Source: Verrucomicrobiota bacterium
GTDB lineage: Bacteria; Verrucomicrobiota; Verrucomicrobiia; JABWAM01
Reading direction: 5' to 3'
DNA: 64,000 nucleotides
NCBI GenBank assembly: GCA_023269615.1
Contig: JAHFSY010000016.1
Coordinates: 1-64,000 of the forward strand
The position numbers and the translations under genes are program-made. Positions 1-64,000 of this stretch are shown here, piece after piece. The notes beneath the pieces were generated by a model. It saw nothing but the letters and a program-made list of their open reading frames with translations. It ran no database searches and had not been told where the DNA came from. Within the stretch, counting starts at the first letter, position 1; each line of letters begins with the position of its first letter.

Positions 1-12
1 GGAGACCATGGC

Positions 13-1254
13 ATGGCGCCGCTTGAAGCATGTCCGGAAAATACTCGCGTCGAGGTAGGGACGGACCGCCAGGCCGTCCGTTGTGCAGCGGCGCGCCCGG
101 CGGTCGCGCCCTACCACAAGCCAGCCAACTTACATTCCGGATGCGCTCTGAGCATTTTGCTGTGCACGTTTTTTCTTCCAATGGTTTCGGTTGCGGCCGC
201 GGACCGCGTCGTTTTGGTCGATGGGGGCGGCGGCCATCGTGGAGTTTATGACGGCGCGATGGTCGTCAACGTCAAGGCTCGAAAACTTTACGCCGGTCAC
301 GGTGCTGCCGAGGGGGAGTGGGAGAATGGCCTTTGGGTTTATGACCTCGATGCCGATGGCGAAATCAGTGGCACCGATGAGCGCATTCTTCCCAATTCCC
401 CCGATCCGTACGCCACGGCCCCCAATGTCAGGCCCAACTATTTTTTTCGTGCGGTGTGCGCCATGGCGCTTTCGACCGATGGGCGCAAACTCTATCTCGG
501 CCTGTGCGGCGCGCGGAAAACGGAGCCCAAGCCCCTGGTTGTTTACGATCTCGATACAAAGGGAGAGCCCGTGGGGAAACCGCGCGCGTACGAAGCGGGC
601 AAGGATTGTCCCGACATCAGTTCTCTTTTACTCGATCCCAAACTGGGCATCCTTTACTGCGTGGCATACGGCACGGGAGGAATCCGGGCCGTCACTCTGA
701 AAGACGGCGAGCCCACCGACCAATCCCGTGTTTTTCCGTTTGGGGGAGCGAACAATTACATGATCATGCCAGGTGGGAGAATGGGTGAGTACATGATCGG
801 GGGCCGGCCTTCCCGTGTCGGGGTGGTTTCCTCCACCCCCGATGGCGAGCTTGTGGATGGAATGGATTTCAGCGTTGGCAACCCGGATGCATGGCTTTGC
901 CTCGCCCGGGTGGACCATTGTCTCTACTTCGTCATGGATGACAAACTTTGGTCATGGCCTTTGGACAAGGAGTGGAAGCCCGTGGGGAAGGCGGTGGCTC
1001 ACCCCAACATTCCGGCATCAAAAATCATGACCGGCATCCATTCTTCCGTGTACGTCGTGCAAGGGGAATATACCCAGGCAAAGGATCCGAAGGCGCGAAC
1101 GCTCATCGGGACCCGGATTGCGCGTTATCAGCCCGATGCGCAAGGCAGGCTCGATAAGCCGGCATTCCTTTCTGAAACATTTAATCACAGAATCATGAGC
1201 CTGACCGTGGATGACTCGACCGGGGTGATTTACGGGAGCACCTGGCCATTATGA
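13..1254 (+). CDS. Secreted beta-propeller-like protein (paralogue of 55107-56228)
   Basis: Function unknown. After a hydrophobic segment around residues 45-62 that reads like a signal peptide (ending VSVAAADR), the protein has spaced blade-like repeats, for example KLYLGL followed by VVYDLDTKGEPVGKPR. The same phrases recur in the protein at 55107-56228, so the two are paralogues; repeats of this kind suggest a secreted propeller. The start is uncertain: the first 35 or so codons are encoded by a REP palindrome (55-114), so ATG 13 may not be real, yet the next in-frame ATG (178) falls inside the signal segment. An alternative start such as TTG or CTG near 148-157 is possible. The stop overlaps the next start (ATGA at 1251-1254), so the two are probably translationally coupled. 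Confidence 0.6.
   Translation: MAPLEACPENTRVEVGTDRQAVRCAAARPAVAPYHKPANLHSGCALSILLCTFFLPMVSVAAADRVVLVDGGGGHRGVYDGAMVVNVKARKLYAGHGAAEGEWENGLWVYDLDADGEISGTDERILPNSPDPYATAPNVRPNYFFRAVCAMALSTDGRKLYLGLCGARKTEPKPLVVYDLDTKGEPVGKPRAYEAGKDCPDISSLLLDPKLGILYCVAYGTGGIRAVTLKDGEPTDQSRVFPFGGANNYMIMPGGRMGEYMIGGRPSRVGVVSSTPDGELVDGMDFSVGNPDAWLCLARVDHCLYFVMDDKLWSWPLDKEWKPVGKAVAHPNIPASKIMTGIHSSVYVVQGEYTQAKDPKARTLIGTRIARYQPDAQGRLDKPAFLSETFNHRIMSLTVDDSTGVIYGSTWPL
55..114. repeat. REP pair (BIME-like), family GTAGGG
   Basis: The 60-bp element begins GTAG (55-58) and ends CTAC (111-114). It holds two inward-facing hairpins. The left stem is GGACGG/CCGTCC and the right stem is GGCGCG/CGCGCC, around a shared centre ACCGCC-GG. 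A second copy lies at 25338-25397, and similarity between the two loci continues beyond the palindromes. A GTAG tetranucleotide 5' of a hairpin is the known signature of REP elements mobilised by RAYT transposases. Confidence 0.75.
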
Positions 1255-4200
1255 TTTCAAAAATCCATTCTGCGGCTTTTTCCCTTCTTGTGCTCCTGCT
1301 TTACTCGCCCGGCCACGCCGCCGATGCGGGTGCAACCCAGAGGCTGGACAAAATCCTGGGTTCCGCCGCAGATTGGACGATTACTCCGGCCCAGTACGGG
1401 GTGACCGGCGAAGGCGACGCCGCGGCCCTCACTTCCCCGGGCGGGTTGAATATCACTGGGAAGACCAGCCAGTCTGCCCCGTGCGAGTGCCTGGTTTCCT
1501 TCCGTCTCAAGCCGGCCAAAGGGACCGCGGCCCATATCAACGTCCAGTTGGCTTGCGCGGAGCGAAAGGACAAAACCGAGCAATCGCTGGTTTTCAATAT
1601 CGGTTTTCAGGAGGGGCAAAAATTCCTGAATTACACGGTTTCAGTCCAGGGCGGAAAACCCCCGGAGCCGACGATCGCAATCCAATCTTTCGAGGCGGTC
1701 AGTGATGTCAGCCTCGCCTGGTCGGAGGAGATGCGCAGGTCCATCGAAGCCCAGATCGCGGCAGCCCCTAAAATCGAGGAATCCATTCTGACCCTCCGTT
1801 GCACGGTGGAAAAGAAGCGGTTCCGGTGCTGGCTCAATGGCCGGTTTGTGAGCGAGCTTCCCCTCGAAGCCGTCATGGATCCCAGCGGGGTCGTGAAGAT
1901 CCAATTGGGTCCCAATGCTGAACTGGTGTCGCTCAAGGTTCGCCCGCTGAAGGCCGTCGGCCGGCGCTTTGAGCCGCTCTCCATCTCCGGGAACCTGAAT
2001 TCCGGGACACTCAACGGCATCAAGTTGGATCATGCTTCCCTTCCCCATGACGAGGTGGATGGGACCCCTTTTCAATTTCCAACTTCAACTCCCGCCGGCC
2101 TGGACCATATTGATGTGGGCCAGAGCTGGACCCGATTCGGCGCTTTGATGGGTTACTTCAGGGCAAGTGACGGGGCCTTTGGCGGACGATGGACTGCCGC
2201 CAATCGGCTGGATCCTGCCCGAATCGCCATGTATGTCCCCCCGGGCCGTTACAAGGCCCTGCACTTGATCGCCGTGGCTGATGGACGCAAAGACAGCGTA
2301 CCGGTTGTCAGCGCCCAGTTTTACCGTCCCGACTCCGGCCATCCCATTAATTTCGCGGGAAAAGTTCCATCTTTGAGAGACGACAACGGGAAGGGGATGT
2401 ATCCTCATGTGCCCATCAAGTTCGCCGATGGAAAGTCCGCGCAACTATATCATGTAGTCATCCCGCTTGATCCGGATGATTTCTCCTGGTTCACCGATTT
2501 GCCGAAGATCGGCCTGGAGATCACCAAGCAGGTCCAGTTTTACCGGGCCTATCCCGATCCGCTCGAATACAGCTGGCACGGCGCGGGCCTTCCCAGTTCG
2601 GTGCAGATCTATGCCATGACGCTCGAATGCGCTGGCGTGGACGTGGAGATCCAGCCCGACCAGTTCGGGCATGTCTGGACGGCGCCAACACAACCCGGTT
2701 ATTCGGTGGAGTTGCGCAACTCCACCGGTGCTGCCACGAAGGCGAAACTGGTGATTGAAACCAAAAGTTACGACGGAAAGGACACGACCAGGCAGGAGCA
2801 TGAGGTCTCGCTCCCCGCGGATGGCCCGCCGGTGAAGGCGGCGGTCGCGCTCAAGCCGACCCGGTACGGACTGCAGGAGATGACGCTCACCTGTGCGGCG
2901 GCCGGCGAGACGGCGGTCTATCGCCGCAATTTCGCCTTCCTGCATCCCGACACGCGCGAGCATGAGCCCTGGGAATCCGGTCGCGGTTCCATTTTTGGCT
3001 TCTGGCGCTGGGGTGGGGGACACGTTACGCCGACCAGCGACAAGGAATTTCCTGTCATGGCGGCTGCGGGAGCGGAGACCAGCACCATGAATTTTGCAAC
3101 GCCCGGAACGGCACCGGAGCTCCAGGCCCTGGCTCAGAAATACCATTTCACGTCCGAATTGGCTTTTTCGGCCGGCGTGATCTATCTCAACGACTTCCCC
3201 GCCGGTAACGACCTGAAATTTGATCCCGCCAAACCCGAGGAAGCCGCCAAGGGGTTGGTGGAGGCCATGCGGAAAATCAAGTGCGAGCCCGGCCCGATCA
3301 GCCGTCCCACCTACGTCCCTTTCTTCGCCGAATCCCAGATCGGGCCGATCACCATGGGCATCTGGCCTTCCCACTACGGCGAGGACTACAAGCTGAGCGC
3401 GGACGAGCAGAAGGCCTTTGACTACCAGTTGTCCAAATTCCTGGTGGGCGCCCGCGCGACCCACAAGGAATGGCCCGATTTCAAACTCCTGCTTCCCTAC
3501 GGCGACCCGATGAACACCGCCGTGTTCCTGCGCCTCAGCCCCGAGGCCCGCGAGTTGATTGACGGCTGCGCCCTGGACATGCCCTGCTTCGAGCGGTTGC
3601 CCGAACAGCAGATCGGCCAGGTGGTTCTCAGCCGCCTCTACACGATCATGAAGGACATCAAGCAGTACAAGCCCGATCCCTACCTCGTCCAGGTTGAAGG
3701 CACCTGCATTTCCGCCAAGGACATTGACACCGGGGAGGAGGGACAGGCGCAAATCGGCGCACGCGATTTCCTGGCCCTCATGGGTTATGGCGTCACGCGT
3801 TTTGAAAGCAGCAATCCGGCCTGGGAATGCGCCAATTACTGGGGTGAAAACCACTACGGCGGAGGTTGGTGCTCCCGCCTGCCCGTGGCGATGCCGCGCC
3901 TGGCCTACGTCAACTACGCCACGCTCACCCGCCATCTCAACCGCGCCAACTTCACGAAGTACGTTCCCACCGGAAGCACCTCCACCTATTGTGAGCAATT
4001 CAAGCATTACAAAACCGGCAAGCTCATCCACGTACTCTGGACCATCCGCGGCAAACGGCCTGTGAACGTCAAGGTCCCGGCCGGTTCTTCGCTCGAGATT
4101 TACGACCAGAACGACAACCCGACCACGCTCAAGGAGAAAGATGGAGTTGTCTCATTCGTTGTGAACCAGTTGCCGCAATATCTGGAGGGGTTGACCGCTG

Positions 4201-5306
4201 ACGCCGTCATCACGCTGGGCCCGAGCGATCATTCTGATGCCCAGCCGGCCAAGGAAATTGCGAAGCTCGGCAACCTGGGCGATGGCTCTTGGAAGCTGGT
4301 CGGGAAAGAGGATCTTGAATACACCAAAAACAAGCCGCTGCAGATCGAGAGGTTTCTCGGAAACATGAGCGCGAAGCAAGCACCGGGGTTCCAAGGTTCA
4401 GAGGCTCTTGCGATCCATCTCGAAAAACAGGGCAAGGACCGGGGCGTGATGCCCTTCTACACCACGCTCGAGCCCAAAGACCCGATCACGATCGAAGGCA
4501 AAGCCAGCCACCTTGGGTTGTGGGTCCATGCCGCGAGCGACTGGGGCCGGGTTGTTTATGTTCTCCGTGACGCCAAGGGGGAAAAATGGATCAGCGTCGG
4601 TTCCAAGGAAGAATGGAACAACGACGACATCCACGCCTGGAGCGCCTTTTGTTTTGACGGCTGGCGATACCTGCGCTTTGAGCTCCCCTCCAGCGCCCCC
4701 TACGACTGCTACCGCGAGTACGGGACGACGTGGTGGGGTTCGTACGGTGGTGACGGCGTGGTGGACCTGCCGCTCAAGCTCGAAAAAATCATCGTCGAGC
4801 GGAGACCCAAGGTGATTTACGGAAATGACCTCGTCGAGGCCAGTTCCGACGACGTCCTGCTGGGCGATCTGAACGCCGAATACGCCGACGCCGCCGACAA
4901 GAAAGACGAGGTTGTACGACTCTCGAAATTGCGCATGCCGGTTCCAACGGGCGCGCCCGAGTTGAACAACCCCATCGCCGAGATGACAAAGACCGGTGTG
5001 GGCGCTCCGGCCAAGGTATTGAAAGTTACCGACCCACAGAACCAATCTGACGGCACCCGGTGCCACGTGCACTTTGACCTCGTTCCCGTCGCCAAGGCTT
5101 ACCAGGTCTGGGTCAGCCCCTACGCCGACGGCCGCGGGGCGTTGCAGTTGGGCACGGACTGGACCGAGTCGGGCAAGCTCATCGCGGGGCTGCGGCCCGA
5201 TGTGGAATTTTACGTCTTTGTGGTCTACACCGACAAGGACGGCAAACTTTCGAAACCTTCCTCGCCGCTCAAGTTCGTTCTGAAAGACCGTTTTGGCTAC
5301 AAATAA
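1251..5306 (+). CDS. Large secreted protein with C-terminal fibronectin III-like domain
   Basis: This 1351-residue protein is probably exported: residues 1-24 form a signal peptide ending around GHAADA. The N-terminal 250 residues resemble a concanavalin-like or carbohydrate-binding region. The middle (about 570-960) contains stretches rich in W, Y, D and E that could form a glycoside-hydrolase-type barrel. The last 100 residues read as a fibronectin type III domain (alternating strands ending FVVYTDKDGKLSKPSS). I cannot name a family for the middle part. Position, coupled to the propeller gene and followed by sugar-acid and glycosidase genes, suggests a role in carbohydrate use. That role is an inference. 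Confidence 0.6.
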   Translation: MISKIHSAAFSLLVLLLYSPGHAADAGATQRLDKILGSAADWTITPAQYGVTGEGDAAALTSPGGLNITGKTSQSAPCECLVSFRLKPAKGTAAHINVQLACAERKDKTEQSLVFNIGFQEGQKFLNYTVSVQGGKPPEPTIAIQSFEAVSDVSLAWSEEMRRSIEAQIAAAPKIEESILTLRCTVEKKRFRCWLNGRFVSELPLEAVMDPSGVVKIQLGPNAELVSLKVRPLKAVGRRFEPLSISGNLNSGTLNGIKLDHASLPHDEVDGTPFQFPTSTPAGLDHIDVGQSWTRFGALMGYFRASDGAFGGRWTAANRLDPARIAMYVPPGRYKALHLIAVADGRKDSVPVVSAQFYRPDSGHPINFAGKVPSLRDDNGKGMYPHVPIKFADGKSAQLYHVVIPLDPDDFSWFTDLPKIGLEITKQVQFYRAYPDPLEYSWHGAGLPSSVQIYAMTLECAGVDVEIQPDQFGHVWTAPTQPGYSVELRNSTGAATKAKLVIETKSYDGKDTTRQEHEVSLPADGPPVKAAVALKPTRYGLQEMTLTCAAAGETAVYRRNFAFLHPDTREHEPWESGRGSIFGFWRWGGGHVTPTSDKEFPVMAAAGAETSTMNFATPGTAPELQALAQKYHFTSELAFSAGVIYLNDFPAGNDLKFDPAKPEEAAKGLVEAMRKIKCEPGPISRPTYVPFFAESQIGPITMGIWPSHYGEDYKLSADEQKAFDYQLSKFLVGARATHKEWPDFKLLLPYGDPMNTAVFLRLSPEARELIDGCALDMPCFERLPEQQIGQVVLSRLYTIMKDIKQYKPDPYLVQVEGTCISAKDIDTGEEGQAQIGARDFLALMGYGVTRFESSNPAWECANYWGENHYGGGWCSRLPVAMPRLAYVNYATLTRHLNRANFTKYVPTGSTSTYCEQFKHYKTGKLIHVLWTIRGKRPVNVKVPAGSSLEIYDQNDNPTTLKEKDGVVSFVVNQLPQYLEGLTADAVITLGPSDHSDAQPAKEIAKLGNLGDGSWKLVGKEDLEYTKNKPLQIERFLGNMSAKQAPGFQGSEALAIHLEKQGKDRGVMPFYTTLEPKDPITIEGKASHLGLWVHAASDWGRVVYVLRDAKGEKWISVGSKEEWNNDDIHAWSAFCFDGWRYLRFELPSSAPYDCYREYGTTWWGSYGGDGVVDLPLKLEKIIVERRPKVIYGNDLVEASSDDVLLGDLNAEYADAADKKDEVVRLSKLRMPVPTGAPELNNPIAEMTKTGVGAPAKVLKVTDPQNQSDGTRCHVHFDLVPVAKAYQVWVSPYADGRGALQLGTDWTESGKLIAGLRPDVEFYVFVVYTDKDGKLSKPSSPLKFVLKDRFGYK

Positions 5307-5359
5307 GCCTGCCTTGGCTTGGGCGGACTGGAATTTAAGCGTATGAATCAGGGGACATC

Positions 5360-6529
5360 ATGAAAATCACCGAAGTGGAAGCAATGGTGTTGGACACGGG
5401 TAAAAATTACAGCAAGCCAACCGAAGCCGCCGAGGCGCATGGCATCCGATTTGTCAGCTTGCTCAAAGTGACAACTGACGAAGGAATAACAGGCTGGTCG
5501 GATATCGAAACACAGCCGCATGTGGGCCGCCAGATCGTGGAAGCGCCTTCCGGCGGTGCGGTGGGTTTTGAATCCATACGGGAAGCACTGATCGGTGAAG
5601 ATCCCTTGGAAAGAGAACGTCTTTGGCAAAAAATGTACCGTTTCATGGCCTATTATGGACGGCAGGGTGCCGGCATGCAGATGATGTCCGGTGTCGATAT
5701 CGCCCTATGGGACATTTTCGGAAAAGCTTTTCGTCAGCCGATCTGCAAACTGCTTGGAGCCTGTTATCGGGACCGGGTGAAGGCTTACGCTTCGACGATT
5801 TTTCGACCTACGCCGGAGGACGTGAAACGCGCTGTGGAAGGTTATCTTCAGGAAGGTTTCAGGGCAATCAAGTTTGGCTGGGGAGTATTCGGAGAAGATT
5901 TGCGATTGGATGAAGCCCTGGTCAGGGCCGCAAGGGATGCGGCGGGCCCGAATGTGGATTTGATGGTGGATGCGGGCTGGTATGGCGTCACGCCAAACAA
6001 TCCCTTTCGTCCTAGAAGCCTGAAAGATTGGATCAAAACTGTCCATATGCTGGAAGAGCAGAACGTCTTTTGGTTGGAAGATTTTCTTCATCCCGAAAAT
6101 ATCCGCGGATATGCCGAGGTCTCGGAACAAACCCATTCCCTGCGACTGGCTGCAGGTGAACAGCTGGCAGACGTCCATGAATTTGAGCGATTGGCGCTCG
6201 AAGGCAAAGTGCATGTTCTCCAACCGGATCTCTCCCGGTGCGGGGGGCTTACGGTGGGACGCAAGATTGCCGACTTTGCCACCCGCCACCAGATCGAATG
6301 CGTTCCGCATGCCTGGTTGACGGATTTGTTGAAAGCTGCGTCACTGCATCTCAATGCCTATCTCATGCAGTCGGTTTACCTGGAATATAACGTTTCCTCC
6401 GCTTCTCTCATGAACAAACTCTGCAAAGTACCGATTCAAATGAAGGACGGCTATATTTCCGTACCCCAAGGACCGGGACTGGGGGTTGAACCCGACGAAA
6501 AAGTGATTGAAAAATACAGGGTGCTTTGA
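5360..6529 (+). CDS. Mandelate racemase/muconate lactonizing enzyme family protein, probable sugar-acid dehydratase
   Basis: This is an enolase-superfamily enzyme of usual length (389 residues). The N-terminal capping domain is followed by the barrel with metal ligands D204 (VDAGW), E240 (WLEDF) and E267 (AAGEQ). It also has K171 (IKFGWG), D290 (QPDLSRCGG) and H317 (CVPHAW). Family members with this pattern dehydrate acid sugars such as rhamnonate or galactonate to 2-keto-3-deoxy acids; racemases share the fold. Its base composition looks lower in GC than its neighbours, which may mean horizontal gain. A DapA-family lyase at 54123 could act on a 2-keto-3-deoxy product, but the two genes are far apart. 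Confidence 0.88.
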   Translation: MKITEVEAMVLDTGKNYSKPTEAAEAHGIRFVSLLKVTTDEGITGWSDIETQPHVGRQIVEAPSGGAVGFESIREALIGEDPLERERLWQKMYRFMAYYGRQGAGMQMMSGVDIALWDIFGKAFRQPICKLLGACYRDRVKAYASTIFRPTPEDVKRAVEGYLQEGFRAIKFGWGVFGEDLRLDEALVRAARDAAGPNVDLMVDAGWYGVTPNNPFRPRSLKDWIKTVHMLEEQNVFWLEDFLHPENIRGYAEVSEQTHSLRLAAGEQLADVHEFERLALEGKVHVLQPDLSRCGGLTVGRKIADFATRHQIECVPHAWLTDLLKAASLHLNAYLMQSVYLEYNVSSASLMNKLCKVPIQMKDGYISVPQGPGLGVEPDEKVIEKYRVL

Positions 6530-6597
6530 CAGGACAAGTTTAAAATTTCCACATCATTTATTTTGGCGGGATACCTCGACATCAGGAGAAACAGTCC

Positions 6598-8703
6598 ATG
6601 AAAAAACCTGCTGAAACCAGTCATTGGTGGGAAACGGAACCCCTGCGCATCTTTGAAATCTGCTCGGCCTGGGAGAAAATCGGCGAGCTCGATCCGTCAG
6701 CCGAAGCTGAAAAGCGGGCGGCACATCATGCGAACGTCGAACACCTCCATTGCATTAACATGGCAGGTGGGATGGATGACCAGCGGCTCTACTTCAAGAC
6801 GAAGGCTGGGACCATGCCGTCCGATTATCTTGCCCGCTACCTGCCCGAGGCACACAAGCGTGGCATCCGGGTGATCGTCTATTTCAATGTTCACTGGTAT
6901 TCGCTGGAGTTCGGGCGACGCCATCCAGACTGGCTTCAGATTCGCGAGGATGGCACGCCACTCGACACGGTGTACGGGACGGCGATGAGCTGCTGCGTGA
7001 ACAGCCCGTATCGCGAATGGTGTTTCCAGGTGTTGCGCGACCTGTGCGCCTACCCGATCGACGGAATTTTCTTTGATGGCCCGATCTTTTTTGGAAACAC
7101 CTGCTATTGTCAGGCCTGTCAGCGCAAATTTCAATCGCAGCACGGAACCGTGCTGCCTCCGAAAAGCCGGAGAGAGCATCCCGACTTTGCCAAGCTCGTG
7201 GAGTTCCAGGCGCAGAGCCTGGTGGATTTTCTGCACGACTCGCGACATGTCATCAAGGCGATCAATCCCGGGATCGCCTTCTACATGAACGGCGCCGGGC
7301 GCGAGCCCAGCTGGCCGACGGGGCGGATGAACCGCCGGCTCGTGGCCGAGCAGGACATCCTCGGCTCCGAGGGCGGGTTTTTATATGGCGACCTGCGGCA
7401 GACGCCGGTGTGGAAGCCCGGCTGCAAGGCCAAGCTGATGGAAACACAGGCACGGGGAAAACCGACCGTGATCTTCGATTGCGCGGGACACAAACGCTGG
7501 AATTTCTATCTACTCCCGAAGACGGAAATCATGCTCATGTACGCCGACACGATCGCCAACGGGGCGAATGTCTGGTTTGCCGTGTTCCCCAACGATCCCG
7601 GCCAGCCCGAGCTATCGGCCATCGCAGAGATGAATGCATTCGTCAAGAAACACGGGGAATATTTCATCCACACGCGTTCGGCCGCGAAGGTGGCATTGGC
7701 CTGGTCGGATGCCACCGCCAATTTTTACGAGGCATCGGACGTCCAGCGCACCGATTTCACCGCCGAGCAAAGAGGCGGGCGCGCGGGAAACGTGGACTCG
7801 GAGTTTTCAGGGTTCTACGATGCGTTGATACGGCAACACGTTCCTTTTGACGTGATTGACGATGTGAGCCTCGAGCAGGAGGCGCTCTCCCGCTACGAAC
7901 TGTTGATCCTCCCCAACGTGGCGTGCATGAGTTCCACAACGGCTGCGCGTGTGCGGGAATACGTGAAGGCGGGCGGAAATCTCATCGCGACATTCGAGAC
8001 ATCGCTCTACGATGAGCGTGGCAGGCAGCTCGACGACTTCCAACTGGCCGATCTCTTCGGCGCCCAATCGCGCAACCAGGTTCTCGGCCCACGCGAGTTC
8101 GATTACATGGTGAAGTTGCAGGACCATGCCGCGCTGGAGGGGATCACACCCCGCTGGATTCCATCCCCGAGGTATGCGATTGCGGTGAAAGCAACCCGGG
8201 GCGGGGCACTGCTCGCCCTGACGGAAGAGCTGAAAGGTTGTTACGACCACATGCCCGTGACTTCACAGGATCCTGCCCTTCTTCAAAATCAAGCCGGAGC
8301 CGGCCGTGTGATTTTTGCTCCCAACGACCTGGGAAGTTCCGTGAATGAGTTCCACTTCCGCGAGCATCTCCGTCTGATTCAGAATCTGGTGCGATCGCTC
8401 AGTTCTCCACGAATCACGATCACGGGGGCCCCGTCGAGCGTCGAGTTGACGCTGCGCACGCAGCCCGGACGCTGGCTGATTCATCTTGTCAACTTTACCG
8501 GCGAGATGATGCGGCCCATGGAGCGTGTGCTTCCCGTCCAGCATCTGAAGATTTCACTCCGGGATATGGGCGGGGTGAAGAAAGTGAGCGCCCTCCGTTG
8601 CAACCAGGAGCTGGCGTTCGAGCACGATGGCGACTGCGTGAGCTTCACCCTCCCTCAACTCCTGGAGTACGAGTTGATCATCGTGGAACGTGAAAACGAC
8701 TGA
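6598..8703 (+). CDS. GHL6-type hypothetical glycoside hydrolase with beta-galactosidase trimerisation-like domain
   Basis: A cytoplasmic protein of 701 residues without a signal peptide. A clear AGGAG ribosome site lies at 6584-6588, ten bases before the ATG. Residues 20-380 read as a TIM barrel, with HANVEHLHCINMA, GIRVIVYFNVHW and the acidic motif GIFFDGPIFFGNTC typical of hypothetical glycosyl hydrolase family 6 and GH29/GH42 relatives. Residues 420-600 match the glutamine-amidotransferase-like trimerisation fold of GH42 enzymes (YELLILPNVACMS, VREYVKAGGNLIATFET). The substrate is unknown. It opens a tight + strand run with sugar epimerase-like and dehydrogenase genes. Confidence 0.75.
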   Translation: MKKPAETSHWWETEPLRIFEICSAWEKIGELDPSAEAEKRAAHHANVEHLHCINMAGGMDDQRLYFKTKAGTMPSDYLARYLPEAHKRGIRVIVYFNVHWYSLEFGRRHPDWLQIREDGTPLDTVYGTAMSCCVNSPYREWCFQVLRDLCAYPIDGIFFDGPIFFGNTCYCQACQRKFQSQHGTVLPPKSRREHPDFAKLVEFQAQSLVDFLHDSRHVIKAINPGIAFYMNGAGREPSWPTGRMNRRLVAEQDILGSEGGFLYGDLRQTPVWKPGCKAKLMETQARGKPTVIFDCAGHKRWNFYLLPKTEIMLMYADTIANGANVWFAVFPNDPGQPELSAIAEMNAFVKKHGEYFIHTRSAAKVALAWSDATANFYEASDVQRTDFTAEQRGGRAGNVDSEFSGFYDALIRQHVPFDVIDDVSLEQEALSRYELLILPNVACMSSTTAARVREYVKAGGNLIATFETSLYDERGRQLDDFQLADLFGAQSRNQVLGPREFDYMVKLQDHAALEGITPRWIPSPRYAIAVKATRGGALLALTEELKGCYDHMPVTSQDPALLQNQAGAGRVIFAPNDLGSSVNEFHFREHLRLIQNLVRSLSSPRITITGAPSSVELTLRTQPGRWLIHLVNFTGEMMRPMERVLPVQHLKISLRDMGGVKKVSALRCNQELAFEHDGDCVSFTLPQLLEYELIIVEREND

Positions 8704-8714
8704 AAAATCCAAAC

Positions 8715-9653
8715 ATGCCAACCTATCACTGGACGAAAATAACGGACAAGGCTGCCTTTGCGCCGCGCGACGGAGCAGGCGCGCTTGTGCTCAAAAACCG
8801 CATGTGGCTTCTGGGCGGATGGAACCCCGGCGACAAGATCAATTTCCCAAAGATCTGCAACAGCGAAGTGTGGTCCTCGGACGACGGCGCCACATGGCTG
8901 CTCGAGAACCCGCGGGCGCTTTGGGAAGAACGGCACACCGGCGGGTACGTCGTGCATCAGGGAAAAATGTGGATTCTTGGCGGCGACGGCAACCAGGGTC
9001 ATCACCAGAACGACGTCTGGAGCAGCGCCGACGGCGTGCGCTGGGAATGGATCTGCGGCAACGCGCCATGGGGGCCGCGAGCTCTCCATTACACGGTTGC
9101 GTTTGACAACAAGATCTGGGTCATGGGCGGCCAGACGCATCCGCAATTCACGCCGGATGCCGAGGCTTTTTACGGCGATGTGTGGAACTCGACGGACGGC
9201 GCGAAGTGGACCAAGGTTGCCGACAAGATGCCATGGGCACCGCGCGGGATGATCGGCGGCAGCGTCGTCTTCCAAAACCGCATCTGGATTCTCGGCGGTG
9301 GCACCTATGACACGCCAACGACACCAAAGCGCATTTTCTACAATGATGTCTGGAGCAGCGCCGACGGGGTGAAGTGGAATCGCGTGGCCGCCACGGCGCC
9401 GTGGAAGCCGCGCCAGTATCACGACGTGGCGGTCTTCGACGATCGCATGTGGGTGATGGAAGGCTACCACGGCGACGGCGGGAACAAGAACGACGTGTGG
9501 CATTCCTCAGATGGAGTGAACTGGACCGAAGTGCCGGGCACCCCGTGGGCCGCACGCCACGCCGCGAGCGTGTTCGTGTACAACAACGCCCTGTGGATGG
9601 TCACGGGCAATAACATGACCTCGGATGTCTGGAAGCTCACGCGGGCATCGTGA
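8715..9653 (+). CDS. Kelch-type six-bladed beta-propeller protein
   Basis: The 312-residue protein consists almost wholly of repeated blades of about 50 residues. Each has the pattern MWLLGG / NDVWSSADGVRWE, with a glycine pair after a hydrophobic strand and a Trp about 20 residues later, as in kelch repeats and NanM-like propellers. There is no signal peptide, so it probably acts in the cytoplasm unless the start is wrong. It starts 11 bases after the glycosidase stop and is likely cotranscribed. A role as a mutarotase, lectin-like or structural propeller cannot be settled from sequence alone. Confidence 0.8.
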   Translation: MPTYHWTKITDKAAFAPRDGAGALVLKNRMWLLGGWNPGDKINFPKICNSEVWSSDDGATWLLENPRALWEERHTGGYVVHQGKMWILGGDGNQGHHQNDVWSSADGVRWEWICGNAPWGPRALHYTVAFDNKIWVMGGQTHPQFTPDAEAFYGDVWNSTDGAKWTKVADKMPWAPRGMIGGSVVFQNRIWILGGGTYDTPTTPKRIFYNDVWSSADGVKWNRVAATAPWKPRQYHDVAVFDDRMWVMEGYHGDGGNKNDVWHSSDGVNWTEVPGTPWAARHAASVFVYNNALWMVTGNNMTSDVWKLTRAS

Positions 9654-9786
9654 ATGTTTCCGTAACCGGTCGGGCGTGGGCGATGTCTGTTTGCCGTTGG
9701 AATTTTACCGAAAAATCACGTTTCTCTTTCATCTTGCGAGTCCCGGATGTTCCGCCTAGTTGTATCGTCTCCCAAAAACACCCCTC

Positions 9787-10740
9787 ATGGAATTCATTTT
9801 TCATCGCCCATCCGGTGCCCGCGTTTGCGACAAGTTGTTTTACAAGGATCTGCGCCTTGTGGTGCTTGAAAATGATGCTTTGCGCGTGGTGGTTGCGCCT
9901 GAAAAAGGGTGCGACATCGTTTCATTCGTGGACAAGGCCTCCGGCGTGGACATCATGTTGCGGTTGCCGATGGGGCTTCGCAGCTTGAAATCGGAACGTT
10001 CGCTTCTGCCGCTTCCAAACACGTTTTCCTCTTTTTATGAGGGCGGATGGCAGGAGCTTTTTCCAACCGCGTCGGGATTCGGAAAATATTACGGGCAGGA
10101 CCAGCCGATCCACGGCGAGGTGTTCCTGCTGCCCTGGGATTACGCCATCATTGAGGACTCCGCATCGCGCGTCTGCGTGGAATTTCGTGTGCGGACGGTT
10201 CTCAGCCCCTTCGAGCTGAAGCGTCGGATGATTCTTGACGCCAGCTCGCCGGAGGTTCGGTTTGAGGAGTCCATCGAGAATTTGAGCGGGGTGGACATCA
10301 ACTACATGTGGGGACATCATCCCGCGTTCGGGGCGCCGTTCCTGAGCGGGGATTGCCGCATCGAGCTTCCGAAAAGCCGTCTGTTTCAGGGGGATGAAAC
10401 GGCATTGAAAATTCCGCCCGAGACCGAACCGCGCAGCGTGATGATGTACGCGATGGACCTGGAGCGGGGGATTTACGGGTTGAAGAACGAGCGCATGGGT
10501 CTTGGGTTCGGCATGAAATGGGACCATCGCCTCTTCTCGAAAATCTGGATCTGGCAATCCATGCACAGCATCGAAGGGTCGCCGTATTTCGGGCGCGAGT
10601 ACGCGTGCGCGATCGAGCCATTCACCAGCCTGCCCCACCAGTTGTATGGCAAACAGGATCCGCTGCCCGTGATCCGCGGGCGCCAGAAAATTGAAACCAG
10701 CCTCAGCGCCTTCCTTTATCGCGGCGCCCTTCCAAAATGA
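9787..10740 (+). CDS. Aldose 1-epimerase-superfamily protein (DUF4432-like)
   Basis: The 317-residue protein has a galactose mutarotase-like fold. Cues are the early strands with GCDIVSFVDKASGVDIM, a central WGHHPAFGAPFL, and a late acidic position in EPFTSLPHQLYG, matching the His/Glu arrangement of aldose epimerases. The start at 9787 is chosen because it gives the first strand MEFIFHR; codons upstream lack family-like sequence. The stop overlaps the next start by four bases (ATGA, 10737-10740), indicating coupling to the oxidoreductase. It probably interconverts sugar anomers or binds a modified sugar for the neighbouring enzymes; the substrate is unknown. Confidence 0.75.
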   Translation: MEFIFHRPSGARVCDKLFYKDLRLVVLENDALRVVVAPEKGCDIVSFVDKASGVDIMLRLPMGLRSLKSERSLLPLPNTFSSFYEGGWQELFPTASGFGKYYGQDQPIHGEVFLLPWDYAIIEDSASRVCVEFRVRTVLSPFELKRRMILDASSPEVRFEESIENLSGVDINYMWGHHPAFGAPFLSGDCRIELPKSRLFQGDETALKIPPETEPRSVMMYAMDLERGIYGLKNERMGLGFGMKWDHRLFSKIWIWQSMHSIEGSPYFGREYACAIEPFTSLPHQLYGKQDPLPVIRGRQKIETSLSAFLYRGALPK

Positions 10741-11951
10741 AACCATTGCGATTTGGATTGATCGGGGTGGGAGGGATCGGCGCGACGCACATTCGCGCGT
10801 TGCAGGCCCTGGAAAACGAGGGGCTTGTCCAGCTCGTGTGTGTCGCCGACCCGTTTGCCGAGCGCATGCCGGAGGTGAAGGCGCGCTTCGATTCCAAGGG
10901 CGTCCGATGGCACCTGGATTTTCAAAAGCTGATCGAGACCGAGACGGAGCTGGACGCCGTGAGCATCGCCACTCCGATTCCCCTTCACGCGCGGATGACG
11001 GCGGCGGCCCTCGCGCGCGGCCTATTTGTTTATCTTGAAAAGCCTCCCGTGCCATTGATCCAGCAACTGAACGACCTTGTGGCGCTGGATACCCGTCGCA
11101 AGGTTGTGGTGGGATTTCAAATGGTCAGTTCCGTGCCGATCATCCAGTTGAAGCGCTGGAAGGTGGAGGGTGCGCTGGGCGGGATTGAGAGCATTCGCGT
11201 GACGGCCTGCTGGCCGCGATACGACGGATATTACAACCGCGCTCCATGGTCGGGGCGGATGTTGCTCGACGGGGAGCCGGTGTTCGATGGCCCGGCCACC
11301 AACGCGCTGGCCCACCTGCTTCACAACATCATGTATCTTGCGGGCAAGGGGATGGATGACTTTGATGTGCCGGTGGAGGTCGAGGGCGAGTTTTACCGCG
11401 CGCGTCCGATTGAGAGCTACGACGTGCTGTCCATGCGCGGCCTGCTGGAATCCGGCGTTGAGTTTCATTATTCCGTGAATCATGCGACGGAGGCCATGAC
11501 GGCGTTTCGCATCGAGGTGATCGGCAGCAAGGGGCGGGCATGGGTTTCCAACAACGGGGAGGAGATGGGGAACACCTGCGGGCTTACGAGCCCCGCGGCG
11601 CCCTATCCGGATTCCTTTCTGGAATCGTACCGCCAGTTTATCCGCTTCGCGAGCGGGGAACGCGCGCGGGCCGTCACGTCGCTCGAGGACACGCGGGGAT
11701 ATGTTCTCGCCACCAACGGGGCGCTGATGGCTTCGGGTGGAATCCACAACATTGACCCGAAATACTGGCGGGTGCATGGGGAAGGGGAGAATCGCGGCTA
11801 CGATGTGGCGGAACTTCCGAAATACGTCCAGCGATCCGTGGAAGAGGGAAAACTCTTTTCCGAAATCAACGTCCCCTGGGCCCGCAAGGGCCATGCCGTG
11901 CTGGTTCGCAGCTTGCGTTCCATCCAGTTGAAGGATTATATCTCCCACTGA
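10737..11951 (+). CDS. Gfo/Idh/MocA family NAD(P)-dependent oxidoreductase
   Basis: A typical sugar oxidoreductase of 404 residues. The N-terminal Rossmann motif is GLIGVGGIGATH (residues 7-18), with LEKPPVP near residue 100 carrying the catalytic Lys-Pro pair. The C-terminal alpha/beta substrate domain includes a YSVNHATEAMTAF sheet. Members oxidise or reduce a hydroxyl or keto group on sugars and sugar acids. It is coupled to the epimerase-like gene by ATGA overlap and lies one base before prs, so five or six genes in a row probably share a transcript. The substrate is not predictable. Confidence 0.9.
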   Translation: MKPLRFGLIGVGGIGATHIRALQALENEGLVQLVCVADPFAERMPEVKARFDSKGVRWHLDFQKLIETETELDAVSIATPIPLHARMTAAALARGLFVYLEKPPVPLIQQLNDLVALDTRRKVVVGFQMVSSVPIIQLKRWKVEGALGGIESIRVTACWPRYDGYYNRAPWSGRMLLDGEPVFDGPATNALAHLLHNIMYLAGKGMDDFDVPVEVEGEFYRARPIESYDVLSMRGLLESGVEFHYSVNHATEAMTAFRIEVIGSKGRAWVSNNGEEMGNTCGLTSPAAPYPDSFLESYRQFIRFASGERARAVTSLEDTRGYVLATNGALMASGGIHNIDPKYWRVHGEGENRGYDVAELPKYVQRSVEEGKLFSEINVPWARKGHAVLVRSLRSIQLKDYISH

Positions 11952-11952
11952 T

Positions 11953-12921
11953 ATGCCTGCTTCGCTCTCCGCTCTCTGTCTTCTTTCGGGTAATTCCAAT
12001 CCCGTCCTTGCAAAGAAAATCGCAGGCGAGGTCGGGGTCAAGCTCACCGATGCCACCGTCACGACTTTTCCCGACAGCGAGACATTCGTGAAGATCAACG
12101 AGAACGTGCGCGGCCGCGACGTGTTCATCATCCAGTCCACGTGCCCCCCCGCCAACCACAACCTGATGGAGTTGCTCATCATGATTGACGCGGCGAAGCG
12201 CGCGAGCGCGGACCGCATCACGGCCGTGATGCCGTTTTATGGATACGCGAGGCAGGACCGCAAGGACCAGCCTCGGGTGCCCATCACGGCAAAACTGGTG
12301 GCCAATCTTCTCGTGGCGGCGGGTGCGGATCGGATTTTGACGATGGATCTGCATGCCCAGCAGATCCAGGGTTTTTTTGATATTCCCGTGGACCACCTTT
12401 ACGCGGCGCCGGTTCTCAGTAAATTTTTCCTCAAGCGGAAGATGAAGAACCTTGTGATCGTCTCGCCCGACGTGGGAGGGCTCAAGATGGCGTATGCCTA
12501 CTCCAACATGCTGCACGCAAGCCTGGCGATCGTCGCGAAACGACGGAAGTCCGCGACGGAAGTGGACGCGCTGAATCTCATCGGCGAGGTGAAGGGGGCC
12601 AACGTCCTTCTTGTGGATGACCTGACCGAGACGGCGGGCACCCTGGTATCGGCATCGGCATTCCTGAAGGATGCCGGCGCCCAGACCGTGTACGCAATTG
12701 TTTCACACGCCGTGCTTGGAAAGATGGGGATCGAGCGGTTGAAAAAATCAGCCATCAAGGAACTGCTGACCACCGATAGCGTTCCGCACGAGGATTTGCA
12801 GGGTTTTCCGCTGACCGTCTTGAGCGTTGCGCCGATCCTTGGCGAGGCCATCCGCCGCATCCACAACAACAGTTCGGTCACGTCACTCTTCGAGGTCAAT
12901 GGTCAAAAACTGAGCCATTGA
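11953..12921 (+). CDS. prs: Ribose-phosphate pyrophosphokinase
   Basis: Makes PRPP from ribose 5-phosphate and ATP for nucleotide, histidine and tryptophan synthesis. Its 322 residues are the normal length. It has the early FPDSETFVKINENVRGRDVF segment, the flexible-loop motif MPFYGYARQDRKDQPR, the metal/ATP histidine in MDLHAQQIQGFFD, and the PRPP-binding loop VLLVDDLTETAGTL. The last replaces the commoner DDMIDTAGT but keeps both acidic residues and the TAGT turn. It sits one base after a sugar oxidoreductase and three bases before mtnA, an unusual operon partner for a housekeeping gene. Confidence 0.95.
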   Translation: MPASLSALCLLSGNSNPVLAKKIAGEVGVKLTDATVTTFPDSETFVKINENVRGRDVFIIQSTCPPANHNLMELLIMIDAAKRASADRITAVMPFYGYARQDRKDQPRVPITAKLVANLLVAAGADRILTMDLHAQQIQGFFDIPVDHLYAAPVLSKFFLKRKMKNLVIVSPDVGGLKMAYAYSNMLHASLAIVAKRRKSATEVDALNLIGEVKGANVLLVDDLTETAGTLVSASAFLKDAGAQTVYAIVSHAVLGKMGIERLKKSAIKELLTTDSVPHEDLQGFPLTVLSVAPILGEAIRRIHNNSSVTSLFEVNGQKLSH

Positions 12922-12924
12922 AGC

Positions 12925-13968
12925 ATGGCCGAGCCTTTGCACACGCTCCGTTGGGAGAAGGATGCGCTGGTGATGCTGGACCAGACGCTGCTTCCGCTTG
13001 AAGTCCGGTATCTCACGCTCACCACGGTTGAGCAGGTCTGGGAGGCGATCAAGGTGTTGCGCGTGCGCGGGGCGCCCGTCATTGGCGTGGCCGCCGGATT
13101 CGGAATGTACCTTGGATTGCGCGGCCACGGGAATGAGGATTGGAAAACTTTCCGCGCCACCGCGCAGCGGCGGGCGGATGACCTCAACTCGGCCCGCCCC
13201 ACCGCCGTGAACCTGCGCTGGGCGGTCGAACGCATGCTCAAAGTTGCGGATGACAACCAGAAATGTCCCGTGCCTGAAATCGTGGATCTGCTTTTGAAGG
13301 ACGCCCTGAAAATGATCGAGGAGGACGAGGCCATTTGCCGTGCCATCGGGATCCATGGGCTGGAAGTCCTCAAGGATGGTGCGACGGTTCTCACGCATTG
13401 CAATGCGGGAGCCCTTGTCACGACCACGCGTTATGGGACCGCCCTCGCCCCCGTCTATGCGGCACAGGAAAAGGGGATGCGCGTGGCTGTGTTTTCGGAT
13501 GAGACACGCCCGCTCCTCCAAGGCTCCCGGCTCACCGCGCTGGAACTCCAGCGGGCGGGCGTGCCCGTCACTGTCATTTGCGACAACATGGCTGCGACGG
13601 TGATGGCGCAAAAGAAAGTGGACCTGGTGATCGTCGGGGCCGACCGCGTGGCGGCGAATGGCGATTTCGCCAACAAGATCGGCACGTACGGCGTGGCCAT
13701 CCTCGCGAAGGAGCATGGGATTCCATTTTACTGCGCCATGCCGCTCTCCACGATTGACCTGCGGCTCGCCGACGGCGCGGGAATTCCCATCGAGGAACGC
13801 AAGCCCGAGGAGGTGACGCATGGATTCGGACGCCAGACCGCACCGGATGGAGTGAGCGTGTTCAACCCCGCGTTCGACGTCACGCCGCATCGTTACGTGA
13901 CGGCGTTCATCACGGAAAAAGGAGTGGTGCGCCCGCCTTTCGATAAAAATCTCAAGGCTTTATTTTGA
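12925..13968 (+). CDS. mtnA: S-methyl-5-thioribose-1-phosphate isomerase
   Basis: Converts methylthioribose 1-phosphate to methylthioribulose 1-phosphate in methionine salvage. The 347-residue protein carries the RGAPVIGVAA motif, the catalytic Cys in THCNAGALVTTTRYGTAL, the catalytic Asp in VGADRVAANGDFANKIGTY, and the closing FNPAFDVTPHRYVTAFITE, so the assignment is secure. It follows prs by three bases. metK, which makes the SAM that feeds this pathway, is at 32330. A class II aldolase homologue 1.2 kb downstream would be expected to be the next enzyme, MtnB, but it lacks the catalytic residues. Confidence 0.95.
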   Translation: MAEPLHTLRWEKDALVMLDQTLLPLEVRYLTLTTVEQVWEAIKVLRVRGAPVIGVAAGFGMYLGLRGHGNEDWKTFRATAQRRADDLNSARPTAVNLRWAVERMLKVADDNQKCPVPEIVDLLLKDALKMIEEDEAICRAIGIHGLEVLKDGATVLTHCNAGALVTTTRYGTALAPVYAAQEKGMRVAVFSDETRPLLQGSRLTALELQRAGVPVTVICDNMAATVMAQKKVDLVIVGADRVAANGDFANKIGTYGVAILAKEHGIPFYCAMPLSTIDLRLADGAGIPIEERKPEEVTHGFGRQTAPDGVSVFNPAFDVTPHRYVTAFITEKGVVRPPFDKNLKALF

Positions 13969-13997
13969 GGATGAAGCGATGCTTCACAAAATCCAAG

Positions 13998-14096
13998 GTA
14001 GGGCGCGTTCGCCGAACGCGCCGAAACGGTGGTTCGTGGAATGTGAACATGTGATCTCGATGGAGAACGATGGCGCGCTCGGCAATCGCGCCCTAC
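13998..14096. repeat. REP pair, family GTAGGG
   Basis: The element runs from GTAG (13998-14001) to CTAC (14093-14096), 99 bp. The left hairpin has stem GGCGCG/CGCGCC around TTCGCCGAA; the right hairpin, read inward from the other strand, has the same stem around ATTGCCGAG. About 50 bp of unrelated spacer separates them. It lies between mtnA and the ROK kinase gene. Confidence 0.7.
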
Positions 14097-14121
14097 CACC
14101 AGCAAGAAAAGACGTATTTCT

Positions 14122-15063
14122 ATGACAAATGCCTGCGTCGCTGGCGTCGAGATTGGCGGAACCAAGATCCAGGTTGTGCTGGGAACTCCCCGCGGGAAAA
14201 TTCTGGAGAGGCGACGGTACTCTGTCGTGAAAAAACATGGCGCGGCTGGAATCCAAAAGCAGATTCTCGAGGGCTTGCATGCCTTGAAAAGGATGCGGCC
14301 ATTTGACGCGATTGGTGTCGGTTTTGGGGGGCCGATTGACTGGCGAACGGGCCGGGTGTTCAAGTCACACCACATCGAGGGCTGGAATGGTTTTCCGCTG
14401 GGTGCGTGGCTGCGCTCAAAGTTTCGAGTGCACGTGGTTGCGGACAACGACGCGAATGTGGCGGCCTTGGCGGAGGCGACCCTTGGTGCCGGGCGCGGCA
14501 GGAACCCGGTTTTTTACATGACTATTGGAAGCGGCATCGGCGGTGGAATGGTGCATGACGGGGAGATTTATCACGGGGCGCATCCAGGCGAGGTGGAAGT
14601 GGGGCACACGCGTATTCCGTTTCCGCATCGCGAGCCAAAGGATTGGCCGATTTTGGAAGAGCTTTGTTCCGGATGGTCGTTGGATCGGCAGGTGCGCGCA
14701 GTTGCGAGGGCGCATCGCCGATCACCGCTCGCGATCATGATCGGTGCACGAGGAGGGAAGGAGGCGAGATGGATTCCTCGGGCGATTGCGCGAGGTGATG
14801 CGGATGCGAAGCGGATTTGGGAGGCATGGTGCCGCCACCTCGCGCTCGGCCTTTCCCATGTAACCCATCTTTTTCATCCGCAGGTGCTGATCGTGGGAGG
14901 AGGCGTGTCGCAATGGGGCGAGCCGATGTTGCGCGAGCTTCGCTGTCATTTGAAGATCATCGTGATGTCCGCGTACCAGGGGACTTTCACGGTTGAGTTG
15001 GCATCGCTTGGCGAGGATGCGGTTCCGGTTGGGGCGTTGTTGCTTGCAGGCAGAAGCAGGTAG
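14122..15063 (+). CDS. ROK family sugar kinase or regulator
   Basis: A 313-residue ROK-family protein with the N-terminal phosphate-binding motif VEIGGTKIQVVLGT. The catalytic region is VVADNDANVAALAEATLGAG, with the conserved Asp, followed by TIGSGIGGGMV. The usual ROK zinc motif CxCGxxGCxE is absent; its place is taken by HREPKDWPILEELCSG. Glucose or N-acetyl-sugar phosphorylation is typical, but the missing zinc site makes the substrate uncertain. There is no HTH domain, so a kinase is likelier than a repressor. Its TAG stop is the TAG of a REP palindrome beginning at 15060. Confidence 0.85.
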   Translation: MTNACVAGVEIGGTKIQVVLGTPRGKILERRRYSVVKKHGAAGIQKQILEGLHALKRMRPFDAIGVGFGGPIDWRTGRVFKSHHIEGWNGFPLGAWLRSKFRVHVVADNDANVAALAEATLGAGRGRNPVFYMTIGSGIGGGMVHDGEIYHGAHPGEVEVGHTRIPFPHREPKDWPILEELCSGWSLDRQVRAVARAHRRSPLAIMIGARGGKEARWIPRAIARGDADAKRIWEAWCRHLALGLSHVTHLFHPQVLIVGGGVSQWGEPMLRELRCHLKIIVMSAYQGTFTVELASLGEDAVPVGALLLAGRSR

Positions 15064-15116
15064 GAGCCGATGCCATCGGCGACCGGCGGCGGCCAAATTC
15101 TTGCGAATTCGGCTAC
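15060..15116. repeat. Chimeric REP pair (GTAGGAGCC left arm, GTAGCC right arm)
   Basis: The 57-bp element runs from GTAG (15060-15063) to CTAC (15113-15116). The left arm is the GTAGGAGCC type with hairpin CCGAT/ATCGG. The right arm, read on the minus strand, is the GTAGCC type with stem AATTC/GAATT around a GCAA loop. Homogeneous versions of both arms occur elsewhere in the window. Bases 15061-15063 are also the stop codon of the ROK gene. Confidence 0.75.
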
Positions 15117-15175
15117 GCGGGACTCGGTGAAATTTTGCTTTCCTGTTTGGAAGATTGCGGGGATGTTGATCGGAC

Positions 15176-15697
15176 ATGAATATTGAAGTGAAATCCGACA
15201 CCTTTCCCATCAAGCGAAACTTTGCAGACGCCCTCATTGCGTGGGGCGCAACATTAGTCGGGGGCGGTTGGATGTCTGAGCGGGGTGGGAGTCTCAGCCA
15301 CCGTTACGCGCTGGGGTTTGTCATCACCCGCAAAGGCGCGGACCTCGCGCATCTGGCCGATGCGGATTTGATTTGCGTTGAGCGCTGGGATTTCGATGCG
15401 GAACAAGTGATCGTTCGCGGAAAGGGAGAGCCGTCGCCGCACGCGTTCATCCACGCGTTGGTCTGCCAGGAGCGGGCAACCGCCATCTTTACGTTTGTGG
15501 CCGATGCGCCCAAGGCCGTCGAGCGGGCCGGGAAGGAAGGATGGCCATCCACTAAGCAGTCCGCCCATGCATCCGCGCGCGCCATGGCAGACGATGTCAC
15601 AACCATCCTCGGGAAGGGAAACCGCGTGTTGATCCGCGGCACCGGGCTTCTGACATTTGGCTGCACAGCGGATGACGCCGCCGCAGCGATGGGCTGA
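15176..15697 (+). CDS. Class II aldolase/adducin-like protein lacking catalytic residues
   Basis: The 173-residue protein aligns by eye along the whole class II aldolase (MtnB/FucA) fold. It has GGSLSHRYALGFVITRKGADLA where family members have GNxSxR and TxxG. PSPHAFIH stands where PSxExxxH is usual. TFVAD takes the place of the zinc-binding HxH, and GTGLLTFGCTADDA the place of the HHG segment. The metal-binding histidines and the catalytic Glu are therefore missing, so zinc-dependent lyase or dehydratase activity is unlikely. Given mtnA upstream it may descend from mtnB. Role unknown. Confidence 0.6.
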   Translation: MNIEVKSDTFPIKRNFADALIAWGATLVGGGWMSERGGSLSHRYALGFVITRKGADLAHLADADLICVERWDFDAEQVIVRGKGEPSPHAFIHALVCQERATAIFTFVADAPKAVERAGKEGWPSTKQSAHASARAMADDVTTILGKGNRVLIRGTGLLTFGCTADDAAAAMG

Positions 15698-15910
15698 CAA
15701 GACCTTCCCGGGAAATTCTACTGCGATTGCACTTCGTCCTTGTAAAGAGCACGCTGAAAGTCTTGTCTGCGGAGATTCGCAAAATGACTCTATGAACGGC
15801 ACCAACGGAACGGAGGCGCGACAAATCTTGGTGGAGGGTTTGGAATTGCATCCTCGGACATGCCTGTTGCCGATGAGATCGTCCAGCATCCCGCATGTTT
15901 TTCTGGCCCC

Positions 15911-18900
15911 ATGAAAATCATCCGTTTCATTCAGCGGCGCATGACTGTGGAGGACGCGAAAAGCCCGCTGGGGGTTCTTGTGCTCGTGGCGATGGTTTTT
16001 CTTATGGTGGGGGTGATTGCTCCGGTCTTTTCCCACCCGCCGTCGCTTCCCGTTCCGGTTCCCATCGTGGCGCAGTACACGCTGCCGGGCGATCTGGTGG
16101 AGGTGACCGACTCGCCCTTCTCTGGCATCGATCCCATCACCCATCTTCCAAGCGTCGTCGAAACGCGCAGCTCCAAGCTGCGGCTTTATCTTGTTCCCCC
16201 AGGCATCTTCATGGCTGGCTCCAACACGGGAGATCAAGACGAGCGGTTCGGTGGCCAGTCCACTCCCGCCCCCGTCTTCATCTCGGCCTTCTATATCTCC
16301 GACGCCATTCCCAACGAACTCTACGAACGCCATGATCCATCGCATCGCCATCATCGGGGGTCGTACAGCGGCGGAAACCATGCTGACCAGCTTCCGGCCA
16401 CACGAGTCACGTGGAAGCAGGCCGATTCATTCATGAGCTGGCTGGCGGAGACCGAAGGGGTCTCCACCAACGCATTCAGAAAGCCTCGTGAGATGGAATA
16501 TGAAAAGGCAAGCCACGGCGGGCTGGACTGCTGTTTTCCATGGGGAGAAAGCGTCCCGGCTTCCATCAAGGCACTTTATTCCCCCGACCGCGCCATCGGG
16601 GTGGAGGAAGGCGAAGCCTGTGGGTACGGTTTGCATTCACCCACCGCAAACGTATTTTGCTGGACGGAGGATTGGATGGGGCCCTATCCGAACACGCTGG
16701 CGGCTTTGGTCAACCCGAGAGGTCCACCGACCGGAAAGCGCAAAGTTTTGCGCGGTGGGACCTGGTGGTGCTACAACCTGAGCTTCCGCTGCGCCGACCG
16801 CTGGGAAGCCTTCCCTGATCTTGCCGATGACCGGATCGGATTCCGAGTCGTGCGCGATCTGCCCGTGCCTGCCGACATGCCGGTCTGGACAGGTCGGCCC
16901 TCGCTGGCTCCCAGGACAGCCACGAGATTGGCTTCCCTCGCAGTGGCGAACATATCCTCCAATTTCTGCATCGAGGAGGCCTATCGCGCGCTGCAGCAAA
17001 GGGCGCAGCTGGTGGGGTTCACCCGGACCTGGCCCGATGGGAGCGCCGGCCCGGCCGGTGAATACCCTCCCAATGGGTTCTATTGCGAGGATCTGGCCAA
17101 CGACCCGGTGCCGGGGACGGTGGCGACCAACCTGGTGCAGGCGCTTTACAATCAACTCTCCACCGAAGAAATGCTCGAAAGCTTTGTAAAGGATCCGGGC
17201 GAAGTGCTGTTGAGCCACAGCACCAATTCGGTGCCATCCATCACGGGGTTGGATACCAACAATTATCTGGCCCCGTTCCATGCCCTGGCCGATTTCATCC
17301 CGGAGTTGAAAACGATTCCTGTGACGTTGCCCGGCGTGGGGATCACGAGCGTTTCGGGCGGCCCGTTGACCAACATGGAAAGCCGGTTGGTGCCAGGCGT
17401 CCCCATTTTTTTCCCCAGTTGCGATCTGTTAACCAATGCTGTAACGCAGGCGTGGTTGAACACCAACTGGACCCATTTTGCAGCCAACGCGATCGGAGTT
17501 CATGCGAATATCATCGTGGACCAGCCTGTCCTCACCCCTCCCGGACCCGGGATGTGGAGGGGCAACATGAAAGTCGTTCGAGGAAGGTTGGGGCGTAACC
17601 TGGCGGTTTACCCTGCGGGCAACTGGCCGGTGTACGCTTCGGTGAGTGGGACCAACACGCCCAACGCGACGCCGTTTCCTGTGGATGGCCAACTTCATGC
17701 CTTGGGAGAAAACGCGCTGGGCGGCCAGATCTGGGTTTCCAGCGCGAAATTTGCTGACGTCGGCGATACACCCCCGGTGTTTGAGTGCATACCCACGCCC
17801 ACCATGGTGGGAAAATTCTTTTCGTTTACCGGTTGGGATTTGGGTGGCGCTGCCGCCATCACTTTTTCATTTACGAATAATGTGACGGGTGAATGTCAGG
17901 GGTGTCAGGGCGGGCCGAAAATTGTTTTTACGAACCCGAGTACGACTAATCTCGTTACGTGCGTCGGGATCACCAATATACTCGAATGTGTCGTATCCAA
18001 CGGTATGACGGTCGTCACCGATGGAGAGGTGAAATGGGAAGCTCCCGCCGCCCTCGGCTCGTTCTCCAACAACGTGGACACCGTGACCTTGAACGCGCAG
18101 GGGAAGGCGAGGACGGCATGGATTGGCACCGCACCCGGCACGGGTGAAATCAAAGCCACAGGCCAGAATCTCAAAGACCCGAGCGATCACACCACGGCAC
18201 TCGCCAACGTCACGACAAACATCGTGGCGACTGTTGTAACATTTGATGGCATCAAGGCAACTCTCGGCGGCACCAATTTTGTTTCGATGAGCAGCAGCAC
18301 CAATTTCACGGCCAACGCGCCGATGGCCATTCCGAAGAAGGCGGGAACATTCGATCTGGATGTCATCGGCCTCAATCCGGACACGACGGATACGCGCAAG
18401 CTCATCAAGTTCGAAACGACACCCAAGAGGAATCCTCAGGATGTCCTTGCCGGCAATCCACCCGTATTGACTCCGAACGCGACGGACTCGCTCAAGGCGA
18501 CGTTGGGCACGGACGCCCAAGGTTCCTTCAATGTGGTGGCCTATTGCGACGTCAATAAAAACGGGAGCCGCGACCCGGGTGAGCAGTTCAAAATCCTCAA
18601 CGTAGCGATTGTGCGGATCACGCTCCAGCAGCCGCCGAACCAGAAAACCATAACAACAGCAAACAAGAAGCTTGTGGTCACCCCGATCAAAGCAGGCACC
18701 ATAGATGCACTGAGCGTGGATGTTGACCCTGCGGACCAGGTAGCCATTTTCTATGATTCTCCAGTTTTGTTGGAAGGAGGCGGTTCGGACAAGCTGATTG
18801 GTGTCGATCATGTCACGGTTGGTGCAATCGGAAGCCTCACGAATGACACCCGTAGCGTGACGTATGACAATGCGAGTCTCTTCAGGTTCAAATATGATCC

Positions 18901-19366
18901 ATCTCTCCCCTTGTTGGATACCGGCCATTTAAATCCTGAACTTGGAGGCACCAACGCATTTCGTCTCAGCTCCATAGAACTGAACCGCAGAACTGCCACG
19001 ACCGGTGGGAAAATAGAGGATTTGCATGCAAGTGATACTCCCAATTTCCAATTCTTCAAATTTTTCCGACAGGATCAAAGTCCACAAGCCCTGTTTACCA
19101 AGGGCAGGTTGGATTTCAGAGACGCAGCCGCAGCGTTCAGCAGTGATTTTCCCCATTCCTACACCATCCAAGGAATCCTCCACTGGATCATGACGTTCGA
19201 GTTGGAATTTAAAAACGGTAAGTGGAAGGACAAGAAATCTGAGGTGAAATCGGATACCGATACCATTGACACAACAGGATTTCCGTCATCGGCTTCCGAT
19301 GCGGGCATCATCACGATTCCACCTAGAACATTTAAAGCAATCAAAGAGGATTGGGTAGACCCATAA
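15911..19366 (+). CDS. Membrane-anchored or secreted protein with FGE/SUMF1-like and Ig-like domains
   Basis: Start at ATG 15911 gives 1151 residues with an N-terminal membrane segment (residues 22-42, GVLVLVAMVFLMVGVIAPVF). Residues about 95-320 form a formylglycine-generating-enzyme-like domain, with FISAFYISDAIPNELYE, CWTEDWMGPY and VLRGGTWWC ending DDRIGFRVVRD. Only one of the two catalytic cysteines of true FGEs seems to have a counterpart, so enzyme activity is doubtful. The C-terminal half contains bacterial Ig-like repeats. The one at about 675-780 (VTDGEVKWEAPA, TGEIKATGQNLKDP) is nearly duplicated at 20050-20340. It is the first of four closely spaced + strand genes. Confidence 0.7.
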   Translation: MKIIRFIQRRMTVEDAKSPLGVLVLVAMVFLMVGVIAPVFSHPPSLPVPVPIVAQYTLPGDLVEVTDSPFSGIDPITHLPSVVETRSSKLRLYLVPPGIFMAGSNTGDQDERFGGQSTPAPVFISAFYISDAIPNELYERHDPSHRHHRGSYSGGNHADQLPATRVTWKQADSFMSWLAETEGVSTNAFRKPREMEYEKASHGGLDCCFPWGESVPASIKALYSPDRAIGVEEGEACGYGLHSPTANVFCWTEDWMGPYPNTLAALVNPRGPPTGKRKVLRGGTWWCYNLSFRCADRWEAFPDLADDRIGFRVVRDLPVPADMPVWTGRPSLAPRTATRLASLAVANISSNFCIEEAYRALQQRAQLVGFTRTWPDGSAGPAGEYPPNGFYCEDLANDPVPGTVATNLVQALYNQLSTEEMLESFVKDPGEVLLSHSTNSVPSITGLDTNNYLAPFHALADFIPELKTIPVTLPGVGITSVSGGPLTNMESRLVPGVPIFFPSCDLLTNAVTQAWLNTNWTHFAANAIGVHANIIVDQPVLTPPGPGMWRGNMKVVRGRLGRNLAVYPAGNWPVYASVSGTNTPNATPFPVDGQLHALGENALGGQIWVSSAKFADVGDTPPVFECIPTPTMVGKFFSFTGWDLGGAAAITFSFTNNVTGECQGCQGGPKIVFTNPSTTNLVTCVGITNILECVVSNGMTVVTDGEVKWEAPAALGSFSNNVDTVTLNAQGKARTAWIGTAPGTGEIKATGQNLKDPSDHTTALANVTTNIVATVVTFDGIKATLGGTNFVSMSSSTNFTANAPMAIPKKAGTFDLDVIGLNPDTTDTRKLIKFETTPKRNPQDVLAGNPPVLTPNATDSLKATLGTDAQGSFNVVAYCDVNKNGSRDPGEQFKILNVAIVRITLQQPPNQKTITTANKKLVVTPIKAGTIDALSVDVDPADQVAIFYDSPVLLEGGGSDKLIGVDHVTVGAIGSLTNDTRSVTYDNASLFRFKYDPSLPLLDTGHLNPELGGTNAFRLSSIELNRRTATTGGKIEDLHASDTPNFQFFKFFRQDQSPQALFTKGRLDFRDAAAAFSSDFPHSYTIQGILHWIMTFELEFKNGKWKDKKSEVKSDTDTIDTTGFPSSASDAGIITIPPRTFKAIKEDWVDP

Positions 19367-19367
19367 T

Positions 19368-20039
19368 ATGAGACGTTTGTTGACATTGGTTATTATTGCC
19401 TTCTACGGCTGTGGCTTTCATGCTGCCGGGGAAAACATCACACCGAAACGCAGGGATGCCAAAGAGGTTGGCCTTTACAGATACCTCTTGGGACATGGCT
19501 TATTCAAGGCGTTCGAGGAAGGTGCCGAAGTATATTTGTGTCGGGTCAAGGATTACGTTTCAATTTCAAAGGAGAAGCATCCTGAGGAACTTGAACGGGT
19601 CAGCGATGAAACAGGGAGGGTCACACTCGAAGTAGTCAAAAAAATCCGAGGTCAGCAAGACAATCCTTTCTTGGTGCCTTTCGTTTTTAGGTCACACAAA
19701 TCGCGGATGTTCGATTACGATGGGAGGGATCTCTGGCCGGATGCCGAGGAACTCAAAGGGAAGTTGCTTTTGTGTGTTATCGTGCCCACAGCATATGACC
19801 CTGTTGTTGGCAACGATCCAGCCTTCTATGGGGCGGTGATCATCGTCGTGGAAGTGAAAGATGAGAAGGACGCGAAGGTATCGGAGATCAAGGCCATTTG
19901 CGACTTGCATGACATCAAGGATGCTGGGAAGCGCAAGGAAGCCATCCTGAAGGCAGTTGCTGATGAACGGTTTTGGATACAGCAATATGCCAAGGATGCG
20001 GTCAAGGTGTTGGGGCTGGATGAGAAAAAGAAAAAATAA
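19368..20039 (+). CDS. Secreted protein of unknown function
   Basis: Starts two bases after the preceding stop. Its 223 residues begin with a signal peptide (MRRLLTLVIIAFYGCGFHAAG). The mature part is mixed alpha/beta, with a strand-rich centre (DETGRVTLEVVKKIRG, LKGKLLLCVIVPTA) and a charged helical tail ending EKKKK. No family is recognised. The reading frame continues past the TAA at 20037-20039 straight into the Ig-like sequence of the next gene, with no frame change, so the two could be remnants of one longer gene or be joined by readthrough. Confidence 0.7.
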   Translation: MRRLLTLVIIAFYGCGFHAAGENITPKRRDAKEVGLYRYLLGHGLFKAFEEGAEVYLCRVKDYVSISKEKHPEELERVSDETGRVTLEVVKKIRGQQDNPFLVPFVFRSHKSRMFDYDGRDLWPDAEELKGKLLLCVIVPTAYDPVVGNDPAFYGAVIIVVEVKDEKDAKVSEIKAICDLHDIKDAGKRKEAILKAVADERFWIQQYAKDAVKVLGLDEKKKK

Positions 20040-20069
20040 TCAGGCAACAGAACGAACCTGACGACGTGC

Positions 20070-21800
20070 GTGGGAACCACCAATATACTTGAATGCGCTG
20101 TCACGCTTGGAACCGCCAAAGTCACCGACGGCGAGGTGAAATGGGAAGCACCCGCCGGCCTCGGCTCGTTCTCCAACAACGTGGACACCGTGACCTTGGA
20201 CGCGCAGGGGAAGGCGAGGACGGCATGGATCGCCACAGCGCCCGGCACGGGTGAAATCAAAGCCACGGGGCAGAATCTCAAAGATCCGGCTGACCACACC
20301 ACGGCGCTTGCCAACGTCACGACGAATATCACCGTGCAGGTTGTGAACGTGGATTCGGTTGAATTTGAAACGTTCGACGATAACACTCCTTTGGATGGCA
20401 ATGATGGCGGTGTTGGAAAGCGCATTTTCCCCGACAAAAAAACTTTTGATGATGCGGACGCTCCGAAGCGGAAAAAGGTGAAGGTCAAGGCAAGAATCAC
20501 TCCTGCCATTGCCGGAATTTCGGTTTACTTCAAATCGTTTGACGTGGATGACGCCACTCCAATCGCCATTGATCCAGACAGCGTGATTGATGGCAATGGT
20601 TTGAATGGTGATGATAACAATGGTTCTCCCAAGCCCGGTTCTCTCAGCGCACAATCGGCAACGACCGGCACCAACGGAGTGGCTACTGTGGAATTGACCG
20701 TCACAATGCAGCCCGGGAACAATTTTCGCGTTGCGGCCGCTTGCAGGTCGGAGGATTTGACCCCCCTTGTCGTGGATGATTCATCGCCCAATTTTTACGT
20801 GCCAGGAAACAATAATCAGGTCAGCCGTTTTGCTGGAAAATTGAGCGACATGTTGACCGTATGGAGGAGATTATGGCTTGAGTTTGACTCCATGGGGCCA
20901 CCCCCGGCCTCTTTTTCTCAACTACGAATAGGCGAGGAAATCAATCACGATGAAGGGGTGATCACCCAAGTGAAAGAGGTTAAGAAGAAGAAAAAGGATG
21001 GTCCGGTACCAGCTCAAACGCTTCTCACGGTGTTCGTGCTACACAGACCTCCAAATTTAATTGGCCGATTGTCGGACGATGAAAATCGGTTTGAAAATGG
21101 GAGGATTGATATCCAAGGCATCGGCTCATTCACCGTGGTGCATAGCTCGAACTTCAAAGATTACTCGGAAGTTTTGGTAAACGGCGCTGTCGGAAAGGAG
21201 GCTCGGAACAAGGATCTCAAGATTTACGATGATGATGTTGTAACCGTTCGAAATAGAGCTCCGTACCAGCTTCCGTATGAATTATCTGGAGGGACGCTAA
21301 TCACATCCGCGTTTGCCGATTCATATATTTTGCCGGTGAAACTTCCTTCCTCTTTCGTTCAGAAGGATGTCTTGTTTAAGAGAAATCTGGTTTTGGGCCC
21401 GTTCGGTCTTGGAAGTTGGTTCGATGCTGTCCACGAAAAGCTGACCCCACCGGACACCACCGAGGATTTTTGGAAGGCAACTTGTGTGGCAGCCTGGCAA
21501 GGGCCCGTTTCCACAGATGCTGATCCGGATTCGGACGATCCGATTGTATTTGGCCAGTCCGATCCATCGCTGCTCTTCCCTGAAAATCTGAGCGCTATCT
21601 ACATTGAAACAATTCGCGAGTCTGAAGCCTTCGTGCCACAACCTCGAATTCAGGAGGAGCACGTCGTAGTTCACGAAATCGGCCATCAAGGTGGTGGCGA
21701 GCATGAAGACGGGGGAATAATGGCAGAAGGAGCGCCGATCGACGAAAATAGCTTTAAAGATAAGACGATCAAACGTTTCAGGTTGAATCCAAAATACTAG
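20070..21800 (+). CDS. Probable 5'-truncated Ig-like protein with metzincin-type zinc motif
   Basis: The first usable start is GTG 20070, but similarity to the Ig-like domain of the 15911 gene already begins at 20046, directly after the upstream stop. The protein therefore lacks its own signal peptide and looks truncated. Residues 1-95 repeat that Ig-like domain almost word for word. Further beta-rich regions follow. Near the end is HEIGHQGGGEH (residues 535-545) then GGIM (548-551), matching the HExxHxxGxxH plus Met-turn signature of metzincin metalloproteases. The rest of the catalytic domain is not recognisable. It may be exported only if joined to the 19368 product, or may be decaying. 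Confidence 0.65.
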   Translation: MGTTNILECAVTLGTAKVTDGEVKWEAPAGLGSFSNNVDTVTLDAQGKARTAWIATAPGTGEIKATGQNLKDPADHTTALANVTTNITVQVVNVDSVEFETFDDNTPLDGNDGGVGKRIFPDKKTFDDADAPKRKKVKVKARITPAIAGISVYFKSFDVDDATPIAIDPDSVIDGNGLNGDDNNGSPKPGSLSAQSATTGTNGVATVELTVTMQPGNNFRVAAACRSEDLTPLVVDDSSPNFYVPGNNNQVSRFAGKLSDMLTVWRRLWLEFDSMGPPPASFSQLRIGEEINHDEGVITQVKEVKKKKKDGPVPAQTLLTVFVLHRPPNLIGRLSDDENRFENGRIDIQGIGSFTVVHSSNFKDYSEVLVNGAVGKEARNKDLKIYDDDVVTVRNRAPYQLPYELSGGTLITSAFADSYILPVKLPSSFVQKDVLFKRNLVLGPFGLGSWFDAVHEKLTPPDTTEDFWKATCVAAWQGPVSTDADPDSDDPIVFGQSDPSLLFPENLSAIYIETIRESEAFVPQPRIQEEHVVVHEIGHQGGGEHEDGGIMAEGAPIDENSFKDKTIKRFRLNPKY

Positions 21801-21805
21801 CCTTT

Positions 21806-22351
21806 ATGAGTAGGTTTTTTAGTTTCAGACCAATATTTTGGGCCGTGCTCACTGTACTGTCGGTCTGTCTTCTCTTGCTGCTGTGCAGAGTCGGTGGTGC
21901 CAAAAACGACGAGCCACTCGCGAGACAACCAAGAGAAATCGATCCAAAAAATATTGAGCGTGGCATCTCAAAAGTGGAGATAATAATGAACGTCACCTTG
22001 GTGGCATTGGATCAATATCGAGACGAATTCAAGGAAATACCAGGGAAAGACAATAAGACCATTACGGGTGCCCTTTTGGGAAAAAATCCAAAAAAAATGA
22101 TTTTCTTAAATTTGAAACCTAGCGAAACGAATGAAAATGGAGAGATAATCGACACTTGGAAAACGCCTTACCAATTCGTCATGACGGATGACGGCAACGG
22201 TGCTTTCGAGATAAAATCCGCAGGCCCGGATTGCATATTTGGAACCTCGGACGACAAGCGCAAAATTGGAAAGAAGCGCGAGAAGGACACGGAGGCGAAG
22301 CCTGACGCCAAGGATCACGGCAACACTTCGACGAAGACGAACAAGCCCTGA
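21806..22351 (+). CDS. Signal-anchored protein with GspG-like C-terminal domain
   Basis: The 181-residue protein has one N-terminal hydrophobic helix (residues 9-30) but no prepilin cleavage motif (no G/A-F-T/S-L-x-E). The middle and C-terminus nevertheless look like a major pseudopilin of type II secretion. A helix (ISKVEIIMNVTLVALDQYRD) precedes IDTWKTPYQF and FEIKSAGPDCIFGTSDD, the place where GspG binds calcium. The tail is rich in Lys, Asp and Glu. It begins five bases after the metzincin-like gene and closes this four-gene run. It may be a membrane-anchored pseudopilin derivative. Confidence 0.65.
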   Translation: MSRFFSFRPIFWAVLTVLSVCLLLLLCRVGGAKNDEPLARQPREIDPKNIERGISKVEIIMNVTLVALDQYRDEFKEIPGKDNKTITGALLGKNPKKMIFLNLKPSETNENGEIIDTWKTPYQFVMTDDGNGAFEIKSAGPDCIFGTSDDKRKIGKKREKDTEAKPDAKDHGNTSTKTNKP

Positions 22352-22748
22352 CGCTCGCTGCGGCTCGCTTGCTACCGCCTCGCGCCCGCTCGTTGGCTGG
22401 CTCCCAAAGGAAATCCAGAACACGCGGCGACCCTTTTTTTGCACACCCTGCCGAGTGCTCCTGCGCCCCGATCCCATCGGGGCTTCGTCGCGCAGGCTCC
22501 CGCCGTGCCCACGGCGGCCGCACGCATGGCCCATGCGTGCTTGCAGCCCTCGGCCTTCCGCGCGCCCGTATCGCGTGCGCGGGTATGGCCTCCGTCTGAC
22601 GCCCGCTTATGCGGCGCAACGCGGCCATCCCAGGCGCTTCATTAAAGGCGTCAATCCAATTATTAACACATTGACAGGCATACTGAAGATCTCGGGTACT
22701 TGTAAGAAATATACTTGTACAATTGATATAATATAGTAGTGTAGATGT
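22352..22748. other. Non-coding, hairpin-rich intergenic region
   Basis: No convincing gene is seen in these 397 bases. The first 270 are very GC-rich and contain five consecutive hairpins: 22466-22482 (CCCCGAT/ATCGGGG), 22500-22517 (CCGCCGTG/CACGGCGG), 22520-22540 (GCACGCATG/CATGCGTGC), 22558-22582 (CCGCGC/GCGCGG) and 22603-22614 (CCGC/GCGG). The last 80 bases switch abruptly to AT-rich sequence that carries the promoter of the antitoxin gene. Structured RNA, a mobile-element remnant or a terminator array are all possible. Confidence 0.5.
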
Positions 22749-22773
22749 ATGACGTACTCTACGCTTACAAGTA
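22697..22773 (+). promoter_or_regulatory. Promoter -10 and repeated TACTTGTA operator of the AbrB gene
   Basis: A perfect -10 hexamer TATAAT lies at 22727-22732, 17 bases before the ATG; no good -35 is seen. TACTTGTA occurs at 22697-22704 and again at 22712-22719. Its inverted form CTTACAAGTA is at 22764-22773, inside the first codons. Repeated sites around the promoter fit autoregulation by the AbrB-type antitoxin, as is known for such families. The operator role is inferred. Confidence 0.5.
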
Positions 22774-23006
22774 AGGGACGAATCACGATCCCTCTTGAAA
22801 TTCGAAAGGCGCTCGATCTCAAAGCCCGCCAGCGGCTTGTTTGCGAGCTCAAAGGCGACGAAGTGATCCCGAAGGCGGAAACGGGGAGCGTTTTGGCTTT
22901 TTGTGGCTGCCTCAAGAGCGATCGTCCGCCGCCGGGCAAGAAAGCAATCCGGGAGGTCGTCCACAGGGCGGTCGCTGAAAATGCGGTGGAGGAGGGGCGG
23001 CGGTGA
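22749..23006 (+). CDS. AbrB/SpoVT-type antitoxin
   Basis: The 85-residue protein opens with the swapped-hairpin DNA-binding fold of AbrB-family antitoxins: STLTSKGRITIPLEIRKALDL followed by RLVCELKGDEVIPK (compare VTIPKEIR in the family). The C-terminal part (about residues 45-85) would hold the partner toxin. Its TGA overlaps the GTG of the toxin remnant (GTGA at 23003-23006), the usual coupling in VapBC-like pairs. Because the toxin gene is disrupted, this antitoxin is now probably an orphan that could still regulate itself or counter related toxins. Confidence 0.85.
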   Translation: MTYSTLTSKGRITIPLEIRKALDLKARQRLVCELKGDEVIPKAETGSVLAFCGCLKSDRPPPGKKAIREVVHRAVAENAVEEGRR

Positions 23007-23168
23007 CCTCCAAACACTACCTGCTCGACGCCAATGTTCTCCTTCGTTTTTTCACGGGTGATCTATCTGGCGGCTGCGGCCGCTGACATTCAGATTCCCG
23101 TGGCTTCGTTTGATCGCGACCTGGACAAATTCAAAGACATCTCGCGTTTCGAACCGAAATCCCGCTGA
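23003..23168 (+). pseudogene. PIN-domain toxin remnant with internal deletion
   Basis: From GTG 23003 the reading frame gives the start of a PIN toxin (YLLDANVLLRFFTGD, with the first catalytic Asp), then runs out of frame to a stop at 23084-23086. From 23061 another frame gives the end of the same family (AAADIQIPVASFDRDLDKFK, then ISRFEP) up to the TGA at 23166-23168. About 70-80 central codons, including the other catalytic acidic residues, appear deleted at about 23060. The gene cannot make active toxin. Confidence 0.8.
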
Positions 23169-23203
23169 CTTTCAGCGCGGGGGAAAACTGTTGATATTTT
23201 TCC

Positions 23204-23878
23204 TTACAGCACGCCGTATTTTTTGTAGGCTGCAACCGCCTTCATGCCACCGCGGATTGCGTCGCGGGTGATGTTTTCCTCGTAAACTTTCTTCCACGCC
23301 CGCGCGATCGCTTCTTTCTCCACGGCTTGCGGGACGACGACGATGCCGTCCACGTCGGCGATGACCAGGTCGCCGGGACAAAACCGGACGCCGGCGATTT
23401 CCACCGGCACGTCAATGTCAATCACGCGCTGGCGGTTCATGCTGTCGTAGAGGCAGGTACCGCGGGCAAACACGGGAAACTTCATGGCGGTCATCTTGGC
23501 GACGTCGCGAACCGCGCCGTCCACGATGGTGCCAACGCAGCCGCTGTTGCGCGCGGCAGTCGAGAGCAGTTCACCCCAGATGCCGGAGCGGTCCGAGCCG
23601 TTTGCTGCGGCGATCAACACGTCGTCGGGACGGCACGAGTCCAGCGCGACGAGTTCGAGTTCGTAGGGCTTCGGATCCTTGTGGGCCATGTCCGTCCAGA
23701 GAGTCGTCTTGCAGCGGCCCACGAGCTTGTGGATGCCGGTTTGGGGTTTCAACTGGACCAGCGGCGATTGGTTGCGGAACCCGAGGCCGTCCAGTGCATC
23801 GCAGACCACCGCGCTATAGAGGGAGCGGCGCATCATGGAGAGGGTGATTGTCTTGGGAATGGCGCGACGAGTTGTCAT
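23204..23878 (-). CDS. RraA-like/4-hydroxy-4-methyl-2-oxoglutarate aldolase family protein
   Basis: The start at 23878 is preceded by AAGGAG on the coding strand and gives 224 residues, normal for the family. The RraA fold is shown by SAVVCDALDGLGFRN near the N-terminus, by GELLSTAARNSGCVGTIVDG followed by AVRD (the conserved Gly and Arg-Asp that bind pyruvate and metal), and by PGDLVIADVDGIVVVPQ. Such proteins are metal-dependent aldolases/decarboxylases for 4-hydroxy-2-oxo acids, or inhibitors of RNase E. The conserved RD pair favours the enzyme. It faces the toxin remnant across 35 bases, and its upstream neighbour at 23892 lies 13 bases away. Confidence 0.85.
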   Translation of the reverse strand: MTTRRAIPKTITLSMMRRSLYSAVVCDALDGLGFRNQSPLVQLKPQTGIHKLVGRCKTTLWTDMAHKDPKPYELELVALDSCRPDDVLIAAANGSDRSGIWGELLSTAARNSGCVGTIVDGAVRDVAKMTAMKFPVFARGTCLYDSMNRQRVIDIDVPVEIAGVRFCPGDLVIADVDGIVVVPQAVEKEAIARAWKKVYEENITRDAIRGGMKAVAAYKKYGVL

Positions 23879-23891
23879 GGGGTCTCCTTGG

Positions 23892-25241
23892 TCATGGGGT
23901 TGCGGCGGGCGTGGCTGGTGCGGTGGTCTTTGCTTTTGCGGGTTTTTGTGGCACCGGGGCCTTGGCGGTTTCCAGAATCCCATCGTGGTATTCGATGACG
24001 TGTCCCTGTCGGATGAGCCAGTGCAAATCCTGGAGCAGAGGGGAGGAGGAGTCGGCATCGGTCGGCGTGGAGTTTACTCCTGCTGGAGCGAGGGACTCGA
24101 GAAGGGCTTTGCGGTTTTTTCCTGGATGGTTTTTGACGAATTCGAGGATGGCAAAAATATTTTTCGACACGTTGTTGACGTCGGCCACGAGCGCCTTGGG
24201 GCGGGCGACGCCAACGAATTGCATGCCTTTTCTGGCCTTGAAGATGTGGAGGCCCAGATGGCTGAACTGAGCGCGGAGGCGGTTGGCCAGGTTGAGAGGG
24301 AAACGATTTTCCTCCTCCCATGACTGGCGCACGGCGGATTTCAATCCGGCAGCGTCCGACTGCATGATGACCGTTCCATCGACGACCATATCCTTTTTAG
24401 ACTTTGCTGCGGTCTCCAGGTGTTTTTCCCGGAAATGTCGTTCCAAGTCAGACAGGGACTGGAGCGTTGCGGGTTCGGCTGACTGGAGGCAGAGGTAGGT
24501 GTTTTTGGAGGAGGACTGTTCCTGCCATTTCTTGACCGCTTCCGGATCGTGAACGGTTCGGATACTGTTTTTGAAACGTTCGAAGGAGAGGTGGCTGAAC
24601 TGGGCCTTGTACAACTGCATGAGGCTGGCCTGGTAGGCGTGGTGATTGGTGGGGCCAAGGATTGCGCCATTCAAATCACAGCGTGCGACGGAGGTAAAAT
24701 TTCCCTTGGGCGGTTCCACGGCCACGCGCTCCTCCTTGTAGAAATTGTCGCGATGCTTGCGCAGGACGTGCTGGACCAGTTCTGCTTCATTCAGGGCGAG
24801 TCCATCGCAGAGGGAGCACTGGAAGATGGGTGTGGATTTTGAGACCAGTTGAGCACGGTATCTTTCGGGTTTCTCCAGGAACATCTTCGCGAGGCTGAAG
24901 AGCGGGTACGTGCGGGCAGAGGACTTGATCTGGTCGGCGACTGACGCGAAGGCCCGGGCCTCGGGCAGGAACGACACATGGATATCGATCGGTGGCGGGG
25001 CAGGGGGGCGAGGGGCGGTTCTTGCGTACGGTTCGCGCTGGCGCCGGCGGTCACCGCCTTCGCGCGAGGAGGATCTCTGCGGAGTGCGTCCCTGATCGCG
25101 ATGGTCGCGTCGGCCGGTCCCGCGCCCGCCTTCTTTCCGGGGCGGCTCGAATGAGTCCGAAACAGGCGGGTGACCCGACGGCTGGCGCGCCCAGTCCGGC
25201 AGAAATTCGAGATTGATGATGGGGGCGGGTGACGTGCTCAT
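23892..25241 (-). CDS. Conserved-type protein with C2H2-like zinc finger
   Basis: Function unknown. Residues 20-85 are low-complexity, rich in Arg, Gly, Ser, Glu and Pro, resembling RNA-binding disordered tails. Next comes CSLCDGLALNEAELVQHVLRKH (split here as CSLC...HVLRKH, about residues 141-162), a Cys2-His2 zinc-finger pattern. A second possible finger is at about 255-280 (YLCLQSAEPATLQSLSDLERHF, ending REKH). The end (about 365-415) resembles a small winged helix, and the tail is Ala/Pro/Lys-rich. A nucleic-acid-binding role is inferred. It precedes the RraA-like gene by 13 bases. Confidence 0.65.
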   Translation of the reverse strand: MSTSPAPIINLEFLPDWARQPSGHPPVSDSFEPPRKEGGRGTGRRDHRDQGRTPQRSSSREGGDRRRQREPYARTAPRPPAPPPIDIHVSFLPEARAFASVADQIKSSARTYPLFSLAKMFLEKPERYRAQLVSKSTPIFQCSLCDGLALNEAELVQHVLRKHRDNFYKEERVAVEPPKGNFTSVARCDLNGAILGPTNHHAYQASLMQLYKAQFSHLSFERFKNSIRTVHDPEAVKKWQEQSSSKNTYLCLQSAEPATLQSLSDLERHFREKHLETAAKSKKDMVVDGTVIMQSDAAGLKSAVRQSWEEENRFPLNLANRLRAQFSHLGLHIFKARKGMQFVGVARPKALVADVNNVSKNIFAILEFVKNHPGKNRKALLESLAPAGVNSTPTDADSSSPLLQDLHWLIRQGHVIEYHDGILETAKAPVPQKPAKAKTTAPATPAATP

Positions 25242-25337
25242 GGATGACTCGGCGTGTCGATAACTCTCAAAGCTGGCTGCAGTTTATGCAATTCAAAAAG
25301 CGCACACGGGAGAGCGGTCAGCGATTCGAATTTCGAG

Positions 25338-25397
25338 GTAGGGACGGACCGCTGGGCCGTCCGCTGCGCAACGGCGCGCCCGGCGGTCACGCCCTAC
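25338..25397. repeat. REP pair, family GTAGGG (second copy)
   Basis: Same layout and length as 55-114: GTAG at 25338-25341, CTAC at 25394-25397. The left stem is GGACGG/CCGTCC around ACCGCTGGG; the right stem contains a G-T wobble (GGCGTG/CGCGCC). About 55 bases of sequence after CTAC also resemble the sequence after the first copy (TTCCGGA-CGCTCT), so the duplicated unit is larger than the palindromes. Confidence 0.75.
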
Positions 25398-25474
25398 CAT
25401 CTGCGATGCAACCTGCTTTCCGGACACGCTCTCAAGCTTGCAAGCTGCGTGTCCTGTTGCTAATGTCCATCAAT

Positions 25475-26014
25475 ATGAGACAGAAATCCAAGCATGATGG
25501 CATGAAGCGATTGTTTTCAGTCCGTGGAGATCGGGTCCGAAGCATTGCGCTGTCCCTGTTGTTTCTGTGGGTGATGGCGGCTGCGCCGGCATGGGCGGCG
25601 CATCACCAGGCCACGGACTCCGGCTCTGGAAGCCTCGAAATCAAAGGGAACGGCGCGCCCGAGCAACCGGCCATCCAGGTGCCGTCGAAGCGCTCCACCG
25701 CCAACGGAGTGTTGAGTGAGACGGGGCAGGGCATCACGGAGATTTTTTCAAGCGACCTTGCCTTGAGTATTTCGCTGGGCGACGTCCTTGCGCTGGTCAT
25801 CGTTGTGAATGTCCTTGCACTGTTCAACAAGCCACGTTTCATCATGGCGGTGAGTTACTTTTTTTGTCTCAAGTGGGTGTTCTGGTCGAATTACAAGGAA
25901 CTGTTCGGGCATTCGGATTCCATCGCCACCGCCAGCAGTTTCATTTTTGTGCTTTGCGGAATTCTCACGACGGTGTTGTTCGTGATGGACCGGTTCAATT
26001 CGAGGAACACTTGA
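25475..26014 (+). CDS. Small membrane protein of unknown function
   Basis: Starts are possible at 25475 or 25502; the longer upstream frame is only REP sequence. A signal peptide (MKRLFSVRG to APAWAAHH) is followed by a Ser/Thr/Gly-rich linker. Three hydrophobic helices then come near the end: SLGDVLALVIVVNVLALF, FIMAVSYFFCLKWVFW and SSFIFVLCGILTTVLFVM. The last 20 bases overlap the end of the convergent waaA gene. No family recognised; probably an inner-membrane protein of about 170-180 residues. Confidence 0.65.
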   Translation: MRQKSKHDGMKRLFSVRGDRVRSIALSLLFLWVMAAAPAWAAHHQATDSGSGSLEIKGNGAPEQPAIQVPSKRSTANGVLSETGQGITEIFSSDLALSISLGDVLALVIVVNVLALFNKPRFIMAVSYFFCLKWVFWSNYKELFGHSDSIATASSFIFVLCGILTTVLFVMDRFNSRNT

Positions 26015-27290
26015 GAACGCGCTGCAGCTCTCGGACGGTTCGATCCATGGCTCCGCGGTTTTGACGGATCACTTCCAGGGCTTTTTTACCGAGCCCGGAC
26101 TGTTCGCCCGGATTTTTCAGCAAGCGGTTTGTATGGGCTTCGAGTTCGGCGGCATTGGCGAACTGGATGGCGGCGCCGGCTTTCAGGAAGTCGGCCGCAA
26201 TGGTCGGAAAATTTTCCATGTGCGGGCCGAAGAGCACCGGTTTTCCGAAGGCGGCAGGCTCGATGATGTTCTGGCCTCCGTGACCGACCAGGCTTTTTCC
26301 CATGAAGATGACCGTGGCCCGTTCGTAAAGGTACTTGAGTTCGCCCGTGGTGTTCAGCAGGAGGATGTCGGCTGAAGGAGTCTGGGGGTTGATTTCCGAG
26401 CGCAGGATGAATGATTCCCCCCGTTCCCGCAGCAGGCTCGTGATTTCCGGGGAGCGTTCCACATGGCGGGGCGCGAGGGCGAGGGCAAGTTTTGGGTGAT
26501 TCTTTCGGAGACGGGTGAAGATTTCCAGGACGATTTCCTCTTCGCCGGGGTGGGTGCTGCCGGCGACCCAGAGCGGACGGTCCTTGAGAAAGGCGATGTC
26601 AGACATGAGGCGTGCCCGCCGGTCCGTCTCCGCGCCGAGTGCGGTGTCGTACTTGAGGCTGCCCACCACGTGGAGCGAAGGCTTGGGGAAGCCCAGTTGT
26701 TCGAGGCGTTGGAGGTCGTCATGCGACTGGAGGGTGACGAGATGGAAGGCATGGAAGGCGCGGGCGAAGAGCCATTGGAAGCGTTTGTAGCGTGGCTGAC
26801 AGCGTTCGGAGAGTCGCGCGTTGAGCAGTGCGACGGGGAGATTGCGTCCCTGGCAGAAGCGGAGGTGGTTCGGCCAGAGTTCGGCCTCGATGAGGATGAG
26901 GGCCTGGGGCGAGAGCCGGCGATGCACATTTCCGAAGCAGAAGATGCTGTCGAGCGGGTAGTAGATGAGAGGGATGTTGGGGGGGAGCTTGCGGGCGGCC
27001 TGGGCGTGGCCGGTGGATGTTGTGGTGGAGAGGATGAGCGGGGGCGGCGACGGCCATTCCAGGATTTTCTGGATGAGCACCAGGGCCAGGTCCACTTCGC
27101 CGACGCTCACGGCGTGGATCCACACCGGGCGTTTCCCTTTAATCCGCCTGAATTTCGCCTCGGACAGACAACCGAACCGCTCCATGAAGCCGCGCGCGTA
27201 CCCACCCCGCCGCTTCATGCGCAGGAGATAATAGGGGCTGGCCAGGAGAAGGCCGGCCCAGAACACGAATTCATAGATCCACCACATCAT
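25995..27290 (-). CDS. waaA: 3-deoxy-D-manno-octulosonic acid (KDO) transferase
   Basis: Adds KDO to lipid A at the inner face of the cytoplasmic membrane. The 431-residue protein has an N-terminal membrane helix and the family landmarks IHAVSVGEV (about 58-66), ILIEAELWPNHLRF, HVVGSLKYD, VAGSTHPGEEE, LALAPRHVER and SLVGHGGQNIIEPAAFGKPV. Length and motifs fit fully. Its start overlaps the stop of the upstream TPR gene (ATGA, 27287-27290), so both are likely cotranscribed, perhaps from rlmN. Its presence shows that the organism makes KDO-containing lipopolysaccharide. Confidence 0.95.
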   Translation of the reverse strand: MMWWIYEFVFWAGLLLASPYYLLRMKRRGGYARGFMERFGCLSEAKFRRIKGKRPVWIHAVSVGEVDLALVLIQKILEWPSPPPLILSTTTSTGHAQAARKLPPNIPLIYYPLDSIFCFGNVHRRLSPQALILIEAELWPNHLRFCQGRNLPVALLNARLSERCQPRYKRFQWLFARAFHAFHLVTLQSHDDLQRLEQLGFPKPSLHVVGSLKYDTALGAETDRRARLMSDIAFLKDRPLWVAGSTHPGEEEIVLEIFTRLRKNHPKLALALAPRHVERSPEITSLLRERGESFILRSEINPQTPSADILLLNTTGELKYLYERATVIFMGKSLVGHGGQNIIEPAAFGKPVLFGPHMENFPTIAADFLKAGAAIQFANAAELEAHTNRLLKNPGEQSGLGKKALEVIRQNRGAMDRTVRELQRVLKCSSN

Positions 27291-28693
27291 CCCTTGCCTG
27301 ACTGGTCTTTGTAGTAGTCCTCGATTTTCTTGCTGACATCCTTGAAATTCACGTCGGCGTCATAAATGATCTTGTATTGGTCGATCGCGTCCGCCGTCTT
27401 GTTCATCAGTTCGTAGGTGCCGCCGAGATTGTAGAGGATGTCCTTTTTCAGGTTGTCCATGACGAGGCAGGCATCCGACGCGGCCTTGAAACGTTGCGCC
27501 GCCATGTCGTACATGCCCTTGGTTTTGAAGCACTGCCCGATGAAATTGACGCAGGCATTTTTGTTCTTGGGGTTGTTTGCGGCCGTTTGGAATTCCGGGA
27601 TGGCCTTGTCGATCAAGTTGTTGCGGAAGTAGATTTTCGCCAGCTCGAATTTGATGTCGAGGTCGTTGGGATAGCGGCGTGTCCGGCTTTCGCATTCCTC
27701 CATGATCACGGCTTCCTGCTGTTGTTTGAGAGCCTGGAGTTCCTGTTGGAGCGTTTCGTTTTGAGGGTCGGCTGCGAGTTGGGCCTCCTTCTGGGTGGTG
27801 GCGTATGCAATTCTTTTGACCCTGGCCTCGGAGGCGAGCCGTTCCAGGTTGCCATCGGCGCCCTTGGTCAGTTCAAAGGCATGGTTGTAGCAATCGATGG
27901 CATAATCGAAGTTATTGGATTGCACGGCAAAGTCGGCGAGTTTTTTCCAGTGGCTGACATTCAGCGGCTCTTGTTCCGTGAGCTTGTAGAGTTCCTCCAT
28001 CTGGACGCGGATGACATCCTCATCCTTGAAAACCTTGGCAACATTTTCGAGGGACTGTGCCTCATCCTTGTCCTTGATATTGTCGCGGTACGATCCTTCC
28101 CAGCTCCCTTGTTCCATCGCTTCATTGGCCGTGGCATTTTTCATTCCCTGGAAAGCCTCGGCGTGGGATGGTTGGATCTCGAGGACCTTTTCAAAGCACT
28201 CGCGTCCCTTGTCCGCCTGTCCGCTTTCCTGGTAAAGCCGTCCGAGTTCCATCAGCACATCGATGCTGTTGGGATTGGCCTCCCGCGCGATTTCCCACGC
28301 GGCACTGACGGCCGTCTGCCAAAGCTGCAAGGCCTCGGCCGCCTGGGCGAGGGTCTTTAGCGCGGACATGTTGTAAGGATTGCTGTTCAAAGCCTGCTCC
28401 GCGGACTCCATCGCCTTGGCCGGCTCCTTGTTGATGCTGGTCATCGCCTTGGCCACGGAAGTTGAGCCGGCCACTGAACTGAAAATCTTGCTCATGGCCC
28501 CGCCGCTCTTGAATTTCTTGATCTGCGCTTTTCGCAGAAGCAGGCGGGCCTTGATAAAGGCCGGCTCCATCGCGCAGGTTTTGCAAAGATAATCCATCGC
28601 CATGTCGAGGTTGCCACGCTCGATGGCTGTCATGCCCTTTTCATAAAAATCACGGGCCTGCTTGCTCGCTTGTTGGATGGTCTTTTCTGCCAC
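27287..28693 (-). CDS. Tetratricopeptide repeat protein
   Basis: A 468-residue cytoplasmic protein without signal peptide, built of TPR units. Clear ones are residues 12-45 (ARDFYEKGMTAIERGNLDMA), 150-180 (VLMELGRLYQESGQADKGRE) and 365-450 (KFELAKIYFRNNLIDKAIPE, ILYNLGGTYELMNKTADAID). A long charged coiled-coil-like helix (about 300-330) carries Gln and Glu runs. Verrucomicrobia and planctomycetes have similar TPR proteins, but I cannot name a partner. It is coupled to waaA by a four-base overlap and lies 33 bases after rlmN. Confidence 0.85.
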   Translation of the reverse strand: MAEKTIQQASKQARDFYEKGMTAIERGNLDMAMDYLCKTCAMEPAFIKARLLLRKAQIKKFKSGGAMSKIFSSVAGSTSVAKAMTSINKEPAKAMESAEQALNSNPYNMSALKTLAQAAEALQLWQTAVSAAWEIAREANPNSIDVLMELGRLYQESGQADKGRECFEKVLEIQPSHAEAFQGMKNATANEAMEQGSWEGSYRDNIKDKDEAQSLENVAKVFKDEDVIRVQMEELYKLTEQEPLNVSHWKKLADFAVQSNNFDYAIDCYNHAFELTKGADGNLERLASEARVKRIAYATTQKEAQLAADPQNETLQQELQALKQQQEAVIMEECESRTRRYPNDLDIKFELAKIYFRNNLIDKAIPEFQTAANNPKNKNACVNFIGQCFKTKGMYDMAAQRFKAASDACLVMDNLKKDILYNLGGTYELMNKTADAIDQYKIIYDADVNFKDVSKKIEDYYKDQSGKG

Positions 28694-28726
28694 AGCGCCA
28701 CAATTTATGTCAGAAAATGAATCCGG

Positions 28727-29791
28727 TCAATCCGCTTCCCTCATCTCGCGAAGGCGCAACTGGCCGCATGCCGCATCAATGTCATGCCCTTTCTCCATGC
28801 GGAGGGTGGCTGTGACGCCCAGCCGGCCCAGCTCGTCGCGAAATTTCAGGCACTGTTCGTCAGTCGGGCGCTTGAAGCCGGTCTCGGGAACTTCGTTGAA
28901 CGGAATGAGGTTGATCTTGGCGTGGCACCGGCGGGCGAGGTCGGCGAGGGGTGGGGCTTCGCGAAGGTCGTTGTTCACGCCGTCGAGCAGGATGTATTCG
29001 AAGGTGATGAGACGGCCCCGGATGTTCTGGTACTCCTCGCAGGCGGCGACCAGTTCCGCGAGCGGGTATTTGCGGTTGACGGGCATGATGCGGTCGCGCA
29101 CCTCGTCGCGCGCTCCGTGCAGCGAGATGGCAAGGCGCACCTGCAGGTCTTCATTCGCCAGCTGTCGGATTTGTGGCGCCAGGCCGCTCGTGGAGATCGT
29201 GATCTTGCGGGCGCCCAGCCCGAGGCCCCAGGGCGCGTTGAGAATGCGGATCGCGCGAAGAAGATTCGCGTAATTGGCCAGCGGCTCACCCATCCCCATG
29301 AAAACAAGGTTGTTGATCTTTTGCCCGCCCTCGCGTTCCGCAAGGATCATTTCGCCCACGATCTCGTCCGATGTGAGATTGCGGCGAAAGCCATCGAGCC
29401 CGCTCGCACAGAATTTGCACCCGTACGCGCACCCCACCTGCGTCGAAACGCACAGCGTGTGGCGCTCGGAGCGGTCGCCATACAATCCCACGGAAGCGGG
29501 GATCAGGACGGTCTCCACCAGCTGGTCGTCGCGCAACTTGACGAGAAACTTGCGCGTGGTGTCAGCCGATCCCTGGGCGCGTGCGACCGACGGGAGCTGC
29601 AGTGTGAAATCGCTGGAAAGCGCATCGCGGAGCGACCTGGGAAGGTTGGACATTTCCGGAATGGCGGATGCGCGCTTGGCATAGAGCCAGTCGAGAATTT
29701 GCGCGGCGCGAAATTTGGGCTGGCTGTGGCGCGCGCAGAAATCGAGAAGGTCGCCTTCCGTCAGGCTTCGCAGATCGGGCTTGTCGCTCAT
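28727..29791 (-). CDS. rlmN: 23S rRNA (adenine-2503-C2)-methyltransferase
   Basis: A radical-SAM enzyme that methylates A2503 of 23S rRNA and A37 of some tRNAs. Start ATG 29791 gives 354 residues, the family length; the longer frame upstream is REP sequence. The cluster-binding cysteines are C121, C125 and C128 (CAYGCKFC), followed by FMGMGEPLANY and ISTSGLAP. The second catalytic Cys is present near the end (DAACGQL). The 29804-29865 palindrome pair begins 12 bases before the start codon, so the leader of the mRNA could be highly structured. Confidence 0.95.
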   Translation of the reverse strand: MSDKPDLRSLTEGDLLDFCARHSQPKFRAAQILDWLYAKRASAIPEMSNLPRSLRDALSSDFTLQLPSVARAQGSADTTRKFLVKLRDDQLVETVLIPASVGLYGDRSERHTLCVSTQVGCAYGCKFCASGLDGFRRNLTSDEIVGEMILAEREGGQKINNLVFMGMGEPLANYANLLRAIRILNAPWGLGLGARKITISTSGLAPQIRQLANEDLQVRLAISLHGARDEVRDRIMPVNRKYPLAELVAACEEYQNIRGRLITFEYILLDGVNNDLREAPPLADLARRCHAKINLIPFNEVPETGFKRPTDEQCLKFRDELGRLGVTATLRMEKGHDIDAACGQLRLREMREAD

Positions 29792-29803
29792 GTCCCATGT
29801 CCT

Positions 29804-29865
29804 GTAGGAGCCGATGCCATCGGCGACCGGAGGGCACCCTGATCGCCGCTGACAGCGGCTCCTAC
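29804..29865. repeat. REP pair, family GTAGGAGCC
   Basis: The element runs from GTAG (29804-29807) to CTAC (29862-29865). The left hairpin is GCCGAT-GCC-ATCGGC. The right, on the minus strand, is GCCGCT-GTC-AGCGGC. Only the two variable stem positions differ, and they stay paired. It sits 12 bases upstream of rlmN. Confidence 0.8.
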
Positions 29866-29915
29866 AAGGGCAGGGCAGGGTGGCGTCGTGTGGATCACAA
29901 AGCGGGGACAGGCTG

Positions 29916-32021
29916 TCATGTCCGCAACGCCTCGGCGAGTTCGAGCGTGAGCCGCGAGCTGGCGAGGAATCCCTGGGGATCGTCACCCGTGGCGTCGCGC
30001 GAGGTGATCATCGCCGCGAAGGCGTCCAGTGCCTCGCGATGGCCCTTGCTCTTCCATCGGTCCTGTGTCGTGTGCGAGTCATTCTGGAACGCATGAAGTT
30101 CAAGAAAATCCTCGGCCACCCAACGCGTGGCCTGCTGCTGGATTTCAACCCGTTCCTTCGCCCCCTCGTTTTTCCAGGCGGGCTGGAATCGCAGGTGAGC
30201 GCGGCTCGAATCCGCAAAGCGCAGGAAGACATCCGCCTCGCCGTGAAGTCCCGGGATCACCGCCCGCGATTCCAGGGGGGAAGCGGTGAACCACAGGATC
30301 CAATCCACCGCATGGCAGACCTCGCCCACAAAACGTCCGCCTTGCGAGGGATCGTCGTACCATTCGCCCGACGGCATGGGCGTGCAACGGAAAAGATAGC
30401 GGACGTCAACGGGCTTCGATTCTCTTGCGCGCCACGCGGCCAGTTTTTGCGACAGCGGGGCGTGGCGGCGGTTGAATCCCACGAACAAGGCGGGGCGTCC
30501 GCCGTAGGGCGAACGCGCGTCGTGGTGCGCCTTCTCGATGCGGGCCAGTTCCGCGAGTGAAATGCAAAGGGGTTTCTCCACGTACACGTGTTTTCCGGCG
30601 TTCAACGCCGCGATGACCTGCTCGGCATGGCGCGCGTGCGGCGTGGCGATGAGCAGGGCGGAAGTCTCGGGGTCGGCAATCGCCTTGTGCAGGTCGCAGG
30701 TGGCATAGGCGGCGTTGAAACGCGAGGCCACGACGGCTGCGCGGGCGGGTGTGCGGCCCACCACGGCGCGCAAATGAAACTTGTCACGGGCCTTCAGCAG
30801 GTTGGGGAGATGCGATTCCGAGGCGAAACGGCCCCCGCCAACCACGGCAATCCCGACAGCACCCGCATCCGCATGCGAGCGCTGCGGCTCCACCATCCGC
30901 GTCGGCGAAGGCGCCGAGGCCGAGTATTTGAAGAGAGTGAGCACCGTCGGCGACTGGTTCAGCGTGGAATAAGCCGAGGGCGCATCGCCAAATGGAATGA
31001 CCTGCGGCCGCATCAGCGACGGCACGATCCGCCCTTCACCAAGCCAGCGGACAAAGAGCTCCATGTTCCGCCGCACGGTCCCGCGCCCGTGTTCCACCGG
31101 GTAATCCTGGTCGAGGCGCTCATAGGCCGGGTCATAGCGCCCCTCGCCGTAGGCGGCGGAAATCCGGATTTCGAGTTCCTTCTCATAGCCCGCTTCCCTG
31201 GGGAGATGGATGGGGAATTCCCCGACGATCACGATCCGCCCGCGCTTGCGGCAAAGGGTGGCGGCGTGGCGCATCACCTCGTCGGAGTCGGACTTCACGC
31301 AGAGGAAAACCGCGTCGAGACCGCCGCCATGCGCGGTGGCGTAAGAGGCTTTTTCAAAATCATAGGATGTCGGGTCAATGTCCTCGGCGCCGGCACGCGC
31401 GGCATCAGTGCGCCGGGATTCGACGGGGTCGAACGCCAGCACGCGGTGACCCGAGGCTCGCAATGCCTGCACGGTGAACTGCCCGATGGCGCCGAGGCCA
31501 AACACGGCGACCTTGGCGCCAGCGGAAAGATCCGCCCGCCGCATCGCGTGAATGCCCACGCATGCGAGGGCCGCCACGCACGCGTCCTTCGCCATGTCGG
31601 GTTTCGGAAGCCGGGCGCAGAAAAGGCGTGGCACCGCGGCCATGTGGCCATGACCTGCGCCCGGGCCCGAGGCGGCCACCCAGTCGCCCGGCCTGAAATC
31701 CTCGACGGCGGAGCCCACGCGGGTCACACGCCCTGCGAGCGAATAGCCGAGGGGGATTGGTTTTTCCACGCTGGCCTCAACCTTGGCCAGCGTGTCCTTC
31801 CATCCCCGTCGTTCGAGCGATTTTTTGACCTTCTCCCATGAGCGGAAACCCTTGCGGACCATTCCCACGACATCACTGGGTTGTGAGGCAAGCGCGGCGA
31901 GTTCTGTGCCCGGACTGACGGCGGAGTAGGCGGTTTCGATCAGGACTTCGTTTTCCGCCGGCACCGGATCCGGAGCATCCATGAGCTCGACGGCTCCTTT
32001 GCGCGCGATCAGAAGTTGCAT
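29916..32021 (-). CDS. Bi-domain oxidoreductase: zinc-type alcohol dehydrogenase fused to Gfo/Idh/MocA domain
   Basis: One 701-residue chain with two dehydrogenase modules. Residues 1-345 are a medium-chain dehydrogenase: a GroES-like start with AYSAVSPGTELA, then the Rossmann motif VFGLGAIGQFTVQALRASG. Residues 385-690 are a Gfo/Idh/MocA module: GIAVVGGGRFASESH, VYVEKPLC, and a C-terminal sheet. Such fusions are known in bacterial polysaccharide or capsule gene clusters, where they are thought to act on nucleotide sugars. Here a sugar nucleotidyltransferase and waaA are nearby. The dehydrogenase half starts with an Arg-Lys-Gly rather than the classic zinc Cys segment, so zinc dependence is uncertain. 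Confidence 0.88.
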   Translation of the reverse strand: MQLLIARKGAVELMDAPDPVPAENEVLIETAYSAVSPGTELAALASQPSDVVGMVRKGFRSWEKVKKSLERRGWKDTLAKVEASVEKPIPLGYSLAGRVTRVGSAVEDFRPGDWVAASGPGAGHGHMAAVPRLFCARLPKPDMAKDACVAALACVGIHAMRRADLSAGAKVAVFGLGAIGQFTVQALRASGHRVLAFDPVESRRTDAARAGAEDIDPTSYDFEKASYATAHGGGLDAVFLCVKSDSDEVMRHAATLCRKRGRIVIVGEFPIHLPREAGYEKELEIRISAAYGEGRYDPAYERLDQDYPVEHGRGTVRRNMELFVRWLGEGRIVPSLMRPQVIPFGDAPSAYSTLNQSPTVLTLFKYSASAPSPTRMVEPQRSHADAGAVGIAVVGGGRFASESHLPNLLKARDKFHLRAVVGRTPARAAVVASRFNAAYATCDLHKAIADPETSALLIATPHARHAEQVIAALNAGKHVYVEKPLCISLAELARIEKAHHDARSPYGGRPALFVGFNRRHAPLSQKLAAWRARESKPVDVRYLFRCTPMPSGEWYDDPSQGGRFVGEVCHAVDWILWFTASPLESRAVIPGLHGEADVFLRFADSSRAHLRFQPAWKNEGAKERVEIQQQATRWVAEDFLELHAFQNDSHTTQDRWKSKGHREALDAFAAMITSRDATGDDPQGFLASSRLTLELAEALRT

Positions 32022-32079
32022 CGAGGGAAGCTACAGCTTTCTTGGTTGAAGTTGAAGGACAAACAAGGGACTCGGAGTT

Positions 32080-32100
32080 GAAACACCAAGGCACCAAGAT
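32080..32100. repeat. Short CACCAAGGCACCAAG-type repeat
   Basis: AACACCAAGGCACCAAGAT is a short low-complexity repeat. Related sequences occur at 41213-41240 and 43827-43878. It directly precedes the 209-bp inverted-repeat element. Confidence 0.5.
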
Positions 32101-32106
32101 CGGAGA

Positions 32107-32315
32107 GGAGAGGTTCGCGCAAAGACGCAAAGGTCGGAAGATCTGAAGGGAATCGCCTCACACGCCGCGGCGTGCCGCGACATGTGAGGCGATTCGGTCA
32201 GTCCTTTTTCAGAATTGAAGGCATGAAACTGCGCCATCCTGATCGAAAATTTCGTTTTCGATCAGGATGGCGCGGTTGGGATCAAGGGCCTTTGCGCCTT
32301 TGCGCGAACCTCTCC
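32107..32315. mobile_element. MITE-like element with 27-bp terminal inverted repeats and two long hairpins
   Basis: The ends are inverted copies matching at 26 of 27 bases (32107-32133 and 32289-32315, containing CGCGCAAAG-CGCAAAGG). Inside are a 13-bp perfect stem (32150-32162 with 32183-32195, GAATCGCCTCACA/TGTGAGGCGATTC) and a 19-bp perfect stem with a 5-base loop (32231-32249 with 32255-32273). There is no open reading frame of note. A related, right-truncated copy is at 35784-35955. It fills the space between the bi-domain oxidoreductase and metK. Confidence 0.75.
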
Positions 32316-32329
32316 GCCTCCGTCTCCGA

Positions 32330-33514
32330 TCAGAGGCCTGCAGCTCTTGCGAGATCCTTCGCCTTGTCGCGGCGCTCCCACGTGATCGTGGACAGGTCAT
32401 CCTCACGGCCGAAATGGCCGTAGTTGGTGGTCTTGCGGTAGATGGGACGCAGGAGATTGAGCTGCTTGATGATCGCGGCGGGCTTGAAGCTGAACACTTC
32501 GCGGATGGCCTTTTCGATCTTCTGGTCGGAAACCTTGCCGGTGCCAAAGGTGTCAACACAAAGCGAGACAGGTTCAGGGAAGCCGATGGCGTATGCGAAT
32601 TGAATTTCACAACGGGTGGCCAGGCCGGAAGCGACCACATTCTTGGCGACATAACGCCCCATATAGGCCGCGCTGCGGTCCACTTTGGATGGATCCTTGC
32701 CAGAGAAAGCGCCGCCGCCATGGCGACCCATGCCGCCGTAGCTGTCCACGATGATCTTGCGGCCGGTAAGCCCGCTGTCGCCCTCGGGGCCGCCCACGAC
32801 GAATCGCCCGGTCGGGTTCACGAGGTAGCGCGTTTTCTTGTCGAGCAGATGGCGTGGCATGGTCTTGTGAATGATCTCGCGCACGATGGTCTCGTGGATT
32901 TTGCGGTGCTTCACGTCGTCCGAGTGCATGGTGGAAACCACCACGGCGTCAATGCGCAACACGCGATGGCCCTCGTATTCGACGGAGACCTGGGTCTTGG
33001 CGTCGGGGCGCAGCCAGTCGATGTAACCGAGCTTGCGCGCGCGGGCCATGGCGCGCCCCAGCTTGTGCGCGTACATGATGGGTGCGGGCATGAGCTCGGG
33101 CGTTTCCGTGCAGGCGTAGCCGAACATCAATCCCTGGTCGCCAGCCCCCTGCTCGGCGGTTTTCTTTCCCTCTGCCCGGCGGGCGTCCACGCCCTGGGCA
33201 ATGTCGGGGCTCTGGCGCAGCAGGGCGGTAAGGATCTGGCAGGTCTTGTGGTTGAAAAGGGCGTGGGGATCGGTATAGCCGATCTCCTCGATGGCCTGGC
33301 GCACCACTTTGGGATAATCGAAGTCCGCACGCGTCGTGATTTCGCCGGCGATGACGACCAGGTTCGACTTGGCGAGCGTCTCGCACGCCACGCGGCTGTT
33401 GCGGTCCTGTTCAAGGCAGGCGTCCAGGATGCTGTCGGAGATGGTGTCGCAGACTTTGTCCGGATGACCCTCGGTCACGGACTCCGATGAAAAGATGTAG
33501 CGTCGGTTAGGCAT
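32330..33514 (-). CDS. metK: S-adenosylmethionine synthase
   Basis: Makes S-adenosylmethionine from methionine and ATP. Start ATG 33514 gives 394 residues, the normal size. Diagnostic motifs are [14 protein letters not shown] at the N-terminus, [13 protein letters not shown], the lysine-rich [19 protein letters not shown] and a final [17 protein letters not shown]. It lies 16 bases after the nucleotidyltransferase gene, so they may share a transcript. No SAM riboswitch is visible in the 16-base gap or in front of the upstream gene. mtnA at 12925 recycles the methylthioadenosine by-product. Confidence 0.97.
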
Positions 33515-33530
33515 AAGGGCGGAAAGGGTG

Positions 33531-34283
33531 TCAGGATTTTTCGAGGTTCGCAAACACTTTGTTCGCTTCATCGTAAGTTTCACGGCTGCCGATGTCGAGC
33601 CACTGGCCGCGGACAAGCCACGTGAAGACGGGCTGGCGTGTGTAGAGCCACTGGACGAGACGGCCGGGCTGGTCGGGGTTGTTTCCCTCGGTAATGTACT
33701 GACGGATCAGGGGCAGCGCGGCGCGCGGATAATGATAGAGTGCAATGGCGGTGACGGTGCTGCGGGGCTCCTTCGGCTTTTCCTCGAAATGGGTGACGCG
33801 CCCATCCTTGTCCATGGTGATGTTGTTGTACTTTTTGATCGCCTCGAGGTCGCCCACGTCATAAACGCCGATCAGGATTCCTTTTTTTCTGGCATCCTTG
33901 ACGTAGGCATTGAGATGACCGCTGAAGAGGTTGTCGCCGGCGACCACGATCAGGTCGTCATCGAGTGCGGTCTCCTTCATCACGAAATGAATGTCGCCGA
34001 TGGCGCCGAGCTTGTCGGTGTCGGAGGTGGTGCGGTCGTCAAAAATCCGGATACGGCGGCCCTGGTATCGCGAGGAAGCCTCCCCGGCCCATCGCTCGAA
34101 GTGCCCTGCGAATTTGTGGTTGGTGACGACATGGATTTCGTCAATTTCAGGGGAATCGTTGAATTTTTCGATCACGTGGTCAATCATGGGCTTGCCGGCG
34201 ACGGGCAGGAGAGGCTTGGGCTGGTCCAGCGTGAGCGGGTAGAGACGGGTGGCGTAGCCGGCAGCAAGGATGAGGAGTTTCAT
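33531..34283 (-). CDS. Sugar nucleotidyltransferase (NDP-sugar pyrophosphorylase family)
   Basis: Start ATG 34283 gives 250 residues that open with the signature [20 protein letters not shown], then [15 protein letters not shown]. Further motifs are [15 protein letters not shown] (metal-binding Asp) and [10 protein letters not shown]. These match the glucose-1-phosphate thymidylyltransferase/RfbA-type fold, which activates a sugar phosphate with a nucleoside triphosphate for envelope glycans. The exact sugar and nucleotide are not predictable. The upstream region is an AT-rich inverted repeat (34306-34376). Confidence 0.9.
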
Positions 34284-34305
34284 GGCGGGGGCATTTAACA
34301 TTTAG

Positions 34306-34376
34306 CATGGAACATTTATCATTTAACAATCATGGTACTTCGTCCATCTTCCATGTTAAATGCTAAATGTTCCATG
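34306..34376. repeat. AT-rich inverted repeat between divergent genes
   Basis: The left arm (34306-34335, CATGGAACATTTATCATTTA onward) and the right arm (34351-34376, reading CATGGAACATTTAGCATTTA on the minus strand) are near-perfect inverted copies with a 15-base loop. A further partial copy starts at 34292. It occupies the whole spacer between the nucleotidyltransferase and the divergent gene at 34382, so it may affect both promoters. Confidence 0.6.
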
Positions 34377-34381
34377 TTGGG

Positions 34382-35620
34382 ATGAAAACTGAATTTTCAC
34401 GCAGACTGCTCTGGGTATTGGGTGTGGGCTATGCACTGCCCTGGCTCTTTTTGATGTGGATGGTTGCTTGGTGGTCGGGTCATCCAGGCTCCGAAGACCA
34501 TGGAAAGGAGGCTTCTTCGATGGTGACCTTGTCCAAGGGGGGCGATTTTCTAGGGAATCCGGGGCCTTGGGGTGAGCTGGAGATCTCCCGCCTGGTGATT
34601 GAACCGCCCCGGGAATTTCTCCCCAAGCCGGAGGAGTTTCTGACTGGGAACCTGTGGCTCTTCAAGGGGTATACCCAGAAGGACTGGATGAATTTGCTGT
34701 CCTCCTCAAGTCTCAACGATCAGCAGCAAAGCATCCTTTCGTCTCCTGGTGCATGGAAAGTTACGGCGCGAGGTGTTGAAACAAGGCCCTCCAACGATCT
34801 CATTTTTTCCCTCAGCCAGAAATCGCGGGACCGGATTTACTCCGTTTTGTCCACCTGGCCGGAAAACAGCATGCATTTTGAACCGCTCCGATTCACGGGG
34901 CATGCCAAGGACGAGTGGCTGAAAGACAGCGGCCTCCGGCCCGAAATAGCGACCGCGCTTCAGAGCCTTCTTTATTACCGTGGCACAACCCAGGTGTTTT
35001 CCGACATGGACGCCATGATGCCCCTTCTGCATTCCGAGCATGAAAAAATCCAGATGATGAAGGTGCTGATGCGCGAAGAGACCCTTCTGGTCAAAGTAAG
35101 GATACATCAGAACACCAACATCGAAGCCCTTGCCAGCTACTGGGGCAAGGGGCGGAGGAGGAAGGACCTTAAGCCATTCCTTGAATCGTTGCAGAGGAAG
35201 GAGGACAGGCTTGTGGATGTGGTTCACCTGCTTCCGTCATTCGCCCGCATGCGGCTTTACACGTTTCCATCCCCCGCGGAATGCGCGCCCCCGATGCGAC
35301 ACGATTGCAACTGGACCACCCTGAATTTTTTCAATTTTGAGACGATCGAACAGACTCTCAATCCGATCGAGATCAAACGCGTGTACGAGAAGAAATTTTC
35401 ACCGGTGCCCGGTACACCCACCTTTGGAGATGTCATCCTGATCGGAGACGACAGCGGAATCGTTCACTCCTGCGTTTATATTGCCGACAACATTGTTTTC
35501 ACCAAGAACGGCCCGGCGCTTTCGGCCCCCTGGATTCTGATGAAGCTGGATGATGTGAGCGCCTACTACCTTTCCGACCGTCCACTCAAGACCGTCATCT
35601 TGCGAGGCAACGACGATTAA
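34382..35620 (+). CDS. Membrane-anchored protein, possible cysteine-peptidase fold
   Basis: The start at 34382 (MKTEFSRRLL) is preferred; the upstream codons are inverted-repeat sequence. It has 412 residues with one N-terminal membrane helix (about 10-30, VLGVGYALPWLFLMWMVAWW). The C-terminal quarter has MRHDCNWTTLNFFNF, then PTFGDVILIGDDSGIVHSC followed by VYIADNIVFTKNG. That order (Cys, then GD-strand, then a conserved His before an aromatic strand) recalls NlpC/P60 and related papain-like cell-wall peptidases. This is an inference from pattern only; I do not recognise the family. Confidence 0.6.
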   Translation: MKTEFSRRLLWVLGVGYALPWLFLMWMVAWWSGHPGSEDHGKEASSMVTLSKGGDFLGNPGPWGELEISRLVIEPPREFLPKPEEFLTGNLWLFKGYTQKDWMNLLSSSSLNDQQQSILSSPGAWKVTARGVETRPSNDLIFSLSQKSRDRIYSVLSTWPENSMHFEPLRFTGHAKDEWLKDSGLRPEIATALQSLLYYRGTTQVFSDMDAMMPLLHSEHEKIQMMKVLMREETLLVKVRIHQNTNIEALASYWGKGRRRKDLKPFLESLQRKEDRLVDVVHLLPSFARMRLYTFPSPAECAPPMRHDCNWTTLNFFNFETIEQTLNPIEIKRVYEKKFSPVPGTPTFGDVILIGDDSGIVHSCVYIADNIVFTKNGPALSAPWILMKLDDVSAYYLSDRPLKTVILRGNDD

Positions 35621-35625
35621 AAAAT

Positions 35626-35699
35626 TGGAGCGGGTGAACGGAATCGAACCGTCGTGGCCAGCTTGGAAGGCTGGAGCTTTACCATTAAGCTACACCCGC
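35626..35699 (-). tRNA. tRNA-Gly(TCC) with encoded CCA
   Basis: On the minus strand the acceptor stem is GCGGGTG (35699-35693) pairing with CACCCGC (35636-35630). The anticodon arm is CCAGC-CTTCCAA-GCTGG, giving anticodon TCC, and the T arm is GACGG-TTCGATT-CCGTT. The discriminator is T and CCA is encoded (35628-35626). All four arms fold normally. It starts six bases after the stop of the convergent 34382 gene. Confidence 0.96.
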
Positions 35700-35783
35700 G
35701 AGATCACGATTCATGAGAGAGCATTCAGGATGCGCTTTCAAGCCAAAGATCAGCAGAGGAGCTCGGATTTTCGGACGGCCTCT

Positions 35784-35955
35784 CGCAAAGACGCAAAGCC
35801 GCAAAGTTCGGAAAAGAATCGCTTCACACGCTGCGGCACGCCGCAACGTGTGAAGCGATTCGGTCGACTGCTCAGTTTTGAAGGCATGAAACCGCGCCAT
35901 CCTGATCGAAGACGAGGTTTTCAGGTCGGGATGGCGCGGTTGGGATTCAAGGGCG
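35784..35955. mobile_element. Related structured repeat, right end missing
   Basis: Homologous to 32107-32315. It begins with TCGCAAAGACGCAAAG, then has a 15-bp perfect stem (35816-35830 with 35847-35861) enclosing an inner stem TGCGGC/GCCGCA, then a third hairpin (35892-35907 with 35924-35939, including G-T pairs). The right-hand inverted repeat is absent. Relative to the first copy, changes in the first stem (C to T, G to A) and the inner stem (C to T, G to A) occur as matched pairs. It fills the gap between tRNA-Gly and the ATPase gene. Confidence 0.7.
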
Positions 35956-35976
35956 CTTACCAGCAGCAGATGAACT

Positions 35977-37242
35977 TTATGTGACTGAAGAAAGCCACTT
36001 CCAGAGCGGGATGTATCGGATTTTGCGACGGGTCCCGAACCAATCTGTAGGAGCGACTTTTTCCACGTCGCGTGTCAGAAGGATCAGATCGTCGCATTTC
36101 AATTCCTTGCTGGCGTTGATGAGTCCGCGTACTTCCCGGGCTTCCGTCCTCGGATCCCGTATGTCCACACAAACCTGGATGAGGCTGCGGATTTTCAATC
36201 CTTCCTTGACCACAAAATCCACTTCCTGCTGGGTCTGCGAACACTTCCAAAAGAAGATTTCCGCCTGCCGATTGAGTTCCCGCTTGTGGAGCGCGATCGC
36301 AACGAGATTTTCATATAATCGGCCGGAATTTGAGTTGAATCGGAAAGCCTTGCTGAGCGCCAGACCATTATCCACGCAGTAGATTTTTTTGTTGGAGGCA
36401 ACCTGTTCGCGGACCTTCCATGAGAATCGCTTCACGGAAAAGAAGACAAAGGCCCCCTCCAGGTACCTCAGGTATTTTTCGGCGGTGTGGGAGCTCCTGC
36501 ACCGCGTGACGCCCGTCAGTGTGCGGAAGGAATATTCCTGGGCGATGTTGGTCATGAGGTAGCTCACAAGATCCTCCAAGCCCTGGATTGCCCGAATCTT
36601 GAAGCGTTTGACAATATCCTTGTAGATCACCGAATCCAAAAGCGACGAGAGGTATTCACGGCGATTCAAATTGCGCACGAGAGGTTCCGGAAATCCTCCT
36701 TCCTCCACATATTGGGCAAGAACCTCCCTGCGTTCCGCTTGGGTCAAGTCACGGTTCATCAACTTCAAGCGTTCCGGAAAAGAGAATGGAAAAAGAACGG
36801 TTTGGGCATGGCGTCCAGTCAGATGTGTTGCCAGTTCCTGGCTGAGGAGGTTGGAATTGCTTCCAGTGACAATCACTTGTCGCCCCTGTCTCTGAAGACG
36901 ATTCACCCACAATTCCCACCGGTTTACATTTTGGATCTCATCCAGCAGGAGGTGTTTTGGACGGCCGTACAAGGTATCGAGGCAATTCAGAATCTCGTCG
37001 TAATCGACGACATCCAGAAGGCGTTCGTCATCAAAGTTAACGTAGCCAAACGAACCAACTTTGCGAAGCGCATGCGCCGAAAAAAATGATTTGCCTGCCC
37101 GTCGTGGGCCGATGATCACCTGGATCAGGTTGCCACCCAGTTTGTGGAGATCCAATCCGCGTTCGACATAGGGCTCCTGATGGAGACGCTCAAGTTCCCG
37201 CTGCTGAAGCAGGAGGATGTCATGGAGAGAAGGCTTGTTCAC
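35977..37242 (-). CDS. AAA_14/DUF4143 family ATPase
   Basis: Start is GTG 37242 (421 residues). The N-terminal AAA domain has Walker A GPRRAGKS (about 45-52), Walker B HLLLDEIQNV, and a sensor TGSNSNLL. The C-terminal half is a DUF4143-type domain with a restriction-nuclease-like part ENLVAIALHKR, then FWKCSQTQQEVDFVVKE. Such proteins are common accessory genes of unknown role, often horizontally moved. GC content is visibly lower than in the neighbours. Codons at 36047-36074 coincide with a REP-like palindrome, encoding RDVEKVAPTDW, an unusual place for such an element. Confidence 0.88.
   Translation of the reverse strand: MNKPSLHDILLLQQRELERLHQEPYVERGLDLHKLGGNLIQVIIGPRRAGKSFFSAHALRKVGSFGYVNFDDERLLDVVDYDEILNCLDTLYGRPKHLLLDEIQNVNRWELWVNRLQRQGRQVIVTGSNSNLLSQELATHLTGRHAQTVLFPFSFPERLKLMNRDLTQAERREVLAQYVEEGGFPEPLVRNLNRREYLSSLLDSVIYKDIVKRFKIRAIQGLEDLVSYLMTNIAQEYSFRTLTGVTRCRSSHTAEKYLRYLEGAFVFFSVKRFSWKVREQVASNKKIYCVDNGLALSKAFRFNSNSGRLYENLVAIALHKRELNRQAEIFFWKCSQTQQEVDFVVKEGLKIRSLIQVCVDIRDPRTEAREVRGLINASKELKCDDLILLTRDVEKVAPTDWFGTRRKIRYIPLWKWLSSVT
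36047..36074. repeat. REP-like hairpin inside coding sequence
   Basis: GTAGGAGCGAC (36047-36057) is followed by GTCGC (36067-36071), forming a GCGAC/GTCGC hairpin behind a GTAG head, as in the GTAGGAGCC family. It lies in frame within the C-terminal part of the AAA_14 gene. Confidence 0.5.
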
Positions 37243-37254
37243 GGTATCGCAATT

Positions 37255-37276
37255 TAATCATCAAAATGCATGATTA
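37255..37276 (-). promoter_or_regulatory. Inverted repeat upstream of the AAA_14 gene
   Basis: TAATCAT (37255-37261) and ATGATTA (37270-37276) form a perfect 7-bp inverted repeat with an 8-base spacer, 13-34 bases before the GTG start. The surrounding 60 bases are strongly AT-rich. An operator is plausible but unproven. Confidence 0.4.
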
Positions 37277-37378
37277 TCAATAAAAACGTGTATTATATTA
37301 AAAGGACCTTGAAATACTCGCACGACGGCTTTGCTTGCCTGAGGTTCCCCCCCATCCGCGTCATCCTTTTTCCTGCGT

Positions 37379-37402
37379 CCACGTTCTTGCGAACGTGGCT
37401 AC
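37379..37402. repeat. Single REP, family GTAGCC, downstream of the pseudopilin operon
   Basis: Read on the minus strand, GTAGCC is followed by the hairpin ACGTTC-GCAA-GAACGT. It lies nine bases beyond the stop of the last pseudopilin-operon gene. The perfect stem could also serve as a transcription terminator, though no T run follows. Confidence 0.65.
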
Positions 37403-37410
37403 AGCCTGCA

Positions 37411-39921
37411 TCACTCGCTAAGGTAGCGGTAGGATTTCACATTGAAGAGCTGGTTGGTGATCTGACCCGTCGTGTTGTTGTAGGAGGGAACGCGTTCGAC
37501 AGTGGCCTGGATGAAGGCGTCGCCCAAGACGGTGATTTTGCCCTGCAAGGCGGTTACGTTCTGGCCGCGGGCCCAGATGGTGAAGTTGTTGCCGTGCACG
37601 GTGGTGACACCGGAAAGGGCGCGGATAATGGCTTCGCGGCGTTTGTCAGTGTTCAGGCCGAATGCTCCGGGAGCGCCGTTGGTCAGGGCGTCCACCGTGG
37701 CAAGATCTCCGATCGTAAAATAAGGCGCGTTGTTGATCAGGTTGGTGGTCACGTAAGAACTAAAGGCGTTGTTATTGGTGAGGATGACGGTTCCGGTATA
37801 CAGGGGGATGCCGGCAAGGAGCCCGAACATGCTGCCGGCGCTGGAGACATTGCCGAGTTTATCGCGCTGGTTATTGATGTTCATCTTGCCCGAAACCAGA
37901 GACCCAGGAGTGTTGACCGTAAAGATGTCGAGCAACGCCCAATCGGGAACCTTCGCATTTGCGTTGTAGTTGGAATAGCCATCGCCATAGAGCTTCAGGG
38001 TTTTCCAATCATTGGTCGGGTAACTGACGATGCCCAGGAAACCAGGGGAAGGGAAGGGTTTGTTAAGAAATGGAAAACCCCCGTCTGTGGCGATACTGGT
38101 GGTGGTTTCGTTATCTCCGCCAGCGGTGCCGGGAGCATACGTGGTGTTCTGGGCGCCGAACGTGTTGTTGGTGGTGGCCGCGGAGACCCAGTTGGCGGTG
38201 GTGTTGTTGTTGCGGGGGTCGCCGGGACTGCCCACGTGGGCATGCATGGCAACATTGGTGGCCCACGTCCATGTAATCGGAACACCGGGCATGGAGAGAG
38301 CGGCGGGTGCGTAGGCGGCACGGGCCGGCAACTCAGCCAGATCCTGGCGATAAAAGACGGTGCCGGCGCCGTTGGTGGTTCCCCACAGGTTGGTGATGGT
38401 GCCGCTGGCGGGGCTGCTGATTGTAAGGTTGAAAGGGGAGCCGTTGGTGGGGATGGTGAACGTGTAAGCTTGTACTTTGTTGGTCACGAAATAACTGAAG
38501 GCTGCATTCGTTGCGGCAATAATCCGCACGCTGGGATTGGTGAATGGAAAATTAGTGGTTCCGGGTGTGGGGGATGGAGCCGCCCACGTGAATGTCATGG
38601 GCGCCGACGTATAAGCCGTGCTCACGTTGGTCCACAGGTAACATGGGGTGTCCCAAAGGTTGAAGTATTCCCAGGTGACTTTATTCGTGACGCCGATCTG
38701 GTAGTTGGCACCCACAATTGCGATCTGCACCTCGGTATTGAGCATAAGCTCATTCAAGTAGGGGCAGTGCTCGATGCCCAGAAATCCCGTGGTACTGAAA
38801 ACATTGTTTTCGCTGTCAGTCGGCCAATCGTCAGCGTCCTGCTGGTCGCGGATATTGGCGCAGATTTGGAAGCTGTCGCCTCTAAACTTGTTGGTGAAGA
38901 CGGGCAAGCCCATGCCATATACGGAACCATTTGTAAGCACCTGCGTTCCCAGTGCTCGTATCATGTTCGTAACATCCGTGGCCGGAAGCACGTTGGTGAA
39001 GGAGTTTATGTTGATGCGCTTGGTGCCGTTCGTCTGTCGTTCGTAATCACTGCTGCAGGCCGTGCCGTAAACACTGACGCCACCACCCTCATAGGTGGTG
39101 TTTGTGAAGTAGTACTGCCCGACATAGGTGACTCCCGGGGCTTCCATGACCGAAGCCAGCGTTTCGTACGGCGACGTGGCGCGGTTCGCCACGATGCTGT
39201 TGGCAGCTACAGGTCCCACGTATGGGAGACCGACCAGGTCAATGCCGCCCACAGTAAAGTCGTTGGTCCGCATGTGGGAGGGGCCTGCGCCCAAAGCGTT
39301 GCCAGCGTAGTTGATGTTGATCTTGGTGGAATCGTCGTCGATGTACCAGGACATTCGGACGAGCGACCGGTTGGTTTGCGTGGAATTGGAGGACATCGAG
39401 TTGGCCATGTAGGTCCACGGGACCCGCACATTGGGCACAAACCTTGCAGGAAACATGAAGCCCTGCTCGTTGAAATTGTTGGAAGCGGAGGAGTCTGTGA
39501 GCGCTGAGAATTTGTTCGTGAGGGTGTTCAAGAGGAGAAAATTGGTTGGGTTGCCCGTGGTTCCAGGTATCCATGATGCAGCTGACGGCCCGTAGAACAT
39601 CGTGACGGGATTGGTGCTGGCGTTTGCGTCGAAAAGTGTATTGGACACAAACGTGATGCAGTTCGGGGCGGCGAGATTGGTTCGGAGCTGGTAGATGGCC
39701 ATTTCCACAGCCGCCTGGGCGGCCATGCGCGCACGGGTCTCCTCAGTGAAGGCGTGGCCAGCCATGCGCTCCGTGCGCACGTTACTCACGAATGCAACGA
39801 GCAGCACCGTGAGCATGGCCAAGATGGCCAGGGTGACGATCAAGGCCACACCACGTTCATCCGGACGGCGGACACGGGTGGCTCGTTGATGGCCAACAGG
39901 AAGTACAGGATGGGGTTTCAT
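37411..39921 (-). CDS. Verru_Chthon cassette protein A-like (PilX/GspK-like minor pseudopilin)
   Basis: An 836-residue secreted protein rich in Asn, Thr and Pro. After a basic N-terminus it has the hydrophobic helix GVALIVTLAILAMLTVLLVA (about 24-43), then VSNVRTERMAGHAF and TRARMAAQAAVEMAIYQLR, the pattern of PilX/GspK-type minor pseudopilins and of the verrucomicrobial cassette protein A. It closes a six-gene operon and overlaps gene C by four bases (ATGA, 39918-39921). The large exported domain probably forms the tip or cargo of a pilus-like fibre. The family call is by pattern memory, not a search. Confidence 0.8.
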   Translation of the reverse strand: MKPHPVLPVGHQRATRVRRPDERGVALIVTLAILAMLTVLLVAFVSNVRTERMAGHAFTEETRARMAAQAAVEMAIYQLRTNLAAPNCITFVSNTLFDANASTNPVTMFYGPSAASWIPGTTGNPTNFLLLNTLTNKFSALTDSSASNNFNEQGFMFPARFVPNVRVPWTYMANSMSSNSTQTNRSLVRMSWYIDDDSTKININYAGNALGAGPSHMRTNDFTVGGIDLVGLPYVGPVAANSIVANRATSPYETLASVMEAPGVTYVGQYYFTNTTYEGGGVSVYGTACSSDYERQTNGTKRININSFTNVLPATDVTNMIRALGTQVLTNGSVYGMGLPVFTNKFRGDSFQICANIRDQQDADDWPTDSENNVFSTTGFLGIEHCPYLNELMLNTEVQIAIVGANYQIGVTNKVTWEYFNLWDTPCYLWTNVSTAYTSAPMTFTWAAPSPTPGTTNFPFTNPSVRIIAATNAAFSYFVTNKVQAYTFTIPTNGSPFNLTISSPASGTITNLWGTTNGAGTVFYRQDLAELPARAAYAPAALSMPGVPITWTWATNVAMHAHVGSPGDPRNNNTTANWVSAATTNNTFGAQNTTYAPGTAGGDNETTTSIATDGGFPFLNKPFPSPGFLGIVSYPTNDWKTLKLYGDGYSNYNANAKVPDWALLDIFTVNTPGSLVSGKMNINNQRDKLGNVSSAGSMFGLLAGIPLYTGTVILTNNNAFSSYVTTNLINNAPYFTIGDLATVDALTNGAPGAFGLNTDKRREAIIRALSGVTTVHGNNFTIWARGQNVTALQGKITVLGDAFIQATVERVPSYNNTTGQITNQLFNVKSYRYLSE

Positions 39922-40706
39922 GGTGCGTTGATCAAGTGGATGACGGTTGAATTTGTGACCGCGTAGCGGTTTACCCAGTCGGAGCGGGCAGCTCCGGCTG
40001 TGGGCGTATTGGGACCGTTTCGATTGTCGAGAATCACCAGGGTGACCTCGATGACGCTGGGGAGAAGGTTGGTTTGGCCGACGCCCTTGGCCGAATCCCA
40101 GAGGTTACCAGCTGACGGGTTGCCAGCCGAATCATAGTAAGTCAAAGTAAAGCCGGCGATGTTGTCGGCAACGACGTTCGTGGTCGTGAAGGCCGTGGGC
40201 AAAGTGCCAAATGGGGTGGAGGAGGTGATGGTGGAATCACGGGGATTCCAAGCCAGAGAACTTATGTCAGCAATCACCGGGTCGGTGCAATATCGGACGA
40301 GGTTGGTGACGCCGTAGGCGACTGTTGGCTGCTTGTAATTATAACCCACGCGAGACATGTCGGATCCAAACGCAATGGATGGCGGCACTGGGACGACGAA
40401 ATAGACACCGGTGATTGTCCCCACAAAGCGGAGGGTTGGCGCCGTGGCAGGGTTGGTCCAGCCATTGGTGGAAATGATGGCCTGGGAGATTTCTCGGCTC
40501 ATGACTTCAAACACCATGCGCGTGGAACTGCTGCGGCTGATGGATGTCTGCCCATGGATCCACGTTTGGGTAGCCTTGTTGAAGATATTGAACAGGATGA
40601 TCATGATGATCGAGAGGATGGCGCTGGCGACGAGCACTTCCACGACCGTGAAGGCGGAGGATTTTCTTTTCTTTCTGAAACGGAGACTGAGGAAAAGAGC
40701 GCGCAT
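39918..40706 (-). CDS. Verru_Chthon cassette protein C-like pseudopilin
   Basis: Start ATG 40706 gives 262 residues. The prepilin motif is SAFTVVEVLVASAILSIIMI (about 16-35): processing would occur before F with the conserved Glu at +5 (here VE). ATQTWIHGQTSISRSSSTRM and VFEVMSREISQAI follow, as in PulJ/GspJ-type minor pseudopilins. It lies four bases after gene B and overlaps gene A. It would be inserted in the membrane, cleaved by a prepilin peptidase encoded elsewhere and assembled with its neighbours. Confidence 0.82.
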   Translation of the reverse strand: MRALFLSLRFRKKRKSSAFTVVEVLVASAILSIIMIILFNIFNKATQTWIHGQTSISRSSSTRMVFEVMSREISQAIISTNGWTNPATAPTLRFVGTITGVYFVVPVPPSIAFGSDMSRVGYNYKQPTVAYGVTNLVRYCTDPVIADISSLAWNPRDSTITSSTPFGTLPTAFTTTNVVADNIAGFTLTYYDSAGNPSAGNLWDSAKGVGQTNLLPSVIEVTLVILDNRNGPNTPTAGAARSDWVNRYAVTNSTVIHLINAP

Positions 40707-40710
40707 GGAT

Positions 40711-41262
40711 TCAGTGGCTGCTGATGGCCGTGGTGAAGAAGTAAGTGGTGCGATTGGATAGGCCAATGGAGGTGGGCCAGGAAACGCGGATATCCACCAT
40801 GCAGAGGCCAACCTGGTTTGTGGAGGCTTTGTTCCTATCGACATCCACCTCGTAGTAATACCCCGCCTTCGCCCAGCCGTTATGGCTTGGAGTGAGGTCA
40901 GCAACAGGTATTCCGCCTGCTTTCTTAAAGTACAGGATGTACGGCCACGCGGTTTTGTTGCTCAAAGCGGGGATGTTGAAACTTGTGTCGCTGAGGGCAG
41001 GTGTGGCCGCGTTGTAGCCCGTGCTGCGGCGGTCGTTGACCACCGCCTGCACGAGCTGGGCTGCCATGCTGTCATCATTGCCATCGCGAACCGCATCAAC
41101 GCCGACGACAAACAGCCCGAGAATGCTGACCATGGCGACGCCGACGATGGCCAGGGCAAGCGAAACCTCCACCAAGCTGAAGGCTTTGTGAGTGAGAAGG
41201 TGGTGGGGGGACGAACCGCCAAGGCACAAAGACTCCAAGGGATGATGATTTTTTGTTTTCAT
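40711..41262 (-). CDS. Verru_Chthon cassette protein B-like pseudopilin
   Basis: A 183-residue protein with a long leader (about 26 residues) before the motif KAFSLVEVSLALAIVGVAMV, then a body ending NRTTYFFTTAISS. The length and motif suit GspI-like minor pseudopilins. Its start overlaps the stop of gene D (ATGA, 41259-41262). Unusually, part of the leader (LESLCLGGSS) is encoded by a CACCAAGG-type dispersed repeat, so the leader may have been lengthened by repeat insertion. An internal start nearer the motif, for instance an alternative codon near 41190, cannot be excluded. Confidence 0.82.
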   Translation of the reverse strand: MKTKNHHPLESLCLGGSSPHHLLTHKAFSLVEVSLALAIVGVAMVSILGLFVVGVDAVRDGNDDSMAAQLVQAVVNDRRSTGYNAATPALSDTSFNIPALSNKTAWPYILYFKKAGGIPVADLTPSHNGWAKAGYYYEVDVDRNKASTNQVGLCMVDIRVSWPTSIGLSNRTTYFFTTAISSH

Positions 41263-41885
41263 TGCGAAGTAATCCTGCCGAGAAATGTCTCCATGCTTAC
41301 TTTGATTGTGTTGGCGGCATTGCTGTTGACGATGGCCACGCTGCCTCCCAGTACAAGCACCGTACCCTCTGTGACATTCATGGAGACTGCGGTGGTGGGG
41401 ACGCCGGTGGCTTTCAGCTCGATGCAGGGAATGGAGGTGGTGGGGTTGCCGCTATTGGTGGGGAATGGGACGGGAGATGAGTTGTTGAGTGCAGACAGCG
41501 AGGCGACGGAAAAATAAGCTCCCGGAGGAAGAGAGTTCCATCCGGAGACATAAACCCAACTTGCAGCTGCATTGCTGGTGCGGTTGGTTTGGACCAGGAC
41601 TGCATACGTGGTGTAGGGCTGGGCGGCGTAGTTGGTGTCTGGGGGCTCAGCGAAGACGATGCGCACATGAGTTCGATCCGTGAGGGCCCTGGCTCGTGCG
41701 AGGCTGAGGGTGCTGGCGAACTGGCTGGAGCCCGACTTGACTGCGTTGCCGCGCATCATTTTCATCGAGGGGCCTGCAATTGCGACCATCAGGGCAATGA
41801 TAGCCATGACCGTGAGAAGCTCCACGAGCGTGAAACTTTTTTTGAAACCGACTTGCAACCCTGCGTGATGGCGGATCAGGTTCAT
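41259..41885 (-). CDS. Verru_Chthon cassette protein D-like pseudopilin
   Basis: A 208-residue minor pseudopilin resembling GspH/FimT. The cleavage motif is KSFTLVELLTVMAIIALMVA (residues 15-34), followed by SSQFASTLSLARARALTDRT, the amphipathic segment typical of GspH. The C-terminal beta domain includes VTEGTVLVLGGSVAIV. Start and stop both overlap neighbours by four bases (ATGA at 41882-41885 and 41259-41262), so translation of this part of the operon is probably coupled throughout. Confidence 0.83.
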   Translation of the reverse strand: MNLIRHHAGLQVGFKKSFTLVELLTVMAIIALMVAIAGPSMKMMRGNAVKSGSSQFASTLSLARARALTDRTHVRIVFAEPPDTNYAAQPYTTYAVLVQTNRTSNAAASWVYVSGWNSLPPGAYFSVASLSALNNSSPVPFPTNSGNPTTSIPCIELKATGVPTTAVSMNVTEGTVLVLGGSVAIVNSNAANTIKVSMETFLGRITSQ

Positions 41886-42484
41886 TTTAGCTGCCAGCTA
41901 GTGACATTGTCTTTATTACTGTTTTCCGTTGGAGCGGGATTGTCAATCAAGTCCTGTCCCTTCGACCAGATGCCATATTCGGCGTACACGTTGGTGACAC
42001 CCCCAAACATGGGGATTTGTTGATCGCCAGCGTCATCCAGCCTGACCTGATACGCGGTACCCCAAGGATCCACAAGGTTGACGTAGCCGCCGATCGTCTT
42101 GATTCGAGAACTTTTCAAACTCTCGAGAAAGTTGATCTTCCGTACGTTCCCGCCTGCAGCGGCAGTGCTCATATTGATATTGGTTCCGACGAGTATCAGA
42201 TACAGGCTCTGCAGTTCTGCTGCGCTCAGCGGATTTGAAGCTGGCACGGCGCCCGTAGCATCGGACGGCCATGTGCCATATTCGCCATAATATCGTTTCA
42301 GGGCGAGAGAGATACTGTTGATCTCGTCAGCAGCCTGTGCCCTTTTTGCCGCACTGCGCGCGCTTCCAAGGGCTCCAAGGACCATGCCCGCGAGGACGGC
42401 AATGATCGCCATGACCAATAGCAGCTCAACGAGTGTAAAACTGGACAAGTGGCTGCGTTCTGTATTTGAGGGATAATGCTCCAT
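41882..42484 (-). CDS. GspG-like major pseudopilin 2
   Basis: Start ATG 42484 (200 residues). A short leader precedes SSFTLVELLLVMAIIAVLAG (about 13-32), then KRAQAADEINSISLALKRYYGEYGTWP, split here at ALKRYY, the classic helix of type II secretion GspG. Further on is VDPWGTAYQVRLDDAGDQ, followed by YGIWSKGQDLID, the calcium-site region. It is a close paralogue of the gene just upstream (42486-43082), separated by one base. The stop overlaps gene D. Confidence 0.9.
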   Translation of the reverse strand: MEHYPSNTERSHLSSFTLVELLLVMAIIAVLAGMVLGALGSARSAAKRAQAADEINSISLALKRYYGEYGTWPSDATGAVPASNPLSAAELQSLYLILVGTNINMSTAAAGGNVRKINFLESLKSSRIKTIGGYVNLVDPWGTAYQVRLDDAGDQQIPMFGGVTNVYAEYGIWSKGQDLIDNPAPTENSNKDNVTSWQLK

Positions 42485-42485
42485 T

Positions 42486-43082
42486 TTATTTCCAACTGGT
42501 GACATTGTCGGCGTTGACGCCCGACGTTTCCGTGGGGTTATCCTGCAAATTTTCTCCCTTGGACCAGATCGCGAATCCTCCGGGCTTGAGAGGGCCGGTT
42601 CCATAGATTGCAACCTGGTTGTCATTGTCATCATCCAGCCTGACCTGGTACGCGCCGCCCCAAGGGTCCACCACATTGGTGAAGCCGCCGATCACAGCAA
42701 ATTCAGTGCTCTTGAATTCCAGGAAGCGGATCTGGCGCGTGTTTCCACCTGCAGCTGAAGATGCGAGGACGGCATTCAAGTCCCTATCGTTCCCGCTGAA
42801 AATCCAATAGAGCTCGTTCAACTGGGTTGGTGTAAGGTTGGCGTTGGGCACCACGCCCGCAGCGTGCGGCCATGTGCCGTACTCGGTATAGTAGGCTGTC
42901 AGCGCGACTCCCATCTGGTTGATCTGGACGCGGGCCTTGGCTCTTTTAGCCGTCCTGCGCGCGCCTGCAAGCGCTGCAAGGATCAGGCCGGCAAGAATGC
43001 CGATGATGGCGATGACGACCAACAGCTCGATGAGCGTGAAGCCGCGCAAGCGGATCTTGGAAAGACTCGGGTTGAGTTTCAT
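42486..43082 (-). CDS. GspG-like major pseudopilin 1
   Basis: First gene of the operon (198 residues). The motif RGFTLIELLVVIAIIGILAG (residues 13-32) is the standard prepilin cleavage and methylation site. It is followed by INQMGVALTAYYTEYGTWPH, then VDPWGGAYQVRLDDDNDN and FAIWSKGENLQDNP, as in GspG. Being first and most canonical, it could be the main fibre subunit, with its paralogue second. No secretin, ATPase or prepilin peptidase gene lies in the window, so the assembly machine must be elsewhere. Confidence 0.92.
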   Translation of the reverse strand: MKLNPSLSKIRLRGFTLIELLVVIAIIGILAGLILAALAGARRTAKRAKARVQINQMGVALTAYYTEYGTWPHAAGVVPNANLTPTQLNELYWIFSGNDRDLNAVLASSAAGGNTRQIRFLEFKSTEFAVIGGFTNVVDPWGGAYQVRLDDDNDNQVAIYGTGPLKPGGFAIWSKGENLQDNPTETSGVNADNVTSWK

Positions 43083-43113
43083 GGAAGGGCGGGGTGGTAG
43101 GTATGGTTGGGAA

Positions 43114-43386
43114 TCAATCCCGGAGCTCCTTTTCCAGCCGCTCGGAGATCCATTGTTTCATCATGCTCTGGTAATTGAGATAACGCGAGCGGGCGAGGCG
43201 CTTGAGGCGTGCCAGCATGCGGGGGTCGAAACGAATCGTGATGGTGGTGGATTCTGTCTGGTCGGTGCCCGACAGCACGGTGTCCATGAGACGGGCATCC
43301 AGCTGGTGCTGTTGCCAGAAAACGGTTTCCTCCGCTTCGCTCCCGAAGGATGCAGGCAATTCGTCCCAGGATTTGATCGTCTTCAT
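43114..43386 (-). CDS. brnA: BrnA-like ribbon-helix-helix antitoxin
   Basis: The 90-residue protein has a C-terminal ribbon-helix-helix DNA-binding domain: STTITIRFDPRMLARLKRLA, then RYLNYQSMMKQWISERLEKE. It sits 53 bases downstream of the BrnT-like gene in the usual toxin-first order. The N-terminal half would wrap the toxin. It probably also represses the operon through the repeated sites at 43724-43756. The identification rests on domain pattern plus partner. Confidence 0.8.
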   Translation of the reverse strand: MKTIKSWDELPASFGSEAEETVFWQQHQLDARLMDTVLSGTDQTESTTITIRFDPRMLARLKRLARSRYLNYQSMMKQWISERLEKELRD

Positions 43387-43439
43387 GCGGGACAGTGTAG
43401 GCGATGGATTTCATGGTTCAATCGAATAAAAATCGGCCC

Positions 43440-43721
43440 TCAGAGGTTTTCCTGTTTTTTTCGCTCAAAAAAATGATCTTCCTCGGGGGTCATCGCCCGT
43501 GCGGAAATCACGCGGGCCTGGTTTCCGTTCGAGCGGTAGTAGGAAAAGACGCCTTTCCCTTCAAGGGTCTTGCCCAGGCAAAAGTAGCGGGCTTGCGCCA
43601 CGAACGGCTTTACATCAGGAGCGAGTCGCAGGCAAAATGGATCCTCGAAAGCCTCCTCGATTTCACGGGGATTCAATGGGGATTTCAGGTCGAATGTGGG
43701 ATTGATCCAGTCGAAGTCCAT
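43440..43721 (-). CDS. brnT: BrnT-like ribonuclease toxin
   Basis: A 93-residue protein matching BrnT in layout: a start MDFDWINPTFDLK (BrnT usually begins xFEWDxxKxxxN), the helix PREIEEAFEDPFCLRL, strands ARYFCLGKTLEGKGVFSYY, and the final VISARAMTPEEDHFFERKK that carries the conserved Arg and acid residues. BrnT toxins cut RNA and are neutralised by BrnA. The N-terminal KHG motif of typical members is not conserved, so activity is uncertain. Confidence 0.78.
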   Translation of the reverse strand: MDFDWINPTFDLKSPLNPREIEEAFEDPFCLRLAPDVKPFVAQARYFCLGKTLEGKGVFSYYRSNGNQARVISARAMTPEEDHFFERKKQENL

Positions 43722-43723
43722 GA

Positions 43724-43757
43724 ATGTAATTTGAATCTACATTATGAATACATTATA
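43724..43757 (-). promoter_or_regulatory. Probable promoter and operator of brnTA
   Basis: On the minus strand a perfect TATAAT occupies 43757-43752, about 31 bases before the brnT start; no clear -35 is present. It lies inside a direct repeat, ATAATGTA-TTC-ATAATGTA (43756-43738), and ATGTAAT in the other orientation is at 43724-43730. Sites overlapping the -10 fit the autorepression known for BrnA. Confidence 0.5.
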
Positions 43758-43826
43758 ACTACACAGAACGTCAAGCATTAAAATGAAGAATATTTGGGGT
43801 CGGGGAGTTTATAACAGGGGGAGATC

Positions 43827-43878
43827 AAAACACCAGGGCACAACGGCCCCAAGTTTTTGCCCTTGGAGTCTTGTGGTT
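43827..43878. repeat. Inverted CACCAAGG-type repeat
   Basis: ACACCAGGGCACAACGG followed by an inverted relative (CCCTTGGAGTCTTGTGGTTC) frames this 52-bp stretch between brnT and the PEP-CTERM gene. It resembles 32080-32100 and 41213-41240. Confidence 0.45.
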
Positions 43879-43948
43879 CATCGTTTTCGGATCATCCACT
43901 TTTGGAATCATGATTGCTTTTAGGGTCAATGTGTGGCACCCTTGTTTC

Positions 43949-44812
43949 ATGAAAATTCGTTGGGCGTTGTTTAGCGCGGTTTTTCTGGCGCTTTTGGCTG
44001 CCACGACCGATGCGCGGGCGCTTGTTCTCAATTGGGACACCATCGTCTGGCCGGCTGGATCGCTGACCAACTCCTTCGATCTTAACGCTGACGCGGTGAA
44101 CGATATCAAGATCACGATCAGCGGAGACACTGCGGGTGCCTTCGCGCTGGGACCCATCAGCACCAATCGAACTGGTCTGGGCGCTCCCAATAACATCATC
44201 AACGGGGGTACCATTGGGGATGAGTATTCGTTGCTTCTTTACATTTCAGCGGCTGGGTGGACGCTGGACACTCAAAGCATCACCGTCACGGTGGATTTCC
44301 TGAGCTACGGTGGCGCCACCGGCGTGAATTACAAGCTGTTTGACGTGGATGTAAGCGGGCCGGGTTTCCCAGCGTCAACGAACTCTCCCGGCACCGCTGC
44401 GTACGATGACCAGATTCGCGGCATTCGTGGAAGCAACAGTACGGGATACGTCGGGGCAACGGTCACGGGCAGCCTGTCCAACCAGGTCTTGGGCACAGCG
44501 GGGACCACGAACCAGACGGTCCGGGGCATTGGCTCGGTCGGTGGAAATACAAACCTCGGCAACGTGACGATTGATTTTGGAACCACCACGGTGATCAATC
44601 AATTTCAGTTTACTTGGGGAAATGATGCGTCCAGCACATCGTCGAACCCAGGGATCCAATTGATCGGCTTCCATGACATCAATTTTTTGCCGATCATTCC
44701 TGAGCATGGAACGGCCTCGATGTCTCTCCTGGTTTGTTTGCTGGCGGTGGTGGGCATCCGTTTTGTGCACGTGGGGCAGCGCTTGAAGCCGCTGAAGGTG
44801 ACAGGCCGCTAA
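43949..44812 (+). CDS. Exosortase substrate with variant PEP-CTERM signal (PEHGT)
   Basis: Start ATG 43949 gives 287 residues with a signal peptide (MKIRWALFSAVFLALLAATTDARA). The body is beta-rich and high in Thr, Gly, Asn and Ser. The last 37 residues are a sorting signal: IPEHGTASM, a hydrophobic helix LLVCLLAVVGIRFV, then the basic tail GQRLKPLKVTGR. The Pro-Glu-His replaces the standard Pro-Glu-Pro. It should be exported, recognised by an exosortase and attached to the cell surface. It lies 24 bases before the TPR-exosortase pair, which suggests that it is their dedicated substrate. Confidence 0.78.
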   Translation: MKIRWALFSAVFLALLAATTDARALVLNWDTIVWPAGSLTNSFDLNADAVNDIKITISGDTAGAFALGPISTNRTGLGAPNNIINGGTIGDEYSLLLYISAAGWTLDTQSITVTVDFLSYGGATGVNYKLFDVDVSGPGFPASTNSPGTAAYDDQIRGIRGSNSTGYVGATVTGSLSNQVLGTAGTTNQTVRGIGSVGGNTNLGNVTIDFGTTTVINQFQFTWGNDASSTSSNPGIQLIGFHDINFLPIIPEHGTASMSLLVCLLAVVGIRFVHVGQRLKPLKVTGR

Positions 44813-44836
44813 AGCACGCGGCTTTTCGTTGCCCCC

Positions 44837-46567
44837 ATGGCTTCCACTCCGCCGATCGCAGGAGTACGCGAACCGTTTATTGTCCGGATCCTATCCCTCC
44901 GGAACATCGTGATCGCCATCGGGCTGGGTTGTGTTCTCGCAGGTCTGGTCCGGGGGGCGGTTGGATTTTATCAAAGATGGAGGGAGGAGCATCTGGTGAG
45001 CCAGGCGGTGCTTTTCATGGAGAAGGGCGACTATCCGAGTGCGGTGTTGAGCGCCCGGCAGGCTCTCCTGTCCAACCCCGCCAACCTGGGTGCGAGTCAC
45101 GTGATGGCCGATGTGGCCGATCGGATGGGTGTGCCGGAAGCGGTGTTCTGGCGGGGGCGCACATCAGATCTCAATCCCGGGGATTCGCTTGCCGCCATGG
45201 ACTGGGCTTCGACTGCGCTGCGCCATGGCGATATCGCGTCCGCCGACCAGGGGCTGCAGCGTGTCCATGGCGTGGCTCGCAAGACGCCGGAGTATCACCA
45301 GCTTGCCGGGGCGATGGCCTTGACGATGAAGGAACATGCGCTTGCTGAATTGCATTTTTCCATGGCGTTGAAGCTGCAGCCGTCCAACCGTTCCTATCAG
45401 ATCAACCTGGCCACCGTGCAGGTGGGTTCACCCAATCCCGAGACTGCCGGAAAAGCCCGCCACGCGCTCGATCAGTTGCGTCTCGACCCCAAAGTGCGCA
45501 TGCTGGCATTGCGGGCGTTGCTGGGCGACTCCCTGAACCGCTCGGACCTGAAGAATTCGCTGAAGTACGCCCGCGAATTAAAGGCGGCGCCTGAAGGCGG
45601 ATTTCGCGACAAGATTTCCCTGCTCGAGGTGCTGCACCGCTGGAACGACCCCGAATTTGCATCGTGCCTGGAAGAGTTGAAAAGCCGGGCGTCCGGCCGC
45701 CCTGGCGATGTGTACGAACTGGTGTCATGGATGAACGGCCATGAGATGTCGGGCGAGGCACTGGCATGGATGCGAACCCTTTCCCCCGTCGTGCTGGCCC
45801 AGCAGACTGCGGCGTCGGTGATGGCTGAGGCGTATGTTTTGCAGAAAGACTGGAAGGGGCTCCGGTCACTTGTTGACACACCGTGGGGCGATCTCGACAG
45901 CGTGCGAATCGCCTACCAGTCCCGCGCGTCCCGGGAACTGGATAACGCCGTGGCGGCAAACCTGCAGTGGCGGCAGGCGGTTCGCGCGGCAAAAAATACT
46001 TCGCAGAGGGGCATGCTGTTGAAGCTGGCTGACTCCTGGGGATGGAGGATCGAGGCGGAGGATCTGCTGTGGGAACAGGCGAAGGCGGCGGCGAATCCAC
46101 GTTGGGAATTGCTCTCCCTGTACCGCCGTTATCGTGAGCAGAAGAACACCCCGGGGATGCGCGAGGTGTCATTGCGCATTGTGAAAGCTGATCCCGCCGA
46201 CCTCATCGCGTTGAACAACCTCGCCACGTTTTCCATGCTCCTGAACATCGAGCGTCCCAAGGCGTACGAGATGGCCCGGGCGCTGCACGAGAAGGACAAG
46301 TCCCTGCCCGTGCCCCTCACCACGCATGCGCTGGCGCTGTATTTTCAGGGCAGGAGTGAGGAGGCGGTGAAGCTCATGGAGGGGTTGAAGGAAGACCAGC
46401 TTCGGGAACCATCCGTGGCGGCCTACTATGGAGTTTTCCTCGCCGGTGCGGGGGACAATGAGAAGGCGTTGAAATTTCTGGATCTCGCGAAGACGGCCCC
46501 GCTTCTGCCCGAGGAAGCGAATCTCGTGGATGAGGCCCGGCGCAAATTGAGGTCACACGGACCATGA
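44837..46567 (+). CDS. Membrane-anchored TPR protein of exosortase module 1
   Basis: The 576-residue protein has one N-terminal membrane helix (about 22-42, LRNIVIAIGLGCVLAGLVRG), followed by TPR-like helical pairs all along: LVSQAVLFMEKGDYPSAVLS, QLAGAMALTMKEHALAELHF, and near the end YYGVFLAGAGDNEKALKFLD. It would project a repeat scaffold into the periplasm. Its stop overlaps the exosortase start (ATGA, 46564-46567). The protein at 50420 is a paralogue with the same build. Its role is presumably to hold substrates or glycan machinery near the sortase, an inference from linkage. Confidence 0.83.
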   Translation: MASTPPIAGVREPFIVRILSLRNIVIAIGLGCVLAGLVRGAVGFYQRWREEHLVSQAVLFMEKGDYPSAVLSARQALLSNPANLGASHVMADVADRMGVPEAVFWRGRTSDLNPGDSLAAMDWASTALRHGDIASADQGLQRVHGVARKTPEYHQLAGAMALTMKEHALAELHFSMALKLQPSNRSYQINLATVQVGSPNPETAGKARHALDQLRLDPKVRMLALRALLGDSLNRSDLKNSLKYARELKAAPEGGFRDKISLLEVLHRWNDPEFASCLEELKSRASGRPGDVYELVSWMNGHEMSGEALAWMRTLSPVVLAQQTAASVMAEAYVLQKDWKGLRSLVDTPWGDLDSVRIAYQSRASRELDNAVAANLQWRQAVRAAKNTSQRGMLLKLADSWGWRIEAEDLLWEQAKAAANPRWELLSLYRRYREQKNTPGMREVSLRIVKADPADLIALNNLATFSMLLNIERPKAYEMARALHEKDKSLPVPLTTHALALYFQGRSEEAVKLMEGLKEDQLREPSVAAYYGVFLAGAGDNEKALKFLDLAKTAPLLPEEANLVDEARRKLRSHGP

Positions 46568-48099
46568 GGATGGCGGCATGGGTCATCGCGTTGCTCGTGG
46601 TCTGGGGGCGTGCGCTCATGCACCTCGCATCCGAGTGGTCGCTCAATCCGCAATTTCAATTCGGGCCGGCGGTGCCGGTCCTCGCGCTTTTTCTCGCATG
46701 GTTCCGCGTCCGATCCGCCGCATCGCCGGCGCCAGCGGAAATGGAAGCTTCGTCGTGTCGGATGCGCGTGTGGATTACGCTGGCACTCATCATGTTTCTC
46801 TGGGCGGAATTGATTCTTTCCGTGGACACCCGGTGGAGAATCATCTCCGGCCTGCAGGTGGGCTCGGCCACGATCCTCACCGCGGTCTGGCTGAGGCAGG
46901 CAGGCGGGTTGGCGGTGCTGCGGGCGATGGCGTTTCCATTGCTGTTCGTCTGGGTTGCCGTTCCGTGGCCCACCGTCATCGAATTTCCAGTGACCCAGGG
47001 GTTGATGCTGATGGTGACGGGCATCACGGTGGAGTTTCTGAACGCGGTTGGCATCGCGGCCCTTCAGCATGGAAACGTCATCGAGATGAGTTGCGGCGTG
47101 GTGGGCGTGGAAACGGCGTGCAGCGGCGTGCAGTCATTTCAAGCAAGCCTGATGGTATCGTTGTTTCTTGGGGAACTGTGGCGTTTTGGGCTGCGCCGCC
47201 GCCTTGCCCTGGTCGCCGCGTCGGCGGTGATCGCATTCGCCGGAAATCTTGCGCGAACCATCGGGCTCGCGTGGATCGTCAGTCGCGATGGTGCGGCCGG
47301 CCTGGAACGTCATCACGACATGATCGGTTCCATGGCGTCCGGTATGACCTTCCTGATGATCCTGGGCCTGGCGTTCATGCTGGCCCGAAGGACTCCGGTG
47401 ATGATACGGGAGGCCGGGCGGCTGCCCGTTCTGCGTCCGATCCGCGGCCACGCGGGGTATGTGGTGGCGTTGATGGTGATTCTCGCTCCGTTGCTGGTTT
47501 CGGGATGGTTTTACATTCGCGGGAAGAACGCTCACGTCCAGAATGAGGCGTTATGGATGATGAGGAAGGCGGGGGCATCGGGTGGGTGGCGGGTCGAGGA
47601 GCTTCGCGTGCCCGAAGAGAGTTTGCGGATTCTCCAGTGCAGTGAATCCCGCTCCGTGACCTGCCGTTCTCCCGGGGGAGTGACATTTCAGATCCATCAC
47701 TTTTTCTGGAAACCCTTGGTCGAGGTGCCCAGCCTCGCCACGGCGCACACCCCGGACATCTGCATGCCCAACGCCGGTTGGACGCTTGTGCGTGGTCCGG
47801 TGCCGGTCACCCTGAATGTTGGGTCAAAAAAGATTTCCGGGGCATTTTTCCATTTCACCCAGGCGGGGGTGGAAGTCTGTGTCTTTCACGCAATCTGGCA
47901 TGGAGGCGAGCCCCAGGTTTTGTCAGACGCATTCCATTCGTTGGACCGCTTCCGTGACCGTGCGGAGATGATCTGGGAGGGCAAACGCAATCGCGGGCAT
48001 GAAGTCCTCACCTTGATTGTCCCGGCGATGGGCGACCGGGTGCTTGAGGCCGGCGAGTGCCGGGAGGCGCTGGAGTGCGTGTTTGGCGCGGGCAAGTGA
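46564..48099 (+). CDS. Exosortase-EpsI fusion protein 1
   Basis: A 511-residue multi-pass membrane protein. Residues 1-275 are the exosortase core, with about eight membrane helices and the catalytic triad: C186 (VETACSGVQSF), R231 (GNLARTIGL) and H251 (HHDMIG). Residues 300-511 are an EpsI-type (DUF3485) periplasmic domain with HTPDICMPNAGW. Exosortases cleave PEP-CTERM signals like that of the adjacent 43949 gene and transfer the protein to a surface anchor. The start overlaps the TPR gene, so the two are coupled. Length and motifs are intact. Confidence 0.93.
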   Translation: MRMAAWVIALLVVWGRALMHLASEWSLNPQFQFGPAVPVLALFLAWFRVRSAASPAPAEMEASSCRMRVWITLALIMFLWAELILSVDTRWRIISGLQVGSATILTAVWLRQAGGLAVLRAMAFPLLFVWVAVPWPTVIEFPVTQGLMLMVTGITVEFLNAVGIAALQHGNVIEMSCGVVGVETACSGVQSFQASLMVSLFLGELWRFGLRRRLALVAASAVIAFAGNLARTIGLAWIVSRDGAAGLERHHDMIGSMASGMTFLMILGLAFMLARRTPVMIREAGRLPVLRPIRGHAGYVVALMVILAPLLVSGWFYIRGKNAHVQNEALWMMRKAGASGGWRVEELRVPEESLRILQCSESRSVTCRSPGGVTFQIHHFFWKPLVEVPSLATAHTPDICMPNAGWTLVRGPVPVTLNVGSKKISGAFFHFTQAGVEVCVFHAIWHGGEPQVLSDAFHSLDRFRDRAEMIWEGKRNRGHEVLTLIVPAMGDRVLEAGECREALECVFGAGK

Positions 48100-48127
48100 T
48101 CTTCTTCGAATTCCGCCACCGCGACTT

Positions 48128-48469
48128 TTATTTGGAACCGGATTTTCCGGTTGTGCCCGAGGGTGGTGTTCCCCTGCGGATTTGATATTTATCCACGATG
48201 CGTCGGGCATCCGCGTCGGTGGCGCTGAGGATGATCAGGTCGTTGGCAAGTCCTTCGAGGGCGGTCTGGACGGTACGGGATTGCGCGACGTCGGATTGGG
48301 CCTTACTGGCCTGCTGGGCCAGGGACTGCCCCGCTTTTTTCAGAGCGGCTGCATTGTTCCAGTGGGCGTGCACTTCAAAGATGAGGAAAAGGTTGAAGGC
48401 TGTCACCAGCAAAAGCAGTGGCAGAAAAAACGATGCGGGCCCCGCCTGGGATGATGGGTCCTGGTTCAT
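48128..48469 (-). CDS. Small single-span membrane protein, paralogue of its neighbour
   Basis: The 113-residue protein has a hydrophobic helix at about 13-33 (FFLPLLLLVTAFNLFLIF). A periplasmic heptad-rich helix follows (KKAGQSLAQQASKAQSDVAQ), then the motif LANDLIILSATDADARRIVD and a Gly/Ser/Thr tail. The last motif aligns with VQDLAQISANKPEVQALLAR in the upstream gene, so the pair arose by duplication. Stop and start overlap (ATGA, 48466-48469). The two genes lie between and opposite to the two exosortases. No family name is recognised. Confidence 0.75.
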   Translation of the reverse strand: MNQDPSSQAGPASFFLPLLLLVTAFNLFLIFEVHAHWNNAAALKKAGQSLAQQASKAQSDVAQSRTVQTALEGLANDLIILSATDADARRIVDKYQIRRGTPPSGTTGKSGSK

Positions 48470-48759
48470 GGCGCGCTGGGGGAATTGTGTTTGACGGTCA
48501 CTCCGTAGCGGGCGAGAAGGGCTTGGACTTCGGGCTTGTTGGCGGAAATCTGGGCGAGGTCCTGCACGATGCTATTCGCGGTGCGCAGGCTGACCATCCC
48601 CCGGTTCACATCAGCCTGGACTTTGGCAAGCGCCTCCTGTTGCGCGACCACGCCGGATTCAAGATGCGCGCGGTAAAATCCAAGCACGACGAGAAGGAGC
48701 GCCAGGATGAGGCTGGTGGCAGATGAGCCAAGAAGAAGTTTGTATTGGGAATGCGTCAC
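48466..48759 (-). CDS. Small single-span membrane protein, paralogue of its neighbour
   Basis: First gene of the two-gene minus-strand unit (97 residues). The membrane helix is at about 10-28 (GSSATSLILALLLVVLGFY). A coiled-coil-like segment follows (SGVVAQQEALAKVQADVNRG), then SIVQDLAQISANKPEVQALL. The layout equals that of the 48128 gene. Its start faces exosortase 2 across 86 bases, which must hold divergent promoters. A regulator or structural partner of the exosortase modules is a guess from position only. Confidence 0.75.
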   Translation of the reverse strand: MTHSQYKLLLGSSATSLILALLLVVLGFYRAHLESGVVAQQEALAKVQADVNRGMVSLRTANSIVQDLAQISANKPEVQALLARYGVTVKHNSPSAP

Positions 48760-48845
48760 GGGGAATGGAGCATGTTCGTTTTGAAAGAGGTCGTCAATCT
48801 TGGATTCCGCGCCGGGTTGTAATTTTCTTTTGAAGATTGTAGGGT

Positions 48846-50423
48846 ATGCGGGTGTTCAAACGGATGTCGCAGTTCTTGCCGGCGGATCGCCGTCCGCCCC
48901 TCAGTTTCGCCCTGTTGTGGATCGGGGCGTGGGCGATGTTGCTCCTGCAACTGGGAGTGGAATGGTGGCGCAATCCCCAGTACGGTTACGGGCTGGTTGT
49001 CCCCTTGTTGTGCGTGTGGATTTTGTGGGAAAGACGCGATGAATGGGCGGGGGTGTTCGACGGAGCTGCTGTCACCAAGCCGCGCCTCTCCCGAACGGGA
49101 CCCTTTCTCTTCCTGTGCGCGATCTCGCCGCTGCCGCTTGAACTCTTGCGGGAGGTCAGTCCACAGCTGCGTTCCATTGGCATTTATGGGTCGGCGCTTT
49201 GTCTTTCGCTCACCTTCTGGACGCTGCGGCGGATGGGGGCGCAGCGGGTGCCGCGCGTGGCGCTCGGCGTGGCCTTGCTTTTTGCAACGGCTGTTCCGTG
49301 GCCTTTGGCAGTCGAGGTCTGGGTGACGCAATCATTGATGAAAGGGATCGCCTCCTTCACGGCGGATGTGGTGAGTCTTTGTGGGATTCTCGCGATGCAC
49401 CGTGGGAACCTGATCGAGTTGCGCAGCGGGATGCTGAGCGTGGATGAGGCGTGCAGCGGGGTGCGATCGTTGCAATCATGCATCATGGCTTCGGTCGCCA
49501 TTGGCCAGTTCCATCGGCTTGCTTCGTCGCGCCAGGCCGTGTTGCTGGCGGGAGGCGTCATGCTGGCGCTGGCTGGAAATTTGGTGCGGACGCTGGCATT
49601 GACGCTGGTCGCCGCGTCGCGCGGGATGGAGAGCGTGCATCCTTTCCATGATCCGGCGGGATGGATCATCCTGGTGGGTGTGACGCTGGTTCTTTTCTGG
49701 GTTGGCAAACGACTTGCCGTTCCCATGCAGAAAACGACTGCGCGATGGGAATGGCCGGACTTTGGCTGCCTGCCCCGCAGCTGGGGGGCGCTGGTGACGG
49801 CGCTGGTTTCCCTTGTTGCGGCACACCTGTGGTACTGGACCCATGACGCGCGCTGGCCGATGCAGACGGAACCTTTTCTCGTGATGCGCACCACGGCGGG
49901 CTTTCGGGTGGACGAGATTCCCGTTCCTTCCTCCATCGAGAAAGTTTTGCAGTCGGATCGATCGGCGTATTATCAGTGCGCCTCGCGGGAATGGGGCGAT
50001 GCGGCGGTGTACTCATTTTTCTGGCTGCCGACGAGGGAGAACCAGGTGGGGTTCTTCCACCGCCCGGATATCTGCATGTCGGGCGCGGGCTGGGAGATGA
50101 AAGGGGAGGTGCGCGAGGTTTCCGTGCAGATCAGCGGCGTCAAGACGACGTGGTACCTGTTCACCTTCGAGCGCGAACACCGTCGGCTGATCCAGGCGTG
50201 GGGCGTATGGCGCGATGGTGTGGAGCAGAAGCTTGATTTTTCGCGCGGATGGCGTTTCCTGAGCGGACAACACATGCAGATCTGGCAATACGTTTTGGAA
50301 GGGCGCCGTGTGTCCAACATCCAGGTTGTATCGGTGATCCTGGACGCCCAGGCGGGTGGCGAATCACGCATGGCGACGGTCATCAGTCATCTCTTAGAAG
50401 CAAGGCAGAGGAGGTCGCCATGA
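48846..50423 (+). CDS. Exosortase-EpsI fusion protein 2
   Basis: A 525-residue paralogue of exosortase 1. The membrane core carries C203 (DEACSGVRSL), R248 (GNLVRTLAL) and H268 (FHDPAGW). After the last helix (about 310-330) comes an EpsI-type domain with FFHRPDICMSGAGW. Sequence between the catalytic motifs differs clearly from exosortase 1, so the two may prefer different signals; the window offers one PEHGT and one standard PEP substrate. The stop overlaps the following TPR gene (ATGA, 50420-50423). A second Met at residue 7 is an alternative start. Confidence 0.93.
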   Translation: MRVFKRMSQFLPADRRPPLSFALLWIGAWAMLLLQLGVEWWRNPQYGYGLVVPLLCVWILWERRDEWAGVFDGAAVTKPRLSRTGPFLFLCAISPLPLELLREVSPQLRSIGIYGSALCLSLTFWTLRRMGAQRVPRVALGVALLFATAVPWPLAVEVWVTQSLMKGIASFTADVVSLCGILAMHRGNLIELRSGMLSVDEACSGVRSLQSCIMASVAIGQFHRLASSRQAVLLAGGVMLALAGNLVRTLALTLVAASRGMESVHPFHDPAGWIILVGVTLVLFWVGKRLAVPMQKTTARWEWPDFGCLPRSWGALVTALVSLVAAHLWYWTHDARWPMQTEPFLVMRTTAGFRVDEIPVPSSIEKVLQSDRSAYYQCASREWGDAAVYSFFWLPTRENQVGFFHRPDICMSGAGWEMKGEVREVSVQISGVKTTWYLFTFEREHRRLIQAWGVWRDGVEQKLDFSRGWRFLSGQHMQIWQYVLEGRRVSNIQVVSVILDAQAGGESRMATVISHLLEARQRRSP

Positions 50424-52117
50424 CTTACACGCGTCATCGTCATCTTCCACTGCGTTACTTCTGGCTTTGGGTGGCCCTGGGTGTGACCGCCTTCCTCTTA
50501 GCACGACCCGCGTATCGCATGGTGAAGAACTGGCGTTCGGGCGTATTCGTTCGTCGCGCTGAGGCATCCATGGGCCGCGGTGACCTCGACGCGGCGAAGG
50601 AGGAGAGTTTGCTCAGTCTCCAGCTTCGTCCGGGTCGCGTGGATGCCTTGCGCGTGCTGGCCAGTGTGGTGGAGGCAAAAGGGAGTCCCGAAGTGCTCAC
50701 CCTTCGCATGTACATCGTGGACCAGGCGGGGGCGACGGATGGCGACAGGATCAACCTTGGCGAAACAGCGTTGAAAGCAAATGTGCCCGAGCTGACATCA
50801 CGCGAACTTGCGGTGTTGTTGAGCCGTGACAATCCCGCGAAGGAAACCTACATCCTTGCAGGCCTCCTTGCGGTGAGCCAACAGCAGCCCGCGCTGGCGC
50901 GGGAGTGGTTTCACAAGGCGCTGGAAATCGATGCCTCATGCACGACCGCAGAGATCAACCTCGCGCGCGTGGAGTTGTGGATGATCGGGGGAGAGGCCAG
51001 CGAGGACCGGGGACTGGCGCGCCTGAGGCGGCTTGCTTTGGGAAAGGACAACGCCGCTTTCGACAGCTTGAGGGAGCTGGTTCAGTGGGGGAGTGAGCAT
51101 GTGTCGCGGTTTCCATTTGATGAAAAATGGGGGGCCATGCTGGAGAAACATCCCCATGCAGGCTTGCAGGAGAAGTGCCTTGTCGCGGAGTGGAAGTGTC
51201 GGACATTTCCCATGCGGGAACCCGAGATTGCCGAGGGGCTGGTTGCCGCAGCGCGGCGGGCTCCCCCTGAACAACAAAGAGAGGCAGGCGCCTGGCTCAA
51301 CCACCACCGATTGTATGAGAGAACCCTGACGTCATTTCCACCCGGCCCGGATGTTCCGGACAGCATGGTTCTTGTGCAACTGGATGCCCTGGCGGCACTC
51401 GGAAAATGGGACCAGATCCGGGACTTTCTCAATGGAGATGTTCTGAAGAGTGATCCCGTGTTGAGATCACTCTACCGCGCCCGCGTGGCACGGGAAACGG
51501 GCAGCCGCCAGCTCTTCGAATGGGGCTGGCGCCGGGCACTCCGCGAGGCGGATGGCAATCCGTCTGCGCTTCAATACCTCGCGACGTATGCCGAGAGGCT
51601 TGGGGAAGCGGCTCTTGCCGTGGACGCGTACGAGGCGCTCAGCCTGCAACCAGGATTTCAGCAGCCGTCTCTGCTGAAACTGGTGCCGCTCTACGAAAAA
51701 CTTGGCGAGACGAGAGACCTGTTGAACGTGATGAAGCGGCTGCTGGAACTGCACCCGGATGACACCGCGGTGATCAACGACATGGCCTGGCTTGGATTGT
51801 TGGTCGGGGATGCGGGCTCGTCCGCGAGTGAGCGCGCCGAATACGTCTATTCCATGGATCCAAAGTTGCCCGCATTCGCCGCCACCTGCGCCCTGGCCCG
51901 TCTGAGGCTGGGAAAGGCTGCGCAGGCCGTGAAGGTGTTGGAAGCGATTCCCCGCTCACAGTTGACCGCCCCAGGATGGCAGGCGGTTTACGCCGCGGCA
52001 TTGGCCGCGAGCGGACGGCGGTCCGAAGGTGCGACCGTCGCCGCGCAGATCAGGCAGGAACTTCTCAAGCCGGAGGAGAAACGACTGCTTTCTGATTTTG
52101 GGTTGACGGTGAAATGA
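50420..52117 (+). CDS. Membrane-anchored TPR protein of exosortase module 2
   Basis: Start ATG 50420 follows a GGAGG site and overlaps the exosortase stop. It has 565 residues with one membrane helix (about 12-30, YFWLWVALGVTAFLLARPAY), then TPR-like repeats (VFVRRAEASMGRGDLDAAKE, ILAGLLAVSQQQPALAREWF, AVYAAALAASGRRSEGATVA). It is a paralogue of the 44837 protein, but here the exosortase comes first and the TPR gene second, the reverse of module 1. Confidence 0.85.
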   Translation: MTYTRHRHLPLRYFWLWVALGVTAFLLARPAYRMVKNWRSGVFVRRAEASMGRGDLDAAKEESLLSLQLRPGRVDALRVLASVVEAKGSPEVLTLRMYIVDQAGATDGDRINLGETALKANVPELTSRELAVLLSRDNPAKETYILAGLLAVSQQQPALAREWFHKALEIDASCTTAEINLARVELWMIGGEASEDRGLARLRRLALGKDNAAFDSLRELVQWGSEHVSRFPFDEKWGAMLEKHPHAGLQEKCLVAEWKCRTFPMREPEIAEGLVAAARRAPPEQQREAGAWLNHHRLYERTLTSFPPGPDVPDSMVLVQLDALAALGKWDQIRDFLNGDVLKSDPVLRSLYRARVARETGSRQLFEWGWRRALREADGNPSALQYLATYAERLGEAALAVDAYEALSLQPGFQQPSLLKLVPLYEKLGETRDLLNVMKRLLELHPDDTAVINDMAWLGLLVGDAGSSASERAEYVYSMDPKLPAFAATCALARLRLGKAAQAVKVLEAIPRSQLTAPGWQAVYAAALAASGRRSEGATVAAQIRQELLKPEEKRLLSDFGLTVK

Positions 52118-52141
52118 TCTGGCTGCGCGACATTTAACTTT

Positions 52142-52254
52142 GTAGCCGAACTCGCCATAGTTTGGAGGGATCCAGGGCGGAAGTGAGCGGGGTTCAATTG
52201 GGGACGAATCCCCAGTCCACAGCATGGCGGCCAAATTCTGGCGAATTCGGCTAC
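52142..52254. repeat. REP pair, family GTAGCC
   Basis: GTAG at 52142-52145 and CTAC at 52251-52254 frame 113 bp. The arms match as inverted repeats at about 21 of 24 bases; the right arm has the stem GAATTC-GCCA-GAATTT. Bases 52251-52253 are at the same time the stop codon of the minus-strand PEP-CTERM gene. Confidence 0.7.
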
Positions 52255-53285
52255 GCGATCGGGCGAAGGCGTAGGCCGTGGCGTGCGCGCCAGCCGAGGA
52301 GCGACACAACGAAGAATCCTGCCATCACGGTGGCGGGCTCAGGGACTGGCACGACTTCACCGGTGCTCAGGACAAGTGCGCCGGGGGTATAGCCGGTGAA
52401 AGTAATGCCGGCGAGGGTTTGCGCTGACATGCTGCTGTTGAAGAAAATCTTGCCGCCCGTGCCGGAGCTGTTGACCGAACCGGTCCAGTTGTTGATCGTG
52501 AGCGTGGAGCCCGAGAAGGATGTGTTGGCAAACGTGAGGGAGCCCGAGGTGCCAAGGTTGATGGTCGAGCTGGAGGTGAGCGTCATGGTCCCGATGGTAT
52601 CGCTGACACCGTTGGCTTGCGTGAGGGTTCCGCCGGCCATCGCGATCGGGGCGGCGTCTTTAATGGCATTTGAAGCATTGATCAACAGGGTGCCCCCGGT
52701 GTTCAGCGTGATCGATGCCGTGCTTCCCATGGCGCTGGCGATGTTGAGGTTTACATTGCCGGAGTTGACGGTCGTGGTGCCCGTGTAGGTGTTCGCAGCG
52801 TTCAGGTTAAAGATGCCGGTGCCGGAAAACGCCAGAGCTTTTGGGTTGGCGCCATCAATGACCCCATTGAAGTCCACCGTACCGGTTCCGGTCCCTCCAA
52901 AAGTGTTGGCGTTTTGCTGGAGGAGAAACGAGGAACCGATCACCACGCTTCCCGTACCGTTCTGGTTGAATTGTGTTCCAGAACTGAAGAGCCTCAACTG
53001 GCCGCCGGTGATCGTGTACTGGTTGTCATCGTTGAACGTAATGGTGTTGATACTGATGGGAGAGGTGGTCTGTGTGACCGTCCGGTTCGCGGTGATGACG
53101 TTCCCAAAGATTGCGTCATCGGCAGTGCCGTTGTCGCCGGGCCATTTCGTACTCGTTCCAGTCCAGTTGGTGTCCACTTCCCAGTTCCCGTTCGCATCCA
53201 CGTTCCATGTGCCGGTGTGCGCCCTTATCAGGGATGGACACAGGAACAGGACCAGCAGCACCGCGATGGAACGACCACGAAACAT
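52251..53285 (-). CDS. PEP-CTERM protein with autotransporter-type beta-strand repeats
   Basis: Start ATG 53285 gives 344 residues: a signal peptide (MFRGRSIAVLLVLFLCPSLIRA), then a Gly/Thr/Asn-rich beta-helix-like passenger. It contains GIFNLNAANTYTGTTTVNSG, the autotransporter-associated beta-strand repeat. The end is a standard exosortase signal VPVPEPATVMAG, a helix FFVVSLLGW and basic residues RARHGLRLRP. It should be surface-attached by one of the two exosortases. It faces module 2 tail to tail, across a REP pair that supplies its TAG stop. Confidence 0.88.
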   Translation of the reverse strand: MFRGRSIAVLLVLFLCPSLIRAHTGTWNVDANGNWEVDTNWTGTSTKWPGDNGTADDAIFGNVITANRTVTQTTSPISINTITFNDDNQYTITGGQLRLFSSGTQFNQNGTGSVVIGSSFLLQQNANTFGGTGTGTVDFNGVIDGANPKALAFSGTGIFNLNAANTYTGTTTVNSGNVNLNIASAMGSTASITLNTGGTLLINASNAIKDAAPIAMAGGTLTQANGVSDTIGTMTLTSSSTINLGTSGSLTFANTSFSGSTLTINNWTGSVNSSGTGGKIFFNSSMSAQTLAGITFTGYTPGALVLSTGEVVPVPEPATVMAGFFVVSLLGWRARHGLRLRPIA

Positions 53286-53390
53286 AGGGTAAACATACCC
53301 ATTTTCAGGGTTATAGCAAGCTTGGAATGAATCATCCTGGATATGGGAAACAGGCTTGCAATTGCACATGTCATGTGGAACGTTGCAGGC

Positions 53391-54062
53391 ATGCGCACGG
53401 CGTCCAAGAATGAGAGGAGCCCGGATGTTGGCAGTCTTATTTTGAACCGCATCCTCATGGGGAAAATCCAGCCGGGGCAGCGTCTCAGCGAAATCGGGCT
53501 GGCGAAGGATCTTGGCATCGGGCTCACCCCGTTGCGCCGGGAACTGGATCGCCTGGCGTATCGCGGCATCCTCGAACGGAGCTCTCGCGTCGGCACATTT
53601 GTGCGGGAGGTGAGCGTGGATGAGTTTTGCCAGCTCATGGACCTGCGCGCGGCGCTTGAAGGAATGGCGGCGCGTCTCGCCGTGGGGCGGATCACGGATT
53701 CGCAACTCGGCCGCCTCGAAAAACTTGCCCGGCAGCTCGATTCACCCAAAACCCGCATCGTGCAGGGGGAGCCGATGGACGAGGAATTTCACCACATCAT
53801 CCTCGAGGCGGCCGGAAATTCGGAGATCACCCGGGTGCTGGAGGGACGGCTTGTGCGCGAAAAAACCTTCCTGCTCCTGGTGCGTGTTTCAAGGAAACGC
53901 TCCGAATACCCCGCAAGCCCGGCGTGGGTCGTTCCCCACATGCAGATCGTGAAGTCGTTCCAGGGAGGCAAGGCGCTCGAGGCCGAGGCCACATCCCGCG
54001 ACCACGTTCTCAACAGCAAGATGACCCTGCTGGCCCGCCTCCACGGAGCCACCGTTTTGTGA
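53391..54062 (+). CDS. GntR-family transcriptional regulator (FCD type)
   Basis: Start ATG 53391 gives 223 residues. The N-terminal winged helix reads ILNRILMGKIQPGQRLSEIG, then LGIGLTPLRRELDRLAYRGI, ending VGTFVREVS, as in GntR proteins. The C-terminal helical ligand-binding domain (LMDLRAALEGMAARLAVGRI, MDEEFHHIILEAAG) is FCD/FadR-like. Such regulators sense organic acids or sugar acids. The DapA-family gene follows 60 bases later and is the likely target. Confidence 0.88.
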   Translation: MRTASKNERSPDVGSLILNRILMGKIQPGQRLSEIGLAKDLGIGLTPLRRELDRLAYRGILERSSRVGTFVREVSVDEFCQLMDLRAALEGMAARLAVGRITDSQLGRLEKLARQLDSPKTRIVQGEPMDEEFHHIILEAAGNSEITRVLEGRLVREKTFLLLVRVSRKRSEYPASPAWVVPHMQIVKSFQGGKALEAEATSRDHVLNSKMTLLARLHGATVL

Positions 54063-54079
54063 GCGACGTGAAGAATCAG

Positions 54080-54110
54080 CCACGGATGGAACACAGATGA
54101 AACACGGATT
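54080..54110. repeat. Short CACGGATG-type repeat
   Basis: CCACGGATGGAACACAGATG followed by AAACACGGAT is a low-complexity sequence of a type often scattered between genes of environmental bacteria. It occupies the space between the GntR gene and the DapA-family gene. Confidence 0.5.
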
Positions 54111-54122
54111 TCTGCCAAACCC

Positions 54123-55034
54123 ATGAGCGCCAAGAAGCGCTATCCTGCCGCCATCATGGGAACCTGCGTGGTTCCATGGACGGCCGATCTCAAATTCGAC
54201 GAGAAGCTTTTTCGCGCGCAGGTCCGCTCGATCGCCCAAGGGCTCACAAAACATCTCTATGTCTTCGGCACGGCGGGCGAAGGGTACGCCGTCACCGATT
54301 CGCAATTTGAGTCCATCGCGCGGGCGTTTTATGAGGAAGGGACGGCCAACGGGGTCGAGACGACGCTGGGCATCATCAGCCTCTCGCTGCCAACCATCCT
54401 CGAGCGCATCGAGAAGGGACGTGGCTGGGGATTCCGCCGCTTCCAGATTTCATTGCCGTCATGGGGCGCCCTCAAGGATCGCGAGGTGGAGGCGTTTTTT
54501 CAGGAGACATGCGGGCGTTTCACGGACAACAGTTTCATGCATTACAACCTGATGCGCACCAAGCGGCTCATCACGGGGACCGAATACGGAAGGCTCGCGG
54601 AGAAGCATCCGAATTTTGTGGCGACGAAGAATGGAAGGGACGAGGAGGCGTTCCTGGTCGAGCTCCTGGAGAAATCCCCGCAACTCCAGCATTTCCTTGG
54701 GGAATCGGGATACGCGCGGATGCGGGACCGTTTCGAGTGCGGCCTCTTGATTTCGCTGGCTGCCACCAACCATTCGCAGGCGAAGGCTTTTCTCGCCGCG
54801 CGCGGCGACCGGTTGAAAAAGATGGGCGGCGAGTTGAAACCCGCGCTTGAAGCCTTGTTGACGGCGGCCGGCAAGAATGAATTCATGGATGGCGCGTACG
54901 ACAAGCTGCTCTACAAGCTGCATGAACCCGGTTTTCCGCTGCGTCTGTTGCCACCGTACGAGTCTTTCACCGAGGGGGATTTCAAGACGTACCAGGAAAA
55001 GCTGAAAAAGGCCGCTCCGTCCTGGATGCCATGA
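54123..55034 (+). CDS. Dihydrodipicolinate synthase/N-acetylneuraminate lyase family protein
   Basis: A 303-residue class I aldolase of the DapA/NanA superfamily. It has the glycine-rich YVFGTAGEGYAVT (in place of GTTGE), the catalytic Tyr141 in MHYNLMRT and the Schiff-base Lys169 in FVATKNG. Members condense or split pyruvate with aldehydes, or dehydrate sugar acids such as 2-keto-3-deoxy-gluconate. With a GntR regulator before it and a propeller gene after it, catabolism is more likely than lysine synthesis. It could act downstream of the dehydratase at 5360, but this is speculation. Confidence 0.88.
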   Translation: MSAKKRYPAAIMGTCVVPWTADLKFDEKLFRAQVRSIAQGLTKHLYVFGTAGEGYAVTDSQFESIARAFYEEGTANGVETTLGIISLSLPTILERIEKGRGWGFRRFQISLPSWGALKDREVEAFFQETCGRFTDNSFMHYNLMRTKRLITGTEYGRLAEKHPNFVATKNGRDEEAFLVELLEKSPQLQHFLGESGYARMRDRFECGLLISLAATNHSQAKAFLAARGDRLKKMGGELKPALEALLTAAGKNEFMDGAYDKLLYKLHEPGFPLRLLPPYESFTEGDFKTYQEKLKKAAPSWMP

Positions 55035-55106
55035 TCCCCCATGACGGCGCGCTCATTTCGTGTCGCCTTTCTCCCCGCGAGCTGGCAGTTTGAACAGATC
55101 AAATCC

Positions 55107-56228
55107 ATGCATGGTTTCATGAAGAATATTTTCATCCTGACTTTGGGGCTGCTGTTTGCCGTTTTGCCCGCCGATGCGGGGCAGCGCGTGTTCGATGTTG
55201 GGGAGGGCAATGACTATGCATCCCTTTGCCCGACGCTCGACACCGGAAAATTGTACGCGGGACGGCTGGCGCACACGGCCGAGAACCAGATTGTGCTGGA
55301 TGTGTTCAGCGTGGATGCAAAGGGGAACCCTTCCGCGTCGCCGCGCACCTATGAAATCGCCGTGCCACCACCGGTGAACGACAAGTACGTCACACAGTGG
55401 AGGAGCATCATCGCCATCGCCCGGCATCCGAACAAGAAGAAGCTCTACCTCGGCTACGCCGAGCCATTTCCGAATGAGGACCACAAGTATCTGGTCGTGT
55501 TTGACCTGGATGCGAAGGGCGAGCCCACGGGCAAGCCGCGCATCCTGTATGTGGGACACGTCAATAATTCGGTGACCGGTTTCGCGGTGGATGAGAAGGA
55601 CAAGATTCTTTACATGATCGGGTGGGGGCTGGGGCTCTTCGGATATCCACTGGACGACAATGGCGAGCCGAAAGGGGATTCGTTCATGAAAACCGGCTTC
55701 AGCCACGGCAGCTATTCGAGTATTTTCGCGGAGGATTTTTCCTCGGTCATCTACGGCGATTACGGATGTTTTGCGTACGCGCTTCTTGATCACAAGGCGA
55801 CGAACGACGCGCTTGAAAAGCCGCCGGAGTATTTCACGGTTCCGGGCAACCCGAATTACGTGGGGCTGGCATGCGCCGGCGAGACGCTTTTTGTGGCCAA
55901 CATGACGGGAGACGCCACGACAGCCGCCCTCTACACATGGCCGCTCGACAAGGCCACCATGAAGCCGCAGGGGCTTGGCGCCCAGATCCCGAAGGTCCAC
56001 CCGATCATGATTGCGCAGGGGACGCGCAAAGCTGCCTATGTCGCCACGCAGCCAAGCGTGGACGAGGGTGTTCCCAAGGGATTTCAATTGTTGAAGTTCG
56101 AGCCCACGCCCCTGGGACAGTTGCCGGTTCCAAAAAACCTGGGCAGCGAATACGAGGGAATGACGCTCAAGGCGATCGCCGTGGACGAGGCCACTGGCAA
56201 CATTTACATCTGCGCTCGCAGCCATTAG
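55107..56228 (+). CDS. Secreted beta-propeller-like protein (paralogue of 13-1254)
   Basis: Starts at 55107 or 55119; the signal peptide is KNIFILTLGLLFAVLPADAG. The mature protein contains blade-like repeats KLYLGYAEP, VVFDLDAKGEPTGKPR and LYTWPLDKATMKPQG, the same phrases as in the protein at 13-1254. The two paralogues sit 54 kb apart, each next to genes for sugar-acid or carbohydrate breakdown. A periplasmic or surface binding or lyase-like propeller is possible; I do not recognise a named family. Confidence 0.72.
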   Translation: MHGFMKNIFILTLGLLFAVLPADAGQRVFDVGEGNDYASLCPTLDTGKLYAGRLAHTAENQIVLDVFSVDAKGNPSASPRTYEIAVPPPVNDKYVTQWRSIIAIARHPNKKKLYLGYAEPFPNEDHKYLVVFDLDAKGEPTGKPRILYVGHVNNSVTGFAVDEKDKILYMIGWGLGLFGYPLDDNGEPKGDSFMKTGFSHGSYSSIFAEDFSSVIYGDYGCFAYALLDHKATNDALEKPPEYFTVPGNPNYVGLACAGETLFVANMTGDATTAALYTWPLDKATMKPQGLGAQIPKVHPIMIAQGTRKAAYVATQPSVDEGVPKGFQLLKFEPTPLGQLPVPKNLGSEYEGMTLKAIAVDEATGNIYICARSH

Positions 56229-56262
56229 CGCCTGGCCCTGGCCGATTTGTTGTGTTCTTGAA

Positions 56263-57564
56263 ATGGTCATGAGCCCCCCCGGCCCCACACCGCGACTGTA
56301 TTTTGACAACCTGATACGGTACTCCCGGAATCCTCTGGGATTTCTCGAGGAAATGGTGCGCCAGTACGGTGACACCGTTTTCGTCGAGATGCCGGGTTAT
56401 TCGTTCTATATCATCAACGACCGCAAAAGCGTGGAGGAGGTCCTGCGAAACAAGGACGGGCTTTTCATCAAGGACAAGGCGAGTCACATGGTCTCCCGCG
56501 TGGTGGGAAACGGGTTGATCATCAGCGAGGGCGATTTTTGGAAGGGCCAGCGCAAGGCTGCCCAGCCCGCGTTCCACCCGGGCTGCATCGCGGGATGGGC
56601 CGGTCACTTCACGGAGTATTGCCGCGAACGCATGGGCACGTGGCACGACGGGCAGGTGATCGTGATCCAGGACGAGATGATGAAGACCACTCTGCGCATC
56701 ATCGCAAAAATCATCTTCAACGTGGATGTCACCAAACAAAGCGCCGAGGTCGGCGAAGCCATGGTGGATGTGACGGATTACTTTTCCAGCATCCTCAATT
56801 TCATTTTTCCCGAGTGGCTTCCGACGCCCGCCAACATCAAGTTGAAGCGGTCCGTGCGCGAGCTGAACCGGCTGATTGTGGAATTTGGAAAAGGCGACGC
56901 CTCGGCGGGCGAGGCTGCCCCCACCATGCAGGACATGCTTCGTTCCGCTGGACTGGGTGGCGATCAATTGCGTGACGAGCTGGTCACCTTCCTGCTCGCG
57001 GGACACGAAACCACGGCACTGGCCCTGAGCTTTTCCATTTACCTGCTCTCGAAGCATCCCGAGGCGCTGGAAAAACTCCGGGCTGAAATCAAACAGGTGG
57101 CGGGAGGTCGTCCCATCGCGGTGGAGGATTACAAGCAGCTGGCTTTCACAAAGCGTGTTTTTCAGGAAGCGTTGCGCCTCTATCCTCCGGCATGGAGTCT
57201 TGGGCGCGAGGCACTGCAGGATTGCGAGCTGTCCGGCTTCAGCATTCCCGCCCATGCGCAGCTCGCAATCACGTCATGGCTGCTCCATCGGGACGAGCGT
57301 TATTTCAAGGATCCGCTGGTATTCAAGCCCGAGCGATGGGAATCCATTGCAGAGCACGATCTGTCATTTGCATACATCCCGTTCGGCGCCGGCCCAAGGG
57401 CATGCATCGGGCGGGAGTTTGCGATGATGGAAGGCGTCCTCATCCTCGGAACCCTCTTTCAAACATGGAATTTTGAGCTTGTGAGCAACACGCCTTTGGA
57501 ATTCCAACCTTCCATCACGCTGCGCCCAAAAAAACCTCTCGAAGCCAGGGTGAAGAAATTCTAA
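56263..57564 (+). CDS. Cytochrome P450
   Basis: A 433-residue haem monooxygenase with all key motifs: I-helix LLAGHETTALAL, K-helix EALRLYPP (ExxR), PERW, and the haem loop FGAGPRACIGREFA with Cys381 as thiolate ligand. It is a soluble-type bacterial P450 with no membrane anchor. No ferredoxin or reductase partner is adjacent, and neighbours do not point to a substrate. ATG 56269 is an alternative start. Fatty-acid or terpenoid oxidation are typical roles but unproven here. Confidence 0.95.
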   Translation: MVMSPPGPTPRLYFDNLIRYSRNPLGFLEEMVRQYGDTVFVEMPGYSFYIINDRKSVEEVLRNKDGLFIKDKASHMVSRVVGNGLIISEGDFWKGQRKAAQPAFHPGCIAGWAGHFTEYCRERMGTWHDGQVIVIQDEMMKTTLRIIAKIIFNVDVTKQSAEVGEAMVDVTDYFSSILNFIFPEWLPTPANIKLKRSVRELNRLIVEFGKGDASAGEAAPTMQDMLRSAGLGGDQLRDELVTFLLAGHETTALALSFSIYLLSKHPEALEKLRAEIKQVAGGRPIAVEDYKQLAFTKRVFQEALRLYPPAWSLGREALQDCELSGFSIPAHAQLAITSWLLHRDERYFKDPLVFKPERWESIAEHDLSFAYIPFGAGPRACIGREFAMMEGVLILGTLFQTWNFELVSNTPLEFQPSITLRPKKPLEARVKKF

Positions 57565-57586
57565 TCCGTATTCCCTTCCAATTTTT

Positions 57587-57656
57587 GTAGGAGCCGTTGC
57601 CAACGGCGATCGGGGAAAAGGGCTCGGAGGAGATCGCCGATGGCATCGGCTCCTAC
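57587..57656. repeat. REP pair, family GTAGGAGCC
   Basis: GTAG 57587-57590 to CTAC 57653-57656 (70 bp). The left hairpin is GCCGTT-GCC-AACGGC; the right, on the minus strand, is GCCGAT-GCC-ATCGGC. The next 55 bases contain two more GGCTAC ends without clear hairpins and look like worn copies. Confidence 0.8.
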
Positions 57657-57740
57657 AGTTTCGGCTACAATTTCAAGGAGACGCGGCGGCGATTTTGGGC
57701 TACATGATTCGTTGCTTGATTCTTAACCTCTGATCTCAAC

Positions 57741-58661
57741 TTGGACAATCCCATCAAAGTCGGCGTCGTCGGTGTCGGTCACCTGGGCAAGGAGCATGCC
57801 CGGATCTATTCGCAGTTGCCCGGCTGCCAGCTTGTCGGAATCGTGGACAGCAACCCCAAGGCTGCGGAAGCCATCGCAAAAAAAGTCCGCAGCCGCGTCT
57901 TTCCATCCATCGCCGAGCTCGCGCCAGCCGTGGACGCCGTCAGCGTGGTGGTTCCCACGACGATGCATCACGAGGTGGCCCGCGTTTTTCTCACTGCCGG
58001 CAAGGATGTCTTCATCGAGAAGCCGATCACGGAGACCACGGCGCAGGCGGAGGAACTCGTGAGGCTCGCGCAGCAAAAGGGGCGTCTCGTCCAGGTGGGC
58101 CACATCGAACGCTTCAACCCGGTGCTGTCATATCTCGAGAAAAACCTGCACGTGCCCAAGTTCATCGAGGCGCACCGGCTTTCGCCGTACCCCGGACGTG
58201 GAACCGACGTGAGCGTGGTGCTCGACCTGATGATCCACGACCTGGACGTAATCCTTCACCTCGTCCATTCGCCGCTGGTTTCCTTCGACGCCGTCGGCGT
58301 GGCGGTGTTGAGCCCGAGCGAGGACATCGCCAATGCGCGCCTCAAATTTGCGAACGGTTGCGTGGCCAACATCACGACAAGCCGCATCAGTCCGGAAAAA
58401 ATGCGGAAGATCAGGGTGTTCTCCGCCGACAGCTACATCTCGCTCGATTACCAGAACCAGGAAGGCGAGGTCTATTGGAAGGAGGCGGGCGCGATCAAGC
58501 GCGACAAGGTCCCTGTCACGAAAGATGAACCGCTGAAACTGGAACTGGCGTCATTTCTGGAAAGCGTCCGTCAGCGTTCCGAACCCAAGGTGAGCGGTGA
58601 GCAGGGCAAACGCGCGCTGGATGTGGCCGTGGCGATCATCGAGCAGATCCGGAAGAGCTAG
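57741..58661 (+). CDS. Gfo/Idh/MocA oxidoreductase, GnnA-like
   Basis: Start is TTG 57741; there is no in-frame ATG near. The 306-residue protein has the Rossmann motif VGVVGVGHLGKEHA, VFIEKPIT (catalytic Lys), and GHIERFNPVLSYLE, a phrase I associate with UDP-GlcNAc 3-dehydrogenases such as GnnA. These make the 3-amino sugar for lipid A. The C-terminal sheet has DLMIHDLDVILHL. The specific function is tentative. It is preceded by a REP pair and ends 61 bases from the convergent oxidoreductase. Confidence 0.85.
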   Translation: MDNPIKVGVVGVGHLGKEHARIYSQLPGCQLVGIVDSNPKAAEAIAKKVRSRVFPSIAELAPAVDAVSVVVPTTMHHEVARVFLTAGKDVFIEKPITETTAQAEELVRLAQQKGRLVQVGHIERFNPVLSYLEKNLHVPKFIEAHRLSPYPGRGTDVSVVLDLMIHDLDVILHLVHSPLVSFDAVGVAVLSPSEDIANARLKFANGCVANITTSRISPEKMRKIRVFSADSYISLDYQNQEGEVYWKEAGAIKRDKVPVTKDEPLKLELASFLESVRQRSEPKVSGEQGKRALDVAVAIIEQIRKS

Positions 58662-58696
58662 CTCAGATTGCCTCCCACAAGAAGCCTTGGTCCCGC

Positions 58697-58716
58697 GGAC
58701 ACGACGGAGCGTGTCC
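58697..58716. terminator. Hairpin between convergent genes
   Basis: GGACACG (58697-58703) and CGTGTCC (58710-58716) form a 7-bp stem with a 6-base loop, between the ends of the GnnA-like gene and the convergent oxidoreductase. No T run follows on either strand, so it may be a weak bidirectional terminator or another dispersed palindrome. Confidence 0.4.
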
Positions 58717-58722
58717 CTCCGT

Positions 58723-61700
58723 TCAAGAGTCTTTTGGATTCAACGACGGGGAGGGGGACTGGCGGTGCGAAGTGCTTGAACCGCTCCTGAGCCGGGTGAG
58801 CGCGGACTCGGCTGTCTTTCTCGCGGCTTCCTGCTTGGGGTGGCGGATGTGGCGGTAGCCGGTGACGGGCTCGGGGGATTTCAAGATTTCCAGCCACGCC
58901 TGGTACTCGGCGGCGTTGCGGTATTCGAACTGGGACACGAGGCCGGCGTACCAGTCGCGGAATTCCTTTTCGGGGCGGTGCCACTCGGGAAGCAGTTTGC
59001 GGAGGAATTTCATCCGCTTCATGATGTTGAGCTGCCAGTTGTGCGTCCGGATATCGAATTCGATCTTGATACCCCAGATGTCGAAGCGAGGACGGTTGAT
59101 GTGGCTGTACTTGATGTGATCGCCGCGCGATTCATCCACGTCGTAACGCTCGCGGTCCCGCTCCAGTTTTTCTTCGCTCGTCAGGAGATGGGCCACGTAG
59201 ACTTCGTCCTTGATGAACATCACCTTGGCGAGGTTCCAGATGACGGCGCGGGTGGCGGCGAAATTGTATTCGGCGGTGTCGCGCGAGAAGGCCTGCTTGA
59301 CCAGGTCCAAGTATCGCTTGGCGTAGGTCGCGTTCTCAAACCAGATCGCGTCGGACACACGAACGGCCAGGTCGCGGAAATCGGGTTCAGGCAAGTTGAT
59401 CGTCATCTCCGCGTGTGCCATCAGGTGCCGGTATGCATCGGCGGCGCGGTCGCCCTTGGGATGCGACTTTGCCAGGTAGGACGCTTTGCGATCCACAAGG
59501 TCCTTGTAGCGCGCGGGATGGCGGTCTTCCGAAAACGCGGCGGGATCGAGCACCACTTTGCGGCCGAGCTGGAAGGCCTTGATGTTGTCCTTCGACGCCG
59601 GGCCCATCGTGTGGTCAATCGCCCACAGCAGGCTTTCCATTTTCAGCGGGAGCAGTCCCTGCTGGTACGCCACACCGAGGAGCATGACGTTGGCGAAAAG
59701 CTTGCTGCCGAAATATTTTTCCGAGAGATGCGAGAGGTTGAATCCAAAATATTTGTCGTTCCGCGTGTAGCATTGGATCGTGGCCTCGAGATCGGCGGGA
59801 TCAAAGTCGTCCTTGCCCAGCAGCGTGAGGATCGTGGGGGTTTTCTCCGTGTTGAGGACCGCCGTGGTATGGGAGGGGCTTCCGACGCGCTGGATGTTAT
59901 CGGGATCAATCCCGCGAACAGCTTCCAGGACGTCAATGCCCAAGATGAGGTCGGCCTTGCCGTATGGGATGACGTTGGAAGCAATCTTGCCATTTCGAAA
60001 ATAAAGGATTTGCGAGTAGATCCCGCCGTTGCGGATCGCGAGCCCCTTCTTGTCGCAGAAAAGGACGCGATACCCTTCGCGAAACCCGGCGCGCACCAGC
60101 GTCGCCGTCGAAACGCCAATGCCCATGCCGCCGACACCCGCGAGATAAGCGTGCCAGGTGTCGGAGAAAGATGCCTTGTCCTTGGGCTCGGGAATATGGT
60201 CCAGGTCGAGAGATGCCAGGCGCGAGGGCGGGGGAGCGCCGCGGGAAACAATCACTTCCTCGAATGACGGGCATGCCTTCGTCTTCGCACACGCGGTATC
60301 GGCCACGCACCAGGAGAGATCGGTCTGCACCTTGGTTCCGTAGGGCGTGTCGGTGAATGTGAGGCCGGGACATCCGGTGGCCTTCGTGCATTCGAGGCAA
60401 TTCTCGCAGACTTCATGCGAAATGTTGATGTGGCGTTTGCTCGCAAGAAATCCCTCCTTTTTCACTTCCTGACGTTCCTGCCGCGCGATGCGACGGTGAT
60501 ACGTGATGCCGCATTCCTTGTCGGCAATGACGATTTTCACGCCATCGCGCAAAATGGTTTCTTCGAGTGTCCGGCGATAGGTCTCGCGATACTCGGGGTT
60601 CACGCGCACGACTTCTGCAGTGTCCATGCCCACCATGCCCTGGATGATGTCGTCAATGCTCTGCTTGAATTGCGGGTTTCCAAGAAGGTCGGTGTCCAGC
60701 GAGGGCGTCGTCTGGTGACCCGTCATCGCCGTGGTTTTATTGTCGAGGATGATGAACGTGATGTCCTGCCCACCCTTGATGGAGTTGGAAATCGCGACCT
60801 GCCCCGAATGGAAAAAAGTGGAGTCGCCCATGAAGACGACCTGCTTGTTGGTGATGAACGGGTCAATGCCCGCGCCCGTGCCCGCGCCAAGCCCCATGCC
60901 CGAATAATTGTGCATGAGGTCCTTGTTCGGCTCGAACATCAGCATCGTGTAACAACCGGTGTCGCCGTGAAAAAGAAGGTCCACCGCGTCGCGCCCGTGC
61001 GTGCGCCGCATGTAGCGGTCGTCACGGAAATCCTTTTTGACATCAATCAGCACGCTCGATGAATCGCGGTGCGGACAGCCGGGGCAAAACGAAGGGGTGC
61101 GGTCGGGAAGGTCCACGTCGAAAGTCTTTGTCTGGCGGATCAACGCGAGTTCGCGCTCGATCTGCGTTCTCATCTCGTCGCCGCCGTGACGGAGGATGAT
61201 GGGGGCCAGGCACTCGATGAGAACCGAGGGATTCAAGCCGAGCGTGGACGGGATGCCTCCGCCCTGGGGAAGTTTTTTGCCCCAGACGGAAAATGGCTTG
61301 GAGGGCGTGGCGATCTGGAGGCTGTTGAGGATGGTGACGATCTGTTCCTCGAGGAAACCGCGTCGCTCTTCCACCACGATGAGATGCTTGGCGTGGCTGG
61401 CGAAACGCTCGATCACGTGCGGGTCTACGGGATAGGTGAGGCCGAGCTTCAGAATGGGGAAGCGTCCCGCGAGCCCCATTTCCGAAAGCGCATGCTCCAA
61501 ATAGCAGTAGGCGAGGCCTGACGTGACGAATCCGAGTTCCGCGCACGGCTGCGGATGGACGATGCGGTCCACGCCGAGTCGAGCGGATTCCTGCCAGAGC
61601 TGCTGGCGTCGTGATTCGAGCTGCTCCTCCTTGATGCCGGTTCGCGGCGGCAGGAGGACCGTCTGCTCCACGGGAATCTGCAACGTGTTGATCTCGCACT

Positions 61701-62331
61701 TCGATGCGGTGTTGATTTCCGGGAAATGATTTTTTCGCACCTCCACCGAGCCGCCGCCATCCGCCTGGTTGGTGGTGACGAGATAACCCGTATAGAAGCC
61801 CGAGGCGGCGGAGAGCTTGAAGGCAAAATTGAGCCAGTCCTTGAGTTCCTGAGGATCGCTCGGCTCGAGCACGGGCATGAAGAGGTGCTTGGCGAGGAAG
61901 CGTGAATCGGCGGGGACCTGGGTGGAATCGCTCCACGGGTCGTCGCCCAGCACGATCACGGCGCCCCCGTCCTTGTGCGCGCCCGCGAGGTTGCCGAGGG
62001 CGATGGCATCGGAAGCGACGTGGACCCCCACGCTTTTCATGACGGCGATGGCGCGCAGGCCCATCATCTGCGAGCCGTTGACCATGGCAACGGAGAGCGC
62101 CTCGTTGTTGGCGAGCGTGGCGCGGATGCCATGGCTTTTGGCGATCTCGCGGATGTTTTCGATGGTGTCGAAGAAGCCGGCGACGGGCGACCCGGGATAA
62201 CCCGTCCAGAGATGAGTGCCCCCTTGGACTTCGAGAAGCCCCTTGACGAGGAGCTCACAGCCCGTGAACACCTCAAATCCATCTTCCTTCAAAAAACGCG
62301 GATCAACTTTTCCCGCGAGGCTCTTGGACAT
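58723..62331 (-). CDS. Indolepyruvate:ferredoxin oxidoreductase, alpha-beta fusion
   Basis: A 1202-residue fused enzyme that oxidatively decarboxylates aryl or branched 2-oxo acids to acyl-CoA. Residues 15-380 form the pyrimidine-binding domain (LWTGYPGSPVAGFFDTIENI). Residues 420-640 bind thiamine diphosphate (FCPGCPHRDSSSV, GDTGCYTMLM, GDSTFFHSG). Iron-sulphur cysteines follow (CENCLECTKATGCPG, then WCVADTACAKTKACPSF). Residues 740-920 are the gamma/IorB part (AGVGGMGIGVSTATLVRAGF). The last 200 residues match the extra domain of the long fused type. All modules look intact. Confidence 0.93.
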   Translation of the reverse strand: MSKSLAGKVDPRFLKEDGFEVFTGCELLVKGLLEVQGGTHLWTGYPGSPVAGFFDTIENIREIAKSHGIRATLANNEALSVAMVNGSQMMGLRAIAVMKSVGVHVASDAIALGNLAGAHKDGGAVIVLGDDPWSDSTQVPADSRFLAKHLFMPVLEPSDPQELKDWLNFAFKLSAASGFYTGYLVTTNQADGGGSVEVRKNHFPEINTASKCEINTLQIPVEQTVLLPPRTGIKEEQLESRRQQLWQESARLGVDRIVHPQPCAELGFVTSGLAYCYLEHALSEMGLAGRFPILKLGLTYPVDPHVIERFASHAKHLIVVEERRGFLEEQIVTILNSLQIATPSKPFSVWGKKLPQGGGIPSTLGLNPSVLIECLAPIILRHGGDEMRTQIERELALIRQTKTFDVDLPDRTPSFCPGCPHRDSSSVLIDVKKDFRDDRYMRRTHGRDAVDLLFHGDTGCYTMLMFEPNKDLMHNYSGMGLGAGTGAGIDPFITNKQVVFMGDSTFFHSGQVAISNSIKGGQDITFIILDNKTTAMTGHQTTPSLDTDLLGNPQFKQSIDDIIQGMVGMDTAEVVRVNPEYRETYRRTLEETILRDGVKIVIADKECGITYHRRIARQERQEVKKEGFLASKRHINISHEVCENCLECTKATGCPGLTFTDTPYGTKVQTDLSWCVADTACAKTKACPSFEEVIVSRGAPPPSRLASLDLDHIPEPKDKASFSDTWHAYLAGVGGMGIGVSTATLVRAGFREGYRVLFCDKKGLAIRNGGIYSQILYFRNGKIASNVIPYGKADLILGIDVLEAVRGIDPDNIQRVGSPSHTTAVLNTEKTPTILTLLGKDDFDPADLEATIQCYTRNDKYFGFNLSHLSEKYFGSKLFANVMLLGVAYQQGLLPLKMESLLWAIDHTMGPASKDNIKAFQLGRKVVLDPAAFSEDRHPARYKDLVDRKASYLAKSHPKGDRAADAYRHLMAHAEMTINLPEPDFRDLAVRVSDAIWFENATYAKRYLDLVKQAFSRDTAEYNFAATRAVIWNLAKVMFIKDEVYVAHLLTSEEKLERDRERYDVDESRGDHIKYSHINRPRFDIWGIKIEFDIRTHNWQLNIMKRMKFLRKLLPEWHRPEKEFRDWYAGLVSQFEYRNAAEYQAWLEILKSPEPVTGYRHIRHPKQEAARKTAESALTRLRSGSSTSHRQSPSPSLNPKDS

Positions 62332-62430
62332 AAGTATGGATTATGGCACGAAAGGAAGTGGATGGCAAGACACGGCATTTTTGATTTTTATCACCTTTTA
62401 TCTCCCTCCCTTTTGCCATAAAGAGGGGGA

Positions 62431-63756
62431 ATGCAGGAACGCGTTCGCAAGGTTGTGTTGTTTGGGATGGCGGTTTTGGTATTTCTGGCGCCGCTGAAAT
62501 TCACCCAGCCGGTGATTTTGTATTATCTCGATAACCTGCCGCATGGACTCGTCGAATGGATCTTTTCCGGATGGCCGGAATCCATATTCTACAAAATCCT
62601 GGTTCCGCTGGCGGTCATCGGGCTTGTTGCCGCGCGATGGGAGGGGCTGCGCCGGTCGGTTTGGATTCTTCCCGCTGCGTTTTTGCTGACGCAGATGGCT
62701 TCCACCGCGGTCAGCGTGAATCCGGTCCTGAGTCGCATCGTGCTGCTCTATTTTTTCACACTGGCCGCGGGGTTTCTGCTGGGCGCGTTGTGCGTGAAAA
62801 GCGAGGATGATCTGCGATGGCTGATGCTGGGGTGGTTTCTCGGAGCCCTGATCGTGGCATGGGAGGGAATGGACCAGGCCACGGGAGGATTGCAGGTGAT
62901 GCGTGATTACCTGTACGCACACCCCGAAGCAGCCCATGGGAACCCCGAGATTTTTCACAAGGTGACGAGCTCGCGCATTTTTTCAACCTTTGTGACTGCC
63001 AACGCGCTGGGCGACTTTGTGATTGTCACGGTGTTCATCCTCGCCGCGCTGGGCTGGCATCTGTCAAAAAAACTCCGCAGTGGCATATTTGCCGTGCCGT
63101 CATGCCTGCTGGTCATCGCACTTTTGTTCTGCCTCTGGAAAACGGTGTCCAAGGGTTCCTACGCCGTGCTTTTCATGACGATCAGCCTGGGAGTCCTGGT
63201 TTCCATTCGAAATCGAAAGGCTGCGTGGGGAATCATTGGTGCGCTTCTTCTTCTCGCCGCCGCGCTGTTTGCGGTCGGTTACGGCAGGGCGGCTGTCGAG
63301 AAGGCGAAGCTGACGGGCGGGGCGCGGCTCGATTACTGGAGGGCCGCATGGAAGATCGGGCGCGATCATCCCGTGCTCGGGACCGGGCCGGGCACTTTCG
63401 GCAGAATGTATGTGCAGTACAAGCGTCCCGAGGACGAGGATACGAAACTCGTTCACAACAACTATCTCCAGATGTGGTGCGACAGCGGCCTGCCGGGTTT
63501 CATTGCCTTCGCCCTCTGGCTGCCGGGCACGCTGTGGTTGTGGGTGCGACGCTGGCGGGTTGTTCCGATCGAACAGCGGGTGGTTCCCACCGTCGTATGG
63601 TGCGCCTGTGTTGCGTTCGCGATTCACTCGCTGATGGACTTCGAACTCTACATGGTGAGCAACGCGTGGCCGGTGTTCGTCGTGATGGGCTGGCTCGCGG
63701 CTTCGACGCCAGCGGGGCGACGGCAGGAACTTCCAACATCGAACATCGAACGTTGA
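62431..63756 (+). CDS. O-antigen ligase/polymerase-like membrane protein
   Basis: A 441-residue protein with about 10-12 membrane helices. The large loop carries HPVLGTGPGTFGRMYVQY and, after LVHNNYLQMWCDSGLPG, more helices, the pattern of the Wzy_C/O-antigen ligase family with its conserved Arg, Gly and His. It probably joins or polymerises surface polysaccharide at the periplasmic side. A purine-rich AGAGGGGG site precedes the ATG. The last codons (PTSNIER) are encoded by a dispersed AACATCGAAC repeat, so the natural C-terminus may have been altered. Confidence 0.88.
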   Translation: MQERVRKVVLFGMAVLVFLAPLKFTQPVILYYLDNLPHGLVEWIFSGWPESIFYKILVPLAVIGLVAARWEGLRRSVWILPAAFLLTQMASTAVSVNPVLSRIVLLYFFTLAAGFLLGALCVKSEDDLRWLMLGWFLGALIVAWEGMDQATGGLQVMRDYLYAHPEAAHGNPEIFHKVTSSRIFSTFVTANALGDFVIVTVFILAALGWHLSKKLRSGIFAVPSCLLVIALLFCLWKTVSKGSYAVLFMTISLGVLVSIRNRKAAWGIIGALLLLAAALFAVGYGRAAVEKAKLTGGARLDYWRAAWKIGRDHPVLGTGPGTFGRMYVQYKRPEDEDTKLVHNNYLQMWCDSGLPGFIAFALWLPGTLWLWVRRWRVVPIEQRVVPTVVWCACVAFAIHSLMDFELYMVSNAWPVFVVMGWLAASTPAGRRQELPTSNIER

Positions 63757-63766
63757 ACTTCGAACT
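63727..63766. repeat. AACATCGAAC-type repeat over the O-antigen ligase stop
   Basis: CCAACATCGAACATCGAACG then TTGAACTTCGAAC is a tandem-like low-complexity repeat. It supplies the final codons and the TGA stop of the ligase gene. Confidence 0.5.
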
Positions 63767-63796
63767 CCAGGCACCCGAACCTGAATTCAGTGTCGC

Positions 63797-64000
63797 CTAC
63801 TTGTCTCCGGTGGGCATGGCGTTTTCGGGGATCGCAGTTGAGGGGGCAGGGGGCGGGGCCTCGACTTGAAATGCGGGGAGATTTTGAAGCTGCGACTTGA
63901 TGGATTTCACAAGCGCGTTGCGATTGTCCTTCGGCTTGGTCTTGTACTCGTTGATCCCCGCCTCCTTGTCGTACTTCAACGTATCGGGCGCCTCGGCGTT
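63797..64000 (-). CDS. C-terminal end of an unidentified protein (cut by the window edge)
   Basis: The frame is open to the window end. The visible 67 residues are charged (LKYDKEAGINEYKTKPKDNR), then a helical piece ALVKSIKSQLQNLPAFQ, then a Pro/Ala-rich tail ending PTGDK. No family can be named from this fragment. It converges on the O-antigen ligase gene. Confidence 0.55.
   Translation of the reverse strand, partial: NAEAPDTLKYDKEAGINEYKTKPKDNRNALVKSIKSQLQNLPAFQVEAPPPAPSTAIPENAMPTGDK

Follow-up and report, generated by a model that had tools for sequence, protein, structure and literature searches.

In many genomes, one or more exosortases are paired with dozens of client proteins; exosortase biology is hard because of this number of clients per enzyme set. 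In the XrtA/EpsH-PEP-CTERM system, a TPR lipoprotein, PrsT, is sometimes found near the exosortase, and PrsT itself lies near EPS genes (Haft 2006, PMC1569441). The locus described here (43949..53285 of the window, by which the whole analysed stretch of 64,000 nucleotides is meant) is moderately favoured to consist of two complete, independently inherited, adjacent exosortase-TPR-client cassettes, in which Xrt1 would serve a protein with a PEH tag and Xrt2 probably one with a PEP tag. Two enzymes and two recognisable clients within 9.4 kb, together with a relative that has one enzyme and one VPE-x10-C client, bring the question of exosortase specificity down to a few genes.

In the first module, TPR1 (44837..46567, + strand; N-terminal TM helix at residues 24-42, then TPR repeats; weakly PrsT-like) precedes its partner, the exosortase-EpsI fusion Xrt1 (46564..48099, +; triad C186/R231/H251, EpsI motif H395-C400-GW406); in the second, the fusion Xrt2 (48846..50423, +; triad C203/R248/H268, EpsI motif H405) precedes TPR2 (50420..52117, +; N-terminal hydrophobic helix at residues 9-27, then TPR repeats). 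The two genes of each module overlap by ATGA (46564-46567 and 50420-50423). The outer flanks are formed by the PEH protein (43949..44812, +), with a signal peptide, a body of an undescribed family, a C-terminal VPE-x10-C type signal (IIPEHGTASMSLLVC...) and a basic tail, and by the PEP protein (52251..53285, -), with a signal peptide, a passenger-type beta repeat (autotrns_rpt, PATR) and C-terminal VPVPEPATVMAGFFVVSLLGWRARHGLRLRPIA. The initial annotation had correctly recognised the two fusions with their intact triads, the ATGA overlap of each with a TPR gene, the opposite gene orders, and the flanking PEHGT and PEP proteins; its description of the locus as mirror-like is apt for gene order but not for strand, as both modules lie on the + strand and the PEP gene on the - strand. 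Its inventory left out two small genes on the - strand between the modules, s1 (48128..48469) and s2 (48466..48759), which overlap by ATGA and encode TM/coiled-coil proteins. Members of their family are present in 63 of 384 genomes and adjoin no exosortase located elsewhere; they thus look like bystanders, and were rejected as cassette components, their family being independent of exosortases. In G091 a copy of this type is found close to a client gene, apparently by coincidence. The pseudopilin operon at 37411-43082 was likewise rejected as a component of the system; prepilin motifs occur in 6 of 101 surveyed loci.

Both enzymes are members of the exosortase/archaeosortase family by TIGR04178 (47.7 bits for Xrt1 and 57.4 for Xrt2; cut-off 23) and match PF09721 with E-values of 1e-36 and 2e-38 (127 and 133 bits; cut-off 25.7). 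C186, R231 and H251 are invariant in six proteins of the Xrt1 clade. The EpsI signature, H-x-P-D-I-C-x4-G-W, starts at residue 395 in Xrt1 and 405 in Xrt2; the corresponding models are matched below their cut-offs, DUF3485 by Xrt1 (E 5e-4, 20.2 bits; Pfam curated cut-off 26.1) and TIGR02914, weakly, by Xrt2 (E 0.07, 12.6 bits; cut-off 42.8). The top exosortase model for both is XrtD (TIGR04152), at 93.3 and 105.7 bits; with a cut-off of 400 bits, neither is a member. Solved structures contain no relative of the Xrt1 clade at E<=1, and a scan of named genomes gave no match with Xrt1 as the sole query, but gave matches when based on an alignment.

The PEH protein appears, from its sequence, to belong to an undescribed family and to bear a likewise undescribed sorting-tag variant: the protein has no Pfam or NCBIfam match, and its VPE-x10-Cys tag is covered by no model of either collection. 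It escapes the PEP-CTERM models (TIGR02595 / PF07589), with PEH replacing PEP while the helix and the basic tail are present. Among 384 genomes, 19 contain its family, whose genes often immediately adjoin those of a TPR1-like protein and of an exosortase; proteins adjoining exosortase and TPR in four other genomes share 34-37% identity with it. Client and TPR-family genes are direct neighbours in eleven genomes (G001, G002, G091 and G195 among them), and an independent MAG has the order client-TPR-exosortase. In the isolate Chthoniobacter flavus Ellin428, a candidate client with a PETSA tail occurs together with a TPR gene and a divergent exosortase. The tag reads PEHGT, PEVGT, PEAGT or PEINP instead of PEP, and in some other genomes the same body bears an ordinary PEPST tag. 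Within the family, a cysteine stands at E+11 in 17 of 22 PE-non-P tails, against 1 of 9 PEP tails; canonical PEP tails have it in 0 of 27. A model of the PEH protein calculated with AlphaFold2 without an alignment was unusable (pLDDT 37), and matches of the family among solved structures were dismissed as chance.

In one relative, G004, a single exosortase, which belongs to the Xrt1 clade, accompanies a single VPE-x10-C protein; the client does not adjoin the exosortase in this genome, nor in G001 and G002. Strict one-to-one pairing does not hold in all genomes, since in G195 several VPE-x10-C clients stand against one detected enzyme of the Xrt1 type. Nor is the tag confined to one clade of enzymes, since such clients are also found beside exosortases that do not belong to the Xrt1 clade (the L072, L076, L085 group). 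An exosortase swap beneath a client-TPR pair that is itself conserved is no more than suggested, because a common clade of two L085-group exosortases and the Xrt1 group is only weakly disfavoured (p 0.027, post hoc). As a tentative generalisation, to which slightly less than even credence is given, the VPE-x10-Cys tags may form a distinct class, with a client family and a TPR adaptor of their own; client specificity would then reside in the TPR protein rather than in the exosortase alone, and different exosortase lineages could serve client-TPR pairs. Given the VPE-x10-Cys tag, the clients of Verrucomicrobiota are undercounted by current PEP-CTERM models.

The linkage between TPR proteins and exosortases is far above chance: across the class, 55 of the 86 exosortases surveyed, a sample picked by similarity to Xrt2, have a family TPR neighbour, so that the lack of conservation that would speak against the pairing is not what is found. 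Exosortase and TPR trees are congruent (Mantel r 0.54, 0/2000 permutations), and one genome has three tandem exosortase/TPR/PEP cassettes. This wide linkage suggests that the TPR proteins are a missing partner of exosortases. The AlphaFold2 model of TPR1 made without an alignment was unusable as well (pLDDT 51). The TPR proteins might act as scaffolds of exopolysaccharide or envelope assembly, like PrsT of the proteobacterial XrtA system, with the exosortases coupling surface proteins to glycan; we regard this as unlikely, at perhaps one chance in a few. Both score best against PrsT (TIGR02917), whose genomic association with EPS genes was noted above, and the window contains an O-antigen ligase-like gene at 62431; however, their scores of 47 and 51 bits are far below the cut-off of 312.2 and place them outside that family, inspection found no lipobox-like cysteine after their N-terminal hydrophobic segments, as would be expected of a PrsT lipoprotein, and within the window no glycan assembly gene directly adjoins either module. 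Moreover, the TPR family stays beside the client gene where the fetched flanks hold no exosortase (G001, G002 and G091). Of the two roles initially proposed for the TPR proteins, in substrate or in glycan scaffolding, the former, in the guise of a client adaptor, is therefore tentatively preferred, and the latter less favoured.

Xrt1 and Xrt2 are the only exosortases found in the host genome, a MAG that is 94.8% complete, and the locus looks self-contained, because no other exosortase and no other convincing sorting-signal protein was found genome-wide. TIGR02595 detects no PEP-CTERM protein above cut-off there. PF07589, which gives matches above cut-off in 22 of 25 genomes, has its best match in the host genome at E 0.02, level with the PEP protein of the locus; this protein has the tripartite tail and reaches 15-19 bits (tail alone 19.3) against a cut-off of 20.7. 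Patterns match 15 times for PEP[AST]T and 3 times for PEHGT, with the tripartite tail in the two locus proteins only, and a VPE-x10-C profile yields one significant match (1.6e-11, a row of its own training set), the next being at 0.35. The detectable complement, as in a dedicated system, is two enzymes and two clients, all at the locus, a client count to be read within the limits of short-tag searches, which are insensitive and could miss other tag types, and of a MAG about 5% incomplete. It is accordingly conceivable, if doubtful, that Xrt1 and Xrt2 are redundant, or overlap in function, and that the proteins on their flanks belong to a set of several clients, of which some bear unrecognised tags: tag searches are weak where signals diverge, tens of PEP-CTERM matches are seen in many relatives, and VPE-x10-C tags flank exosortases from more than one clade. 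Against this, neither the several genome-wide searches nor an 8.6% composition-based sample of the host genome yielded further clients, and G004, with the Xrt1 type only, retains one VPE-x10-C client.

That the modules arose by duplication at the site and then diverged in signal preference, as initially proposed from their equal parts, adjacency and mirrored order, is highly improbable: under the model used, AU tests reject a sister relation both of Xrt1 and Xrt2 (p = 0.0002) and of TPR1 and TPR2 (p = 0.00035), the two exosortases are 31% identical, against 49% between Xrt2 and its counterpart in G005, from another family, and each gene order is common to its own clade. Judged from these trees, the modules are anciently separate lineages; each belongs to a clade that is older and has a gene order of its own. 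Genomes with one module exist, as had been envisaged: G004 has the Xrt1 type alone, and G005 the Xrt2 type together with another exosortase, without the Xrt1 type. The proposed divergence in signal preference itself is likely, as tags differ between the lineages (PE-non-P versus PEP) and exosortases are not always found with the same single signal type; it would have come about by ancient lineages coming together, not by local duplication.

If the locus does hold two dedicated cassettes, the following course can be proposed. After export through Sec, each client would stay anchored in the inner membrane through its C-terminal helix; the TPR partner, in its predicted topology, would bind the client and deliver it to the matching exosortase, which would cleave at the PE motif using the Cys/Arg/His triad; and the cleaved client may then be released or transferred onto a surface carrier. 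Xrt1 would act on the PEH protein, with its variant VPE-x10-Cys tag, a homologous client being found beside TPR1-type genes in other genomes. Xrt2 probably serves the PEP protein; here adjacency and elimination provide the argument, since the contig of the nearest relative, G005, ends inside TPR2.

Several described systems share parts of this arrangement. XrtD, which is specific for VPLPA-CTERM, provides the top model, with matches that span most of its 486 positions and extend past the exosortase core; however, Xrt1 and Xrt2 reach 93 and 106 of the 400 bits, their tags are not VPLPA, and they have a tandem TPR partner. The XrtA/EpsH-PEP-CTERM system combines an exosortase, PEP-type tags and a TPR protein as well, but PrsT is a lipoprotein with a model of 899 positions, whereas TPR1 and TPR2 have about 570 residues and an N-terminal hydrophobic helix, and, unlike PrsT, have genes that overlap those of the exosortases. 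Dedicated rhombosortase/GlyGly-CTERM and sortase systems (PMC3237569) resemble the locus in having one enzyme with one client next door, and homologous bodies with different tags across genomes; their enzymes belong to unrelated families. In MYXO-CTERM proteins, the clients of the CPBP-type protease myxosortase, the tripartite tail also has a near-invariant cysteine, which there forms part of the signature motif, ahead of the TM helix (PMC11980579); in the VPE-x10-C tag, by contrast, the cysteine lies inside the hydrophobic segment, 11 residues past the glutamate, and the enzyme encoded nearby is an exosortase.

The source genome, a 4.48 Mb MAG that is 94.8% complete and in which the window is contig C32, encodes exactly two exosortases (PF09721 and TIGR02602 searches), both at this locus: the exosortase-EpsI fusions Xrt1 and Xrt2. 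A TIGR02595 search finds no PEP-CTERM protein above cut-off in this genome; with PF07589, 22 of 25 genomes searched have matches above cut-off, many of them tens, and the best source-genome match has an E-value of 0.02, the same level as the window's PEP protein (15 bits), its matches being absent from the places listed in that search. The exact pattern PEP[AST]T matches 15 times in the source genome, against 21 for a reversed control, and PEHGT 3 times, against 0; among these matches, only two window proteins, the PEH protein (43949-44812, +) and the PEP protein (53285-52251, -), combine motif, helix and basic tail. A composition-based scan, which covered 386 kb including the window (8.6% of the genome), returned no further candidate client; on its own this is weak evidence, as the strict settings also passed over the PEP protein of the window. 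By the genome-wide exosortase and tag searches, two enzymes thus appear to face two detectable clients, everything inside 9.4 kb.

All six cassette genes are where the initial annotation placed them, with both ATGA overlaps and both exosortase triads intact. Of the mirror-like arrangement described there, the opposite gene order of the modules holds, but the strand mirror does not: both modules are on the + strand, and the PEP gene is the sole - strand member of the six. Both TPR proteins (TPR1 and TPR2, partners of Xrt1 and Xrt2) have a hydrophobic N-terminal helix. Between the modules, two small TM/coiled-coil genes, s1 and s2, overlap by ATGA (48128-48759, -); 63 of the 384 class genomes contain the s1 family, and since none of its matches adjoins an exosortase at another site, the two are treated as bystanders of the cassettes. 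The pair occurs jointly also in G091 (L302:11265-11882). Divergent from the PEH gene is a series of genes for pseudopilin-like proteins that carry N-methylation motifs (37411-43082, -); the last encodes an 836 aa protein whose N-terminus weakly resembles Verru_Chthon cassette A / GspK. The series is not conserved next to exosortase/TPR cassettes in the surveyed loci. A cytochrome P450 gene (56263-57564) and an O-antigen ligase-like gene (62431-63756) also lie near the locus.

The pairing of TPR and exosortase genes is common elsewhere: among 86 exosortases taken from 80 class-wide neighbourhoods and the window, 55 have a TPR-family member at most 1.5 kb away (29 exosortase-TPR, 15 divergent, 11 TPR-exosortase), although this 64% is not a class-wide rate, because the sample was picked for likeness to Xrt2. 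The exosortase and TPR trees are concordant (Mantel r 0.54, reached by 0 of 2000 permutations), with a nearest partner common to both in 34 of the 55 pairs; judged from sequence, TPR linkage of exosortases is general. In the trees, Xrt1 groups with exosortases of G004, G001, G002 and G195, TPR-first in all, and Xrt2 with that of G005, in exosortase-first order. Local duplication of one module, as originally proposed, is rejected under the tree model used: constraining Xrt1 and Xrt2 as one group is 177 log units worse (AU p 0.0002) and TPR1 and TPR2 as one group 92 units worse (AU p 0.00035).

The PEH protein is 34-37% identical to proteins adjoining exosortase/TPR genes in four genomes (G195, G098, G281, G256), and a profile search finds its family in 19 of 384. 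The client gene directly adjoins a family TPR gene in the source genome and in G195, G098, G281, G256, G334, G373, G001, G002, G091 and G027, mostly upstream on the same strand and reversed in G027; in an independently collected MAG, REEB50 (L315), the order is client, TPR, exosortase. For the client-TPR pairs in G001 (L282, C52), G002 (L283, C27) and G091 (L284, C26), the flanking sequence retrieved showed no exosortase; this hints at a link between the TPR protein and the client. Of the genomes searched, five pair an Xrt1-clade exosortase with an adjacent TPR (the source genome, G001, G002, G004, G195); every one of them has the client family, though four belong to one taxonomic family.

Client-family tails are of two kinds, PE-non-P (PEHGT, PEVGT, PEAGT, PEINP, PEMNP, PEFHP) and PEP. 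A Cys 11 residues past the Glu occurs in 17 of 22 of the former versus 1 of 9 of the latter (Fisher p 0.001, rows not independent) and in 0 of 27 canonical PEP tails; it recurs in the tails of L315, L311 and L290, none of which was used for the tag profile. This fixed Cys of the VPE-x10-C tag sits within the hydrophobic segment (window 44699-44740, for example). The variant tag is outside the reach of existing NCBIfam and Pfam models; two tails match the PEP-CTERM model under its cut-off. Its own profile has one significant match in the source genome and one in G004, with E-values inflated because both are training rows; the gap to the next best (0.35 and 0.73) is still large.

The best evidence for a pairing comes from G004, whose only exosortase is of the Xrt1 clade and which has one significant VPE-x10-C match; we infer that Xrt1 serves such tags. 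Similar tails also lie beside exosortases of other clades than that of Xrt1 (L072, L076, L085 group), which speaks against a simple map from tag to enzyme clade. Anatomy, intact triads, linkage, separate ancestry and the distribution of family and tag are established at the sequence level; from what is established for exosortases and sortases, the client would be exported by Sec, retained through its C-terminal helix, cut at the PE motif and passed to a surface carrier. The present analysis adds that the TPR protein may act as client adaptor, and that Xrt1 would pair with the PEH protein and Xrt2 with the PEP protein.

Three consecutive exosortase/TPR/client sets, with PEPRT tails, are found in G084 (L122, C1:1170000-1189900), and G044 has three modules, each adjoining a candidate client with its own tag (PEMSA in L072, PEPST in L057, PEAAS in L059); the window is thus one instance of a wider cassette habit. 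The named isolate Chthoniobacter flavus Ellin428 (L319) has a PETSA-tailed candidate client, a TPR gene and a divergent exosortase. A literature search of limited coverage found no publication on the TPR family or the VPE-x10-C tag. EpsI fusions are described in Haft 2006 (PMC1569441), as is PrsT, a TPR lipoprotein at times near EpsH, with V. spinosum entered as lacking PrsT; dedicated systems are defined, and homologous bodies with differing tags reported, in PMC3237569.
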